Source of the DNA: Plasmodium malariae
Lineage: Eukaryota; Apicomplexa; Aconoidasida; Haemosporida; Plasmodiidae
DNA: 64,000 nt
Direction: 5' to 3'
Assembly (NCBI RefSeq): GCF_900090045.1
Contig: NC_041783.1
Coordinates: 1,932,001-1,996,000, forward strand
Shown here in pieces: positions 1 through 64,000 of this stretch. The translations under genes and the position numbers were made by a program. Positions within the stretch are counted from its first letter, which is position 1; each line of letters opens with the position of its first letter. Under the pieces are notes generated by a model, which saw only the letters and a program-made list of their open reading frames with translations, made no database searches and was not told the DNA's origin.

Positions 1-1268
1 GGACACAATCAACTGAGTTGGCCGAGCTGACCGAGTTGGCAGAGTTGGCCGAGTTGACCGAGTTGACCGAGTTGGCCGAGTTGACCGAGCTCGCCAAGAT
101 GGTCGAGTTACCTCGATGTTCTCTTAATATATTAGCATGATCTCTTGTTGCACCTTCATTTGTATCGTTTTTCTTAACCATTTTAGTGAAGGTAGAATTT
201 TCATTTCTCTCGTTTAAGCACTGTTTTCCTTTATGTATTTTTTCCTTTTTTCTCTGTGGACGTTCATTTGACTCATTGGTAAATATTTTTTCTTTTTTTC
301 TTCTTTTTTTCCTGAATAGGGTATATTTATTTTTCTTTATCACTTTTGACCACATCTTGGTACTAACTTTTTCGTCTATCATTTTTTTCTTATTAAGCAA
401 GAGAAGTAATTTTTTCGCAATTTTTCTTCTCCTAAAAAAACTTGAATAACTGGCGTTGATAATTTTGAGGTTAGAAATGCTATTATTATTTTGGGGCTGA
501 TGAAAAGGGCTTCTCAACAGTGTTTCTCCTGATAAACGTTTTAATGAGTCGTTCTTTTTATAATTTTTAAAATTATTTGCTATTCTGCAGTTCTTCGTAT
601 TCTCCTTACACTCACCATTTTGTATATATAATGACTCATTGGACAAATTTTTAAAGTGGAAGATTTTTTTTTGAAATAGACGAATAATATTATTGTAGTT
701 TACTCTTTTGAGAAAGCTATTAAGCGATTTATGTAAATATGCATCATCATTGTTGTTACTATTTTTAACATTTGTTTCTTTGTTCGAATCATGTTCATAT
801 ATATTATGAAAATATTTTGGAGAGTTAATTAAATCGCTTTTTTTTTTTTTTTTTTTTTATATTTTTGGACATGTTAATTTTTGTTCTTTTAATATCTTCA
901 AATATATAACTTGTGCTATCTTCAATTACACTTACAGGATAATTATGTTTCCCCATGATATCACTACAACGTTCTAAATCTTCCAAATTTTCCTCATTTT
1001 CTGTAATTTCCCCATATTCCATATTTTCCACATTTTCTACATTTTCTAACATTTCAAAGTTTTCAATTTCATCCTCTTCATTACCTGAACGTGTTAAGGT
1101 ATTATTATATGATAAACAGCACATGGAGTTAGAAAATGAGTAGTGGGTTATGTGTGTAATTCTTTCCTTGGAACTATCCAACTTTTTGGCACAGTTGATA
1201 CGTGTCTTTTCTCTATTTCCGTTCTCATCTTTTATACAGTTGCTATATATTTTGTCAAGAATAGGCAT
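1..1268 (-). CDS. Lys/Asn-rich protein, 5' part, frameshifted at a poly-A tract
   Basis: I do not recognise this protein. The ATG at 1268 opens a frame that begins MPILDKIYSN, has an acidic stretch rich in ENVENVEN and ENEENLEDLE, and then runs into a 21-base A tract (T's at 838-858) after which the frame stops at 825. The other frame leaving the same tract (starting SDLINSPKYF) stays open all the way to base 1, more than 250 codons, with gene-like composition: a very basic middle (runs such as RRKKEK and KKNDS) and a C-terminal tandem repeat of Asn-Ser-Val/Asn-Ser-Ala at bases 20-100. So the gene is one unit broken by a one-base length difference in the A tract, or a real slippage site. The 3' end lies outside the window. 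No domain, signal peptide or membrane segment is visible; the basic composition would suit a nuclear or nucleic-acid-binding protein, which is only a guess. Confidence 0.7.
20..100 (-). repeat. Tandem 9-bp repeat encoding NSV/NSA
   Basis: The plus strand shows GAGTTGACC/GAGTTGGCC in about eight to nine imperfect copies. On the minus strand, in the frame that is open from the poly-A tract, each copy reads Asn-Ser-Val or Asn-Ser-Ala. It is unusually GC-rich for this region, as recently expanded coding repeats in Plasmodium often are. Confidence 0.85.
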
Positions 1269-2302
1269 TTAACTAAAGGAGGATCTTCTAAATAGGCATA
1301 TAATAATCTATATGTGTAAGTTAAAATAATTTTTTCTACTTATTAATTGTGTCTGTTGCAATAAAAAATGTGGGTACACAAATATATATGTTTGTACACA
1401 AGTATATACGTTGGTACGCAAGTATATATGTTGGTACGCAAGTATATATGTTGGTACGCAAGTATATATGTTGATGAACAAATATGTACATTGGTACGCA
1501 AACATGCATGGGCGTACCTATGTGAAACTTAACGTATAAATATGTTTGCCACAAAGATAAATGAGAGGGAATACAAGCAAAAAAGGAACTTCAGGAAAAG
1601 TACACAAAGTGACAGTGATATGGGGAAAATGTGTGGTGCGAAGGAATATAAATGTGCAAGTACATGCATGTGTGTACAAACTTATGTACATAGCACTCAC
1701 AGGTGTGCGCAAGTGTGGTGAAGATATCTACTTTTCCATCAACTTGTACATACAAAAAAAAAAAAAAATGAGAAAAATGGAAATAAGTGAAATGAAAAAA
1801 ATTGAGTTAAATTTGAGCAAATCTAAGTAAATTTAGACATATTGATGCATACTGTTACGTATTGTTACAAATTTAAAAATATGAAAAACAAAAAAAAAAA
1901 AAAAAAATATAGCATGTGAAAGTGAAATATTGCATATGTTAAATGATAAGAGGAAATAAAAATGAATATGCAGTAAATACATATTAACTGTGGAAAAAAA
2001 AAAAAAAAAAAATACTAGGGTTATTTCTGTTTTAAACTGTAGTCATATGAAGACAATTTGCACTTGCGTGAAAATGCTGAACGTATCACATTTTGCATAA
2101 ATCTTTGCAGCGTCAAAAAAAAAAAAAAAATGCTGCATAAATCTGCTAGCTCCACATCAACAGGGAATATTATATTCTGCTTTGCATTTTAAACGCCACC
2201 AACAAATATGTCTTTTTTGTCCAAAATACTCGTCTCACTGTAAACTATTATAAAGATTGCGTCAATAAACACATTATGCGCTTTTTAATGCAAAACGGTA
2301 CA

Positions 2303-2333
<31 letters not shown>

Positions 2334-3763
2334 CAAAAAAGACATGTTTGCATTTACGAATAGATGAATACAGCTACTACCCCATTTTTAACATCCTATA
2401 ATGATTGTAAAAAAATTTGATAATAAAGTACGAGCCTAAATTCCTTATTAATGATTTCTTCGTGGCATACATATATGTATATATATATATATATACAATG
2501 ACGACTCTTCAGCTGCTGTTTGAGCCAAAATGCCGCTGGTTAACTTGCGAAAAATTCAAATAAAATTTTAAGAATGAAAAATTTAGTAAAAGGATGATAT
2601 TGAAAGATAAAAATTAATAACTTCGTTAAATGATTGATGTATTATTGCTTGAAATTAAAAAAAAAAAAAAAGATTTTAATTTGTTTTATCTAAAACTTGT
2701 TTTTTATTTATTTTTCATTTGAATGTCCTTACTTATCGTGTAAGCATGTCCGCGTACAAACGATTGTTGAAAAATTTGAAAAAAAAAAAATATAATGCGG
2801 TAAACTATTAAAAAAAGGTGTATATGTGCGCATACTTTTATATGTATATGTTTATGGTTTGGCTTATACATGCATGTACATAATATACACAATACGTATG
2901 GTACAACAATTGCGCTTTGAACTTAAACAATTCGCAGTAAAGAAATAATGAATGGTATATATACTAAACAAATAAATACTCAGTTTAATTTGCATCGTTT
3001 GTTAGGTAGTCTACAAAAGTTCATGCATAAAAAAAATGAAACACAAAATAATGCAAAGCACGATATGTTGCAATGTACCCTATTATTTGATACAGCATAT
3101 AATGCAATGCAGTAAAAATACGTAAGTTGCGATACCACAGCAACATAAGGTAAAATGGAAATATAAAATCACAAGAAATCATGTATCTATTTATTTATTC
3201 AGCAGAATAAAGAGAAACATGTCTGAAATATTCTTTTACTTTTTTTTTTTTTTCTGTAATAAGACTATAATTGCTATATACTTCCTCCTCAGTATATAAT
3301 ATATGTATATATATATATTTACAAATGGAATCATCCATTAACAGTAATAACATATTTATTAAACGATGAAATAAGAAAATAAATAAATTATTTAGTATCA
3401 TATCTACGTACATATAAGTTAAATTGGTATATATCATATAACAAAACATTTAATTTATTATACAGACATCCAGTAAGAGTGTATATAATTTGTGTGCATA
3501 AAATCTATGTTGGCAAATTATTCAAAAATTGGAAATATTATTAACAATATAACTATATACCGATGCTAGCACAACACTATTTAAATATTCTTTTTTATAT
3601 ATTCCCTAGTGATGTAAAATTTTATATCATTTCTTTTTTCTTTCATCACATATTAATATATGTAGTACTCAATCTTTCTTATGTATCATAAAAAGGGTAA
3701 TTACTTTTTATCACATCGTTTATTTCTGATATATCCTACTTTTCAAGAGCTGTACACATGTCG
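1269..3763. other. Intergenic region upstream of gene 1 and downstream of the chromodomain gene
   Basis: Both flanking genes are on the minus strand, so this 2.5 kb should hold the 3' UTR of the chromodomain gene and the promoter of the Lys/Asn-rich gene. It contains many poly-A/T tracts, a 20-bp minisatellite at about 1380-1500 and (AT)n runs. Two islands of noticeably higher GC, about 2030-2300 and 2497-2562, break the pattern and are not explained by any gene I can build. No convincing spliced gene was found on either strand. Confidence 0.6.
1380..1500. repeat. 20-bp minisatellite (TTGGTACGCAAGTATATATG)
   Basis: About six head-to-tail copies of a 20-bp unit, with scattered substitutions. 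Because 20 is not a multiple of three, open frames across it on the minus strand read the same Thr/Tyr/Ile/Cys-rich words in shifted phases and are not genes. It lies just upstream of the ATG at 1268, in the likely 5' UTR or promoter. Confidence 0.85.
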
Positions 3764-6700
3764 CTAAAGGACTGCTATTAATAACAAATTCTTTTTAGTT
3801 TGTTCCTTTGGCATGTAACAATTTTTTAAAAATAATGTTGAGTTACTAATACTATCGTTTAAAAATATGCCGCTCCCTCGATTCTCATTATTATAATGGA
3901 AGTTAAAATCAGTGCTACTCCTGTGATTGCTTCCATTGTGATTGCTTCCATTGTGATTGCTTCCGCTATGATTACCTCCTGCTTTATTACTACCTCCCCC
4001 ACTGTTGCCGGCATAATTGTTTCTGTTATGACTACCAGAGCCTTTGTTATTGCTAATCATGTTAGGAGCACCACTTCCACCGACGTTATTATTATTGTCA
4101 TCTTCATAATCGTCATGCCCATTATTATTCCTTCGATGGCCATTATTGTTGTCATCATCTTTACATTGATTTTGCGTTTTAATATGAAAGTTAACTGTGT
4201 TCTCATTTGGGTTGTTTGCCTGAGCTGTAGTCGTTGTTATCGTAGCTGTGGTGCTGTTACTGCAGTTCCTTTTGTTAAAACTATTGTTCATTTCATCCAT
4301 TTTTTCAATGGTATTATTATGCTCATCCAATACATTATTACTACTAGGTATATTGTTATTACTTTCTTCTATCTTTTCTATCTCATCCGATACATCAATG
4401 ATATGTGAACCATCTTTCGCACACTCACTGGATTCGTTAGTTATAGCTGTAAATTCCCTTTCGTTACCATTATTATTACTCCTACTACTATTACTATTAC
4501 TATTACTATTACTATTACTATTACTATTACTATTACTATTACTATTACTATTACTATTACTATTACTATTACTATTACTATTACTATTACTATTACTATT
4601 ACTATTACTATTACTACTACTACTACTACCCTTATTATTACTACTACTACTCTTATTATTACTACTACTACTCTTATTATTACTATTAATACTATTACTA
4701 CTACTACACTTATTAATATTCTCGTTGTTGATGCTTCTATTAACATCACTGTGATATACCAACTCTGCACTGATTGATCTGACGTCCTTTTGCTGTTTTG
4801 TCATACAATCAACACTGATTACTTTATTAGGAAAACCAGGTTGATCATTCGAAGCATATTCTAAATTGGTGTAAAGAGTTGCACTAGAATTATTATTACA
4901 GTTCTCATGCATAGCCGTTTCATCCTCATTACATATTTCTTTGCATTCATAAAAATTAGTAATTTTCTTATGATATACATCTGAAGCTTCCTCCACTTGA
5001 TGCACATCACTTAATGATTTGTATTCAATATCTACTTCACTACTACTACCACTACCATTACTACTACTTTTTTTACTCATAATAACATTCTTATTATATT
5101 CATTTGCTTCAATGTTACTGTTTTTCCAAACTATAGGAGCATCATTTTTTTTCTTAATACAATTATTTGATACATTTGGTGCAGGTTTGTCATTTTGTAA
5201 TTTTTGTTTTTCAGCATTCAAATGGTCACTCTGATACATATGCAGACCAAGCTCATCTGTGTCTACCTTTTTTTCAAAATATTTTTCGCGTAGGTCCTCA
5301 TAACAACTCTTCTTCTCATTACCGCTTTCACATTTTTCAAAACTTGCGTTCTTCATAAATCCCTTACTCCTACTAATACACGGAATTGAGCTAGCATTAT
5401 TTTCCTTGTTATTGTTTTCATTGTTATTAATGCTTGTGCTCAAATTGGCGATAACGTTTTCAACGAAAATGCGTGAGTCTATATTGTAATGGATTTCATT
5501 TTGTACTTCACTTTGCACTTCATTGCGATTCGCACTATGATCGTTTCTATGGACTTCATTATGCGCATTGTTGCAGTCACTGTAAAGCACACCACTACCC
5601 CCCTCCTCCAGTTTCTGCTCCTGCTGTTCCTCTCCTACATGATGATCATTTCCATTACAACCAGACTCCTCATTCGCGTCTTCCCAAGTGTCGCTGCTAT
5701 ATTCATTTTTTGAATGATCTTTATTGTCTTTCGAACTGATCTCTCTATAGCTACTGTCTGTATGCAGTGAAACGCCATTTTTTTCACTAATATTATCCGC
5801 ATTATTAGAATTATCCGCATTATTAGTATTATCCGCATTATTAGTATTATCCGTATTATTAGTATTATCCGCATTATTAGTATTATCCGTATTATTAGTA
5901 TTATCCGTATTATTATTATTATTATTATCTGTGTTATTATTATCAGCATCCGTCAAATCGGCTTTGCAACTTAAATGAAAATAAAATCTTTCGAAATAAT
6001 CAGGAGAGGGGAAAAAAAATAGATTCGGCTTTACATTAATGGATAAAAATATATCCTTAAAAAATTCATTTAGTTTGTTATTTAGTTTATATATTTCATC
6101 AAATAACATAATATTTTTTGATAACTCATTTAACGAACTATTTACATTAAAATTTTTATTTTCACTTTTGCTATCACAAACATAGTCTAATAATATATTT
6201 ATAAATTCGCAATTTTTATATATAAAATTGTAATTTCTAAAATCGTTAAAAATATCAAAATAAAGTAAAATGTTTGTATATGACTCTAACAGATGTACTT
6301 GGAAATTTCCTTTTATGAAATTAATACTATTTTTATTCTTTCCATTGTAAAAATTTATAACATTCATGTTTTTTATAAGGGAATCGATGTTGTTTAGGGC
6401 CAATTTATCAATTGACTCGCTATACTCAATATACCTGTCCATGTAATTCATCTTAACAACACTTATATTTAGAATATCTAATCGCGCATACTTCATTCTA
6501 TGTTGTTCGTCTTGTTGCAGTTCATACTGTTGCTTCTCACGTTGCTGCTCATTGTCAATGTTAATATTTTCATTTATGTCATCATAAGAAATGATAGGGT
6601 CATCTTTACTTTCATCTATTTTTAATGCTTGGATATCTTTCTTTTTAATTTCTATTAATGTATTATTATTATTAATATTATTCATATTTAACTTTGCCTG

Positions 6701-9700
6701 AACTTCATCTTCGTAATATGCCATGTTATCCCCCTCTGCCACGTCCACTGCTTCAGCCACTGCTCCCTTTTTTTTTTTCCTTTTTTCCCCTTTTTTATTC
6801 GAATATGCAGATAATAATACCTTCTTTTCTACAATTCCTCTTTTATCATAATTCGATCTATTTACAAAATGCATGGTACTTCTGCTATTATTTAAATCTG
6901 GATAATCGTCCGAATTGCGCTTGCTACTTATTCGTAAAAGAGCACTGTTGTTCATATTGTTACTAATGCTGCTCACGTTGTTACTAATGCTGCTCACGTT
7001 GTTACTAATGCTGCTCACGTTGTTACTAATGCTGTTCACGTTGTTACTAATGCTGTTCACGTTGTTACTAATGCTGTTCACGTTGTTACTAATGCTGTTC
7101 AAGTTGCCACTAATGTTGTTAAAACTAACGTTGTTGATACTATCATCGTTCATATTATTACAACTGTAGAGAATATTTTTTAATCTCATTTGCTTTGGTC
7201 TGTTACTCTCCAGTTGTAAATTTTCAAAAGGCGCCTTTCTTGAATGCTTCGAAAATTTTACAAATTCATCAGGATATTTAATCATCTTATGGAAACTATT
7301 CGTACTTACATGTTTCTCTTCATATTCATTTTGTTGTACATCATTGTCTTCTTCTGTATTCATATTTAACTTTAACTCATTTAATATAACAGCATCCTCC
7401 GATTGATATAAACGTCGTTCCTTTAATGCGCTCAAAACATTTTCCAAAAAGTTGATATAATAATCACACTTTTCATCTTCAGTATTGAATAGATCTTTTA
7501 TGTTTATTATAATATCCCCTTCAATGTGATTCAAACCGCTACTAACATCGCTGTTTATTCCATCACCCATGCCGCTATTATTATAACGCCTAATATTTAC
7601 GGAGTTGGTCGTATTCACCCCATCTACGTTAATAGTTGTGTTTTGAAAATTATTTGATGTGTTGTTGTTATTATGATCATGCTTTTTCTTCATATTCGTT
7701 TTTTCGTAATAATTAATTTTTCTGATGGAATTTTTTTTATTGATGATATCGGAATTAGAGCGATTTATTTTTCTGTTATTAGTTTTAACATGATCATTAT
7801 TGGTATATATTCTTTTTTTATTCTCTTGCACCTTCCTTCTTAAAATATCTTTGCTATTATTATTTTCATTAATAACAAGATTTTCACTCATGGCTAGAAT
7901 TTTTTTCTTTTTAATGGGATCATCGTATATACTGCTTGTCGTTACTGTTTCAAAGTCCGTGCGCTTCACAGTTTTTAATTTTTTCGAATTATCATTCTCC
8001 CTACTGTTCTCCCCATGGTTCACACCACTGATCGTACCATTGATCGCACCAATAGTTATATCACTCATCATACCATTGATCATACCATTTTCCATACTGT
8101 TATCTATGCTGTTATCTGTGTTGTTATCCAGAATATTACTCTTGATGTTACTTCCACTATTACCTATGTTATTATCTGCATTGATATTTGCGTCACTCTG
8201 TATATCACTAGGTACATAATCACTATGTACATTATGATAAATACTATCACTATTATTCCTTGTATATTCCTTTAAGTTACTATCCTTTTTGCCATCATCA
8301 CTTCCATTTCCACTTCCGCTCTCACTTGCATTGTCACCATTGTTATTGTTTTTCTTGAAAACGTTCCTAACATATTCAAGCATTTCCTCCTCGTTGACAT
8401 TATAATTATCCTCATTATTCCTATTACTTCCACCGTTTTTGTTGATACTGATATTATTATGGTTGTTACTATTAGTAGTGCTATTAATACCACTGTTGTT
8501 ACTGATATTATTATTGGTAATGTTGGTACTATCTCCAATCTCCTTAGGACTTGGTTTACTCCTTTGTTCACCTTTATCATTGAGATAATATTTAGCAGCG
8601 TCCGTGATGTATACTGCATCGGTCAGATATTCATTTGAGCTTACAACATTCTTTTCTTCATCATTTAACTCATTAAAAAATCTAATATTTTCCTCAGAAA
8701 ATTGGTCGAAATATCTCCCATCAAGTGAGGCATAATCATGTAATCGCTTGTTAATATTCCTGTGATCGGTGCTTGCACTGCTCAATAGTCTAAAGACACT
8801 TCCATTGCCACTTCCATTGCCACTGCCAATAGCACTGCCAATAGCACTGCCAATTGCATTACCAATTCCACTGCTATTACGATTATTGTTACTGTTACTG
8901 TTACTGTTACTGTTGTTGTTACCATTTATATCGTTGTTATCCCTCTGCTTAATTTCGTTTTCCTCAAAAGAATGTTTCATAACTAGGCTTTCATTAGCCG
9001 TAAACAGTTCATTACTTATAGATTCGTCCACATTTTCGTCATACACAATATTACGAATATTTAACACATCATTTGATGTATACTTTTCCCTGTTATGAAA
9101 TAATAATTCTTGGACAGTATTTTTCTTCTTTTTTTTTTTTTTTTTTGGACTGTTCCATTTCTATCAACTTCAATATAATCTACTCCATTTTTTCTACATA
9201 TATTATTTTCTGTACTATTTGCTTCTAATAATTTTTCAGCAAACAAATTTCTTCTATTTTTATTATTATTATTATTATAAGACGACTTAATGCTTTTCCC
9301 ATCTTCCTTATCATAAGCACAACCATTCACAAGGGTCTTCTCTTCAGCAGTAATATTATTGCTGTTCCTGTCCTTCATGTACATTTCGTATAGTGAACTT
9401 ACATTATGCAGTCCTCTACTGAAATACGAGTCCTCCACGTCGAACATGTGCTCTTCTTCTGCATTGTTATTGTTATTATGGTGGTTGCTACTACTGTGGT
9501 GGTTACTGTTGTTGTTGTCGGGGTGAAGACTGCTACCATACTCCGCAAAGTTATCATTATCGTGCATATCTTTAAAGGATGTTTTGTTCTTTCTATCCAA
9601 AAGTTCTTCAAAATGAAGCATATCGTCTCTATATATATTCATATTTTCCGTAGAGTATTTATTTTTAAATAATATTTCACTTGAAGTGGATATATGATCA

Positions 9701-12474
9701 AAATCTAAATATCTCTTTTTTTCATTATTGCTATCAAATCTGTGCAGGTTCACTGCATGCATGTGACCACCTGCTGCTGTTGCATTATTTTTGGAAAATT
9801 TCTTCATACTTTTTTTAAATGTACTTAACTTTTTCTTGAACATATTACCTGATGGTATTTTTGATGGAGATTTATTCTTATAAAGGGCCTTCTTTTTATG
9901 ATTATTAATAGTTATATAATTCGTATTGTTGTTATTTATTATACATGTCTTATTATTATTATTATTTATTATGCTGTTATTCTCACCTATATTAAGCTTA
10001 TTGTAACTGTTATGACTGTTATTATTGTTATTACTATTGTTATTGCTATTACTGTTGCTGTTATTGATTTTGTTCACATTATTAATATTGTTAAAGTTGT
10101 TTACGTTGTTGCTGTTGTTGCTGATATTGCCGCTATTCATGCCACTATTGTTACCAACACCGACGTTGTTGTGCCTTTCCTTGCTATCATTTTTTGTTTT
10201 TACATTCATTTTTTTTTTCTTCATATGGTTACTACTACTACTGTTGTAATGGACTGCTGCACTATTATTTCTGCAAGGACTGGTGGTACTACCGCTACTG
10301 TGCCTGATTTGTTCGTCTTCTAAATTTTTGCCACTATTTATATGCGCAATTGCATATGGTCTTTTATCTTTTGTGCTTATATTATTATCCTCATCGGTTA
10401 TTTCATTCTTCACAATTATATAATTCTGATTGTTGTTATTAGTGTAGTAATCCTTTATGTAAAAATGATCATCTTCATTATTGTTAGTACTAGTACTACT
10501 ACTACCTTTTTTGTTACTACTTCTAACATTTCCACTGTTTCTAGAATTAAATAATAATGATGAAGAAACCATATTTTTGTATCCTTTCCTCCTCTGATTA
10601 TTGCTGTTACTAAATGGTTGTTCATCATTTTCTTGTGATTTTTTACAACGCTCTATATTATTATTTTTTGTCATAAACTGCTCATACATTTTATCTGATA
10701 TGAACAACATTTCGGATGAACTTAAAGAATTGCATGGTCTCTTCGATACGTATTCCTCTTCATAAATAAAACTATCATTATTATTGTTCAAATTAATTTT
10801 TTTCAATCTTTTGTTATCATACATGTACAAGGGCGGTATTTCGCTGTTATTGTTACCATTGTTGTTGCAGTTGCTATTATTATTGTTATTACTGATATTC
10901 ATATTATTACTTATATTCATGTTACTGCTCATATTCATATTATTACTTATATTCATATTATTGCTCATATTCATGTTATTACTAATATTCATGTTATTAC
11001 TAATATTCACATTATTACTAATATTCATATTATTATTCAAGTTCATGTTATTACTTAAGTTCATGTTATTACTCAAGTTCATGCTATTACTCATGTTCAT
11101 ATTATTACTGCTATTGATATTGTTGATGTTACTGTTGCTATTAATGTTACTGTTATTGTTATGCATTCTACTGCTGTTAGTAGTACTACCAGGGACTGGA
11201 GCGTTGGTACTATTATATACTAGGTTTAGGGATTCAAATTTCCTTTTATCTCTACTTTTCCAGAAAAGATAAGCATCTTCATCATTTTGTAAATTGTTTG
11301 CAAAGGTAACCAAACTTTTACTGTTATAATTTTCTGGAGATAATTTATTGGAGTCATTACATATATGTGTATGATGATGATTATGATTATGGCTATGGTA
11401 ATGATGATGTATATCATTTTTTTCATCAAAATTTGTACTTTCAAAATGATCAAATATATTAATATCATTATTTCTTAATATATTATTATTATTCTCATTA
11501 TTTAATAATTCTTTATTTCTACTATTAATAAAATGATCAAATAAATTTTTGTTATTTTTTAAAATTGTATTAAATTTATTTTTTTGTCTTATAAAATAAT
11601 TTTTATCCAGTCGATCTAATATTTTATTTTTGGCACTACTTGATATCTTTTTATTTTTATTTAAAATACCAATATTATTAATTCTATCTGATATACATAA
11701 TATACTTTTAATATTCCCTAATTTTTTACGATGCGTACAACTATCTTTTTCAAAGTGATCGTTAATGCTTTTGCTAATATTCATGCTATTAAAAAGGCTA
11801 TCACTATTTATTAGGTCGTCATCATCCAGCATATTTCTTGCAAAACAGTTATTACTATTACTGTTACTATTACTGTTAATATTATTATTATTATTACTAA
11901 TACTATTTCCATTACCATTACCAATATTATGAATATGTTCAGAATCCATTTCGTTTGCCATATTTTTTGTAACTTGATCTTCAAGTCCATTCAAGTTATT
12001 GTCAATTACATTATTTGTAAAGTTATCAATTAATTCATTCTTAACTGTATTTATTATTATTCCTTTTTTCCTTTTATTAACTCCATTTCTATTTCCTGCG
12101 TTACTACCTTCTCCATTTGATCTTATTATGCTTAACTCTTCAGTCAATTTCAGAGCAGCTTTTCGCGCTTGTCCCTTTAACGTGGAACTTAAATTTTCGA
12201 ATGGCTCCCAAGTATTGTCATCACTATCATAATTTTTCCATTTTATAAAAAATTCAAAATTATCTAAACTCTCTTCTTTTCTATTTTTTTTTCTTTTTAT
12301 GTTCAATTTATATCTTGCCATTACAATCCTTTCCACTTCAAAAACCTCATTGTAATCCGGTTCACCCACCACTGTAATACTCAATTCGGAACTATAGTCA
12401 TCATCAATAATGTTTTTTGCTTTATTTCTCTTTTTTAGTTTGTTCGACGTCCCCCTTCCCTTTTTCAATGCCAT
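3764..12474 (-). CDS. Chromodomain protein, giant, Asn/Ser-rich; one frame break
   Basis: Probable nuclear chromatin reader. A chromodomain spans about residues 38-95: it opens FEVERIVMARYKL, continues FFIKWKNYDSDDNTWEP, and carries the aromatic positions (the F/Y near the start, W and the Y-x-D/TWEP segment) used by this fold to bind methyl-lysine on histone tails. The start MALKKGRGTSNK at 12474 is basic. The first frame ends at 9061 just after an 18-base A tract (9129-9146); the next frame is open from that tract (NTVQELLFHNREKYTSND) into the long frame ending at 3764, which has no ATG of its own. Adding one A gives one protein of about 2,903 aa. Most of it is Asn/Ser low complexity; a well-ordered island lies at about 5960-6480. 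Plasmodium species have a small set of chromodomain proteins (HP1, CDP, CHD1); this lacks a chromoshadow or helicase part, so a CDP-type protein is most likely. Exact orthology not proven. Confidence 0.8.
4478..4618 (-). repeat. (AGTAAT)n hexamer run encoding poly Asn-Ser
   Basis: A near-perfect 6-bp repeat (ATTACT on the plus strand) with about twenty copies inside the chromodomain gene, coding for alternating Ser and Asn. Its opposite strand reads as poly-Leu or Ile-Val, giving false open frames. Confidence 0.92.
5795..5940 (-). repeat. 15-bp repeat encoding NTNNADNTNN-type units
   Basis: About eight copies of a 15-bp unit (ATTATTAGTATTATCCGC-like on plus) coding Asp-Asn-Thr/Ser-Asn-Asn-Ala/Thr in the chromodomain gene, immediately after the ordered island. 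Confidence 0.85.
6950..7110 (-). repeat. 21-bp repeat encoding NNVNSIS/NNVSSIS
   Basis: About seven copies of the unit GTTGTTACTAATGCTGCTCAC (21 bp, here cited once) coding a heptad Ser-Ile-Ser-Asn-Asn-Val-Asn/Ser. The low divergence between copies suggests recent expansion, so copy number is likely to differ between isolates. Confidence 0.88.
10885..11110 (-). repeat. 21-bp repeat encoding NNMNISNNMNMS units
   Basis: About ten copies of a 21-bp unit coding Asn-Asn-Met-Asn-Ile/Met/Leu-Ser, in the Asn-rich part of the chromodomain gene between the chromodomain and the A tract. Met in every unit is unusual for Plasmodium Asn repeats. Confidence 0.85.
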
Positions 12475-15400
12475 TCTTTAATAACATATGATCTAGTTAC
12501 TTTCTCAACGGAGAAAAGTAAGTATCGCATATATATATATATATATATCAATCTTATCGTTAGTGTGAGTGTGGGTTTGCGTGTATATTAAGCTCTCATA
12601 CGTGCACAAGTACGTATGCAGGCATGTACATACATAAGCCCGTGCATAAACAGGTACATGTACGTGTACATATATATATGTATTATATTTATATATATGT
12701 ATTATATGTATACACATGTATTGTATTTATATATATGTATTATATGTATATACATGTATTGTATTTATATATATGTATTATATTTATATATATGTATTAT
12801 ATATATATAAATGTATTGTATTTATATATATGTATTATATTTATATATATGTATTATATGTATATACGTGTATTGTATTTATATATATGTACTGTATATA
12901 TATATATTATAATTTTACATGTATATAAATGTGCGCCATTCTGTATGCGTAGGTATATGCGTTCAAATATCTGTGTATATCATGTATCCCATAAACATAA
13001 AGCGCTCACATATATACATATATATATATTTATATGTACCTATATACATGCAAGTACCTGTACACACACATTAATTTTCTTTCATATATGTAAAGGATGA
13101 ATAATTTTCTGATTCATTTTAAAATTAATAAATGTATTATGCATATATGTATGTACATATTACGTATATATTTATTCGTGTATATATATGTGCACATATA
13201 CATAACTATTACGCAAAAGCACTTTTTAATAACACACGTTTCTCATAAAAATTAGATTAAAATGTGTAACAAGTGATATGAAGCATAATTCTGGATTCTG
13301 TGAACTTATTTTGTATTGTTTTGGTTTGGTTTTTTTTGTTTTATTTTGTTTGATTTTGTTTTGTTTTGTTTTGATTCGTTTTATTTTGCTTTTCTTTTTT
13401 TTTACTTTATTTTGTTTTAATTTTTTTTTTTTTTAAAAAAAAAAAAATGCTTCTTGTATAGTAAGATATATTCAAATAAATGCAAATTTAAAAAAACAAG
13501 TAGGAGGAATACACTAGCAATATTAACAAATATTATTATAGATGAAGCTCATCTACGGCATGAACATAATTCTTTTCTTTTTTTAATCCGTTTTAAAACC
13601 GTTTAAATTGCTATTTATGTATTTCTACGTATATCATAAAACACATATAATGGAAATATTTTTCTTTAAAACATTTGTAATAAAATATGAGGAAAAAAAA
13701 AAAAAAAAAAAAAAAATGGTAAATGCACACAACTTTATATACACAATAATGGACTTTTTTTCTCTTATTTTAATATTTAAGAAGAGATATATATCATTTA
13801 AAAAAAAAAAAAAAAAACATAATCAGATGTATATAATATTATATGCTCATATAAAAATAACTTGTGCATTTTTTTTAAAGCTTATTTAAAAATAACTGTA
13901 CAAACATGTATAGGGTGGTAAGAAATATAACTCTTTCATAAATGTTTTTTTTTCTAAGTTTTGATAAATTCTCTTGATAACAAAAAATTAATTCAAATGA
14001 TATTACAAATTGTTAACATGTGTGCAGGCTTGTTTAATGTTTACATTTATGTGCACATGTATGTATGTATGTATATACAATATATATATATATATATATA
14101 CATACACATATATGCATGTGCATAAATATTTATTCATATACGTTCATTTCTACATCTAAAGTGTAACCATTTATTAAACCATATGTGTACATATGTGCAA
14201 TACAATTAAAGCTTTTAATAAGCACTATTGTATTTTTTTATTTGTATAATATTAAAATGTATTTACACACGAAAATTCATTTTAAAAGGCGGATAAGGTC
14301 AAAAAAAATAAAATAAAGAAAAATTAAAAAAAGTTTTTTTTTTAATATTTTCTTCTATATAAACATTCTTAAAAATATGCTCAATGAAAATAATCATCTG
14401 TATTAAGCATTATAAAATCATACAAAAAACTTAAATTTAAAATTATACAATTAAAAAATAAAATCTGTTACATTTTTTTTTTTTTTCAACATAAATATGA
14501 CAACTACTGTGCTTTAATAAAAAATCTGTCGAATGTGTATACATATATTTTACACATATACATATATATTAACATATAAACATAATTCACGCATACAGTG
14601 CATATATAAGTTCATTCATACAATATATTTTTACATATACATATATATAATTTCATATAAACATAAAATATATATATGCATATATATATAGCATATTCAC
14701 ACATAGGCTTACTTAAAAATTCAGATAAACAAATAATATGTTTATATATTCAAATGTATACATATACATTTATAATGTATAGCATATTAACACATACACA
14801 CGCTCACACACAAAATATATTCGTATATACACACAATAATTAAAAATTTTAAGCGCTGAAATTAAAATTTATATAGCATCATAGTATGTACATATGTAAA
14901 AAGGCCTTTAACATGACACAGCCCTTTAAAGGGGAAAATTCTTAAAATGACGTGCGATAAAAAATATTAAACATCATCTTCCTATTTAATAATCATAGAT
15001 ATACATATATTATACATATAGTATACATATAGTATACATATATATATATATATATATGTATGTATATATATAATAAAAAAAAAAAAAAAAAGGGATACGA
15101 AAAAGGGCTAGGAATAGGAGAAAGAAAGTAGAAGGAAGCAGAAAAAAACTGAATTAATGAAAATGACACATGTTCATTATTATTATAGCTTAATCAATAT
15201 AATAAAAAATGAAAAAAAAAAAAAAAGTATATTAAGAAAGCGCTGTTTCATTAAGGTATGTATATGGTTATGTGTACATATGTATATGTATTTTTATGTA
15301 TATGTATTTTTATGTATATGTATTTATATTTATATGCATTCATATGCATATGTATTAATATGTGTGTATATACAAATATATATAAACAAAAAATACTGAA

Positions 15401-15842
15401 TATGACAATATAGAAAGGGTAAAATTTTATATTGCATCTTACATTTAAAATGTAAATATTTAAAAAAATTGTTTTGCTCCAATAAAAATATATTTAAAAA
15501 TAATCTGGTTTATACACCTATATATATATAAATATACATACATATATATAATTCATAAAAAATGTGCATACACAAATTATTTAAAGTACATTTCCCCTAC
15601 AACTTTTTATTTATATATTATTACGCAACAATAAATTAAAAAAAGAATTAAACCAAATAGGCAAGCAGATTACAACGGTTAAACTCTTTTTAGCAGTTGT
15701 AAAAAAAAAAAAATTAAAAAAAATTAAACAAAAGCACGTACAATATTCGAAAATGTTTCTACTTAACTCTTCGGCTTTTAAAAGTGTAACTTATTTGAGT
15801 AATACACATATACAAAGTATACATATATATACATATATATAC

Positions 15843-15879
<37 letters not shown>

Positions 15880-17030
15880 AAATTTCTTGAATATGTATTA
15901 TATACATGTGTTCATATATACATTTTTAAATATATATTTCTTTATATGTACAAGCATTTGTGTATATATGTATGAATATTCTAAAAATTTAAAATAAAAG
16001 GCAACATCTAATCATAAGGTTACTTGTCTTAAAATTTAAAGATCCACAGATTAATTTATACTTTAATACATATATAAATAAATATACATATATATATTTA
16101 TACATAAAATATATACATAACTACGTATAAATATACATTTATATACATAAATTTATATATATGTGAACATGAAAATGTATATAAAAAGATAATAATATAC
16201 GTGAAAAATGGCTAATTCGTTGAAATGTCATTATATATATAAAAAAGTACAAAGTATAAATAATAATCTTTTTTTTAAGCGAAATACATTCACTTTATTA
16301 TGTAAATGCTTCTTAAACTGCCATATTTGAAAAAAAGGATTTCCTATCAGGTATTATTCATATTATATGTAAATAAAAAATATTTATATAATATATATAT
16401 ATGTATATAATATATATATATATTACATACATAAAATGTATTAGTAACTATTTCTGTACTCAACTAAAAGGAAAATTTTTTTTTTAAAATTTAAAAAAAA
16501 GGGAAAAAAAATAAAATCTTTGTTATACAAAGTGGCATTCTGTTAAAAATTAAAATTCCTTTTTTTATATAAAATAGTGTGATTTAAAATTGAATAAACA
16601 TCTAATAAAACGTATAACATGTATATATATATATACAAATAAGTGCCATTTAAATATAATTAAAATAAAAAAAAAAAAATTTTCTATATATTTTAGTACT
16701 GTATAATTTTTTTTTTCTTAAAATCTTCGGCTCATTGCTTTTCAGTGGATTTTTTAACCAATTTCTTTTTTTTGCATGTTTGTATAAAAAAGTAGTAATA
16801 ATAGCATGGTTTTTTTTAAAAAAAAAAAAAAAAATTACAGATATTAAGCCCTCATAATTTAATATATGTTATATCAAAGTTACATAGAAATGTACGTATA
16901 TAATTTGAGTAAATATATACATATACATTTCGATATACATATATCAAAATAAGATATGAGTATAATATATATGAAAAATTATGTATATACATATATAATA
17001 TATATATATATATATAATATATATACGTAT

Positions 17031-17063
<33 letters not shown>

Positions 17064-17692
17064 GTATATATATGTATATATATGTATATATATATGTATA
17101 TATATGTATATATGTATATATATGTATATGTATATATACTTATATCAAATTACAAAATTGCAATAATAGTACATATAAAAGTTGAATAGCAGTGCATATA
17201 TTTCTATATATATATCAAATAATGTATATTATTGAACAGCATAAAATAAACATTATTATATACGTTATGGAAACGCTATTACAAGTTAGAAAAAATATTT
17301 AAAAAAATATAAGCAAAAAGTAATTGCTACTTTTGGGAAAAACAAAGTATATATATATATATATATGTTTAATTACATATACATATATGAAAACTAATAT
17401 TATATAATATATTTTAAGGTTAAAAAAAAAAAAACAAGTAAACATAACATGTGTAAATGCCCAAATTTTTATGAAATGATTGAAGTTCATGTAGAAAAAT
17501 AAGAATTATTTTTTATGAAGGATGAGTATATGTACATTCTTACCATCAAAAATATAAATAAAATTTATGCCATATGTAAATGTACCTTATGTATTATATA
17601 TACCGTATATAAATATATTACGTAAAATTACATTACTCCTTGGAAATTTATTACATACAAATACATTTCTTCTTTATTTGGTTGTTTATTTA

Positions 17693-17723
<31 letters not shown>

Positions 17724-17759
17724 ACCACATATTTATAAAGAGCCAAGAACATAAATAAA
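12475..17759. other. 5.3-kb divergent AT-rich spacer; bidirectional promoter region, possible centromere
   Basis: The genes on both sides point away from it. Sampled 60-base lines between 14.4 and 17.4 kb have only about 10-20% G+C, lower than the other spacers. It is dominated by (TA)n, TATGTA/TACATA words and A or T tracts (for example near 13430-13447, 13692-13716, 16818-16834). A 19-bp minisatellite sits at 12678-12925. Short open frames here are repeat products. I saw no exon with matching splice signals. The size is large for a simple divergent promoter, which is why a centromere role is raised in the findings. Confidence 0.55.
12678..12925. repeat. 19-bp AT-rich minisatellite
   Basis: About thirteen copies of a unit like ATGTATTATATTTATATAT, with alternating variants containing TATACACATGTATTG. 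Because the period is not a multiple of three, all three forward frames give similar Tyr/Ile/Cys-rich open frames (to about 13100), which I do not regard as genes. It lies just upstream of the chromodomain gene. Confidence 0.85.
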
Positions 17760-20345
17760 ATGAAATATGAGAAAAAATTTTGGAATAATGATAAGGGGAA
17801 AAAAAAAAGAAATGAAAAAAATTTGAAAGATGACAATTATAACAGAGGTCATAATAAAAGGTATAATAACTATGAGGGGGTGGGATACAACAAATCTTAC
17901 AATCACTTATTGCACAATAACGGGATGCTTAAAAATATGGCACACAGTGAAAGGACAAACACAGACATGTTACACAATGATTTGTTACACGATGATACAT
18001 TACAAAACGACTTGTTACACAATAACAGGTCTAAAAATAATAAGCCCCACCATAGTAAATACAACTCAGAAAAATCGAGTTACACACCTTTCCCCCAGAA
18101 TTTGAAAAAATACAATAATTATGAAATCAAAAACAAAATGTTAGATAAACGAAATAATAAAAATAATAATGAACATATGTTAGCTTCATCATCTTATAGA
18201 AAAGGAGCGATGAATCAAAAAATGCATATTTCTAATAATATGAAAAGTAACCATTCGAGGTATCAAAAAACATACCCAAGGGTATCAACCCATAGGACAT
18301 CAAAATTTAGTGTACGTGGGGATAATTATAACTTGAACAATTTTGACGGCAATAAAAATATTGAAAGCTGTGATATTTCGGATGATTATATTAACCAGGA
18401 CAATTATAATGTTGAAGCTAATTACCGGTATAGCGATAATAACGATAAGAATTATGGCAGTAATTATGGCGGTAACTATAGCAGTAACTGTAACGATAAT
18501 AGTAATGATAGTAGTAATGGTAATAGTAGTAATAAGTATAGTAGAACTTTCAGAAATGAGGACATACATATCGAACTGAGTAATATGCATAGAGACCTGC
18601 ACAACATGTTATTTTCCGCTTCAAAAGTAAGTGAAGAGAATAGTTTGGATGCAAATAATTGGGAGAGGAATAATTCGGAGGGAGCTAATTTTGAGGAAAC
18701 TAATCCTAATAGTAATAGTAACTCAAATGATGATTTCAAAACAAGTTTTAGCAATTTTTTTAACTCATATCAAATGAATGTGAAAAATAGTAGGAACAGT
18801 AAGCATAATGATAATAACAAAATTGAGTCTTCGAAAAATAAAGAGAGTAATGACAGCGTGTTAAGTAAACTTTTAGTCCTGAGGAATATTCCGTTCAACA
18901 GTGTGAACACAGACAACTCGAATGACAACAGCAATAATGAGATTGCTGATAAAAGGAGTAATAACATTAGTGGTAATGATATTGACAGCGCTAGTGGCAA
19001 TGTTAGGGGCCTCGTTGGAGGTAATAGTAATGGTGAGCATAAAGTTAGTTCAAACAGCAAAACGGCCATGATAATTAACGATTTAAAAAAATGCCTTAAT
19101 AGCAATGGTGAATCGAATATGTATACACTGAATGATAATATGCTACAGTCTTTATCCTTTGACAACAATAGGGTAGGTTATGATAAGGACAGTGTAAATA
19201 ATTATTATTTGGATAATGACCATTTTGATGCAAATAAATCAACTGGTGGGATTAAATCAGTTGATGAAAGTATTAGTAGTCGTAATAATAGTTTTTTATC
19301 CCAACATATGTATGCGAATATTAAGGAAGACTGCATGGAAGGAGGTAATGAAGAAATAGAGCATAAAACTAATAGATATAAATACATGAACAATGATTAC
19401 AAATTCGTGCAAGAATCTCCCATATCAAATAATAGTGCGAATGGTGGAAATGGAGATAGTAGCGAAAGTAATAGCAGTAGCAGCATTTGCGGTGTAATGG
19501 AAGCAAATGCTTATAGAATGAAAGAGGAAAAGATAACTTTTAATAATAATAATTTATTCCCTAGGACGCAGATTGAAGAATCATTGAAAGTTTTAAATAC
19601 ATTACAAGTAGACATTGAAAGAGTGTGTTGTTATATTAAACATTTCATAGACCCCCCTGAGCAAGTGTTTGAAGTTATGGTGAATTCTTTTGTTAATAGG
19701 TCAGTGTTGATAAATTCCAAAATTGCCATTTTTTATGTATATAATCACTTGATACAAGAATTAAGAAATAATTACAAAAACGATTTTATTAGATATAATA
19801 CCATAGCTGAAAAGGGATTAGAAATATTTGTTATTCCTGTGCTAAGACATATCCTAAGTGAAGAAGGAAACAGTGAAATGATTAATAAAATTTATAGATG
19901 TATATCTATTTGGAATGAAAGAAATATTTATAGTAAAATTATATGTGATCAGTTAAAAGCATTACAAAAAAATCCACATAAAAAAATTGATTTATCTTTG
20001 AAACATACAGCTAGTCAAGCACATAGTTTATTATCAAATGAACTCTCAAAATTTGTTCCTGTAAATTTTATATTAAAAATGCCAAGTATTAATAATGAAC
20101 ATAAAAAAGCGTTAGAAGATAAAATTTTAAATGCCCTTTTTCTTAATTTGTCAAAAGATACACTAAAAGAATTTCCCGGTGAAGATATTGAAGAAGCATC
20201 AAAAACATCAGACAAAGTTATGAGGATATTCGGCCAAGAGTTAATTTTAATTAATTCACAAATTTTAGAATTATCATCCTTAATTAGTGACAATAATGAA
20301 CATTTGGTTAAGCTGCAAACTGCAATGGAGAGGTTATATGAGTAA
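17760..20345 (+). CDS. CID (CTD-interacting) domain protein, RPRD/Rtt103-like
   Basis: Likely nuclear factor that binds the phosphorylated C-terminal domain of RNA polymerase II and links transcription to RNA 3' processing or termination. The 861-aa product has a disordered Asn/Ser/His-rich region to about residue 600, with a short repeat of HNDLLHDDTLQNDLLHN type near residues 70-95. A CID fold covers about 605-745: helices ending in the hallmark stretch KIYRCISIWNERNIYSKII, which matches the conserved [VL]-x-x-[IL]-W-x-E-R-x-[VI]-[YF] signature, preceded by KIAIFYVYNHLIQ, equivalent to the L-x-Y-L-x-N-[DE]-[VI]-[IV]-Q helix. The final 115 residues are helical and end in a likely coiled coil, as in RPRD1/CREPT-type proteins. 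No RNA-binding domain is seen, so Pcf11, Nrd1 or SCAF orthology is less likely. Single exon; ATG at 17760 follows a T23 tract. Confidence 0.82.
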   Translation: MKYEKKFWNNDKGKKKRNEKNLKDDNYNRGHNKRYNNYEGVGYNKSYNHLLHNNGMLKNMAHSERTNTDMLHNDLLHDDTLQNDLLHNNRSKNNKPHHSKYNSEKSSYTPFPQNLKKYNNYEIKNKMLDKRNNKNNNEHMLASSSYRKGAMNQKMHISNNMKSNHSRYQKTYPRVSTHRTSKFSVRGDNYNLNNFDGNKNIESCDISDDYINQDNYNVEANYRYSDNNDKNYGSNYGGNYSSNCNDNSNDSSNGNSSNKYSRTFRNEDIHIELSNMHRDLHNMLFSASKVSEENSLDANNWERNNSEGANFEETNPNSNSNSNDDFKTSFSNFFNSYQMNVKNSRNSKHNDNNKIESSKNKESNDSVLSKLLVLRNIPFNSVNTDNSNDNSNNEIADKRSNNISGNDIDSASGNVRGLVGGNSNGEHKVSSNSKTAMIINDLKKCLNSNGESNMYTLNDNMLQSLSFDNNRVGYDKDSVNNYYLDNDHFDANKSTGGIKSVDESISSRNNSFLSQHMYANIKEDCMEGGNEEIEHKTNRYKYMNNDYKFVQESPISNNSANGGNGDSSESNSSSSICGVMEANAYRMKEEKITFNNNNLFPRTQIEESLKVLNTLQVDIERVCCYIKHFIDPPEQVFEVMVNSFVNRSVLINSKIAIFYVYNHLIQELRNNYKNDFIRYNTIAEKGLEIFVIPVLRHILSEEGNSEMINKIYRCISIWNERNIYSKIICDQLKALQKNPHKKIDLSLKHTASQAHSLLSNELSKFVPVNFILKMPSINNEHKKALEDKILNALFLNLSKDTLKEFPGEDIEEASKTSDKVMRIFGQELILINSQILELSSLISDNNEHLVKLQTAMERLYE

Positions 20346-21028
20346 AGGGGAGGAAGCAGGATTTTTTTTTTTTTTCCCCAAAACGTTTCCCTCTTAAATA
20401 ATTTAGCGTTTTGAATTAGGAGTGTATTATGTATATATATATGTCTAAACATTCGCGCTTTCATATTTTTAAAACTTTGCTTCTTACTCATTCCTTTTAT
20501 GGAACTCTATTGAACATATAACATTTTTATTTGTTTTTAAATTAGTGATATATTTGCACATTTATGCACTTATCTAAATGCTCACTTGAGCATTCGTTGT
20601 TTTTGTTTTCATATTTTGCATCATCATTTGCATCAACTATTTTCCATGTATGCCCCATATCTAATTTTTTTAAGTTTTCTTTTTATAAAAATTTTAGCAA
20701 GTTTTAAAAGTTAATGAATTTTTTTTTTTTCTTGTAATTATATCCCGAGTCATATTAAGCATAAGGGAATTCCTAAATAATTAAACAAAAAAAAAAAAAA
20801 AAAAAAAAAAAAATCGTCCAAAAAGGTATAAACAAAAAAGCAGCACATAAGAACGAGTATAAAACGAATAAAAAAGTGTAAATTAAAAAACGCATATAAA
20901 TTGCGAATAAAAAAGTCGCATATAAAAGTGCAAATTGAAAAGCCACATAATAAATGAGTGAATGAAAAGGTAATTTTTTTTTTTTTTTTTTTGCTCAAAT
21001 TTTAGAATTTCTTTTTTAAGGCATTTAG
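20346..21028. other. Convergent 3' spacer
   Basis: The CID gene and the helical-repeat/PH gene end toward each other here. The stretch is made of poly-T and poly-A tracts (for example 20782-20813) plus AT-rich unique sequence and is the expected place for both 3' UTRs. The frame following the exon at 21029-21053 continues into a lysine-rich run but has no supporting signals. Confidence 0.6.
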
Positions 21029-24000
21029 CTAGCTCCATTTCCTTCGCCATTCCCTATAAAAAGAAAATAAAATAAAAATGAAAATAAGAATAATAAGGAA
21101 ATATGGACATACACAGGTATGGACAAACGAAACGTTTTTAGGGAAACACGTAAAAGAGCTAAGAACGCTCATATATCGCTCAAGGTTATCATATTTTTGC
21201 GTACGATGATGCCATTTGAATATTCAAGGAGAGGGCTAGTGATCTTTTCCATAGTTCCCTTGTGTAATCATCAAACAAAATCATTTTAATTTTTTTTTCT
21301 TTTGTCTTGCTTTGTTTAACTTTATATTTTAGTGTAATTATACTTTCATAATTGTTAACAAATTTGACTTTGTTTAAATCTTCGTTATTGTATTTGTGTA
21401 GAATTTTTAAGAAGCATTTATTTGCTGATAGGTATCTTTGGTTGTGCCTATGTTTCATTTCATTTTGTCCATTTCGATTAATTTGACCAGTTTGTCGAAC
21501 ATGACTACCTTTATCACTATCTCGTAGGCTTCCTTCCTCCGTCTCTATAGTTGTAGTTATATTTTCCGATAAAACAACCTGTTCATTTGTGTATTCTGTA
21601 TTATTGGATGAGTATATATTTTTTATAGTATTTCTAACTGCACATTTTCTGGCAAATGAAATGTTTTCATTATTGGTTATATTAACAGTTATTCCTAGAA
21701 TGTTATTTAAATATATTTTATCATTTGTAAATAATTTTTTTTTAATCTTTTCTCCCCCTTCACTATCTACACTAGATTCAACATAAAGATGTATATCCTC
21801 TTTTTCTTCATCGATAAATGGACTTAAAAAGATCCACTGCTTAAAATTTAATTTAAATATATATATATGATTTTTTGATAAAACAAAAAATACTAATTTC
21901 CTTTTATTCTTATTATTGTCAGCATTTCTTCTAAACACATTAAATTCTTCATTATTCGACTGTGTGCTACTCGACAACTGGTCCTTTTCATCATTTGTGG
22001 CGCTGTGAGTGTCACTGTAATAATAATTTTCCTCTTGTGATAAGAGGTCAGACTCGTATGATTGTTCATAGGTATTCATATTATTTACGTCTTCTCTTTT
22101 TTCTCCTTTTATTTTATTTTTTTTTTTATAAAAATCACTTTGTTTTACTTCTTGATATGCAAAGGATGTTATAATAATATTCTGAACGTTCATATAATTT
22201 TTTAAGTTGTTCATAATTATCCTGTCCTGTAATAAATCCACTTTCGTTTCATAATCTGCTCCAGATAAATATTGAGCACAAGATACAATTTCATCGCGAA
22301 AATATTTATTTAGACCAATAAATATATCATAAGCTTCATAACTTACACTTTTTTCAAAATTTATATATCCAAAAACGAAGAAATTGTCATTTATCTTACT
22401 CATACATATTCTTGTTATATCAACATACTTTTTTTCCAAATAAATAACGAGCTTGATGTCCTTGTCTTCCGTTATGTTTTCCTCAAAGTTGTCTGGAATA
22501 TAAATTAGGTAGTATTCCTCTAATCCGAGTGCTAAGAAGTACCATTCGATACCTGCATAGAGGGAACACGCGAAGGCGAATGAGAAATATGAACAAGGAA
22601 AAGTGATAAAAAAAAAAAAAAAAAAAGGGAAATAAATAGGCAAAAAAAAGTGTATACGAAATCAAGAGGATAAGGCAAAAATAAAACTGAACAATATAAA
22701 CTACCAATTTTGATGTAGCAGGTGCGTTTTAAATTTTTTGTCTTATTACTGTTTTCTCTTATGTAAATGACAGGGGATATGTGGCATATCTTAGTAGAAC
22801 ACCGCCTGTCAGCGGACAGCTGATTTTGCAGAATTATTCGAAGATATATCAATTTGTAATAAAAGAAAAGAGAATGAACGATGGACTTCCTGAATAATAC
22901 TCTATGTATATACTTCTTATAATTTATAAAGTATAATATAAAATATTTGAGCTTTTTTGAAAAACACATTAAGTAAGATATTGTAAAGAGTGTGTAAAAA
23001 AAAATGGTATGTATATAAATAAAATTTTTCTTATGATAGACATAAGAGGCATATACTGATCCGTGATGAACACTATTTATATAGATTAATAAATACAGTA
23101 ATAATAAAACATTATTTTTATAAAAAAAATGAAACAAGGAACAGTCTACACACCATTTTTGTATTTCCTTATATTGAGAAAATTGAATGTATATAATTTT
23201 TTGAGTAAAATAATAAAATAATTGACATAATTCCGCAAAAAAATACTGATCTTTATCTGATACGATATATTCACTATTTACAAGCTTTTTAATAAATTCT
23301 CTAGATAGTAATTTACAATAGTAGAAGAAAATATTGTAAAAAATTAACATATTCATTGATTCAACTGACGTATGATTTTTTTTTAATATTTCGCTATATA
23401 AACGAAAAAAATGTGCATATACATTACAATCGTAAAAACTACATTGATTTAAAATATTTATTAGCACTTTTAGAACGTTTTTTTTTAAGAGGAATTCTTT
23501 AACTTTTAAATAATTTTCATTATTTATATTATTTACAATGATGCTATAGAACACTCTTAAGCAAGAATACAATATATAAGCTTCGTTGATTTCTCCCTTA
23601 TTACTATTAACAAAAATACCTCTTTTGTTAAATAGTAGAATGTTGAATTGGCTGCTTCTCTGTTCATACATAGTTTCTTTGTTAAAACTTAGGAGCTCAG
23701 CTGAGACCCTGTCTAATACTGTTTCATTTGGATCTTCATCAGCTAAAGTGCTAGCAGATGATGATTCCTCGTTGTCCTTTGACTCTGTATCACTTATTGA
23801 GTTGATCATATTATTCCTTTTGTTATTTTGAAGATCATCATAGTTCGTTGTATGTGCTGTGTGTACTTGATTATTTTTATTTTTTTTGCCTCGGTGAATT
23901 TCGACAGAGTCTCCTGACTCAACTAACATTACTGATCCGGCTACGTCTGTTTTCTGCTTTTTCAAAGCACTTATGTCTCCTTTACCTTTGTCCTTGTAAT

Positions 24001-25620
24001 AACCATTATTCAGATTTTTGAGTGTTTTTTTCTTTTTCACAATTTTGGGTATTTCAAACATGTGTTCTAAGTCGCATCCTATTTCGTTTTCAACTACAAA
24101 GATGTCAAATGTTTGCTTAAAGTTGTTGTTATGTAATCTCAAGAACAGTTTTCTCTTTTTCTTGATAATCTCTTGCATCTGGATGAAGAGTTGCCTAGAG
24201 GGTGCATGCCTGTTTTGGTCGTCCCTTATGTCATCCTCGACGTCGTCCTCGATGTAGTTCTCGTTGTAGTTCTCGTTGTTATATTTCCTATCCTCCTCCG
24301 TATGATGCCCAGAGTAACTCTTTTTACCCCCCCTCATAGTTGCTATCTTCTCCTTGATTTGTTTTTCCTTTAATTTCAAGTTGTAAATTTTTTTTTCATA
24401 CCTCAACTTGTTATATTTCAAAACTCCTGGGAAAAAATTTTCCTCCTGTTCTTTTTTTAACCCTGCAAATATATTTTTATCAATATATATATTTAATAAA
24501 GTAAACAAATTGGTCATGTAATATTTTAGAAATATATACAATTGTTCTTTATAATCTTTACGATCATTATCATTCATAAGATAATAATACTGAACTATTT
24601 TTTTCTTATCCCAATGTTTGTCTTCAAGAGAACATAAATCGAATATGTTCATGTTGGACGACGTTTTGAATAAATAGAAATACCCACTAAATATATCAGC
24701 AATATTAATTAAAAGACGTAAACAAACCTTTTTATTTTTTGCTACGTTTTTTAGCATTAACGTTTTAAATATATTTTCAATAGTTGCACACCATGTTCTC
24801 TCTATAAATATATCATAATATATATTCATTTCACTAAATAAAATATCTTCGTTCGATAATATATCAACGAAATAATACGCTACTATATTGTTTCTCATAA
24901 AATTCCGTAATTCAATATTCCTTGAACATATGCGCAATAGTTTTACAGTTATTATATTAAGGTCTCTATCCTCTTCCTGTTCACACGCATTATTGTTGAA
25001 GCTGCCACTGATGATGCTACCATTGTTGTTATTACAGCTAATTACCTTGTTACCACTTCTACCATTATAGTAATTACTACTACTAATAATTATATTGTTA
25101 CTATTAATTGTAGTACCAGTGTTCCTTCCCTGTTCGATTGCTCTCCTTTTTGATGAAACCGTGTCATTCTTTTTACGTAATACTATTGCCCTTAAAAGGT
25201 AATGATTCACTATACGTAAAATGCTTACTATTGTTTCTTGAAATTTGTAATATGATATAATTCTTTCTATTTCTTCGTTTTTCAATACTTTTATGTATAT
25301 ATTTATGCAATAACAGTATATATCATTCCATTTCTCACTGACAATAATATTTTTTTCATGTAGAATATAAAATATTTTGTGTAACTCTATAGTTTTGTAA
25401 TCATCAAAGGGAATTAAGTAGATACATCTGAGCAAGCGAATGATGATATCCTCATTTTTCTTCTCTAAAAAGTAAGAAGGAGAAATGATGAGAGGTGTAA
25501 GTAGAGATTTGTCAAAAGGGATTGCACATACAGGTTCACATGAGCGGAAAAACATGCATATAGGCATACGATAAGCGTACACGAATATAAATATAAATAT
25601 AAATATAAATAAATAAATAA

Positions 25621-25652
<32 letters not shown>

Positions 25653-27512
25653 GTGCATATGTGTGCATATTTATATATGTATGTATAACGGTGTACAGCT
25701 TATTTGTAGCCCTATACCACGAAAAGAATAGGCATTCATCCCTCAAAATACATAAAGTACAACCAACACAAAAGATATAACTTACCTAAGCAGACTAACA
25801 AGTAGTAATTGATGTCACTATTTCTGAACTCCCTTTTTGCTTTAATAGAGAATTTATCTGCTTCCTTTTGAAAGAAAAAGGCAATAATATCCAGAGTGCA
25901 ATTTACTACTTCAAATAAATAACCTTCCACTTGGTGATCAGAATTGGTGTAAGAACTAAGCATATTATTATATTTCTGACCAAATAGAAAAGGCAATAAT
26001 ATTTTTAAATTATTTGTATTATTTAATATATATTCAATATTGTTATTATAAATTTCTTCATTTTTCAAAACTATCAATAAACCTCCTAAACTTGCACTTA
26101 AAAAATAAGGGTTATTTTTTTCCATTTTTATACCAATTAAAAGTAAGTCTATAAAATGATGAGTATTGCACAGTTCAACTAATATTTCGTTTTGGAATAT
26201 ACATATATTATTTAGAGTAGAAATGATTATGTTACAGTATATGGATTCTTTCTTTGATATGATTAGTGAACCCTTATTTATTATTTCTCTAATTTTTTTG
26301 AAATAAAAATTTATATGCATTTTTTCCCTTATCAGAATCTCGCAATGCTTAAAACAGTTGCTGCATAACTGTAACACGATCAGATAAGCGTCCTGGAAGT
26401 AGATAGGTAAATCATCAAATCGACTGTCTTTGTGTTTGTTCATCAGCTCAGTTAGGATCTGCGTATAAGGAGAAGTATTTTATGTGGCTATATGTTAGCA
26501 CATACGCACATGTGGAAGTGCACTTGTTAACGGAAATGTAAAGCGGGATTGCAATAAGAGCAGAATACCAAATTGAAATGGGTATAATGTGTATAGTGTG
26601 TGAAAAACATTCAGTTTATGTATAATTGTGAGTTATACCCTTGAAGGCGTTACTTGAAAATTAAAAAAAAATATGACTAACCCTTAGGAGCCCTTCGTCA
26701 TAAGCTATCAGACAAACTTCACTATCCAATGTCGAAACGGATAGAAATCTTAAAATATTTTCATTGAAGGAATTCCTCAAAAGTTTGATAACTCTATGTA
26801 TACAACTACTAAAGCTACCAGCAATGAATATGTCCCTTGGTAAAAGGTATAATCCGTTAAAGATGTTATCAAGTGTGCCTTTCTAAGGAAAAGGAAGAAA
26901 AAGTAAGAAAAGTAGACGCCTCCTGTGATGAGTAAATCTCTCTACAGGGAGATACAAATATTTACGAGTAGTGAACAGAACAGGGGAAAACACCCACATA
27001 CGCATATATATGCATGCATAAATATATAAACGTATATATTTTCTTTTCCTCACTTCTGTCGTGTTTAGAATGGCCGTTGCCACAATTTCCTCGAAAACGG
27101 AATAAACGTCATGTTTGTATTCCTCATTTGACGCTATGTTGCATAATATGCGTAAAATACGAACGTTCAAATGATGGTCATTGATGAATACTAATTTTGC
27201 AATTGCATATATGAATGTATTTCTACAGTCTTCGTATTTTTCTAAAATTATTAATAACCTATCTACAATTTGATGTACTTTTTTTTTTTGTTCATTTATT
27301 TTTTCATTTTTTGCGAATAATAATTTTCTGAAATTTATTGGATCTTCAAAACATAATGTTGTTAATTCGTTTAATATGTTTACATATTTATAATAAGAAT
27401 TTTCATGTATTATTATGCCTTCAATAAGATTTAAAATATTTTCACTGTGGCTAAATGTTTCATCTCTTTCTTCATTTGATATGCTTAAATTCTTCAGTAT
27501 TTTCTTTATCAT
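21029..27512 (-). CDS. Large helical-repeat protein with PH-like C-terminus, 5-6 exons
   Basis: Not recognised by name. Exons by GT-AG signals and phase: 27512-27054, 26882-26682, 26458-25786, 25464-22705, 22552-21189; together 5,457 nt, 1,818 aa with no stop. Donors are GTGAGG, GTTAGT, GTAAGT and GTAGTT; acceptors end CTTAG, ACGCAG, TTTTTAG and ATGCAG. Residues 1-450 are Leu/Ile/Asn-rich paired helices with the look of armadillo/HEAT repeats (CNIASNEEYKHDVYSVFEEI; ASLGGLLIVLKN). The exon-4/5 join (CYIKIG-IEWYFLALGL) starts a PH-like fold interrupted by a disordered loop and closed by a helix ending RELWKRSLALSL. A sixth exon is possible: donor GTACGC inside the last codons (after 21205) to acceptor TTTATAG before 21053, giving an alternative tail ending EWRRKWS at 21029. 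The ARM-plus-PH layout suggests a cytoplasmic scaffold or membrane-associated adaptor, an inference only. Further 5' exons cannot be ruled out. Confidence 0.72.
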
Positions 27513-28827
27513 TACTAGGGGTAGCTTAAGATATGAGCCTTTACTTTTTTTTTTTGCTTTCACATTTATGTGTCTATGCACATACGTACATGTGTTTGGT
27601 GTATATGAAAATATGTTCGTGTACGTATATATGACGCATACATATATATGCACAGATATACATGTATGTACATATATGTACATATAGTATATGCGCAAAA
27701 TATGTACGTATACAAATACATTTTACTCACTTGTTTTACTATTTACACCAATTTATATATGTGTGCATGTTCTTCCCGCTAACTCTACTCACAAATATAG
27801 CTTAAAAAAATTATTTTTCACGTTTAAATTGTTTCCTTTACGAAAATTAAAATGAATTTTATGACTGGAAAGATATACAGTGCCTTAGTTACATAAGGAA
27901 AACAAGAGTTACACATAACAAATAAAAAAAAAAAAAAAATTCAAAATGAATCAATGAATGGTACTAAATAAAATAAAGCACTCAAATGTGAATATATACA
28001 TATATATAGTGTTACAAATTAGGGAGTGGAAAAGAGCCAAAATAGGACATTTTACAGGTGATACCAAAAAAAAAAAAAAAAAAAAGTAAAAAGATAATAG
28101 TACAAAAGGAGAAAAAGAGGGCTTTTATATGCATTGCTATGTGTATGTTTATATATATGTATATGCGCACGTATACATATATAAAATTATAATTATACTT
28201 TTGTGATGTTCAAATGTGTACATCAAAAAACTCAACATGTTCATGTGCAGGAAAAAAAAAAAAAGTGTCATAATGCGATATGTATATCAATTTAATAATA
28301 TCAATTTTCAAGTAAATTATAAATGAAATAAAATACAAAATTTTTGTTGTACCCTCATCTTATAAAATACTGTAAAGAAGCCCTTTTATTTCTTAGTCTT
28401 TTTATAGTGAAAAAATTTATTTTGAATATACAATTATGATCACGCTTGAATGATTGTTCACTTTAAAATATAACGAAGCCTTTCGTTCTGTTTCTTTACG
28501 ACCTTTTCGTATAGATCTTACAACAAAAGAGTGTACATTTTGTTAGCACTAAGTATTAACATATATGCATTTATATGTATGTATGCACGTATATATATAT
28601 ATATATATATATGTGTGCGCCCAAATGTGTATATGTGTTTCCGTACGTATATGTGCCTTTTATTTACCCCTCAATGTGTCAACATATTTTCCTTATTCAT
28701 AACACATTCATCAAATGTAACTCATAAGTGTACACCACTTTTTTATGAACACCTAATAGCATTTCATACTTATAAAATGATAAAATTTTTAGTCCTTTAT
28801 TTTGCAAATTAGAAGGTTTTCAATAAA
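27513..28827. other. Intergenic; promoter side of the helical-repeat gene
   Basis: AT-rich spacer with TATA/TACATA runs (27560-27720, 28130-28180, 28590-28612) and A tracts at 27927-27940 and 28067-28085. It should contain the promoter of the minus-strand gene starting at 27512 and the 3' UTR of the exon at 28828-28896. No additional exon with splice support was seen. Confidence 0.5.
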
Positions 28828-28896
28828 TCAAAAAAAGACATCTTTTCCTTGTAAATCTGCTAAATCTTCTTCATTAATAAAATTAATATGGATATT
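28828..28896 (-). CDS. Terminal coding exon of an unidentified small gene
   Basis: A T-rich tract ending in CTTTTTCAG directly precedes 28896, followed by 22 codons and a TGA: the product begins NIHINFINEEDLADLQGKD. Acceptor quality, acidic amphipathic composition and a clean stop suggest a real 3' exon in phase 0. I could not find its partner upstream: the best preceding frame on this strand (ATG at about 29138, MLEYLLSLAYALTILFLYS, signal-peptide-like) ends with GGATAA where a GT donor would be needed. The gene therefore is incomplete in this annotation. Confidence 0.5.
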   Translation of the reverse strand, partial: NIHINFINEEDLADLQGKDVFF

Positions 28897-30065
28897 CTGA
28901 AAAAGAAAAAAAAAAAAAAATTACAAAAAATTATAAAAAGTTTAATAAAAAAAAAAAAGTTTTCCTCTATAAATAAGCCCGTGTATAAGTACTAATAACA
29001 AACGAATAATATACATGTAGGAAAATGCTTAATAAAATAAAAATTTTATCCTTTCAAAAATTTATATTCTCCATAACAAAAGGAATAAAGGAATAATATT
29101 GTTAATGCATATGCTAATGATAAAAGATATTCGAGCATATATGGAAAAAAAAAATTGTTGAAATATGAAGGGAGGAAAAAAGAAATAAAAATAAAGTGAA
29201 TAAAACGAATAAAACGAATAAAACGTATATAACGAATAAAATGAATAAAGCAAATAAAATACATAAAATATATAAAATAAATAAATTAATTAATAAGCAA
29301 AATATGCTTAAATCTTATATTCAGTATCGCATCAGGAAAACATTAAGCAATATTTAGCTATTTTTGTCTTCTCAACAAGAGCCGTTCCTTGTTGAATACA
29401 CATTTACTACTATGGATTATTTTAAATATAACTTCTTAACTATTTTTATAAGGTGTTTTAGTATTTTTTTTTAAACGGGAAAATAAAAAAAAAATAATAA
29501 ATAAAAATTAAAAATAAAAAAAGAATAACAGCAGTAATAGCTACAGCAGTATCAGCAACAGCAGCAACAACAATAAGAGCTTGTTAACTTTAAGGAGCCC
29601 GTTGCTGTGGTTTTTAACTTGGCTGTTTTGTTTAAATCTTTGTTAAGAATAGTATTTCTCTGTTCTCTCTTTTTTTTTATTTTTGTTTTATTTTTCTCTT
29701 TTTGTTTTCGTATCATCACAGGACCTTTAATAACTCTTGTCTATTTTTATTTCTAAAATTTGTTTGTTGGTTCTTCTTTACCTTTTTTCAGAATTGAAAA
29801 AAAAAGAAAAGAACAATACCGTAAGCATAAAATTGCTCCAGAAAATTATTTTTCTTTTTGTTTATCTTAATAATAAAGCATAACAAAGTTTGTATGCGTA
29901 AACACATTACTTTTATATATATATAACCCTCTCCCCCCCAACCACAGCAAGCAAAATAAAATAAAATAAGAGCAGTTAAATAAGCGAAATAAGTGTAAGA
30001 TAAAAAATAAATAATACGTGTGGCGGGAATAAGAAAAAAAAAAAAAAAAGAAGAAAACATGTGCT
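28897..30065. other. 5' region of the giant kinesin-like gene, with unassigned exon candidates
   Basis: AT-rich, with ACGAATAAA-type 10-bp repeats at about 29195-29240 and an ACAGCAGTA/AGCAACAGC-rich patch at 29525-29580. Upstream exon(s) of the small minus-strand gene ending at 28828 probably lie here. The plus-strand gene begins at 30066; an in-frame TAA at 30030 shows that its first Met is the one annotated. Confidence 0.5.
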
Positions 30066-33000
30066 ATGAAAAAAATAAAATGCTATGGGCGTTTTTTACC
30101 AGAATCGAAATTAGACAAAAACAGAGAACAGGAAAAACATTACTTGAGGAAAGAAAAAGTTGTAAGCAAGATTTACCACGAAAATGTATCAAATTTGAAA
30201 ATTTATAATGATATATTTAACAAACGAGTAAAGAATATATCTGCGGGTGTGAGTAGCTTACTTATTATAATAAATAATGATGAAAATGATTCGGATATGT
30301 TAACATTAGGAGGTAATACATCCTTAGGAATTGCTTTTTATATTATTAATGATTTAGTATATTGTAAGAAGGTGGATTATAAATATGTTATTATGTTTAG
30401 CTATTTTGAAATAATAAAAAATAGGGTTACGGATAAACTCAAAAAATATATCTTACTTGAAAATTATATGGTTGATGTTGATAGGTATGGGACGATTTAT
30501 GATCAAAAAAATTATGGTAAGGTAATCACTAATAAAGGTAAAATATTAAACTACATGAGTTTGAATTTAGACATTGCTGGTAATAAAAAGAACGAGCTAT
30601 TACGGAACAACAGTAGCAGCACTAATGAAAAGGAGGAGTGTATAAAAGAAGAATGGAATACAATTCTGGCACCTCAAAACTTGGATGATTTTATAAAAAC
30701 CAAAAAAATGGACAAGTTCAAAAAGGGTTATACTAAAAGTAGAAATAGCTGTGTTTGGAATGAGGATGAGGTTAAAAAAATATATTTAAATCATAAGAAT
30801 ATTAAGCATGTGTTTGAATTGCTATATAGAGATAGCAGAAGGGGGATGAAAAGTAGGAAAAAGGGTAGGAGTAAGACAAATGAGACGAGCGAAACGAGCG
30901 AAGCGAAACAAACGAATGAAGCAAAGGAGAGAAAAAAGGGAAAATTCCGCGGAGTAACCTACAAAATATTCGCATTCGACGTACAATCGAGGAAGGAGTG
31001 TCAAAAGGATGAAGGGAATATAAAAAATGGTTCAATAATCATAGTTAGTGTTAACAATGTTAAGAATGCCGATTCGTTTAGAAGCAATTTTTTGTACAAC
31101 TTTTTTGAATTTTTCTTAAGAGTAAAAGAAAAAATGCATTGCAATAGTAACAACATAAACACCTGTTTTCATCATAACAAAACGAAGTCAGCCATAGTTA
31201 AATATTTACAAAATTATTTATGGAAGCAAAGTATGTCTCCTGAGTGTATTTCTACCTTGGATTTCTTTTCTTTTGAATTGAACTTTTTATATATATCCAG
31301 TAATATTAGTAGATATAATAATGTTAATAAATTTATTTATGCCTATTTAAAATACCTGAACGAGTCAGAATATTTCCTTAAATTAAATGGTGCGATGAAA
31401 TATTCAAAAAGTGAGTTTTATAAAATAGAGGAAAATGTCTATATGTTTAAATGTTTATTAAATTATTACAGCAAGTTTAAATTATTCGATAAAGATATGA
31501 ATTGTAGAAATGCAAATATAATGAATATTTTAGCAATTTTAAAATCTTCCATAATATGTAGTTCTGAACTAAGGGAGTCACATTACGGATCTACTGAAAA
31601 TAATATAAATAATATCCTTAATCTTTGTAGAAGTATGTCTGGATCAGACTGTTGTAATCAAATAACTAGAAGCTTTTCCACAGATATAGATAGTAATAGA
31701 GGCCTACCTCCAAATGTAGAAAGAAAATACTTAAGCATGAATAAAACAAAGACACAAGCAAAAAGAAATAGTAACAAATTTGGAGATATCAAAAAAATTA
31801 GTATTGATGATGTGTCAAAGAAGTATATGCAAGAAGAGGAGACAGGAAAATACAAAATACATGTACATGTACAGGATACTCAAGATAAAGTTGAAGAAAA
31901 GCTTGTGCACATGAATATAAAAAGCGACATACAGTGTGATGACAAGGTTCATTTAAACGTAAACTTGTTTAGTAAGGATAAAAGAAGTGATATATACTCT
32001 TTCAACCGGTATGCAACGAATAAGTATTACACAGGAAAGTATGATAAAAAGATTATAAAGAATCATGAATATAATCATATATATAGTGAGGAAGAAAGTA
32101 ATAATGTTAAATATGACGATGTTTTACAAACTAGATATAAACATTCGTTGGAAAATAATAAATCAAGAAGAAATAAAAATGAAAAATGTAAGGAGGAAAA
32201 TATGCACAGAGAGAGTAAAAAGCTCGATAAAATTTTTGATAGTACAAATGAGAACTTGCTAAAATGTGCGATGAATTTGTTTCTTCAAGACGAGGGGAAA
32301 TCAGTACATGTATTTTCAAAAATTGATGATCACAATATAAATCCCTTCTGCTTAAAGAATGCATTAAGAGAAAACAATAGGAAGGAGAAAGAGGAAGAAA
32401 AAGGGAAAGACAAAAAAATAGAGAACGAAAAAGGGAAAGAGAAAAAAAAAGAGAAAGAGAAGAAAATAGAGAACGAAAAAGGGAAAGAGAAAAAAAAAGA
32501 GAAAGAGAAGAAAATAGAGAACGAAAAAGAGAAAGAGAGAGAAAAAAAAATTTTTGATAAAAATATTAACGTATGGAAGAACGATTTAAAATGTGAACAT
32601 GTGTTCAATGACACTATGACGGGGAAGAAGGATTTTGTTAACAGCTATATAAGTAATAAAAAGAGTGGGAAAAAGTTTGTTTTCACTAATACTCTGGGTA
32701 TGGTTTGTTCGCAGAAATCAGCTAGCTGTTCTGATGAAAAAGATGGTAGCTCTGATAGCGCTCGTAGCGTAGCAAAATTTCTAAATAACATTAAAAAAAA
32801 TAGAGAACTTTTGAAAAGCATTTCTTCATTAGATTTAGATTTAAAAAAAGGAAAGAAGAAAGTGGACAACAGAGCAAATATCATATTCGATCAAGTGGAA
32901 AAATGCTTAGGAGATGAGGAAAAAAAAAACAGTGGTAAATGTAAAAGGGTTCTTATAGAGAGAGAGAGGAGCGAGTATCAGAATGAAATTATAAGAGGTG

Positions 33001-36000
33001 AAAATGAAAGGGAAAAGCGAGTGATAAAGAAGCAGAGGGGAAAAAGGAGTGCGAAGCAAGTAGAACAATCAAAGGATTACATGGAGGAGCAATATGAAAA
33101 AGAAAAAAAAAGGGATGTTAATAAATTAAAGAAGAAATTACTTCCAAGTGAAAGAAACAAAATACACCCATCGAATGAAAAAAAAAATTGCATTTTGATT
33201 AATGTTTGCGATAGGGAAAAAAGTCGTTGCTCATCTAGTGCATACAAATTCGATGGTGAAGACATAGGTATAAAAAATGGAGAGAAAAACAAAGAAGATT
33301 ACATTTCACATTTATCTCTAAATAGTTATAAAGATAATAAATTAGAGGAAAATACGAATGGATACAAGGACATTATGAATTCAAAAAGCTGCTTAACTTC
33401 TTGCATTTCAGATGGAAAAGAGAAGGATGAAATTTATAAATCAGTCGAGCCATCGTCACACATGTACTATGTACATAATTCGTTCAATGCCTCCAAGGAA
33501 AATTATAGAAGAAACTACTCCTCTGTGAGTGAAACTATGCTTAGTAATGATGATTATTTTAAGGACAATAAATCAAAAAAGAAAACTGACAATTCAAATT
33601 GGATTACTAACGAATTACTTGAAGACCGAAAAGAAAATAGCGACAACAAAGGAAGCTCTTCTCTTTTTATTAGTAGTTATCAGAATGAAGAAGAGAAAAA
33701 AAAGCGTCTTTTTTTTTTTCAAAAAGGTGATTGCGTTACATGTGAAGGTGGAAAAGGAATGAACGGAGGCGCTAAGATTAGTAAGAGTTCACTGGATTTG
33801 ATTCTATGCAATAAAAAGGAAGAGGAATTGGAGGACAAGGAAGTAGAAGTAGAAGTAGAAGATGTAGAGGTAGATGTAGAAATTGTGAAAGAAGAGAGAC
33901 GTAGAGAGGAAATGAATACAATGGAAGAGGCTGTAGCTTGTAAAAATTGTATTAAATGCGAATGTGCCAATATTACAAAGGAGGGTGAATCTGAAAAGGG
34001 AGGATTATCCCTCACTAGTCACGATTTTTTTCGCGCAATGAGTGGTAGTGCTAACAATGGTGTAATCAGAAAGGGAAAATATTTGAATAAATCTGAGGAA
34101 GAAGCAGATGATAAGGAAGAAGTAGATGATAAGGAAGAAGCAGATGATAAGGAAGAGGCAGATAATAGGGAAGACACCTACATGTACAACTCCCCTGAAA
34201 GTGTGTTTTCATTTTCGTCAAAAAATAAAAATTCTTCAAGTAAAATAAACGACGATTCTATTGGCCAAGTTGTAGAGGAAATTAGGAGCAATTATGTACT
34301 AGGTAGGGCAAGTGGTAGCACAATACTTTTAGAAGAACTCGACAAAACATTGGATGAGGAAAAGGAAGAGGAAAGGGGGAAAACGAAAGAATGCATTCAT
34401 AGGAAAAAGGGCATAAATAAGGGAACTACCAGTGACTCTAACTCAAATTATTCATTTCCATGTTGTGATAGCTGCGAGCTTGACAGCAACAAAATTATAA
34501 CAGAAGAAATTGATGATAGTATACAATTTTATCATAATAATATTAAGAAATTAATAAAAAATAATATAGCATTGTTGAAAAAAAGGCATAAAGAAGATAG
34601 GGACGACTTAGAACTTTTGAGGAAGATAAAATTTGCAAAGGGTATTTTAAACGAATACAATAATTTCCTGTATAATAATAGGAGTGATCAAACAGATAAG
34701 TTTTTATTATTACACGAAATTATTACAAAAAATTATGAACACGTAAATAGGGGAGAAATAAAACAATTAAAAAAAAAGGTACACGATAATTATAATAATA
34801 AACATATAACCACTGGGTTGAACAAAATTACACCAAATGAGAAGCTAAGGAAACATAATGATTGTTCTGAGAATATATCTAGATATCAAGAACTCGGAAA
34901 GAGAAATATTAATGTTGAGATTAAGGAAGATGAAAAAGGGGATGAGAAAAAAACAATGAAGGGAAATAATACTATAGATATGGAAAGAACAAGGAACGAT
35001 ATAAATATAAAAAGAAAGGTTTCAAAAAATTTAAAAGATACATTTGACAAAGATGGAAATTATGAAGTAAAAAAGGAGAAAGAAAAATATGTTCTCATTT
35101 TTGATGAAGATAAAATCGATTGTGATGAATGCATAGGGGGTAGGAGTACATGTCCCAAATGTGAACGCACCTTTTTAAAAAAAAAAAAAAAAAAAATTCA
35201 GAACAGAGGAGCGATTAATGAAATTTGTAGCTTAAACGATTCAAAGGATGAAACGAGGGAGTGTAACACCCGCAGCTATGTAACAGATTTACCAAATTGT
35301 GCTATATCTTTTGAAGATGAAAAATGTTATCCAAATATCTGTTATAAGGATATGGATCAGAATAATAACAGTGACTGTTGTAGTTGTGCCACTACTAATA
35401 GGACAGTTATTGACAATAATGTTAAACTTCCTGTTTATGAAAATAGATGCGCCAATCAGTTTGATGAAATACGCGGAAATTTTATAAAAAAAGAAATTCA
35501 AAATAATTATTCATTATTTGACAAATGTTATAGTACAGGGACTTCTACATCATCAAAGAATAAATATTCCTCGAAAAAGCTACTAATTGGAAAGAAAAGA
35601 AAAGAAAATATATTATCTACACATTGTTATAAAGAAGTGTGTACACCCGTCGAATTTTCAAATATGGTTGAAGGTGAGAACTGTTCTAGGAAAATTAGCA
35701 GTTGTAAAAATTATGAAAGTGCACATATTCGAGATGGAAAAAAAAAAAATGACTTATCATGCAGGGACAGTTTTAATGCAATTAATAAAAATATAATTCA
35801 AAGAAATAGTTGCTTACTAGGCCCTACTCATGCTTCATATTTTGTTGAAGAAAATATGGTTCCCCCTTACACTGACAAGGAAATAATAAAAGGTAGAAAA
35901 GAAACTAAGGCAGTTCATAATATAGAGCGTATAATAACAAAAGAAGAAACAACTAAATATAATGACAAGAGAGGAATGAAAAGTGAGAGAACTTCCCTTA

Positions 36001-36702
36001 ACAGAAATATGCATTTATATTCAACTGATGATTGTAAAAGTGAGTATATATACAAGAGTGAAAAAGATGACGATAATTTTTTTTTACTTTGTAAAGAGGA
36101 TGAAAACATAGGAAGGTATAAAAAGGACATATTTCGTAAAATAAAATTCAAGGAGAGAATTCTAAAAAAGGCTGTAAAAGAGGAGAAAGAGAAATTGACT
36201 GAAATTCGACGTAAAAAAGAAAAATTACATGCTTTTATGAGCAATTCGATAAAGAAATATAATAACAGGGAAAGGGAGTTTGCTATGGTGAGAAGCATGA
36301 TTTTAAAAATAAAATATTTAGAGGAAAAGAAACAAAATAAACTTAAAAAGATAACGAGTGAACTTTTAAAAATAGACCCTTTAAAAGAAAGAATGTTAAG
36401 CTTGTGCATTAGGAAAAACCATATGCTTAAAATAAAAAAATGTGAAAAAAAGGGGCACACAGATACTTCTACTTCCTACTACTTGAATGGCGAACATGGT
36501 ATAAAAGATAGCAGCAAAAATGTGTGCAAAGGTTATCCGTACAATTTAGACAAAAACAGATTGGCAAAAAAAAATGACAATTTAAATGCGGAAAATGAAA
36601 TAGAAACAAATGTGGAATATTTTTTTGAAAGGATGTTACCAGCGAGTCATAAAAAAAATAGCGCACAGCCATTCCGTGATAGGAGTAGTAACAGTTATAA
36701 TG

Positions 36703-36740
<38 letters not shown>

Positions 36741-39700
36741 TATACATATGCACAAAAGAATTGTGGACAATTTTATGTCAACTCAAATTTTAAAAGCAAA
36801 TATAAGTGCAACGCTAATTATAATATAGGTGACGAAAATAAGAGGACACAAAATTCCATCATTTTTTCAGACTTGTCTGAAAATTTTAAAACACAAAATA
36901 AAAGTAAAAATAAAAATAAAAAAAATAATAATGAGAGTGATAATGATATTGATAACAATAAAAATAATAACAATAATAATAAAAATAATAACGATAATAA
37001 TAAAAATAATAACGATAATAATAAAAATATTAACAATAATGAAAATAAAAATAATTCACCCATCAGCTGTGGAAATGTAAAATCATTTGCGTCCATATTT
37101 TCCAAAGCAAAACTAGATGAAATTGATTTAAATGAAAAAAATATAAACAGTTCGGACATAATTCTGAAAAGAAAAAAAATTGCCCATAATATTACATCAC
37201 AAGATAGTTATATAAAACGCAACGAGAAAGAAATAGATGAAGCCTATTCACGTGAACATAATACATTAGAAGGAAAAGAAGAGAACAGTACTATAAATAA
37301 CAGTAGTGCACATATTATTAATAAACAAAAGGAAAAAAAAAAAATTTTATTAGCTGCAACTCGGGAAGAGACTTTTAATACCTCCGAAAATTTCATACAC
37401 AAAATAAATAACAGAAAAGAAACTGCTGATAATTGTTGTATGTTACATCTAAAAAATTTACATACTAAAGAAGAGGAAGCAACTATTTTGGAGCACCTCA
37501 AAAGCAGTGAAGCTAGTGAAGATATTTTAAATTCTGACATTCATTCGAGGTGTGTAAGTAGCAGGGGTACATATAGGACTTGCACTGGCAGTCGATCGAG
37601 CACGTTAGTTAACACACGCAATAATAGTAAACAAAATAATAATATAAATAAAAGGATTACAAGTGTTAGTAAGAACCTATTGAACGCTCCCATATATGAA
37701 GAAGGACAAAGTGGAAGAACAAGTAACACTTCATATAATTTTTATGATAAATTTGTTAGGGCCAAACATAGGAGTGTAAATAGGGGAAACAATCATAAAA
37801 AGGTTGATAAAGACAATATCAGTGCCAATTCGCTATCAGGGGTTTCATCCAATGGTTTTCATTTCATTACATATAAGAATCAAAATATATTAGCGAATGA
37901 AGAAAGTGCTGAAGATACAAATAATTTTAAGATAGGACTGGATATACCTTTCCATGTGCGTGATAGAACTGACAGAATAGAGAAAAGGGCACTGAGGCGT
38001 GCTGACAGAACTTTCAAGAGTAAAATTAATAATTCTTGTAAAAAAAAAAAAGACTCAAATATAAGTCGCAAGGGGAATTGCATCCGTAGAGTAAGTTCAG
38101 TGGAAATAAGGGGAGAAGGAACAGAGAACGTGCAGGAAAGAACAAAGAGAGCTGTAAAAGTCCCCCTAGAGGAAAATCCTAACGCTGATGTTCGCATATC
38201 CCTTAATATGATAAACAAACAAATGAATGAATCAAAAGATAATAAATGGCAAGGAAAAGGAATATCTCATAAGAGGTATCAAAAGGAACAGATACCTTTT
38301 GAATACTCATTAAGGAGATATAATAATTTTGATAATTCAGAGCCAAAATATGTTCATCCGTATTTTGTTCCCTGGTCGAATGGTAGTTATGAAAATGTTG
38401 AGAAGACAGGAAACAACCATGTAGCACAGATAAAGCGGAATGGCAATATAAACGTGAGCTATAAAAACAGAAATTATAATGAAAAAGGAGAGGGGAAAAA
38501 AAAGCTCCATTATGAATACTGCAACACTGGTTATATGGATGGTCATGAACTCATAAACAGGGGAAATAATGCCAGGTCAATTCAAAGTTCCATAGAAAAG
38601 GAAATTTTGGAAAAAAAAAATAAAATTAGCTGCAGTAATAACAAGACCGGTAATAGCGATATACACAGTAATAACGATAGATGCAGTAATAATGATAGAC
38701 GCAGTAATAATGATAGACGCAGTAATAACAACAGCATGAGTAATAACGATAGACGAAACAGTAACAAAAACGTTGAAATGATTAGAGTAAAGACTACCAT
38801 TAGTGGACCTAAGGAAACTCTCATCCCATGTATTAACTATGACACAAATAATTATAATATTAAATTAGGGTGGTGGGATTTCGGGGAGAAGTTTAAGCTA
38901 CTTTCTAATATTGAAAAATGTAAAGAAAATATTAAAGAAAAATATTACAAAAATAGAAATAATTGTAAAAATAGATCATTAACTACATCAACTAACAAGT
39001 ATTTTACAAAATTTCTACCAAATGAATATCTGTACGTGCCCGTAACTAACAATAATATTTTTAAGAGTAAAAATTCGCTTAAAATTAAGAGTAATGCTGT
39101 AAGTGACTTTCAAAAATTAAATTTGAGACCTATAACAGGTTTTATACAATCATATAAAAAAGAAAAACAAAGACAGAGTAAAGTACCCCGTGCTGTAATT
39201 AAACTATCCAGAATCCCTTATGTTACTAGTGATTATAGTAGGCGTCGATATGAGGAAAAACCTGAAGGAAGGCGAGGGTTAAGTATGGGACAGGTAAAAC
39301 TCCTATCAGATGCACAAGGGTCGAATTTACGTAATTCTTCCGGATTCCTCGCTAAGATATCGAAGAAATTAAGAGGGAGCCACAACAGTAATTGCAATAA
39401 TAACAGCAGTAATAATTGCAGTAATGATAACAGAAATTGTAACTATCATTATAGTTCTAGTGTTAGAGGTAGTGATAGCGGTAGGGGTAGTGATAGCGGT
39501 AGGGGTAGTGATAGCGGTAGAGGTAGTGATAGTGATAATAATAATAATGACAAGGATCCTCATTATTTTGGGAGGCACGAATCTGAGTCCAAAGATATAC
39601 TCTTTAAATGCCGAGCGAAGCAAACACACGCACTGTCAAGCGATCACATATACAAAAAAAAAATGAAAAATAAGAATAAAAACATGATCGTGAATCCACG

Positions 39701-41063
39701 GTTGAATAATATTATATACGATATTAATAGAGAAAAATACTGTTCTAATAAATATGAAGAAACACCTAAAAACTTTCAAAAATATAAGAAAATGTTGGGC
39801 AATGAATCCCATATCGATGGTAGTCTACGCACAAAGAGCAATGGAAAAAGAACCTCACCCGCTGTCAACAAATTTTGGAGTTGTCCAAGCGAAGCGAATC
39901 ATTCAGTACAGTCGCTAGAAGCAGAGTCGTTAGAAGCAGAGGCATTAGAAGCAGAGTCGTTAGAAGCAGAGTCGTTAGAAGCAGAGGCATTAGAAGCAGA
40001 GTCGTTAGAAGCAGAGTCGTTAGAAGCAGAGGCATTAGAAGCAGAGTCGTTAGAAGCAGAGTCGTTAGAAGCAGAGTCGTTAGAAACGGAGTTGTTAGAA
40101 ACCAAATCGTTAGAAGCCGGGTCCACTTCAAGCGAAGGAGATAAATGTTCACTTCGTAACAAAAATTCAAAAGAATTAACTAAAAAGTTCAATAAGGAAA
40201 ATAAAAACAAGAAAGAGGAAGAACGCTTGAATGAAAAAATATGTAACCCCACTTCATCATACTATAGGATGATACACAAAGAAGGAAGAAATATGCATAA
40301 TAACAACATTTCATATAGCATATCTTCATTAAGTAGTCAAAGTGAATCATCGCTGATTAACAGAATCAAACGTTACGACGAAATGGGACCTAATGAGCAA
40401 ATTAACGAACGTGACGTATTTATTAGGTATGAAGAAGATAATCAGATTCCGAAAATTAAAACTGCTGTAAATTGTAAAGGCATACATTTAAAGAATAAAA
40501 AATATTGCGCTGCTTGCATTCCCAAGGATAGCACAGAATACTGTAACATGTCCGGAGGGGATTATATAAATAAGGATGCAGCAAAGAGTGAAAGAGTAAG
40601 CAGTGGAAGAGTAAACAGTGAGAGTATATGCAACGAACGTATAAACATTATAAATAATGAGAATGAAAATAGTGAAAATATAAACAGTGAGGGGGCAAAC
40701 AATGAATACACAAATAGTGAATACAACTTAACTCAAAATTATCCTCAAATAAACCGCAATACCAGTTTAAATGAAAATTATAATAATTACCCAGATGAAG
40801 GGATCTCGGAAGAAGAAATATGTAAGAGATCTTCTGCTTCTATCAGTGAAAAACAGAAGGATTACTTAAAAAATACTAGTTATAATGAACATAAAAAATA
40901 TGGTTGTAATACGTTTCAGCATAAATTAGGTCATACTAATAATAATCAGTACATGGAAGCACGAAATAAAAGAAGCCAGCATTATGAAGCACAAGATAAG
41001 AACAAGTACGACAAAGATTATTTGGAAAAGGAATATGATGCATATTTTTATGATAGTCATTAA
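30066..41063 (+). CDS. 3,665-aa protein with degenerate (nucleotide-site-less) kinesin motor domain
   Basis: Residues 1 to about 400 can be laid on a kinesin motor in order: IKCYGRFLPES (first strand, IKVxxRFRPLN), KIYNDIFNKRVKNISAGVSS (helix before the P-loop), LGIAFYIINDL (after it), YVIMFSYFEIIKNRVTDKL (SYxEIYNExVxDLL), VTYKIFAFDVQSR near 296-309 (switch I region), NGSIIIVSVNNVK near 321-333 (switch II region), NKTKSAIVKYLQNYL (SKLTRLLQDSL) and SPECISTLDFF (TLSTLRFA). The P-loop GQTGSGKT, switch I SSRSH and switch II DLAGSE are all replaced, so ATP hydrolysis is not expected. Downstream: Lys/Glu and Asp/Glu repeats, a helical block near 1480-1590, a CDEC-x6-CPKC zinc-ribbon-like motif near 1686, a coiled coil near 2020-2120, K11 near 2213, Asn-rich repeats, and a domain near 2986-3050 shared with the gene at 43482. 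Probably a cytoskeletal scaffold; inferred. Confidence 0.75.
32390..32550 (+). repeat. Lys/Glu-rich 45-48 bp repeat (EKGKEKKKEKEKKIEN)
   Basis: Three imperfect copies of a charged 15-16 residue unit in the kinesin-like protein, purine-only on the coding strand. Such blocks form single alpha helices or charged linkers. Confidence 0.85.
34100..34172 (+). repeat. 21-bp acidic repeat (EEADDKE)
   Basis: Four copies of Glu-Glu-Ala/Val-Asp-Asp-Lys-Glu, ending in a diverged ADNRED, inside the kinesin-like protein. Confidence 0.85.
36703..36736 (+). repeat. 34-base uninterrupted A tract in coding sequence
   Basis: Codes about eleven consecutive lysines in the kinesin-like gene, with the frame kept before (NSYNE) and after (NIYTYAQKN). 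A second coding A tract of about 20 is at 35177-35196. These contrast with the two genes at the left of the window whose frames break at shorter A tracts. Confidence 0.9.
36905..37055 (+). repeat. Asn/Lys/Asp repeat (NNNNKNNND)
   Basis: AAT/AAC-rich repeat with an 18-21 bp period (Asn-Asn-Asp-Asn-Asn-Lys) in the kinesin-like protein. Confidence 0.85.
38640..38770 (+). repeat. 18-bp repeat (SNNDRR)
   Basis: About six imperfect copies of Ser-Asn-Asn-Asp-Arg-Arg/Cys in the kinesin-like protein. Confidence 0.85.
39465..39535 (+). repeat. 18-bp repeat (RGSDSG)
   Basis: Four copies of Arg-Gly-Ser-Asp-Ser-Gly, an RG/SD-type repeat with many possible phosphorylation sites, just after the domain shared with the neighbouring giant protein. 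Confidence 0.88.
39910..40125 (+). repeat. 15-bp repeat (SLEAE/ALEAE)
   Basis: About fourteen copies of a 15-bp unit (TCGTTAGAAGCAGAG or GCATTAGAAGCAGAG), coding Ser/Ala-Leu-Glu-Ala-Glu. Copies form a higher-order 45-bp pattern of S-S-A. Near-identity between copies implies recent expansion; the encoded pentapeptide favours helix. Confidence 0.92.
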
Positions 41064-42222
41064 TATAATAAGAAACATGAATATAAAAGGTATGTAAGTT
41101 TGTCTTGGGCATTTGTACATACGTGAATACATATATATATATATGCATTATATATATGTGTGTTATGATGTATATATATATATATGTGTACCGATAGAAA
41201 TATACGTAAGTACGCACTTCAAACCCATTTACGCAAAAAATTTTCCGCATAGCACTTAAAAATTAAATTGCTGTTACGTTAAATGTTCTACATTTTGATG
41301 AATTTTTTTTATTTTTTATTTTTTATTTTTAAATATTTGTATTTTTATTATTAGTTAATATACTGGGTTATATTAAAAAAAAAATAATAATAACTCTTCT
41401 GAAGTGTTATCATAAGCATAATTTTATGCATAAGGAATGTAGCATTACAGATCCATAAATCAATTTTAATATATACACATATATGACCACATATGTAATC
41501 CATATGCGTATATATATGGATGTATATATGTATACACCTGCGTGGAGAATTATACACATGTGAGCGCTAACTACAGTAAATAAATAAATACCCTACATAT
41601 GAAGTTAGACTAAAAACAAGGTAAGGAATAAAACAGATTGTTCAGTTAGATAAATGTAAAAATTACGGTAATAATAAAAGAGTAGCTAATTATAACCTTC
41701 TCATATTTACAATTATCTGGAGATATTACAGTTAAGCTTAATTATATATTTAGAGAATTCTTTCTGAGAATAATACCAAAAAAAAAAAAAAAAAAGAGCT
41801 ACTATATTTGATCCTATATTTCACTTTATGACGCTGCAGAATACTGCAGCATTTTATGAGAAATTTATTGTAATGATAATGGGAAAATTAAAAAAAAAAA
41901 TAAACATAAAATATATGAAAAATACACATAATATATGAAAAATTAACATAAATTATATTAAAAATATACATAAAATGAATGAAAAATACACATAAAATGA
42001 ATGAAAAATACACATAAAATGAACGAAAAATATACATAAAATGAACGAAAAATATACATAAAATGAATGAAAAATAAACTTAAAATGAATGAAAAATACA
42101 CCTAATATAAAATAAAAAATAGATAAAATACTTTGGAACTATTTTAAAACCGAGTTTTTAGTTTCACTGTATATAAAATTCTTTACTTAATTCAAATGTT
42201 CCAAAAACATTTATTTTATTGT
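41064..42222. other. Spacer after the kinesin-like gene
   Basis: Presumed 3' UTR of the plus-strand giant gene and, at its right end, of the small minus-strand gene. Contains (TA)n runs at 41132-41182, an A-tract at 41779-41796, and a roughly 20-bp minisatellite at 41900-42115. A short inverted repeat with CTGCAGAATACTGCAG is seen at 41835-41850. No gene was built here. Confidence 0.55.
41900..42115. repeat. ~20-bp minisatellite (AATGAATGAAAAATACACAT)
   Basis: About ten diverged copies of an A-rich unit containing ATGAAAAATACACATAAA. Noncoding, in the spacer between the giant plus-strand gene and the small minus-strand gene. Confidence 0.82.
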
Positions 42223-43333
42223 TTATTTTTTTTTTTTGTTGGTAAGTGCAAACTTATCGTGTTATACATGTTATCAAAGAAGAAAAAAAAAAAAGGAAAG
42301 AAAAGAAAAGAAAAGATAAAAGGAACAAAATAACAAGATAACAAAAAAACAAATAATACTTACCAATTTAGACCATCGTTTATACTCAATCATTTGAACA
42401 TGGCCACTTTTTGTATATTTTAATGTAAACTTGTAAGGGCTTTTTACTAAAATTTTTTGTGGACATACAAAAGGGACGAGAGCTTGAGCCTTTTGGGCCT
42501 GAGTTTTTATGTACATATAGAGCCCTAAATAATTTTAGAGAGGATTAGGAAATGCTTGTACATATTTGTTAATATTATGTATATAAATGTAAAAAAGAGG
42601 AAGACGAAGAAACAAAATATATATATCATAAAATGTTGTAAATTGTTTTACGTTATAGTATTTTATCTCCATTGTTGTAAATTATATTCCCATATTTTCA
42701 ATTATTTTTCCATATTTTCAATTATTTTCCCATATTTTCAATTATTTTCCCATATTTTCAATTATTTTCCCATATTTTCAATTATTTTCCCATATTTTCA
42801 ATTATTTTCCCTTATTCTTAATTATTTTCCCTTATTCTTAATTATTTTCCCTTATTTTAAATTATCTTAATTGTTGTAAATTATTTTACATTGTCTGCTT
42901 TGTTCTGCGAGCCTGTCTCACCATCTTATTAAAATTTTCGCTGCTTTTATTTTATTCCAAAAAAAAAAAAAGATAAAGGAATAATTTTTTTTTTTTTTTC
43001 TCAACTTCAGATGAAGTAATTATATTGATTTAATTTTTTTTTATATATTCCTTTATGTGTTCTATTTAATTTTATACTGTAAGGGGAAAACAATTCGCTA
43101 TAATTTTCCCGTAGTCATATTTCGTTTTGTACATGTATATGTGCGTATATATGTATGTACAAAAGTAACACGTGTAAACGGCCTATAATTATGCGTCTCA
43201 GCGTTTCAAGCTGTTAAGTATATAACTGTTAGTCATTAATTTTTTTACAAGTACTCACCTATTTCGTCTACTACCTATTTCTTATGCTACCTACTTCTTC
43301 TGCCTCGTTCTTTAACTCCACTTTCCCTTTGTT
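42223..43333 (-). CDS. Small spliced gene between the two giant genes (central exon firm)
   Basis: Unrecognised. The central exon, 42524-42364, is bounded by acceptor TTATTTAG and a perfect GTAAGT donor and codes from MYIKTQAQKAQ through VCPQKILVKSPYKFTLKY to EYKRWSKL. A phase-0 last exon at 42252-42223 (FALTNKKKK then stop) fits after a 111-nt intron. Upstream, an exon starting at 43333 after acceptor CTCTCATAG can end at 43291 in phase 1 (KGKVELKNEAEEVG) and join in frame; alternatively it runs to a stronger GTGAGT donor at 43258 and is then noncoding, with the ATG at 42516 as start. The upstream intron holds a 20-bp minisatellite. The product would be about 60-75 residues, basic, with a possible beta-hairpin core. 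A further GTAAGT donor at 43469 suggests that the transcript overlaps the first codons or 5' UTR of the plus-strand gene at 43482. Confidence 0.5.
42690..42862. repeat. 20-bp minisatellite (CATATTTTCAATTATTTTCC)
   Basis: About eight to nine copies; the last three change to CTTATTCTTAATTATTTTCC. It lies in the long intron proposed for the small minus-strand gene. The forward open frame across it (FPYFQLFS-type repeats) is a product of the repeat. Confidence 0.9.
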
Positions 43334-43481
43334 CTATGAGAGAAAAATAGGCGTATAAAACAAGAATAAAAGGAAAAATTAAAATAACGAATAAAAAAAA
43401 GGCGACGTCGAATCTTAGTAGTAGTGGTGGGTGAACTAAAAACATAGGATATTCCTGGATAAAACTTACCTACTACTTATA

Positions 43482-46400
43482 ATGAAAAAAATAGAAAAAA
43501 ACCTTATGAGCGATGAAACGAATGAATATAATGCTACATTGAGTGATTGTAATTCTACTGATTACAATTCTAATTACAAGGAGGGGTATAAGAACAGTGA
43601 AAATAATGAAGATACATTTTCAGAAGAGTGTAATACACCAAAATTTGAAAAGGTAATTGAGAACAATAGAATAAATATAAGAATAAATAAAAACGCAAAT
43701 ACTCAAAATTGCAAAAAAGAAAAATGTAAAAGAAAAACAAATAATTCTTTCATTTGTAATCTTGTTAAGAAAATAGAGGATATATATAAAAGACAGCTAT
43801 TGAATAATAATAATAATATAGAACAAAATGATTGTAAGACTCTAATTAAATCTAAATGTAAATGTGCGTCTAAGTGTATGTCTAAATGTAAGTCTTCATT
43901 TATGCTCAACGAATATTTGAACGTTGAACCAACTAACAATGTATTTTATAGACGTAGAACACCAAATGAAACCTTACATAGTAGTGATTTCAATGGTATA
44001 AATTTAAGACCACTTCTAAGATTTAAAAGTCTACACAACTACAATAATAACAATGAAATGAGTAAGCTACAACAACAACAAAAAAAAGCTATTATAAAAA
44101 TATCAAACATAAGTCCATCTCAAAGATTTACAAATAATGGCATTTATACTAATCAATCTACTCCTTATGGTACACCAGCAAATTTTTTTGGGTTACATAA
44201 AAATATAGCTACTGGGAAATTCAATGTTACGAAAAATGAAGAGTGCAAAAATAGCATACTTCCCTCTCCTTATTTCGACATGTATCATTACAGTAACAAG
44301 ACAAATAGAAGGCCGTATCGAAGTAGTAACAATCATAAAACGCCTCCTGGATATGTGAGATCAGTTCGCGTAGTCCCTGGGTGCAATCCCCTGAGTAAAG
44401 TAAAAAACGAGGGTCAGAAAGGAAGAAAATATGAGGGGGAAAATAGACAAAGAAACGAGGAAATCGAAAAAATGAACAATGAACCCAACTGCTCAAGTCA
44501 CAACAATATGAACAGGAAAACAAGCAAAATTTGTTTACATATAAATAGGAGAGGAAGACAAAGCAGAAATCGAAGTAAAAACAACGATAAGGATGAAACA
44601 TGTTCTCATAAAGGATCAGAGGAAGCCAATTGTGATAAAGAGGCTACTCTATTTACTTGCGATCAAAATTTAAGTAATCGTAATAAAAGATTTGAAGAGA
44701 AAAATAAAAGAAGCAAATTTAGAGCTAGTCTATCTGCTCCTCTAAAAATATGCAATAAGTGGAGTAACATGAAGAGAGGAATTCACAACAATTGTGAGAA
44801 TTACGAAAATGGTGAAGCGCTTTTTCCACTAAGCTCTATTAATGGGATATCAATAAATATGAACAAAGGCATAGATGGAAGAGAAATATTTCTTCATACA
44901 CATAACACTAATAGTAGAGTGGGGGAAAAAGATGATGGAAATGACTGTATATTCCCAAGTACACACTGTTACAATATATCTAATAATGAGCACAGATGTA
45001 GAAAGTGCAGGAACAGGAAAAAAAGAGACGTCAAAATGGCATATGGGGGAATACACCCAGCAAACTATGGACTGTCAGTGCTTAACCATGATATTATTGA
45101 GAAGCGGTCGATTCGTAATCCGCAAAATTATAGTAATAGTAATAGTAGTAGTTATAGTAATGGTAACAATAGTCCACTGGGCGATAGGATGAGTGAAAAT
45201 AAAAATATTGGGGTTTACATGGAAAGGAGAAGATCAGCTTTTCCAACTACATTTGATAATTATAACAAGATATATTATTGCGATGGTAAAAAAGGATTCT
45301 TAAAAAAAATTGATGGGAAGAAAATACAGAGAAATGAATCTCATCCTTGTGAACAACATGAAAATGAAAGTAATGACAACGGAAAATATTTAAAAATTGT
45401 GGGGAACGGCACTTCATACATACAAATAGAAGATAATAAATATGGCAAATCGAATAACTCTGGCATTTTTTTGGACCAACGTAACTATAAAAGCTTGCAC
45501 GATGTAAATGACAATAAAACGATCAGATATGCAGAAGGGAAAATGCATGCCAATGAAATGGAAGCACATGAAGAGGGGAAAAAGGAAAAACAAGTAGGAT
45601 CCCTTCACAATAGCAGAATAAGAAGTAGCAGTAGAAGTAACAGTAACAGTGACTGCCGTCAAGACGCGCTGATCCCGATGGATTATAAAATTGTAAAATA
45701 TGTAGACTCGAGGGGCACTAGTAAAAATTGCATAGAGGAGGACGTACATATAGTAGATGGTAAAAAGAGAATACATAATAATTGTATGATTCCCCTTATT
45801 AATGATGGCTCTTTTACAAGAAAATGTAAATATCAAAACTTAAAAACAATTACTATTCGCTCAGATAGCAAGAGCTCATGCGATAAGAAAGGGTTAAGAT
45901 GTAAAGAAGCATGTATAAAAAGTGGAAGACTAAAGTTTAGAAAAGATACCTTTTACAATAACGAAAAAAAATATAATTCGAAGAATAATGAATTATATTC
46001 ACATAAAGATAATATGGAAAAGTTCAAAATAGTACAATGTTATAAGGGGGATGGAGAACATGTGTTACTCGATCCTTTATATCGTTTTCGTTGTGATAAA
46101 CTGAAGGAAGAAGAAACTCTAAACTTAAATAAAATTAAAAGAAATTTAAAAAATTTAACTAGCGAAAAACCAAAGGAAATATGTTCTAATACAATACTAC
46201 AAATACAGGATGAACAAAATGGAATGAAAGCTAAACTGTGCAATGTGGCTGATGCCCCAAGTAATAATAATAATACTAAAATCAGTAGCCAAATGACGAG
46301 ATGTATATCTAAGAGAGCATTACCAAATAGATTAAATAGGCTGGATATTCCAAATATGTATGAAACTGATACGAACAATAATGAAAAAGGAAGAGTTAAT

Positions 46401-49400
46401 GAAAGTTACTACCACAATAAAGACAGCAGCAGCAGATGTTGCTTAAATAGCGGGAGAGCAAATAAACGCATAAGTAAAAGAAATAAATTCGAAGGAAACT
46501 ATAAATATTACTCTAAATGCCCTTTGAAACGTATTTCACCTTCCATGGATGATAATGTAAATAAAAAACGAATAGGCAAAAGGTGTAGAAGTGACTACGG
46601 CTACTGTTTTAACGCAGTTAATGAAGAGCAAAACTATAATTTAAGTGATGGGCATTCAAAATATTCTGACAAAATGGTTGAGGGTAGTAAAAGTATTAAT
46701 AGCTATCATCCTACTTCTAACATGTTCGAAAAAAGAAAAAACAAAAAAAAGGAAGACAAACAATTCATATCGTCCAGAAAAGCGAGGCAGTTAAACAGTA
46801 CTATCAATGAATGTCATAACAAACTATCAGCGGAAAATTGTTATGATAAATACGATATGCAGTGTTCACAAAATGGAAGTAGCTCCGTTCTTGCAGGTGA
46901 GAATGAGCATTCACAAGGAAGTATAGATAAAGGAGGAAGAGAAGGAAGGATGAGAGAAAAAATTATACGGAACGAAGAATTTTTAGGAAAGGAGAAGATT
47001 ATAGATATGGACAAAGTGCTGAGGGAACCTACTATAGGTAGAACTTCTACAAGCATAAGCAAAATATGTGAAACTGATACCTACGGTTGTATAGATGGCT
47101 ATACTAAAAATCAGCTATGTGATATAAGACTATTACGAGGAAATTTTTCGCATCAAGAAAAAAAAAGAGAAATAAAGAACTCATATAGCTACACTAATAG
47201 ATCATCGAAAGGAGGAAATAGCACATTGTATGCAGTGGGAAGATATCCAGTTGTAGTAAAAGATGAACAAAGAGATAAAATGAAAATGTGCAATATTCCT
47301 AGTACGAGAAGTATATATCATGGAAAAAATTCATCCATACACATGAAAAAAAAAAGTATGTTAGGAAAATATAGATCTAATTTGGATGATGTTGAGTTAG
47401 AGCATAATTCATATTCCAATAAAGTACATGAAACGGAAAGACAATCAAATCAAAGGATGAGATGTTATTCCAGTGAAGGTGAGAAAAGTATATGTAATGT
47501 GGATTCAAAATTGGATAAATTGTATTCTACGCAAGATGGATTTTCTAGATGTGTACATAAAAATGGGGGGGCATATAAAAAAGAGAGCACAAAATGTTGC
47601 CACCATAACTCGGACAGTAACAACAGTATGAGCAATAATTTAAAATCAAAATCAAAAGATGATAAATTATCATATATACTATCGAGCAATAAATTTATTA
47701 GAGCACAAAGGAAAAAGAAGAGGGGAGCGTTAGAAGGCTTTGTTTGCGAGGGGGAGTGTAATAACTTATTAAGGAATGGTAGAGAAATGGTAAAGCATTC
47801 GAATGGAGATAAACATGGGGAACCACCCAAAAATGTTTTATATAATGAACATAGAAGTGGTACAAGTGTTAGAAGAGGTGTAAGTGTCAGAAGCAGTAAT
47901 CGTGGTAGAAGCGATAAACGGGGGAACTCCACTGAGCTTAAGAGAAGAATCCCCGATTTAGTTAATCACGAAGAAAGATATTACACAAAAAACAATATTT
48001 ACGATTCTGCAGGGGTAAGAAGTGAAAATGACAGTAAATATCATTCTAATGAAAGAAGGCTTTATCGAAAGGAAAGGAATCATACATATGGAAATGACTA
48101 CAAAGGAAAAAGTACAAAATGTTCAAGTAAGTCCAAGGGTTATGGAACAACAAAATATGCTAATGATATGAATAATAATGAAGAAGCCAAATATAAAAAT
48201 GAAAGAAAAAAAAGAGAGTTTCTACAATATAACAATTCTTACAGTTCTAACCATAGTAGAAATAGATCATTGTATGAGAAAAATATAAGTCCTTGTAATT
48301 CGCATAAACAAGATTTTCATTTTAGCACTTCACGAAATTGCGATAGCAACACATACAACTTGAATGAAAAATTAAGTGATATAAATGTGCCTACTGTGAT
48401 TTTAAAAAAACCAACGATAATAATTAGCGATAATAGTAATGGTGATAAAGAAGAGAAAAAAGAATTTGGGAAAAAAAATATTTTTACTTGTTCGTATGTT
48501 AATGAAAATTATAATCCTAAGGAAAAAGTACATTCTAGTAGTATTCATTCTAAAGAAGGCAACAATATGGATCATTATTACTCATCTGAATTTCATAATC
48601 GAAAAAACGAACTTTCTAAAAATAGGGAAAATATCATTAGCCAAAATGCGCATGAAAAAAGCACAAATGATATTTATAGGATTAACTGCACAAGTAAAGA
48701 GGAAAATGATCTAAGCGTAAAAAAAATGAACAGGTCAAAATTATCATACATCTTATATGATGAGCATGATGATATGGGTAAGAATAATAACAAGTTTTTC
48801 AAATTTAAGAAAAAAAAAAAATATGATACAACCGATGAACAGTTAAGATATAAAATTGCAACATCTACTGGTAGCAGCCATGATAAAAAGGAATCATCAA
48901 CAAAATCAAGAATAATAAACGAGCCCATAAGGGGTGTAAAACGTGAATTATATATTAGTACGAATGAGGAAAATAGATATTTTCGTGAGCAAAAAAATAG
49001 CAGTGTAGAAAAAGATCGTGAATATATAAAAAGCATTAACCGGTCATTAAGTTCTCACCCAACAAATTACGAAAACGTAGAAAAAAATTCGAAAAATGGT
49101 AACTTAAGTATGCATATATATAATAGTAAGAACATTGATAATGTTTTCTTACACAGAGAGAAAAGAAAAAGTAGTGAATCAATTTGTCGAAAGGTTAGCA
49201 GCAATTTAAGGGAAGAGCACATATTTCCAGATACAGAAACTGATCGATCAAAAATATCCTCAAAGGGGAAAAGGAACGCGCAAATAAATACGGATGAGAA
49301 AAAACACATTTGTGCAGATAATTATAACACTATAAATAGTGGACTTTTTGAGGCAGATGAAAAAATTTTACAAACAGATTCGCTAAAAAGAAGAAATTCG

Positions 49401-52400
49401 GGAAAACTCATGGATGGTCAACTAGTAGGAAGCCACCACACAGACAGTGTTGAACGCCCTCTCAGCAGTAACATAGATGTGCAAAATTATAGTAGAAGCT
49501 ATATAAATATGAATAGTAAAAATTTACATATAGGATGCACAAAATTAAGCACTGATGATTATAGAACATTAATATGTAGGAAAAACAGTTTGTCATCTAC
49601 TAGTGCGAATTGTGACAATGAACAAACGGAGGGAAGTAATGAGGACTTTTGCAAAAGTGCAAAAGATATATATCTCAAAAGGCAATCTGAAAATAGCCTT
49701 AAATCACGTAAACAAAAGAGTATATCATATAATAATAAATGGGAAAGTAAAGATAAACTTGGAAACAACATGAACACAAAAAAGGGAAGCGGATTGGTGT
49801 ATCACAAAGAAGGTCTATTTGATGGAGGAACAAACACAGATCTATCTTATCGAAGAAATAAGTACTCTATCAAAAAATGCATAAATTCATTTACTCCTCA
49901 ACATGATAATACAGAGAGGGGAAATCACGATAATACCGATAGATATGACGATATGGATAATTACAGTGATAATTATAATGATAACTACGAATGTATTAAT
50001 AGAGGTGCTTCTTCACAAATAAATGGGGATAAAGAAAAAAGATTGACGGATTCGCATAATAATAACTCGTTTAAAATTAAAAATAAAGGAAATATGAATA
50101 ATCATAGAAGAGGAAAGGGACAAAAAATTATCCATGCGTTACACTATAATAACTATTCCGATTCAGAAAAATGCAAAAGTTCCAACGTCAATACAAGTGA
50201 TCATATATCTAGAGGAAATATTATGAATAGTTCAAGTGAATATTTAAATTGTCATAATACAAATGGAAGTCTTACATCAACAGTGAATAAAGCATTTGAA
50301 AAAAAAAAAAAAATTAGATCAAAATGTAGCTCAGATTCTAAAAGTGTCGAAGAAATACGATATTCTAATAGTAGAGAAAATAAAAATTTTAAAAATAGTA
50401 TATCAGGATATAATAAAGAAATGGAAAACTATGACAACAATAACTTGCGTAATGCACATACAAAACTTTCATCTGAGTCAGACAAAAAGTGGAGTGAAAA
50501 AAAAAGTAAATCAAAAAATATGAACAATTATCACAGTAATATACATACCTGTAAGGCTATGAGCAATGAGAAAAAATTAACAATTAATTCTTTTAATGAA
50601 AATATATTATCTGAAAAGGATGAAGTGAATGATAAGTATTCATTTAATAAGAGCTTAAATTTGAGTAAGACAATGAATAAATTTGATCAAAATAAAGCAA
50701 GCAATAGTATAGTACTAAAAGAAGAAGAAAAAGGAAAAGGTACAAATTGTAGCAATTCCATAATATTTAATTCGGTAAATGGTCAGATGAGCCAAGGAAT
50801 ACAAAACGCATGCAAAGGTCAGGTGATTAGTTATTTAACAGACAATAAGGCCGATAATAACGGAAAAAGAACAGACAATTATAACTGTGCAATGTATAAC
50901 GTGGCAGGAGATGAGGGGAATGCAAATGTTAGTGCAAATGTAGGTAAAAGTGAGAGCCATATTAAAATTCAAACTGAAGGAGATGCAGTAAAAAGGGAAA
51001 TGAGTTCAGAATATTGCCCAATGAATTGTTTTAATATAGGTGAGGATAAAAATATACCAAGAAAACCGCTTAACAGTGTCTTAGGTTTAAAAGAGGCAAA
51101 TGATTACATGAAGAATGAGCTAAACTACTACTTAACTAATAGTATAAAAAATGAAAATGCTCATGAGGACACGACAAAAAAAATGGATTGTACACCCTCA
51201 AGTTTTAATATGGTAAATGATATAAAAAATAGTATACATAATGAAGAGCCTATAAAAAACATATACAATACTAGTAATATTGTAGACAAATCGTATTTTT
51301 GCGTAAGGGATAACAGAGAAATATTTAATACCTTAAACAGTGGTGAAATAAACTGCATACATGAAAATATTAATAACAGTGTTAGTAATGGTAATAGGAA
51401 CAGCAGTGATAACATTGACGGTAACGGTAGTAATAGTAGTAGCGCTAACAGTAATGGCAACAGTGGGTATAGCAGCGTATGCATCAGAAAAAATAATAGT
51501 AACGCCTCCGATATAGCCACTGCACACAATAGCAGTACACCCGTTGGTAGTGGCATTCCTGTGACTACTAATGCATATCCAAATGGTACATGTCTAAGTG
51601 AAGAAAGAGGAAATCCAATCTGTTTTAATGGAAACGGAAATGTATTTACATGTATTAATTCAAATGAAAGAGAACAAATAAAATTTACTAACCCTGCATT
51701 TAGAATTTCAAGTGATAGTGAATTAAGAAAAGGATATCATAATAACGTATATTATGACGATATCAATAGGAATCAAAATGTAAGTGTTCCTCCACTTACT
51801 AGTACTACTAATACGAATAATAGTATGATTTATCAAATGCCCCCCAGTTACCATCTGATGAATAAACGTTCTATATACGGCAACGCGATTAATCCGACGT
51901 CGACGGCGCCTGAACCGGCAACTAGGAGCATTATATTCAATTATAATAGGACTAGCAATAATGATAATAATATTAATAGTGAATATATGAACGGAAAAAA
52001 TATTAGCAGTAATAATATTATCAGTAATAATATTAGCCGTAATATTATTAACGGCAATAATAATGATCCTAATTTAGTTATTAACCCTAGCCTAGTGAAC
52101 GGTAACGGTTCAGGTGGAACGTACTATTATAGTAAAGCCTTCAGTACGGGTAACCTACATAATGAACATTTTAAGAATAATATATTTTACACGAAATTTG
52201 CAAGTAATGATAACAATTATAGCGATAATAAGAACAATATATTACTAAACAGACTTGTGAATAACAATAATGAAGGGAGTGATTCACCTATTAATATCCC
52301 TGAAGCTCAAGGTATACTTGATCCTAATTTTAGTAAAATAAATAATACAGTTCAAATGAATAACACAAAAATGCAAAATATAATTAATAATAATTATGCT

Positions 52401-52502
52401 AATTTACGTAATAACCCTCTTGTTAATAATAATATGAAGAATCAAAATATTTTCTATGATATCAATGGAAAAGCATATATGCACTCTATGGTAACGGCAT
52501 AA
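43482..52502 (+). CDS. 3,006-aa Asn/Ser/Lys-rich protein sharing a domain with the kinesin-like neighbour
   Basis: No named family recognised. Single exon with ATG at 43482 in a short AT-rich context; stop at 52500-52502. Visible parts: a cluster of cysteines near residues 122-138 (CKCASKCMSKCK), then residues 143-211, a domain that begins NEYLNVEPTNN, contains SDF-x3-NLRP and ends AIIKISNIS. The same order and spacing occur at residues 2986-3050 of the kinesin-like protein just upstream. The rest (about 230-2700) is disordered, rich in Asn, Ser, Lys, Arg and scattered Cys, with short basic stretches (RNRKKRD, KKKKKYD). The C-terminal 400 residues are Asn/Ser/Gly/Pro-rich with uncharged low complexity (IISNNISRNIINGNNN) and end YDINGKAYMHSMVTA. 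No signal peptide or membrane helix is seen. A cytoskeletal or RNP scaffold role is possible but not shown. Confidence 0.75.
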   Translation: MKKIEKNLMSDETNEYNATLSDCNSTDYNSNYKEGYKNSENNEDTFSEECNTPKFEKVIENNRINIRINKNANTQNCKKEKCKRKTNNSFICNLVKKIEDIYKRQLLNNNNNIEQNDCKTLIKSKCKCASKCMSKCKSSFMLNEYLNVEPTNNVFYRRRTPNETLHSSDFNGINLRPLLRFKSLHNYNNNNEMSKLQQQQKKAIIKISNISPSQRFTNNGIYTNQSTPYGTPANFFGLHKNIATGKFNVTKNEECKNSILPSPYFDMYHYSNKTNRRPYRSSNNHKTPPGYVRSVRVVPGCNPLSKVKNEGQKGRKYEGENRQRNEEIEKMNNEPNCSSHNNMNRKTSKICLHINRRGRQSRNRSKNNDKDETCSHKGSEEANCDKEATLFTCDQNLSNRNKRFEEKNKRSKFRASLSAPLKICNKWSNMKRGIHNNCENYENGEALFPLSSINGISINMNKGIDGREIFLHTHNTNSRVGEKDDGNDCIFPSTHCYNISNNEHRCRKCRNRKKRDVKMAYGGIHPANYGLSVLNHDIIEKRSIRNPQNYSNSNSSSYSNGNNSPLGDRMSENKNIGVYMERRRSAFPTTFDNYNKIYYCDGKKGFLKKIDGKKIQRNESHPCEQHENESNDNGKYLKIVGNGTSYIQIEDNKYGKSNNSGIFLDQRNYKSLHDVNDNKTIRYAEGKMHANEMEAHEEGKKEKQVGSLHNSRIRSSSRSNSNSDCRQDALIPMDYKIVKYVDSRGTSKNCIEEDVHIVDGKKRIHNNCMIPLINDGSFTRKCKYQNLKTITIRSDSKSSCDKKGLRCKEACIKSGRLKFRKDTFYNNEKKYNSKNNELYSHKDNMEKFKIVQCYKGDGEHVLLDPLYRFRCDKLKEEETLNLNKIKRNLKNLTSEKPKEICSNTILQIQDEQNGMKAKLCNVADAPSNNNNTKISSQMTRCISKRALPNRLNRLDIPNMYETDTNNNEKGRVNESYYHNKDSSSRCCLNSGRANKRISKRNKFEGNYKYYSKCPLKRISPSMDDNVNKKRIGKRCRSDYGYCFNAVNEEQNYNLSDGHSKYSDKMVEGSKSINSYHPTSNMFEKRKNKKKEDKQFISSRKARQLNSTINECHNKLSAENCYDKYDMQCSQNGSSSVLAGENEHSQGSIDKGGREGRMREKIIRNEEFLGKEKIIDMDKVLREPTIGRTSTSISKICETDTYGCIDGYTKNQLCDIRLLRGNFSHQEKKREIKNSYSYTNRSSKGGNSTLYAVGRYPVVVKDEQRDKMKMCNIPSTRSIYHGKNSSIHMKKKSMLGKYRSNLDDVELEHNSYSNKVHETERQSNQRMRCYSSEGEKSICNVDSKLDKLYSTQDGFSRCVHKNGGAYKKESTKCCHHNSDSNNSMSNNLKSKSKDDKLSYILSSNKFIRAQRKKKRGALEGFVCEGECNNLLRNGREMVKHSNGDKHGEPPKNVLYNEHRSGTSVRRGVSVRSSNRGRSDKRGNSTELKRRIPDLVNHEERYYTKNNIYDSAGVRSENDSKYHSNERRLYRKERNHTYGNDYKGKSTKCSSKSKGYGTTKYANDMNNNEEAKYKNERKKREFLQYNNSYSSNHSRNRSLYEKNISPCNSHKQDFHFSTSRNCDSNTYNLNEKLSDINVPTVILKKPTIIISDNSNGDKEEKKEFGKKNIFTCSYVNENYNPKEKVHSSSIHSKEGNNMDHYYSSEFHNRKNELSKNRENIISQNAHEKSTNDIYRINCTSKEENDLSVKKMNRSKLSYILYDEHDDMGKNNNKFFKFKKKKKYDTTDEQLRYKIATSTGSSHDKKESSTKSRIINEPIRGVKRELYISTNEENRYFREQKNSSVEKDREYIKSINRSLSSHPTNYENVEKNSKNGNLSMHIYNSKNIDNVFLHREKRKSSESICRKVSSNLREEHIFPDTETDRSKISSKGKRNAQINTDEKKHICADNYNTINSGLFEADEKILQTDSLKRRNSGKLMDGQLVGSHHTDSVERPLSSNIDVQNYSRSYINMNSKNLHIGCTKLSTDDYRTLICRKNSLSSTSANCDNEQTEGSNEDFCKSAKDIYLKRQSENSLKSRKQKSISYNNKWESKDKLGNNMNTKKGSGLVYHKEGLFDGGTNTDLSYRRNKYSIKKCINSFTPQHDNTERGNHDNTDRYDDMDNYSDNYNDNYECINRGASSQINGDKEKRLTDSHNNNSFKIKNKGNMNNHRRGKGQKIIHALHYNNYSDSEKCKSSNVNTSDHISRGNIMNSSSEYLNCHNTNGSLTSTVNKAFEKKKKIRSKCSSDSKSVEEIRYSNSRENKNFKNSISGYNKEMENYDNNNLRNAHTKLSSESDKKWSEKKSKSKNMNNYHSNIHTCKAMSNEKKLTINSFNENILSEKDEVNDKYSFNKSLNLSKTMNKFDQNKASNSIVLKEEEKGKGTNCSNSIIFNSVNGQMSQGIQNACKGQVISYLTDNKADNNGKRTDNYNCAMYNVAGDEGNANVSANVGKSESHIKIQTEGDAVKREMSSEYCPMNCFNIGEDKNIPRKPLNSVLGLKEANDYMKNELNYYLTNSIKNENAHEDTTKKMDCTPSSFNMVNDIKNSIHNEEPIKNIYNTSNIVDKSYFCVRDNREIFNTLNSGEINCIHENINNSVSNGNRNSSDNIDGNGSNSSSANSNGNSGYSSVCIRKNNSNASDIATAHNSSTPVGSGIPVTTNAYPNGTCLSEERGNPICFNGNGNVFTCINSNEREQIKFTNPAFRISSDSELRKGYHNNVYYDDINRNQNVSVPPLTSTTNTNNSMIYQMPPSYHLMNKRSIYGNAINPTSTAPEPATRSIIFNYNRTSNNDNNINSEYMNGKNISSNNIISNNISRNIINGNNNDPNLVINPSLVNGNGSGGTYYYSKAFSTGNLHNEHFKNNIFYTKFASNDNNYSDNKNNILLNRLVNNNNEGSDSPINIPEAQGILDPNFSKINNTVQMNNTKMQNIINNNYANLRNNPLVNNNMKNQNIFYDINGKAYMHSMVTA

Positions 52503-53608
52503 ATGAAAAAAAAAAAAAAAAATACTTAATCTTATGAATAATAGAGCAGTGATGGTTTTTTCTTTTTCTTTTTTTTTTTTTTATCATATAGAACAATCTT
52601 CATTCGATCATCATATAAATTATAATAAGCTAAATTATGCTGATCTACGGAGGAATGTAGTTACTACAGTACAATGGTGAGTATTTTTGCAGTAAACAGT
52701 ACATATGTGTTAAAATAGAAAAAAAAAAAAAAAAATGAATGAACACACTACTATAAGAATGTGAAATATGCGTTACACATTATGGTGGATAAGATGAACA
52801 AAATATAAACTTAAAAATATTTTAAAAGATGCAAAAAATTGTCAGCTATTCTATATGGGAGCATGCGTATATATACATATACACATATGTGTATGCCTAC
52901 ATTTAAATTGTAAATGAAGTAACTCAAGTATGCATATATACTTCGTAATTACTTAAAAAATGATTATAAGATATAGTTTTTTTACATGGGTTTAAAAGCA
53001 TATGATATAGTTGTCTTTTTACTTGTCCTTAATTTATTCTTCTTCATACATGAGATAGTATTATCAGGAAAGAAGCTTTAATATAATTTGGTCTTTTTTT
53101 TTTTTTTTTTTTTTTGGTATATCCATAAAACTGTTTAGTAAACATATGCAAAGGATACTTCTTTTTTGCTTTTATTTTTTTCCTTTTTTTTTTTTTTTTT
53201 TTTTTTTTTGTGGATGTTGCATATCAATATGTTAAAGCAACAATCAAAGCAGACAACGCTTCTTGTAATTAATTTAAAATTTTTTTTTTTTGAACTAAAT
53301 AAATTTTCTTAAAATAAATTATATAAATATTTTTTTTAATAAGAAAAGTTCATGTGATCTCCAGATGCCCGTTCACATAAAGAGGCCGAGGATAATTATT
53401 ATAAATAATAGACGAAAAAAGAGAAAATGAAACATAAAAATGTAAATAAATAGGGTAGTAAATAAATAAATAAATAAATATATATATATATATGAGCAAG
53501 AAGAAACGAGGTACTGTAAATTGAGGTTTGTATAAATGCATCCATATATTAACTGTGTTATGCTGCGTGTGATATGTACACATTTATACGGTATGCACTT
53601 TGAAATTT
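52503..53608. other. Spacer after the 3,006-aa gene
   Basis: Convergent region with poly-T tracts (52567-52582, 53094-53115, 53187-53209, 53281-53291) and AAATA-type repeats (53450-53480). Presumed 3' UTRs of the genes on both sides. No exon found. Confidence 0.55.
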
Positions 53609-54177
53609 TCACTTGGGAACGGGGTTAAGCCACTGACCTCCCTGGCCATATGCCGATGCAACGACTTGAGCCATCTTTCTTTGTTTATGATTCATGTATA
53701 TCATATACCATGCCTTGTATCCTAAATAAAAAATCAATCCCATGCCGAAAGGGTTTGCCCACCACCAATACCTATACTGATACCTGTTTATGTAAAGGGG
53801 GAAAATTACAAATTTGGACATTATATGGTAGCGGTTAGGTTATAACGTGTACATGCGATTCATAGAAGACGCATGTGTGCACGTATGCACATATGTATGT
53901 ATGCATATATGTACGTATGCATATATGTACGTATGCATATATGTACGTATGCAGCATATATCACATATATATTCTCAACATTATTTTCATTTTAAAAAAT
54001 CACTTAAAGAACTTACACCCTAACAACCTGGGCAATTTGATTATTTGTAAATTCTGCTACATCATTGTATACATGTATTATTTGTTTATTTTTGTAATTT
54101 GTCCACAATCTCTTCCATGTTTTGGGATTTATTCCCCTACCCATCATGGCTATATAAGATTGTATATGAAACCCCAT
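53609..54177 (-). CDS. Small single-pass membrane protein, 111 aa, two exons
   Basis: Exon 1 runs 54177-54017 (ATG directly after a T/A tract) and exon 2 53783-53609; donor GTAAGT, acceptor ATAAACAG, intron 233 nt. Lengths 161 + 175 = 336 nt, 112 codons with stop, so the phase matches exactly. The product starts MGFHIQSYIAMMGRGINPK, has a basic first half (KTWKRLWTNYKNKQ), an aromatic patch YQYRYWWW, then one membrane helix (GMGLIFYLGYKAWYMIYM), a basic stop (NHKQRK) and a tail ending GGQWLNPVPK. The pattern of an aromatic Tyr/Arg stretch, one helix with G-x-G and a Lys/Arg-rich end resembles small inner-membrane subunits of mitochondrial complexes, for instance ATP synthase subunit f, but identity is weak and this is only a suggestion. 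The first Met in exon 2 (53821) is out of use in this model. Confidence 0.82.
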
Positions 54178-55367
54178 TTTTTTTTTTTTTTTTTTTTCCT
54201 AAAAAAATATAAATCAAAAATGCGTTAGCAGTATGTTATCGAATATGAAAAATAGACTAAGAACATTTACATATATATATAAATGTATGTATATTATATG
54301 CATACACATGTGAAACGTTGCGCAAAGTCTTCATTAAGTATATGTAAATATATTTTAATAAATAAATATAAACATATATATATATATATATATATATAAA
54401 CATATATTTGTGTTCCTATTTTATTTATTACTGCTTAAACGGGAAAAAAAAAGAATTTTACTTTTTTTTTTTAGTGTTTTGCTAAATTATGACTTGTTAA
54501 AACATTTTGTATACTTTGTTCATTTATACACTAAATAGTACTTAAAGTATCGTAGCTTTTACAATTTTCGCTTTCATTTCCTTTTGGAATAGATAATTTT
54601 CAAAAGTGTGAACCGTTTTCAAAATGTGAAGATAATGGAAGTACAGAAAAAAAAGTAAAAATGGGAACGTATAAAGAATGAAAAAAAGGCAAATTGTAAA
54701 AAGGGAAAAAAATAAGATTCACGAAAAACAGTACTACATTTGCAAATAGGTTTATTTTTTATTTATTTATATTTTTTTCTTGCAAATGCGTGAATGTGTA
54801 TGAAGGGAAAAAAAAAAAAGATACAAATATTATTTTGTTTTCACAATTTTTTCACGTTTGCATAATTTGAATGTAGCGAATATCTATAACATTTTAAAGA
54901 ACATACAAACATAATAACGTACAAACATGAATTATTACATATATAAATGTATATATGTATATTATTTTACAGTATATGCTTTCCCAAGCATACTTTTTTT
55001 AAGCGTGAGTGCTTTATATAATTAATGCTCAAGCCAAAAAGATTATAATACGATTTGGTAATAGAAAATATTTACCTCTACACAAAAAAAATATATTTCG
55101 GAATTTCATAAAAAAAGTGTTCATTTTGAATAGGAGAAAACGAAAATTTTTTAATGCTCATCTCTGTGTTCTTTGAAGTGCACACGTACACAGAGGTACA
55201 AGCAAAAACATAAGTAGGTACACATGTATATTAATGTACACACACATACATACATACATACATACGTAAACAAAAATAAATGTGTTATATTACCCTTTGG
55301 TACAATTAGCGCGCCAACAATATTGTGATAACATTGTTTTTATTTTAAAAAAAGGGAAAAGCAGAAG
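54178..55367. other. Spacer upstream of the small membrane-protein gene
   Basis: Starts with the T20 tract abutting the ATG at 54177, then AT-rich sequence with (TA)n at 54372-54400, ACATAC repeats at 55240-55266 and no reading frame with exon signals. Should hold the promoter of the small gene and the 3' UTR of the PH-domain gene. Confidence 0.55.
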
Positions 55368-58300
55368 TCATTTTAACATTTGTTCTTGAGTTTTTCGAAT
55401 GGCATCCTTCCACAGTACAGTATAATTTATGTTCATTTTTATACAGTATAATTTTAATTTAAGTTGAACTTTTCTAACAATAAACTCAGACCGCGATTGT
55501 ATGTTAGAAGTTTTATTGTATTTATAGGTTATATTACCCAATCCTATTACCCATGTTGCAATAACTTCTTCATCGTTTGAAAAAAAATCATAAGTTCTTT
55601 CCTTCGTACGCAGTGTGAAACATTTATATGGATTAATTCTGTATGCATTGTTATAAAACTGACTTAATTTAATTTTTTTATTTTCCAGTTTTTTCTTGTT
55701 TTGCTTTTCAATCAGCCAATACACAGGTCTGCTATTTAAGCCATATTCTATTGATGTGACATCCTGCAAAAAAAAAAAAAAAAAAAAAAAAAGTAAAATA
55801 AAATAAAATATAACGACAAAAATGAGGTGCGATTGTGTGGGTTCGCAAGAAGACGCAGTGTAACGGCACACACACGTTTATATGTATATATGTATGTAAA
55901 TGCGCATTGCAACCTTCATGTCTATGAGATTCTTCTTTTTGAAGCCCCTCTTTTCCTTGACATTTTTCGTCCACGTAATGAACCGGTTATCAACCATCTT
56001 CATGTATAGTAAGACTGGCTTATGAGTAAAGCTGAAATATTTGCATTTATATATTGTCGTGCCTTTGTTCATTTTTGTGAGCTCTTTAAATATTGACTTA
56101 TCATTCAATCGACCTTGGGCATTAGAAAATAATAATGTTTTTTTTTTTAAATTATTTCTCTGAAGGGTTACTGATGTTAATTTATTTTTTAATTGATCAA
56201 TGAATTTATTAGCTAGTTCAATATTGTTAATATTTGATTCATACATTTTTAATATTTCATCATCAAACATAATTTCCATATTTTTTTTTTGTCCCAAGTA
56301 TTCATTTTCCCGTTGTTTCACTACATTTACTATGGGTTCCATAAAATTAACATCTAATAGACGAATTAAATCATCACATAGATTTTCATTATTTAATAAT
56401 TTCTCTTCAATAAGTTGAGCATTTTCCTTAAAAAAGTTTGCATAATTGATAATACTCTCTTCATTTAATTTAAATATTTGTAACATTTTATTAAGAATAT
56501 ATAATAAATTATCAATTTTTGGAATAAAGAAATTATCTGTACTGTCTGTACTTTTGCCCATCGTTTTATATTTATGTTTAACAGATTCATTTTCTTCTTT
56601 TAATTGTTCATTCTGTTTTATCATATCATTTAATATTTTTGAGTTTTTTTCTAATTCATCCCTTAACTGTTCATTCTCTTGTGTACTTTTTTCTAATGAA
56701 TATTTCAAAGTTACACATTGTTCTTTCTTTTTATTTAAAATATTTTCTTTCTCTTCTACATCTTTTATATACTCATAAATTTGACCTTGTAATTCTTCAT
56801 TTCTCTTTTTAAGTATATTCATTTCTTCTGTTATTTTTAAACTTTCTTCACTCTTTATTTGCATAATAGCACATAAATTTTCTATCTTTGTTTGTTTCTC
56901 TCTGTATGCATCAACATATGATATACGGTGTTCATCTAATTCTTGATACATATTAAATAATTTGTTATATTTCGCTTCTAAATTTTTTATTAGCATTTCA
57001 TAATGTTGAATAGTTAAATTATCTTTCTCCTTAGCATCTATTAAAGTGTATGTATTATCGTGTAGATCTTTTATTTTATCATTTAACACCTCCTCTTTAT
57101 TTTCTAATATATGTACTTTTTCTTTTAAAAAGCTAGCCAACTTTTTAGACTGTATATATTTTAATTTTGTGCCATTTACATGTCTATGAGTATCTGTAGT
57201 GTCATTATTATTTGACAGTAAAGTTGTGCAAGACGAATTGTCCTTTGAGTTGATTCGGGACGGGGGTAGCAAAAACGTTTTTACACTTTCGCTAGAAGAT
57301 TTGTAATTACAGCTACCACTATTATTACAGCTACCACTATTATTACAGCTACCACTATTATTACTGATACATTTGTTACTATTGTTAACATAATTAGTAC
57401 CGTTAGCATTATTGCTGCTCTTAATATTATTTCTACTCTTTTTATTACTATTGCTATTACTGTTGTCACTGATAGTGCCTAAGTTCAAGGAATGAGAAGC
57501 GTGGCTGTTCTTGTTTGTTCTTTTTGTCCTTCTTGTTAGCTTTATCCTCTTTTTATTATGGCCACCATGGTTATCGTTATGATTATCATTATGATTATCG
57601 TTATCGTTATCGTTATCGTTATTGTAGTTGTAGTTGTAGTTGTAATTACTGTTGCTGCTGCTTCTACTACTGCTATTATTGTTGATATTCCCAAAAGGGT
57701 TATGCGTGTCATGACTGCTGGAATATGATACTTCTTTCTTATTTCGCCCTATTGAGGCCGTTATATCTGAGTCTTCTCCCCTTATACCCGTGGTTTTTTT
57801 AAATAATGAATCCTTAGAATATATATTAGACTCATTTTTTGAGTACCCATTACTAATTTTTGTCTTAATATTGTTGTATGAAGATTTGGTATATACAGAT
57901 TTATTCGAACTGTCAGTACTAAAATTGTAATGGAGCTTGTTGTTAGCATTTTTTTTTTTTTTATCAAAAATTCTCTCAGTAAAAACCGTTTTAGTTATGT
58001 CTTGCCCATCCAATTGATTATGATTATCTTCTTTATAAATATCTTTGTTTATTCTTTTTAACCTGACTTTATTCTTTCTCGTGTTAGGAAGTAGGTAATC
58101 GTTCTCTTCACTCATGGAAGGCTCTTGTTCTAAATCTTGTAAGTTTTGTAAATTATAATTACTAACATTGACAAGGAGGCTTTTATTATTGTTCATATCC
58201 CCTTGTATGTGAAATTTAACTGCACTAGTACTGTTTGCTTTTTCCTTTTCTAGTCTTCCCATATTAGCTATCTTTTCCCCTTCTTCTTCCTTCTCCTTAT

Positions 58301-58619
58301 CAAAATAATAATAGGGATCTGTGTGAACTTCTCTTTTGTTTTTCTGAATACTCTTTTGAATAATTTCTTTTCGTCTTCTATTTTCTCCAAACGAATCATC
58401 ACTTGAGTGTTGCTCTTCACACTTTTCCTTATCAAGCTTTTCAGAACTTAAAAAAGAGGAGTTATTATTTTTTAATTTTATGGACCACTGGATTAGCTTC
58501 TCTCTCTCTTCCTTGAGTTTGCGTAGTGGGTCAACTGAGTTTCTTGGTTTTTTTCCTGACTCGCACAGATTACCTTCTTCCACCATTTCGTAATTTTTCT
58601 TTTTCCTTTCCATCCTCAC
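55368..58619 (-). CDS. Coiled-coil protein with C-terminal PH domain, two exons
   Basis: Exon 1 58619-55914 (902 codons), donor GTTGCA; exon 2 55763-55368 after acceptor TTTTGCAG; intron about 150 nt with an A24 tract. Phase 0 on both sides; 1,033 aa. Residues 1-480 are disordered, with SGSCNN repeats, an Asn/Asp/His stretch and a basic RRTKRTNK patch. Residues about 483-690 form a long coiled coil (heptads through EENESVKHKYK). Residues about 845-980 are a PH domain split by the intron: GTTIYKCKYFSFTHKPVLLY, FITWTKNV, KKNLIDMKDVTSIEYG, KCFTLRTKERTYDFFSND and the final helix EEVIATWVIGLGNI with the invariant Trp. It matches the PH layout (Lys/Arg-rich first strands, one C-terminal helix with W), closest in style to plant/protist PH domains of GTDRT-x-L type. 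Likely binds a membrane lipid and dimerises by the coil; partner unknown. Confidence 0.82.
57305..57365 (-). repeat. 15-bp repeat encoding NNSGSC
   Basis: Three to four tandem copies giving Asn-Asn-Ser-Gly-Ser-Cys in the disordered part of the PH-domain protein; a cysteine in each copy is unusual. Confidence 0.85.
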
Positions 58620-58930
58620 AGTGTTAGGATAAAGAATATGCTATCCGTTGGTCCGTCTGTCTAACTATATACTTGTCTATATATGTATATGTACGTATGT
58701 GTTTATGTATAATTACAGTGATTATTTAACTCTTAAATGGGTAATGCAAATTAAGAAATGTCTCTTTCCTTGCACTCTTATAATTAGAAAAGGGCGATAT
58801 TTTGTGTGGGATTCAACAAAAATGGTAAAAAATGAAACAAAACAAAACAAAAAAATGGCTACATGAAGGGGTAATTACGAAGCTTCGCACAAAGAAATTT
58901 TATCCCTTACTGCAAAGGTCATGTATACAC

Positions 58931-59205
58931 GATGAATATGTGATGGATATGTGATAAATATGTGATGAATATTTGATGAATATGTGATGGATATGTGATA
59001 AATATGTGATGAATATGTGATAAATATGTGATGAATATTTGATGAATATGTGATGGATATGTGATAAATATGTGATGGATATTTGATGAATATATGATGG
59101 ATATGTGATAAATATGTGATAAATATGTGATGAATATGTGATAAATATGTGATGAATATGTGATGAATATGTGATAAATATGTGATGAATATGTGATGAA
59201 TATGT
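58931..59205. repeat. 11-bp minisatellite (GATGAATATGT / GATAAATATGT)
   Basis: About 25 copies of an 11-bp unit with three variants (GATGA, GATAA, GATGG) arranged irregularly, plus occasional TTGATG copies. Noncoding, about 300-600 bp upstream of the PH-domain gene. Confidence 0.93.
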
Positions 59206-60309
59206 ATAATATTATGTAATAGTGTGGTGTATTGTCTACTTGAGGAAAATAATGATATGCGTGTGTGTAGTACTTAGGTGTGTAGTTCTTATGTTACTCT
59301 TGTACCCATGTACTAATATCATTTGAAAATGTGTCGGAATAAAGGAATTAATAAGTATTGCTTCATATTTTAGTATATTACTTATAAGCGTGCAACAAAA
59401 AAAAAAAAGAAAAAAAAAAAAAAAAAAAAAAATATATTAAAATTTTAAATTATTATACAAAGAAAGGTAGGGGTGTGTGGAAAAAAAGGAGAGTGAAGAA
59501 GGTGAAGAAGGTGAAGAATGTGAAGCATACGGAAAAGCAGAAAGAGAAGAAACAAAACGAGAAACAGAAAAGAATGAAAAAACAAAATTACCAAAAATAA
59601 AATGTCCAACCATTACATAATTACCCGCATGTGTGTCATCAAATGACCAGAATGCATATTACTGTTACAAAGTAAAAATAAATAATTTTTTTTTCTGCAT
59701 TTTGTTTAAAATTGTTTGAAAAATATGTAACACTTTGTACAAATTACTTTTTTAGAATATTCCGTTATTTCGTTATTTCGTTGTATCGTTACTTCTTTAC
59801 CTCTTTATTCTTTACCTCTTTATTCTTACCTCTTCATTCTTTACCCCTTTATTCTTTACTTCTTTCTTTCTTTTTTTAAATGCGCCAAGCTCTGTCGCAT
59901 GCAGTGTGTTTATTGTAACTATTTTATTTTTTTAAAAGGAACACAAAGGAATTCTAAAAATACTTAAAACGTTTTAGTTAATGTCTTATTATTTTGTTTT
60001 TGTTTTGTTGTGAGCGTCTGAACTGGTATGCTGTAATGGCATTACATGCATGTGTATGTATGGGTAATTATTGTAAGTATGCATAAATAGGTGTACGTAT
60101 GTGTATATACGTATGTATAATGTATAACATTTTTTTGGTTCGCGTTTTACACAGTAGTTCCTGTAGTGCACTACAAAAAAAAAAAAAATAAATAAATAAA
60201 AAAAAATATTAAAACAAAGCAAAAAGAAAAATACAAAAATAATATAAATAAAAATAAAGATTAAAAGGAAGAAACAAAAAAGAAAGAATAGAAGAAATAA
60301 ATGAAGTAA

Positions 60310-60452
60310 TAATGTAACGATGTGACAATGTAATGATGTGACAATGTAATGATGTAACGATGTAATGATGTAACGATGTAACGATGTAATGATGTAACGA
60401 TGTAATGATGTAACGATGTAATGATGTAATGATGTAATGATGTAATGATGCA
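60310..60452. repeat. 8-bp repeat (GATGTAAC/GATGTAAT)
   Basis: About eighteen copies of an 8-bp unit RATGTRAY. On the minus strand it reads as His/Tyr/Ile/Thr/Ser repeats in a long open frame that I do not consider a gene. It lies about 300 bp upstream of the PIG-H start. Confidence 0.92.
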
Positions 60453-60741
60453 ATATTACAAGTCAGAAAAAGTTTTTAATTGATAAAGGTAGTAACAGCA
60501 CTTAAAAACGCTTAACATATTTGCAGAAGGAATAATGACAAAGAATACTTTAAGAATTACAAGAAAAAATGAAAACATTTAATTAAATATAACCGTTTTA
60601 TTAAAGCAGGAACAATGTTTAGAATTTTTTTTTTTTTCCTTTTTTTTATTCATTGTTCTTTTTATTTGTTTTCTTTTTTTGAGTTAAAAAAAAAAAAAAA
60701 TTAAACTTGAAAAATGAAACATGAAACATGAAAAATGAAAA

Positions 60742-61566
60742 ATGAAAAACGAAATAAGGAAAATTGAACATGTGTATGGAATTGAATATGTATCAGAGAA
60801 AAAGGAAAAAAAAAAAAAGGTTTTATTTGTGTTAATAATTTTATCTCTATATTATATGTATAATCTCTATGCGGTACGCTTGACTGAGTATGGAACGTGT
60901 TTATACGCGCTTGTACTGTCAGAACATCGCGTGAGAGAAAAGAGAAACAAAGAAGTGTATGTGAATGTGCACATGTTTGCGTGTGCGTTTATGTGTGTGT
61001 TTACATATATGTTTATGTTTATCTTTGTGTGTGTACGTATGTAGGTATATGCATAAATATATTGTGATATGTTAGAAAGTGAAAATATGAATAAGAGAGT
61101 GTTTATTAAGAAACAAAGAAAGAAAAAAAAAAATACCTTACGATATGCAACATACAACATATAACATATAACGATGTACATGAAAGAACAAACTAATGAG
61201 AGGAATAGAATAAAAATTTATGAAAATGTGTATAAGTACAATTGAAACAATTGCTCTTAAGCATAAGGAAAATTTTTTCATATATATAGAAACAGTAAAT
61301 AGTTTAACTTAAAATTTTTTTTTTCCCCTTTTTTTTTTTTTTACATTATTAATCAGGTATATAAGAAAGGATATTTTGTTTTCAATGAATTTCAAATATT
61401 CCTTTTTGTCACGTACTTGTCATTTATTGTAGTATATTCAAATAATCAGTGTCTCGGTTAAATTTATAGAACAACAAAAAGGAGTATATACATATACGTA
61501 TACACACATAGACATATATATTTATAAATATATATATTGTTAGAGTGTGGATATACCTACACGTAC

Positions 61567-61603
<37 letters not shown>

Positions 61604-62503
61604 TATCAATATCTATCTACACTCATGGTTGAGTAACTCACCTTGTTCTTTTTGATTTTTCCCCTTTTTAATAGAAAAGCTTTTCCTAATAAACAATGTA
61701 GGCATACAAATTGAGAAGAAGGATTTGTTCCAGCGTCAGTTGAAATTTATTTGTTTAAATGACGTAAAAAGCATTTTCATTAATGAGGTAATGGGCATTT
61801 AAAAAAAAAAAGAAAAAAAAAAAAAAAAAGTAAAGAAAATGTGGATTATTAACACTTTCAACATTATTATAAGTAATGCAATCGAAGTAATTTGTTTAAT
61901 TATTATCTCATATCTTTTGACGTTTATTAAAGGCCATATACATATTTGAAATATGCCCCTATTTGTGCATCATCCTGAAAAACAACAAATTCGTTGTTCT
62001 CTTTGAGGTACGAAAGAAACAAAAGAAACGAAAAAAACGAAAAAAACGAAAAAAGGAAGACATGGATAACCATTTGGTTCGTATGTGTACATATGTATGT
62101 ATGTGCATGTGCGAGATTGCCTAACGAGGTGTGATCTTTTTTCTTTCTTTTTTTTTTTTAACAGAATTTTAACTTAGAAATGAAAAGCTTAGTAAACATA
62201 TATAGGGATATGAAAAGAATAGTTTTTTATAACGATTACAAAAAGTTAAGAGGTGTGAAAGCAGTAGATATCAAGGAAGAAAAAGGTGAAAACGAAGAAG
62301 AAAATAATTTTGTATTCCTTGACGATGTTGCATATGCAGCAAATATTAAATCTTCTAGTGAAGAAGAAAATATTTTTAAATTATTAAATTTTAGTTCAGG
62401 AGAAAACCATAAAATTGATGATAAATCACAAGAACTTGAGAAAATGAAAATATATGACATATATATAAATAAAAAATTAGCATTGGAAATAATGAATAAC
62501 TGA
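60742..62503 (+). CDS. PIGH: Phosphatidylinositol N-acetylglucosaminyltransferase subunit H (PIG-H)
   Basis: PIG-H is a non-catalytic subunit of the ER complex that moves GlcNAc from UDP-GlcNAc to phosphatidylinositol, the first step of GPI anchor synthesis; malaria parasites need GPI for their surface proteins. Five exons: 60742-60873, 61357-61456, 61675-61787, 61933-62007, 62165-62503. They total 759 nt (252 aa) with all phases matching. Exons 1-2 give a hydrophobic hairpin (VLFVLIILSLYYMYNLY; FQIFLFVTYLSFIVVY). Exons 3-5 give the PIG-H domain: LFLINNVGIQIE, FICLNDVKSIFINE, AIYIFEICPYLCIIL, FVVLFE and LVNIYRDMKRIVF, matching the family core with GIQ, the [VI]-x-INEA motif and YLC-[IL]-L. 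A tail of about 80 acidic residues extends past the usual end. The exon-2 donor (GTTAAA after 61456) is the least certain junction. A nearer Met in exon 5 (62180) must not be taken as the start. Confidence 0.88.
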
Positions 62504-63076
62504 ATGTCTTTTTAATTTTGTTATGTCCTTCTGCTAATACAACGCCCCTTTTTTAATTTTTTTCACTTCTTTTATTATCATTTTGTTTTATTTAGTTAAA
62601 TTTTATTTTATTATTTTTTTTTTTTTCGAGTTAATTTTTTCTCTTTTTTAAGACCTTCGTATTTTCGTTCTTCTATCCCCTCTTAATAATTTTATTTCCC
62701 TCTTCCAATTAAAGCTTCTATTTTTATTTATATTTTTCTATTTCTTCGTGATCATTTTTTTCTTCCTGTTCTTTTTCTTGATTTTTTTCATCCACTTCTT
62801 TTATTCCTCTTTTTATTTTTATTATAATTATTTTTATTTTTAATTTTATTTTTTTTTATTTGTCTTTCGCGAAATAATTAATAGCACAACAGAAAAGCAA
62901 AACAATAAAAGGATGGAAAAAACGCTCTAAAAAAATATTCTAAACAAATTATTATCTCATATTTCATGTGTTAAAAATACTACATCATACAGATCGAGGA
63001 GAGATATAAATGCGCTTATCCATCTGTGCATACATAATACATACATACACGCATCCGTATAGATATACTACCCTTC
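62504..63076. other. Spacer between PIG-H and the last small gene
   Basis: T-rich from 62510 to 62870, which suits the 3' end of PIG-H, then AT-rich with CATACATACA near 63030-63055 just before the next ATG. Both flanking genes are on the plus strand. No other gene seen. Confidence 0.6.
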
Positions 63077-63913
63077 ATGGATGTTAAAAATATGGGGGAA
63101 TACATAAGAAAAATACCCTTTTATAACGATTATGAAAAAAAGAAAGATCTCTTAAAATTTTCCTGTTTAAAAGAAGATAATGAGGATGAGTTGCAAAGAA
63201 ACTTGAAGAAGAAAAACATGAACGATGATGTTCATTTTATAAGTAAGCTTCAAAACGGAATGGAGTTCTTTTTTTGTGTGAATATTAAAGTGTAAATAAA
63301 GGGACGAAAAAAACAATTTTGTTATTCTATTCACAGTAAAGAAACGGGAAAACATGAGGGACATTCTGACGCACCACCTTCATACAGGTTCATTTGTTGT
63401 AACTCTTTAATTGTACATATGTACATATGCAAACATACACGTATATGTACATATACCCATATACAATTGTCCTCATACCTATGTACATTTTTTAATTTTG
63501 TAATACACGCACACAATAAGACAATAGGACCCAAAGGGATATACTTACTGAGAGAAAAGTACTTGAAATTTTTTTTTGCACATATGCGCAAACGTTAGAG
63601 AAAACCCATCTAAACCCGATGCAGTCACAACAGTCAACTGCTTTGCATCATTTTGTCTGTATCGTTTTACTTGTATAGTTTGCTTTGTAAAGTTTGCATT
63701 GTTCCATTCCGTTTTCATTTCATTTGTTTCGTTCGTTCTGCTCCACTCCTTTTCATTTTGAATTTCTTTTAAAAAAAGAATAAATTGAAAGAGGATATCT
63801 CTCAGAACTACAATGCATACGAAAAAAAATTTCCGTTTCTTATTGATACTACTGTGACAAAACCTCAAGAAACGAAGAGTATAAGGGACGTATTAAACGA
63901 TATATACGGTTAA
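63077..63913 (+). CDS. Small two-exon gene, about 95-115 aa, unknown function
   Basis: Exon 1 starts at 63077 (MDVKNMGEYIRKIPFYNDY) and is acidic/basic mixed (EDNEDELQRNLKKKN). A downstream open stretch without ATG, ending in a stop at 63911-63913, reads ISQNYNAYEKKFPFLIDTTV and then TKPQETKSIRDVLNDIYG, which has clear protein-like composition. Joining donor GTAAGC (after 63242, phase 1) to an AG at 63790-63791 gives 288 nt, 95 aa. A second choice, donor GTGAAT or GTGTAA further on (about 63276-63290) to the AG at 63777-63778 in phase 0, is also open. I cannot decide between them. No known domain, signal or membrane helix. The motif FYNDY near its start also occurs in PIG-H just upstream. Confidence 0.62.
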
Positions 63914-64000
63914 GAATACAAAAAAAAAAAAAAAAAAAAAAAATTCGTATTATGTATAAATAAGTAAAATAAGTAAATGCGAGAAATGGGTTATTTAATA

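Follow-up and report, generated by a model that had tools for sequence, protein, structure and literature searches.

The window, by which is meant the whole 64,000-nucleotide stretch of Plasmodium malariae DNA analysed here, contains two adjacent, co-oriented giant genes, gene A and gene B, which have one short segment in common. The features of the locus, in window coordinates, are as follows.

30066..41063, plus strand: gene A, a single open frame of 3665 aa encoding a giant protein whose N-terminus is kinesin-derived and degenerate; its start and end match those of the orthologues P0004-P0007.
30066..31610, plus strand: N-terminal region of gene A (residues 1-515), a degenerate kinesin motor region, found by comparison of a profile with the PDB.
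30162..30449, plus strand: part of the motor region (gene A residues 33-128) that aligns to kinesin-1 residues 48-147, by profile and hhalign.
38766..39245, plus strand: island of highest conservation in gene A (residues 2901-3060), from the orthologue alignment.
38997..39218, plus strand: copy A of the shared segment (gene A residues 2978-3051), from genome, profile and hhalign comparisons.
41064..43481, no strand: intergenic stretch between gene A and gene B (2.4 kb, GC 0.242), AT-rich, with tandem repeats and no clear gene; its longest open stretch, with introns not modelled, is 113 codons and repeat-derived.
43482..52502, plus strand: gene B, a single open frame of 3006 aa, without a Pfam family and with the P. 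ovale curtisi orthologue P0003.
43884..44114, plus strand: copy B of the shared segment (gene B residues 135-211), from genome, profile and hhalign comparisons; best-conserved island of gene B.

The proteins of gene A and gene B in the window are denoted P0001 and P0002, and their P. ovale counterparts P0007 and P0003. No Pfam match is found in either protein of the pair, and the orthologues of both genes carry “unknown” or “hypothetical” annotations, the P. ovale orthologue of gene A being named “conserved Plasmodium protein, unknown function”. Malaria parasites have many giant proteins that are largely of low complexity and have no known function, and such proteins offer few starting points for study.

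The segment can be located by its NEYL motif, which lies at position 39021 in copy A and 43908 in copy B, and by its NLRP motif, at 39120 and 44001. An earlier note on this DNA had claimed that two adjacent, co-oriented giant genes contain one common segment, and both the open frames and the resemblance are as it described. Its count of about 23 identical positions in 65 is close to, but not the same as, that obtained with MAFFT, which gives 25 identical positions among 72 aligned in the window pair and 21 among 69 between P0007 and P0003 of P. ovale. The spacing between TNN and SDF, which the note put at 13-15 residues, is 14 residues in copy B but 16 in copy A. An alignment of seven sequences (five from gene A and two from gene B) has fourteen invariant columns (F, NEY, TN, SDF, N, P, I, S and P), and the fixed anchors common to both families are NEY, TN, SDF, N-x2-P and I-x2-S, arranged as short blocks with loops of variable length between them. 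The conservation in orthologues which the note had proposed as a check is found in five of five gene A sequences and in both gene B sequences, the latter representing a single orthologue.

The segment is basic, with K+R against D+E standing at 15 to 3 in copy A and 11 to 5 in copy B, and its hydrophobic fraction exceeds that of approximately 87-89% of the 70-residue windows in its host protein. An AlphaFold2 model of segment A from five sequences is not confident, with a mean pLDDT of 35.2 and a pTM of 0.20. The segment may fold as a small domain or may instead be an extended peptide carrying several anchors. The statement in the earlier note that no named domain with this pattern is known agrees with the library searches, in which no Pfam family fits the segment better than E 0.0037 (Topoisom_I_N) and no PDB sequence matches it better than E 0.34; the segment thus appears not to be described in either library. 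Two further Pfam families, CFAP58_CC (two of seven members, best E 0.035) and Pectate_lyase_4 (one of seven, E 0.01), match it weakly and were dismissed as coincidental.

The possibility that the resemblance is a chance one which was selected by eye draws on two facts: a single window was scanned by eye for any striking pair, and the segment is absent from the displayed part of a whole-protein BLASTP comparison of A with B, where low-complexity matches are found instead. It is nonetheless very improbable, because the resemblance exceeds chance in shuffle, genome-wide and conservation tests. When the parasite's own genome (33.6 Mb, 62 contigs) is searched with each single sequence, in a search which scores best candidates only, copies A and B are reciprocal best non-self matches, with E values of 0.00603 and 0.00212, and no third copy is detected. 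The random matching in unrelated proteins which the earlier note had named as evidence against its own proposal is not seen in this genome search.

The profile comparisons give the same result in both directions. A profile of segment A from five species scores 20.0 bits on P0002, for which the best of 1000 shuffles of the target scores 10.8, and 10.7 bits on P0003, for which the margin over the best of 1000 shuffles (8.6) is small. The reverse profile, which is built from the two sequences of segment B, scores between 11.0 and 15.7 bits across the five gene A proteins; shuffles were made for P0001 and P0007 alone, with the former scoring 15.7 bits against a best shuffle of 5.8 and the latter 12.0 bits against 5.6. 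In a scan of 605 frames of at least 50 codons, drawn from the window and nine loci and including both targets, the next-best scores after the partner are 6.3 and 8.0 bits.

When the whole-family profiles are compared with hhalign, the best alignment falls exactly at the segment, with a score of 48.8 against 29.0 for the best of 51 local shuffles and a probability, by hhalign's own estimate for the whole-profile match, of 28%. Once the segment is removed from the profiles the best hhalign score is 19.4, which is below the best of the shuffles, and the rest of gene A and gene B have no similarity above shuffles in this comparison. The segment is also where each family is most conserved. In the gene A orthologue alignment the conservation peak (5.11) lies in the island that contains the segment, and the next best is 4.05; in the gene B alignment conservation peaks at the segment with values of 4.65 and 3.85, against 4.10 for the best value elsewhere. 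Positions that are identical between A and B are more often invariant within both families (14 of 24) than are the other positions (13 of 45; Fisher p 0.017). The two neighbouring giant proteins thus do share a module, which is conserved and seems not to have been described.

The best third match in the own-genome search, a frame designated L011 (E 0.07), was considered as a further copy and rejected, since the segment A profile gives it 6.3 bits, which is background. On inspection the L011 frame looks like topoisomerase I, and it bears on the proposal that the module binds nucleic acid and has no cytoskeletal role. This proposal can also point to the basic character of the segment and to the weak matches of four of the seven members to Topoisom_I_N (PF02919), of which the best is the E 0.0037 match given above. 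It is set against the score of PF02919 on the window's copy A, which at 17.3 bits is under the cut-off of 25, the lack of topoisomerase I among the PDB matches of the segment profiles at E<=10, the background score of the A profile on L011, and the kinesin-derived N-terminus of gene A, and we regard it as quite improbable.

The origin of the two copies can be considered in the light of their arrangement. Local duplication is favoured over convergence because the only two copies detected are adjacent and co-oriented. Under convergence, the same anchors would have evolved independently in both proteins for one partner; this would be consistent with matches that consist of short anchor blocks with variable loops, and with flanks that are unrelated, but it does not readily explain an ordered identity of 25 in 72 with similar spacing, nor would it lead one to expect that, across 33.6 Mb, the sole pair of detected copies should be neighbours. 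Convergent recruitment, which the earlier note had offered as one of two origins, is therefore decidedly unlikely and is the weaker of the two. The other origin it offered, tandem duplication, is retained in part: the adjacency and co-orientation favour a local duplication, but no whole-gene tandem duplication can be recognised, since the rest of the two genes has no similarity above that of shuffles. At the DNA level, the ten matches printed in a comparison of gene A with gene B are short, low-complexity-looking and away from the segments, and so there is no sign of a recent duplication.

Perhaps the duplication happened inside one ancestral gene which was split later. In its full form this alternative holds that a single ancestral giant gene with two tandem modules was divided where the intergenic stretch lies today. 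The copies do flank the gene boundary, with copy A 614 residues before the end of gene A and copy B 134 residues after the start of gene B, and they have about 4.9 kb between them on the same strand. A larger duplicated unit is unsupported, however, given that the similarity is confined to the segment, and no fused relative is listed, though the length limits of the search (<=1.75x the query) would miss a protein of approximately 6700 residues. We consider a split of this kind unlikely, and return to local duplication of the module as the preferred origin.

The age of this duplication can be estimated from the orthologues. Orthologues of gene A were found in four other species, namely P. ovale, P. 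coatneyi, P. gonderi and P. inui, with no match in P. falciparum, P. vivax or the rodent parasites, a result which may reflect the database. The orthologue of gene B was recovered from P. ovale curtisi alone (P0003), so that the gene B family consists of two sequences; searches spanning approximately 660 to 5260 residues found none in P. coatneyi, P. gonderi or P. inui, and of the 14 candidates in the lower length range none scored E<=10. Gene B may be lost, diverged or misannotated in these three species. Compared with the window's copy A, the A family shows 70-77% identity and the two B sequences 35% and 30%; within the B family the P. ovale curtisi orthologue is 65% identical, a value taken from the portion of the searched gene B region that matched, which is a slightly different stretch. 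Because the similarity between A and B is far lower than that within the families, and because both families are present in P. ovale, the duplication probably predates the separation of the window's species and P. ovale.

At E<=10 a five-sequence profile of gene A residues 1-515 matches 17 PDB sequences, and the 15 with the lowest E values (1.8e-4 to 3.1e-4) are all kinesin-1 motors, aligned over gene A residues 33-128. In relation to the kinesin motor domain (PF00225; kinesin-1, e.g. 1bg2), these residues are co-linear with residues 48-147, past the SYFEIY stretch. The whole-protein gene A profile has three PDB matches, of which kinesin-1 supplies the top two (E 0.04); the gene B profile has none at E<=10. 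Aligned by hhalign with a kinesin profile from the parasite's own genome, which was built from five motors out of eight loci fetched (the other three had no frame of more than 200 residues that passed the motif filter), the gene A N-terminus scores 30.3 against 22.7 for the best of 100 shuffles, with hhalign's own probability for the match being 6%, or 17% when the first 135 residues are used. The significant alignment, residues 33-128, takes in no more than the motor's first third; in our opinion the order of the later elements may also fit a kinesin.

The motifs on which nucleotide binding depends in kinesin-1 are another matter. The Walker A P-loop, GxxxxGK[ST], is missing from residues 1-540 of all five gene A orthologues, the relaxed pattern included. 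Switch I SSRSH is likewise missing from all five, as it is from one of the five control kinesins (L007), and switch II DxAG is not conserved, with DIAG occurring once in P0001 (residue 169) and missing in the other four; the control kinesins were chosen by these same motifs, so their positive outcome is expected. Unlike the kinesin-1 motor (PF00225), then, gene A is without Walker A, SSRSH and a conserved DxAG. No match to PF00225 is listed for any of the five members of the gene A family (limit E 10, with filters that drop most matches above 0.1), and gene A is not among the 16 PF00225 matches of the genome. The AlphaFold model of the N-terminus has a pLDDT of 33, and a Foldseek search with this model finds no kinesin among the best 50 of 353 matches; those listed are mostly ligand-gated ion channels, and none has E<=0.001. 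As read from its sequence, the gene A N-terminus is a kinesin by ancestry and should not be an active motor, since the nucleotide-binding motifs are gone, and for the same reason this pseudo-motor should neither hydrolyse ATP nor walk. The description of gene A as kinesin-like in the earlier note accordingly holds for ancestry (PDB profile E 1.8e-4) and fails for motor function.

A gene A motor without nucleotide-binding motifs makes a static cytoskeletal scaffold the likeliest, though tentative, setting for the module. The reading that we prefer, to which we assign a probability of roughly one half, is that the two segments are homologous and go back to a single module, of which a local duplication would have made two before the lineages of the window's species and P. 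ovale parted. The module would have been retained while the remainder of each protein diverged into sequence that is unrelated and for the most part of low complexity, and it would probably dock both giants onto the same partner. Most likely the segment serves for docking in a pair of cytoskeletal scaffold proteins. A more specific history is possible but tentative: the pseudo-motor may have become a giant static scaffold, with the duplication then giving its docking module to a new neighbour and both proteins assembling on one cytoskeletal structure. It is equally tentative that gene A might hold microtubules passively through its pseudo-motor, with A and B meeting at one site through the module.

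There is a parallel for such an arrangement in Vik1 and Cik1, which have a kinesin fold that does not bind nucleotide, bind microtubules passively and pair with the active kinesin Kar3. The likeness to gene A would lie in the passive pseudo-motor proposed for it. Both elements of the event, local duplication and a pseudo-motor scaffold, are of a known type, and the present case is new to the libraries that were searched.

Literature searches made without a confirmed P. falciparum identifier found nothing on the expression, localisation or interaction of gene A or gene B, and no mention of three orthologue locus tags. The chromodomain gene that was tried as a synteny marker for the pair is presumably PF3D7_1140700. 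A passage of PMC10100735, found in the search for synteny and a P. falciparum identifier, is apparently not about these genes. An apical-polar-ring identity was suspected, but passages of PMC9719560, PMC7951837 and PMC13387612 treat other proteins and offer no link.

Divergent kinesins are described in both Plasmodium and Toxoplasma. For the latter they include KinesinB and TGGT1_201230, whose likeness to gene A lies in the description “divergent kinesin” given in PMC9436416, the one paper listed when a divergent or pseudo-kinesin of this type was looked for. For Plasmodium, PMC9333250 counts nine kinesins, including the divergent kinesin-X3 and kinesin-X4, which like gene A are divergent kinesin-type Plasmodium proteins; the orthologue of gene A is perhaps among the nine. 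That conservation in two giants is highest in one short segment, and that one of the two derives from a kinesin, supplies testable handles on these proteins, namely a putative minimal binding module and a pseudo-motor, and Plasmodium may hold more kinesin-derived proteins than the nine counted in PMC9333250.

On the evidence of its sequence, the N-terminus of gene A (30066-31610), the gene of the giant kinesin-like protein, is a kinesin motor that has lost its P-loop and switch motifs, and a Pfam search of five orthologues listed no match for this region in any of the five species. One more conserved segment each of gene A and of the neighbouring gene B is given here, together with a repeat in gene A and the repeats in the gap between the two genes.

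34557-34694, gene A residues 1498-1543, a conserved block that includes KIKFAKGILNEY
39910-40117, tandem repeat in gene A, 15-base unit, 13.9 copies
41896-42121, intergenic tandem repeat, 22-base unit, 10.3 copies
42680-42865, intergenic tandem repeat, 20-base unit, 9.3 copies, 95% matches
51051-51155, gene B residues 2524-2558 (RKPLNSVLGL...), the second island of good conservation in that protein

The gene A block has the second-highest conservation peak of its protein in the orthologue alignment (4.05), and the gene B island peaks at 4.10 in the comparison with P. ovale curtisi. The repeat within gene A encodes a run of SLEAE-type units close to the C-terminus, while the repeat of the P. 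ovale orthologue (P0007) is of a different type, with SAPHFEG units, and lies elsewhere. The intergenic repeats, which lie between genes A and B, together fall within 41896-42865.

Other genes and frames of the window have Pfam matches.

9061-12474, minus strand, chromodomain gene, PF00385, E 2.5e-10
17760-20345, CID-domain gene, PF04818, E 1.1e-9
26883-27683, minus strand, frame with a PUL-domain match, E 3.6e-5

The first is presumably the Plasmodium chromodomain protein; the CID domain of the second is typical of proteins that bind the C-terminal domain of RNA polymerase II; and the PUL-domain match scores slightly below the Pfam cut-off (23.6 versus 25.5 bits).
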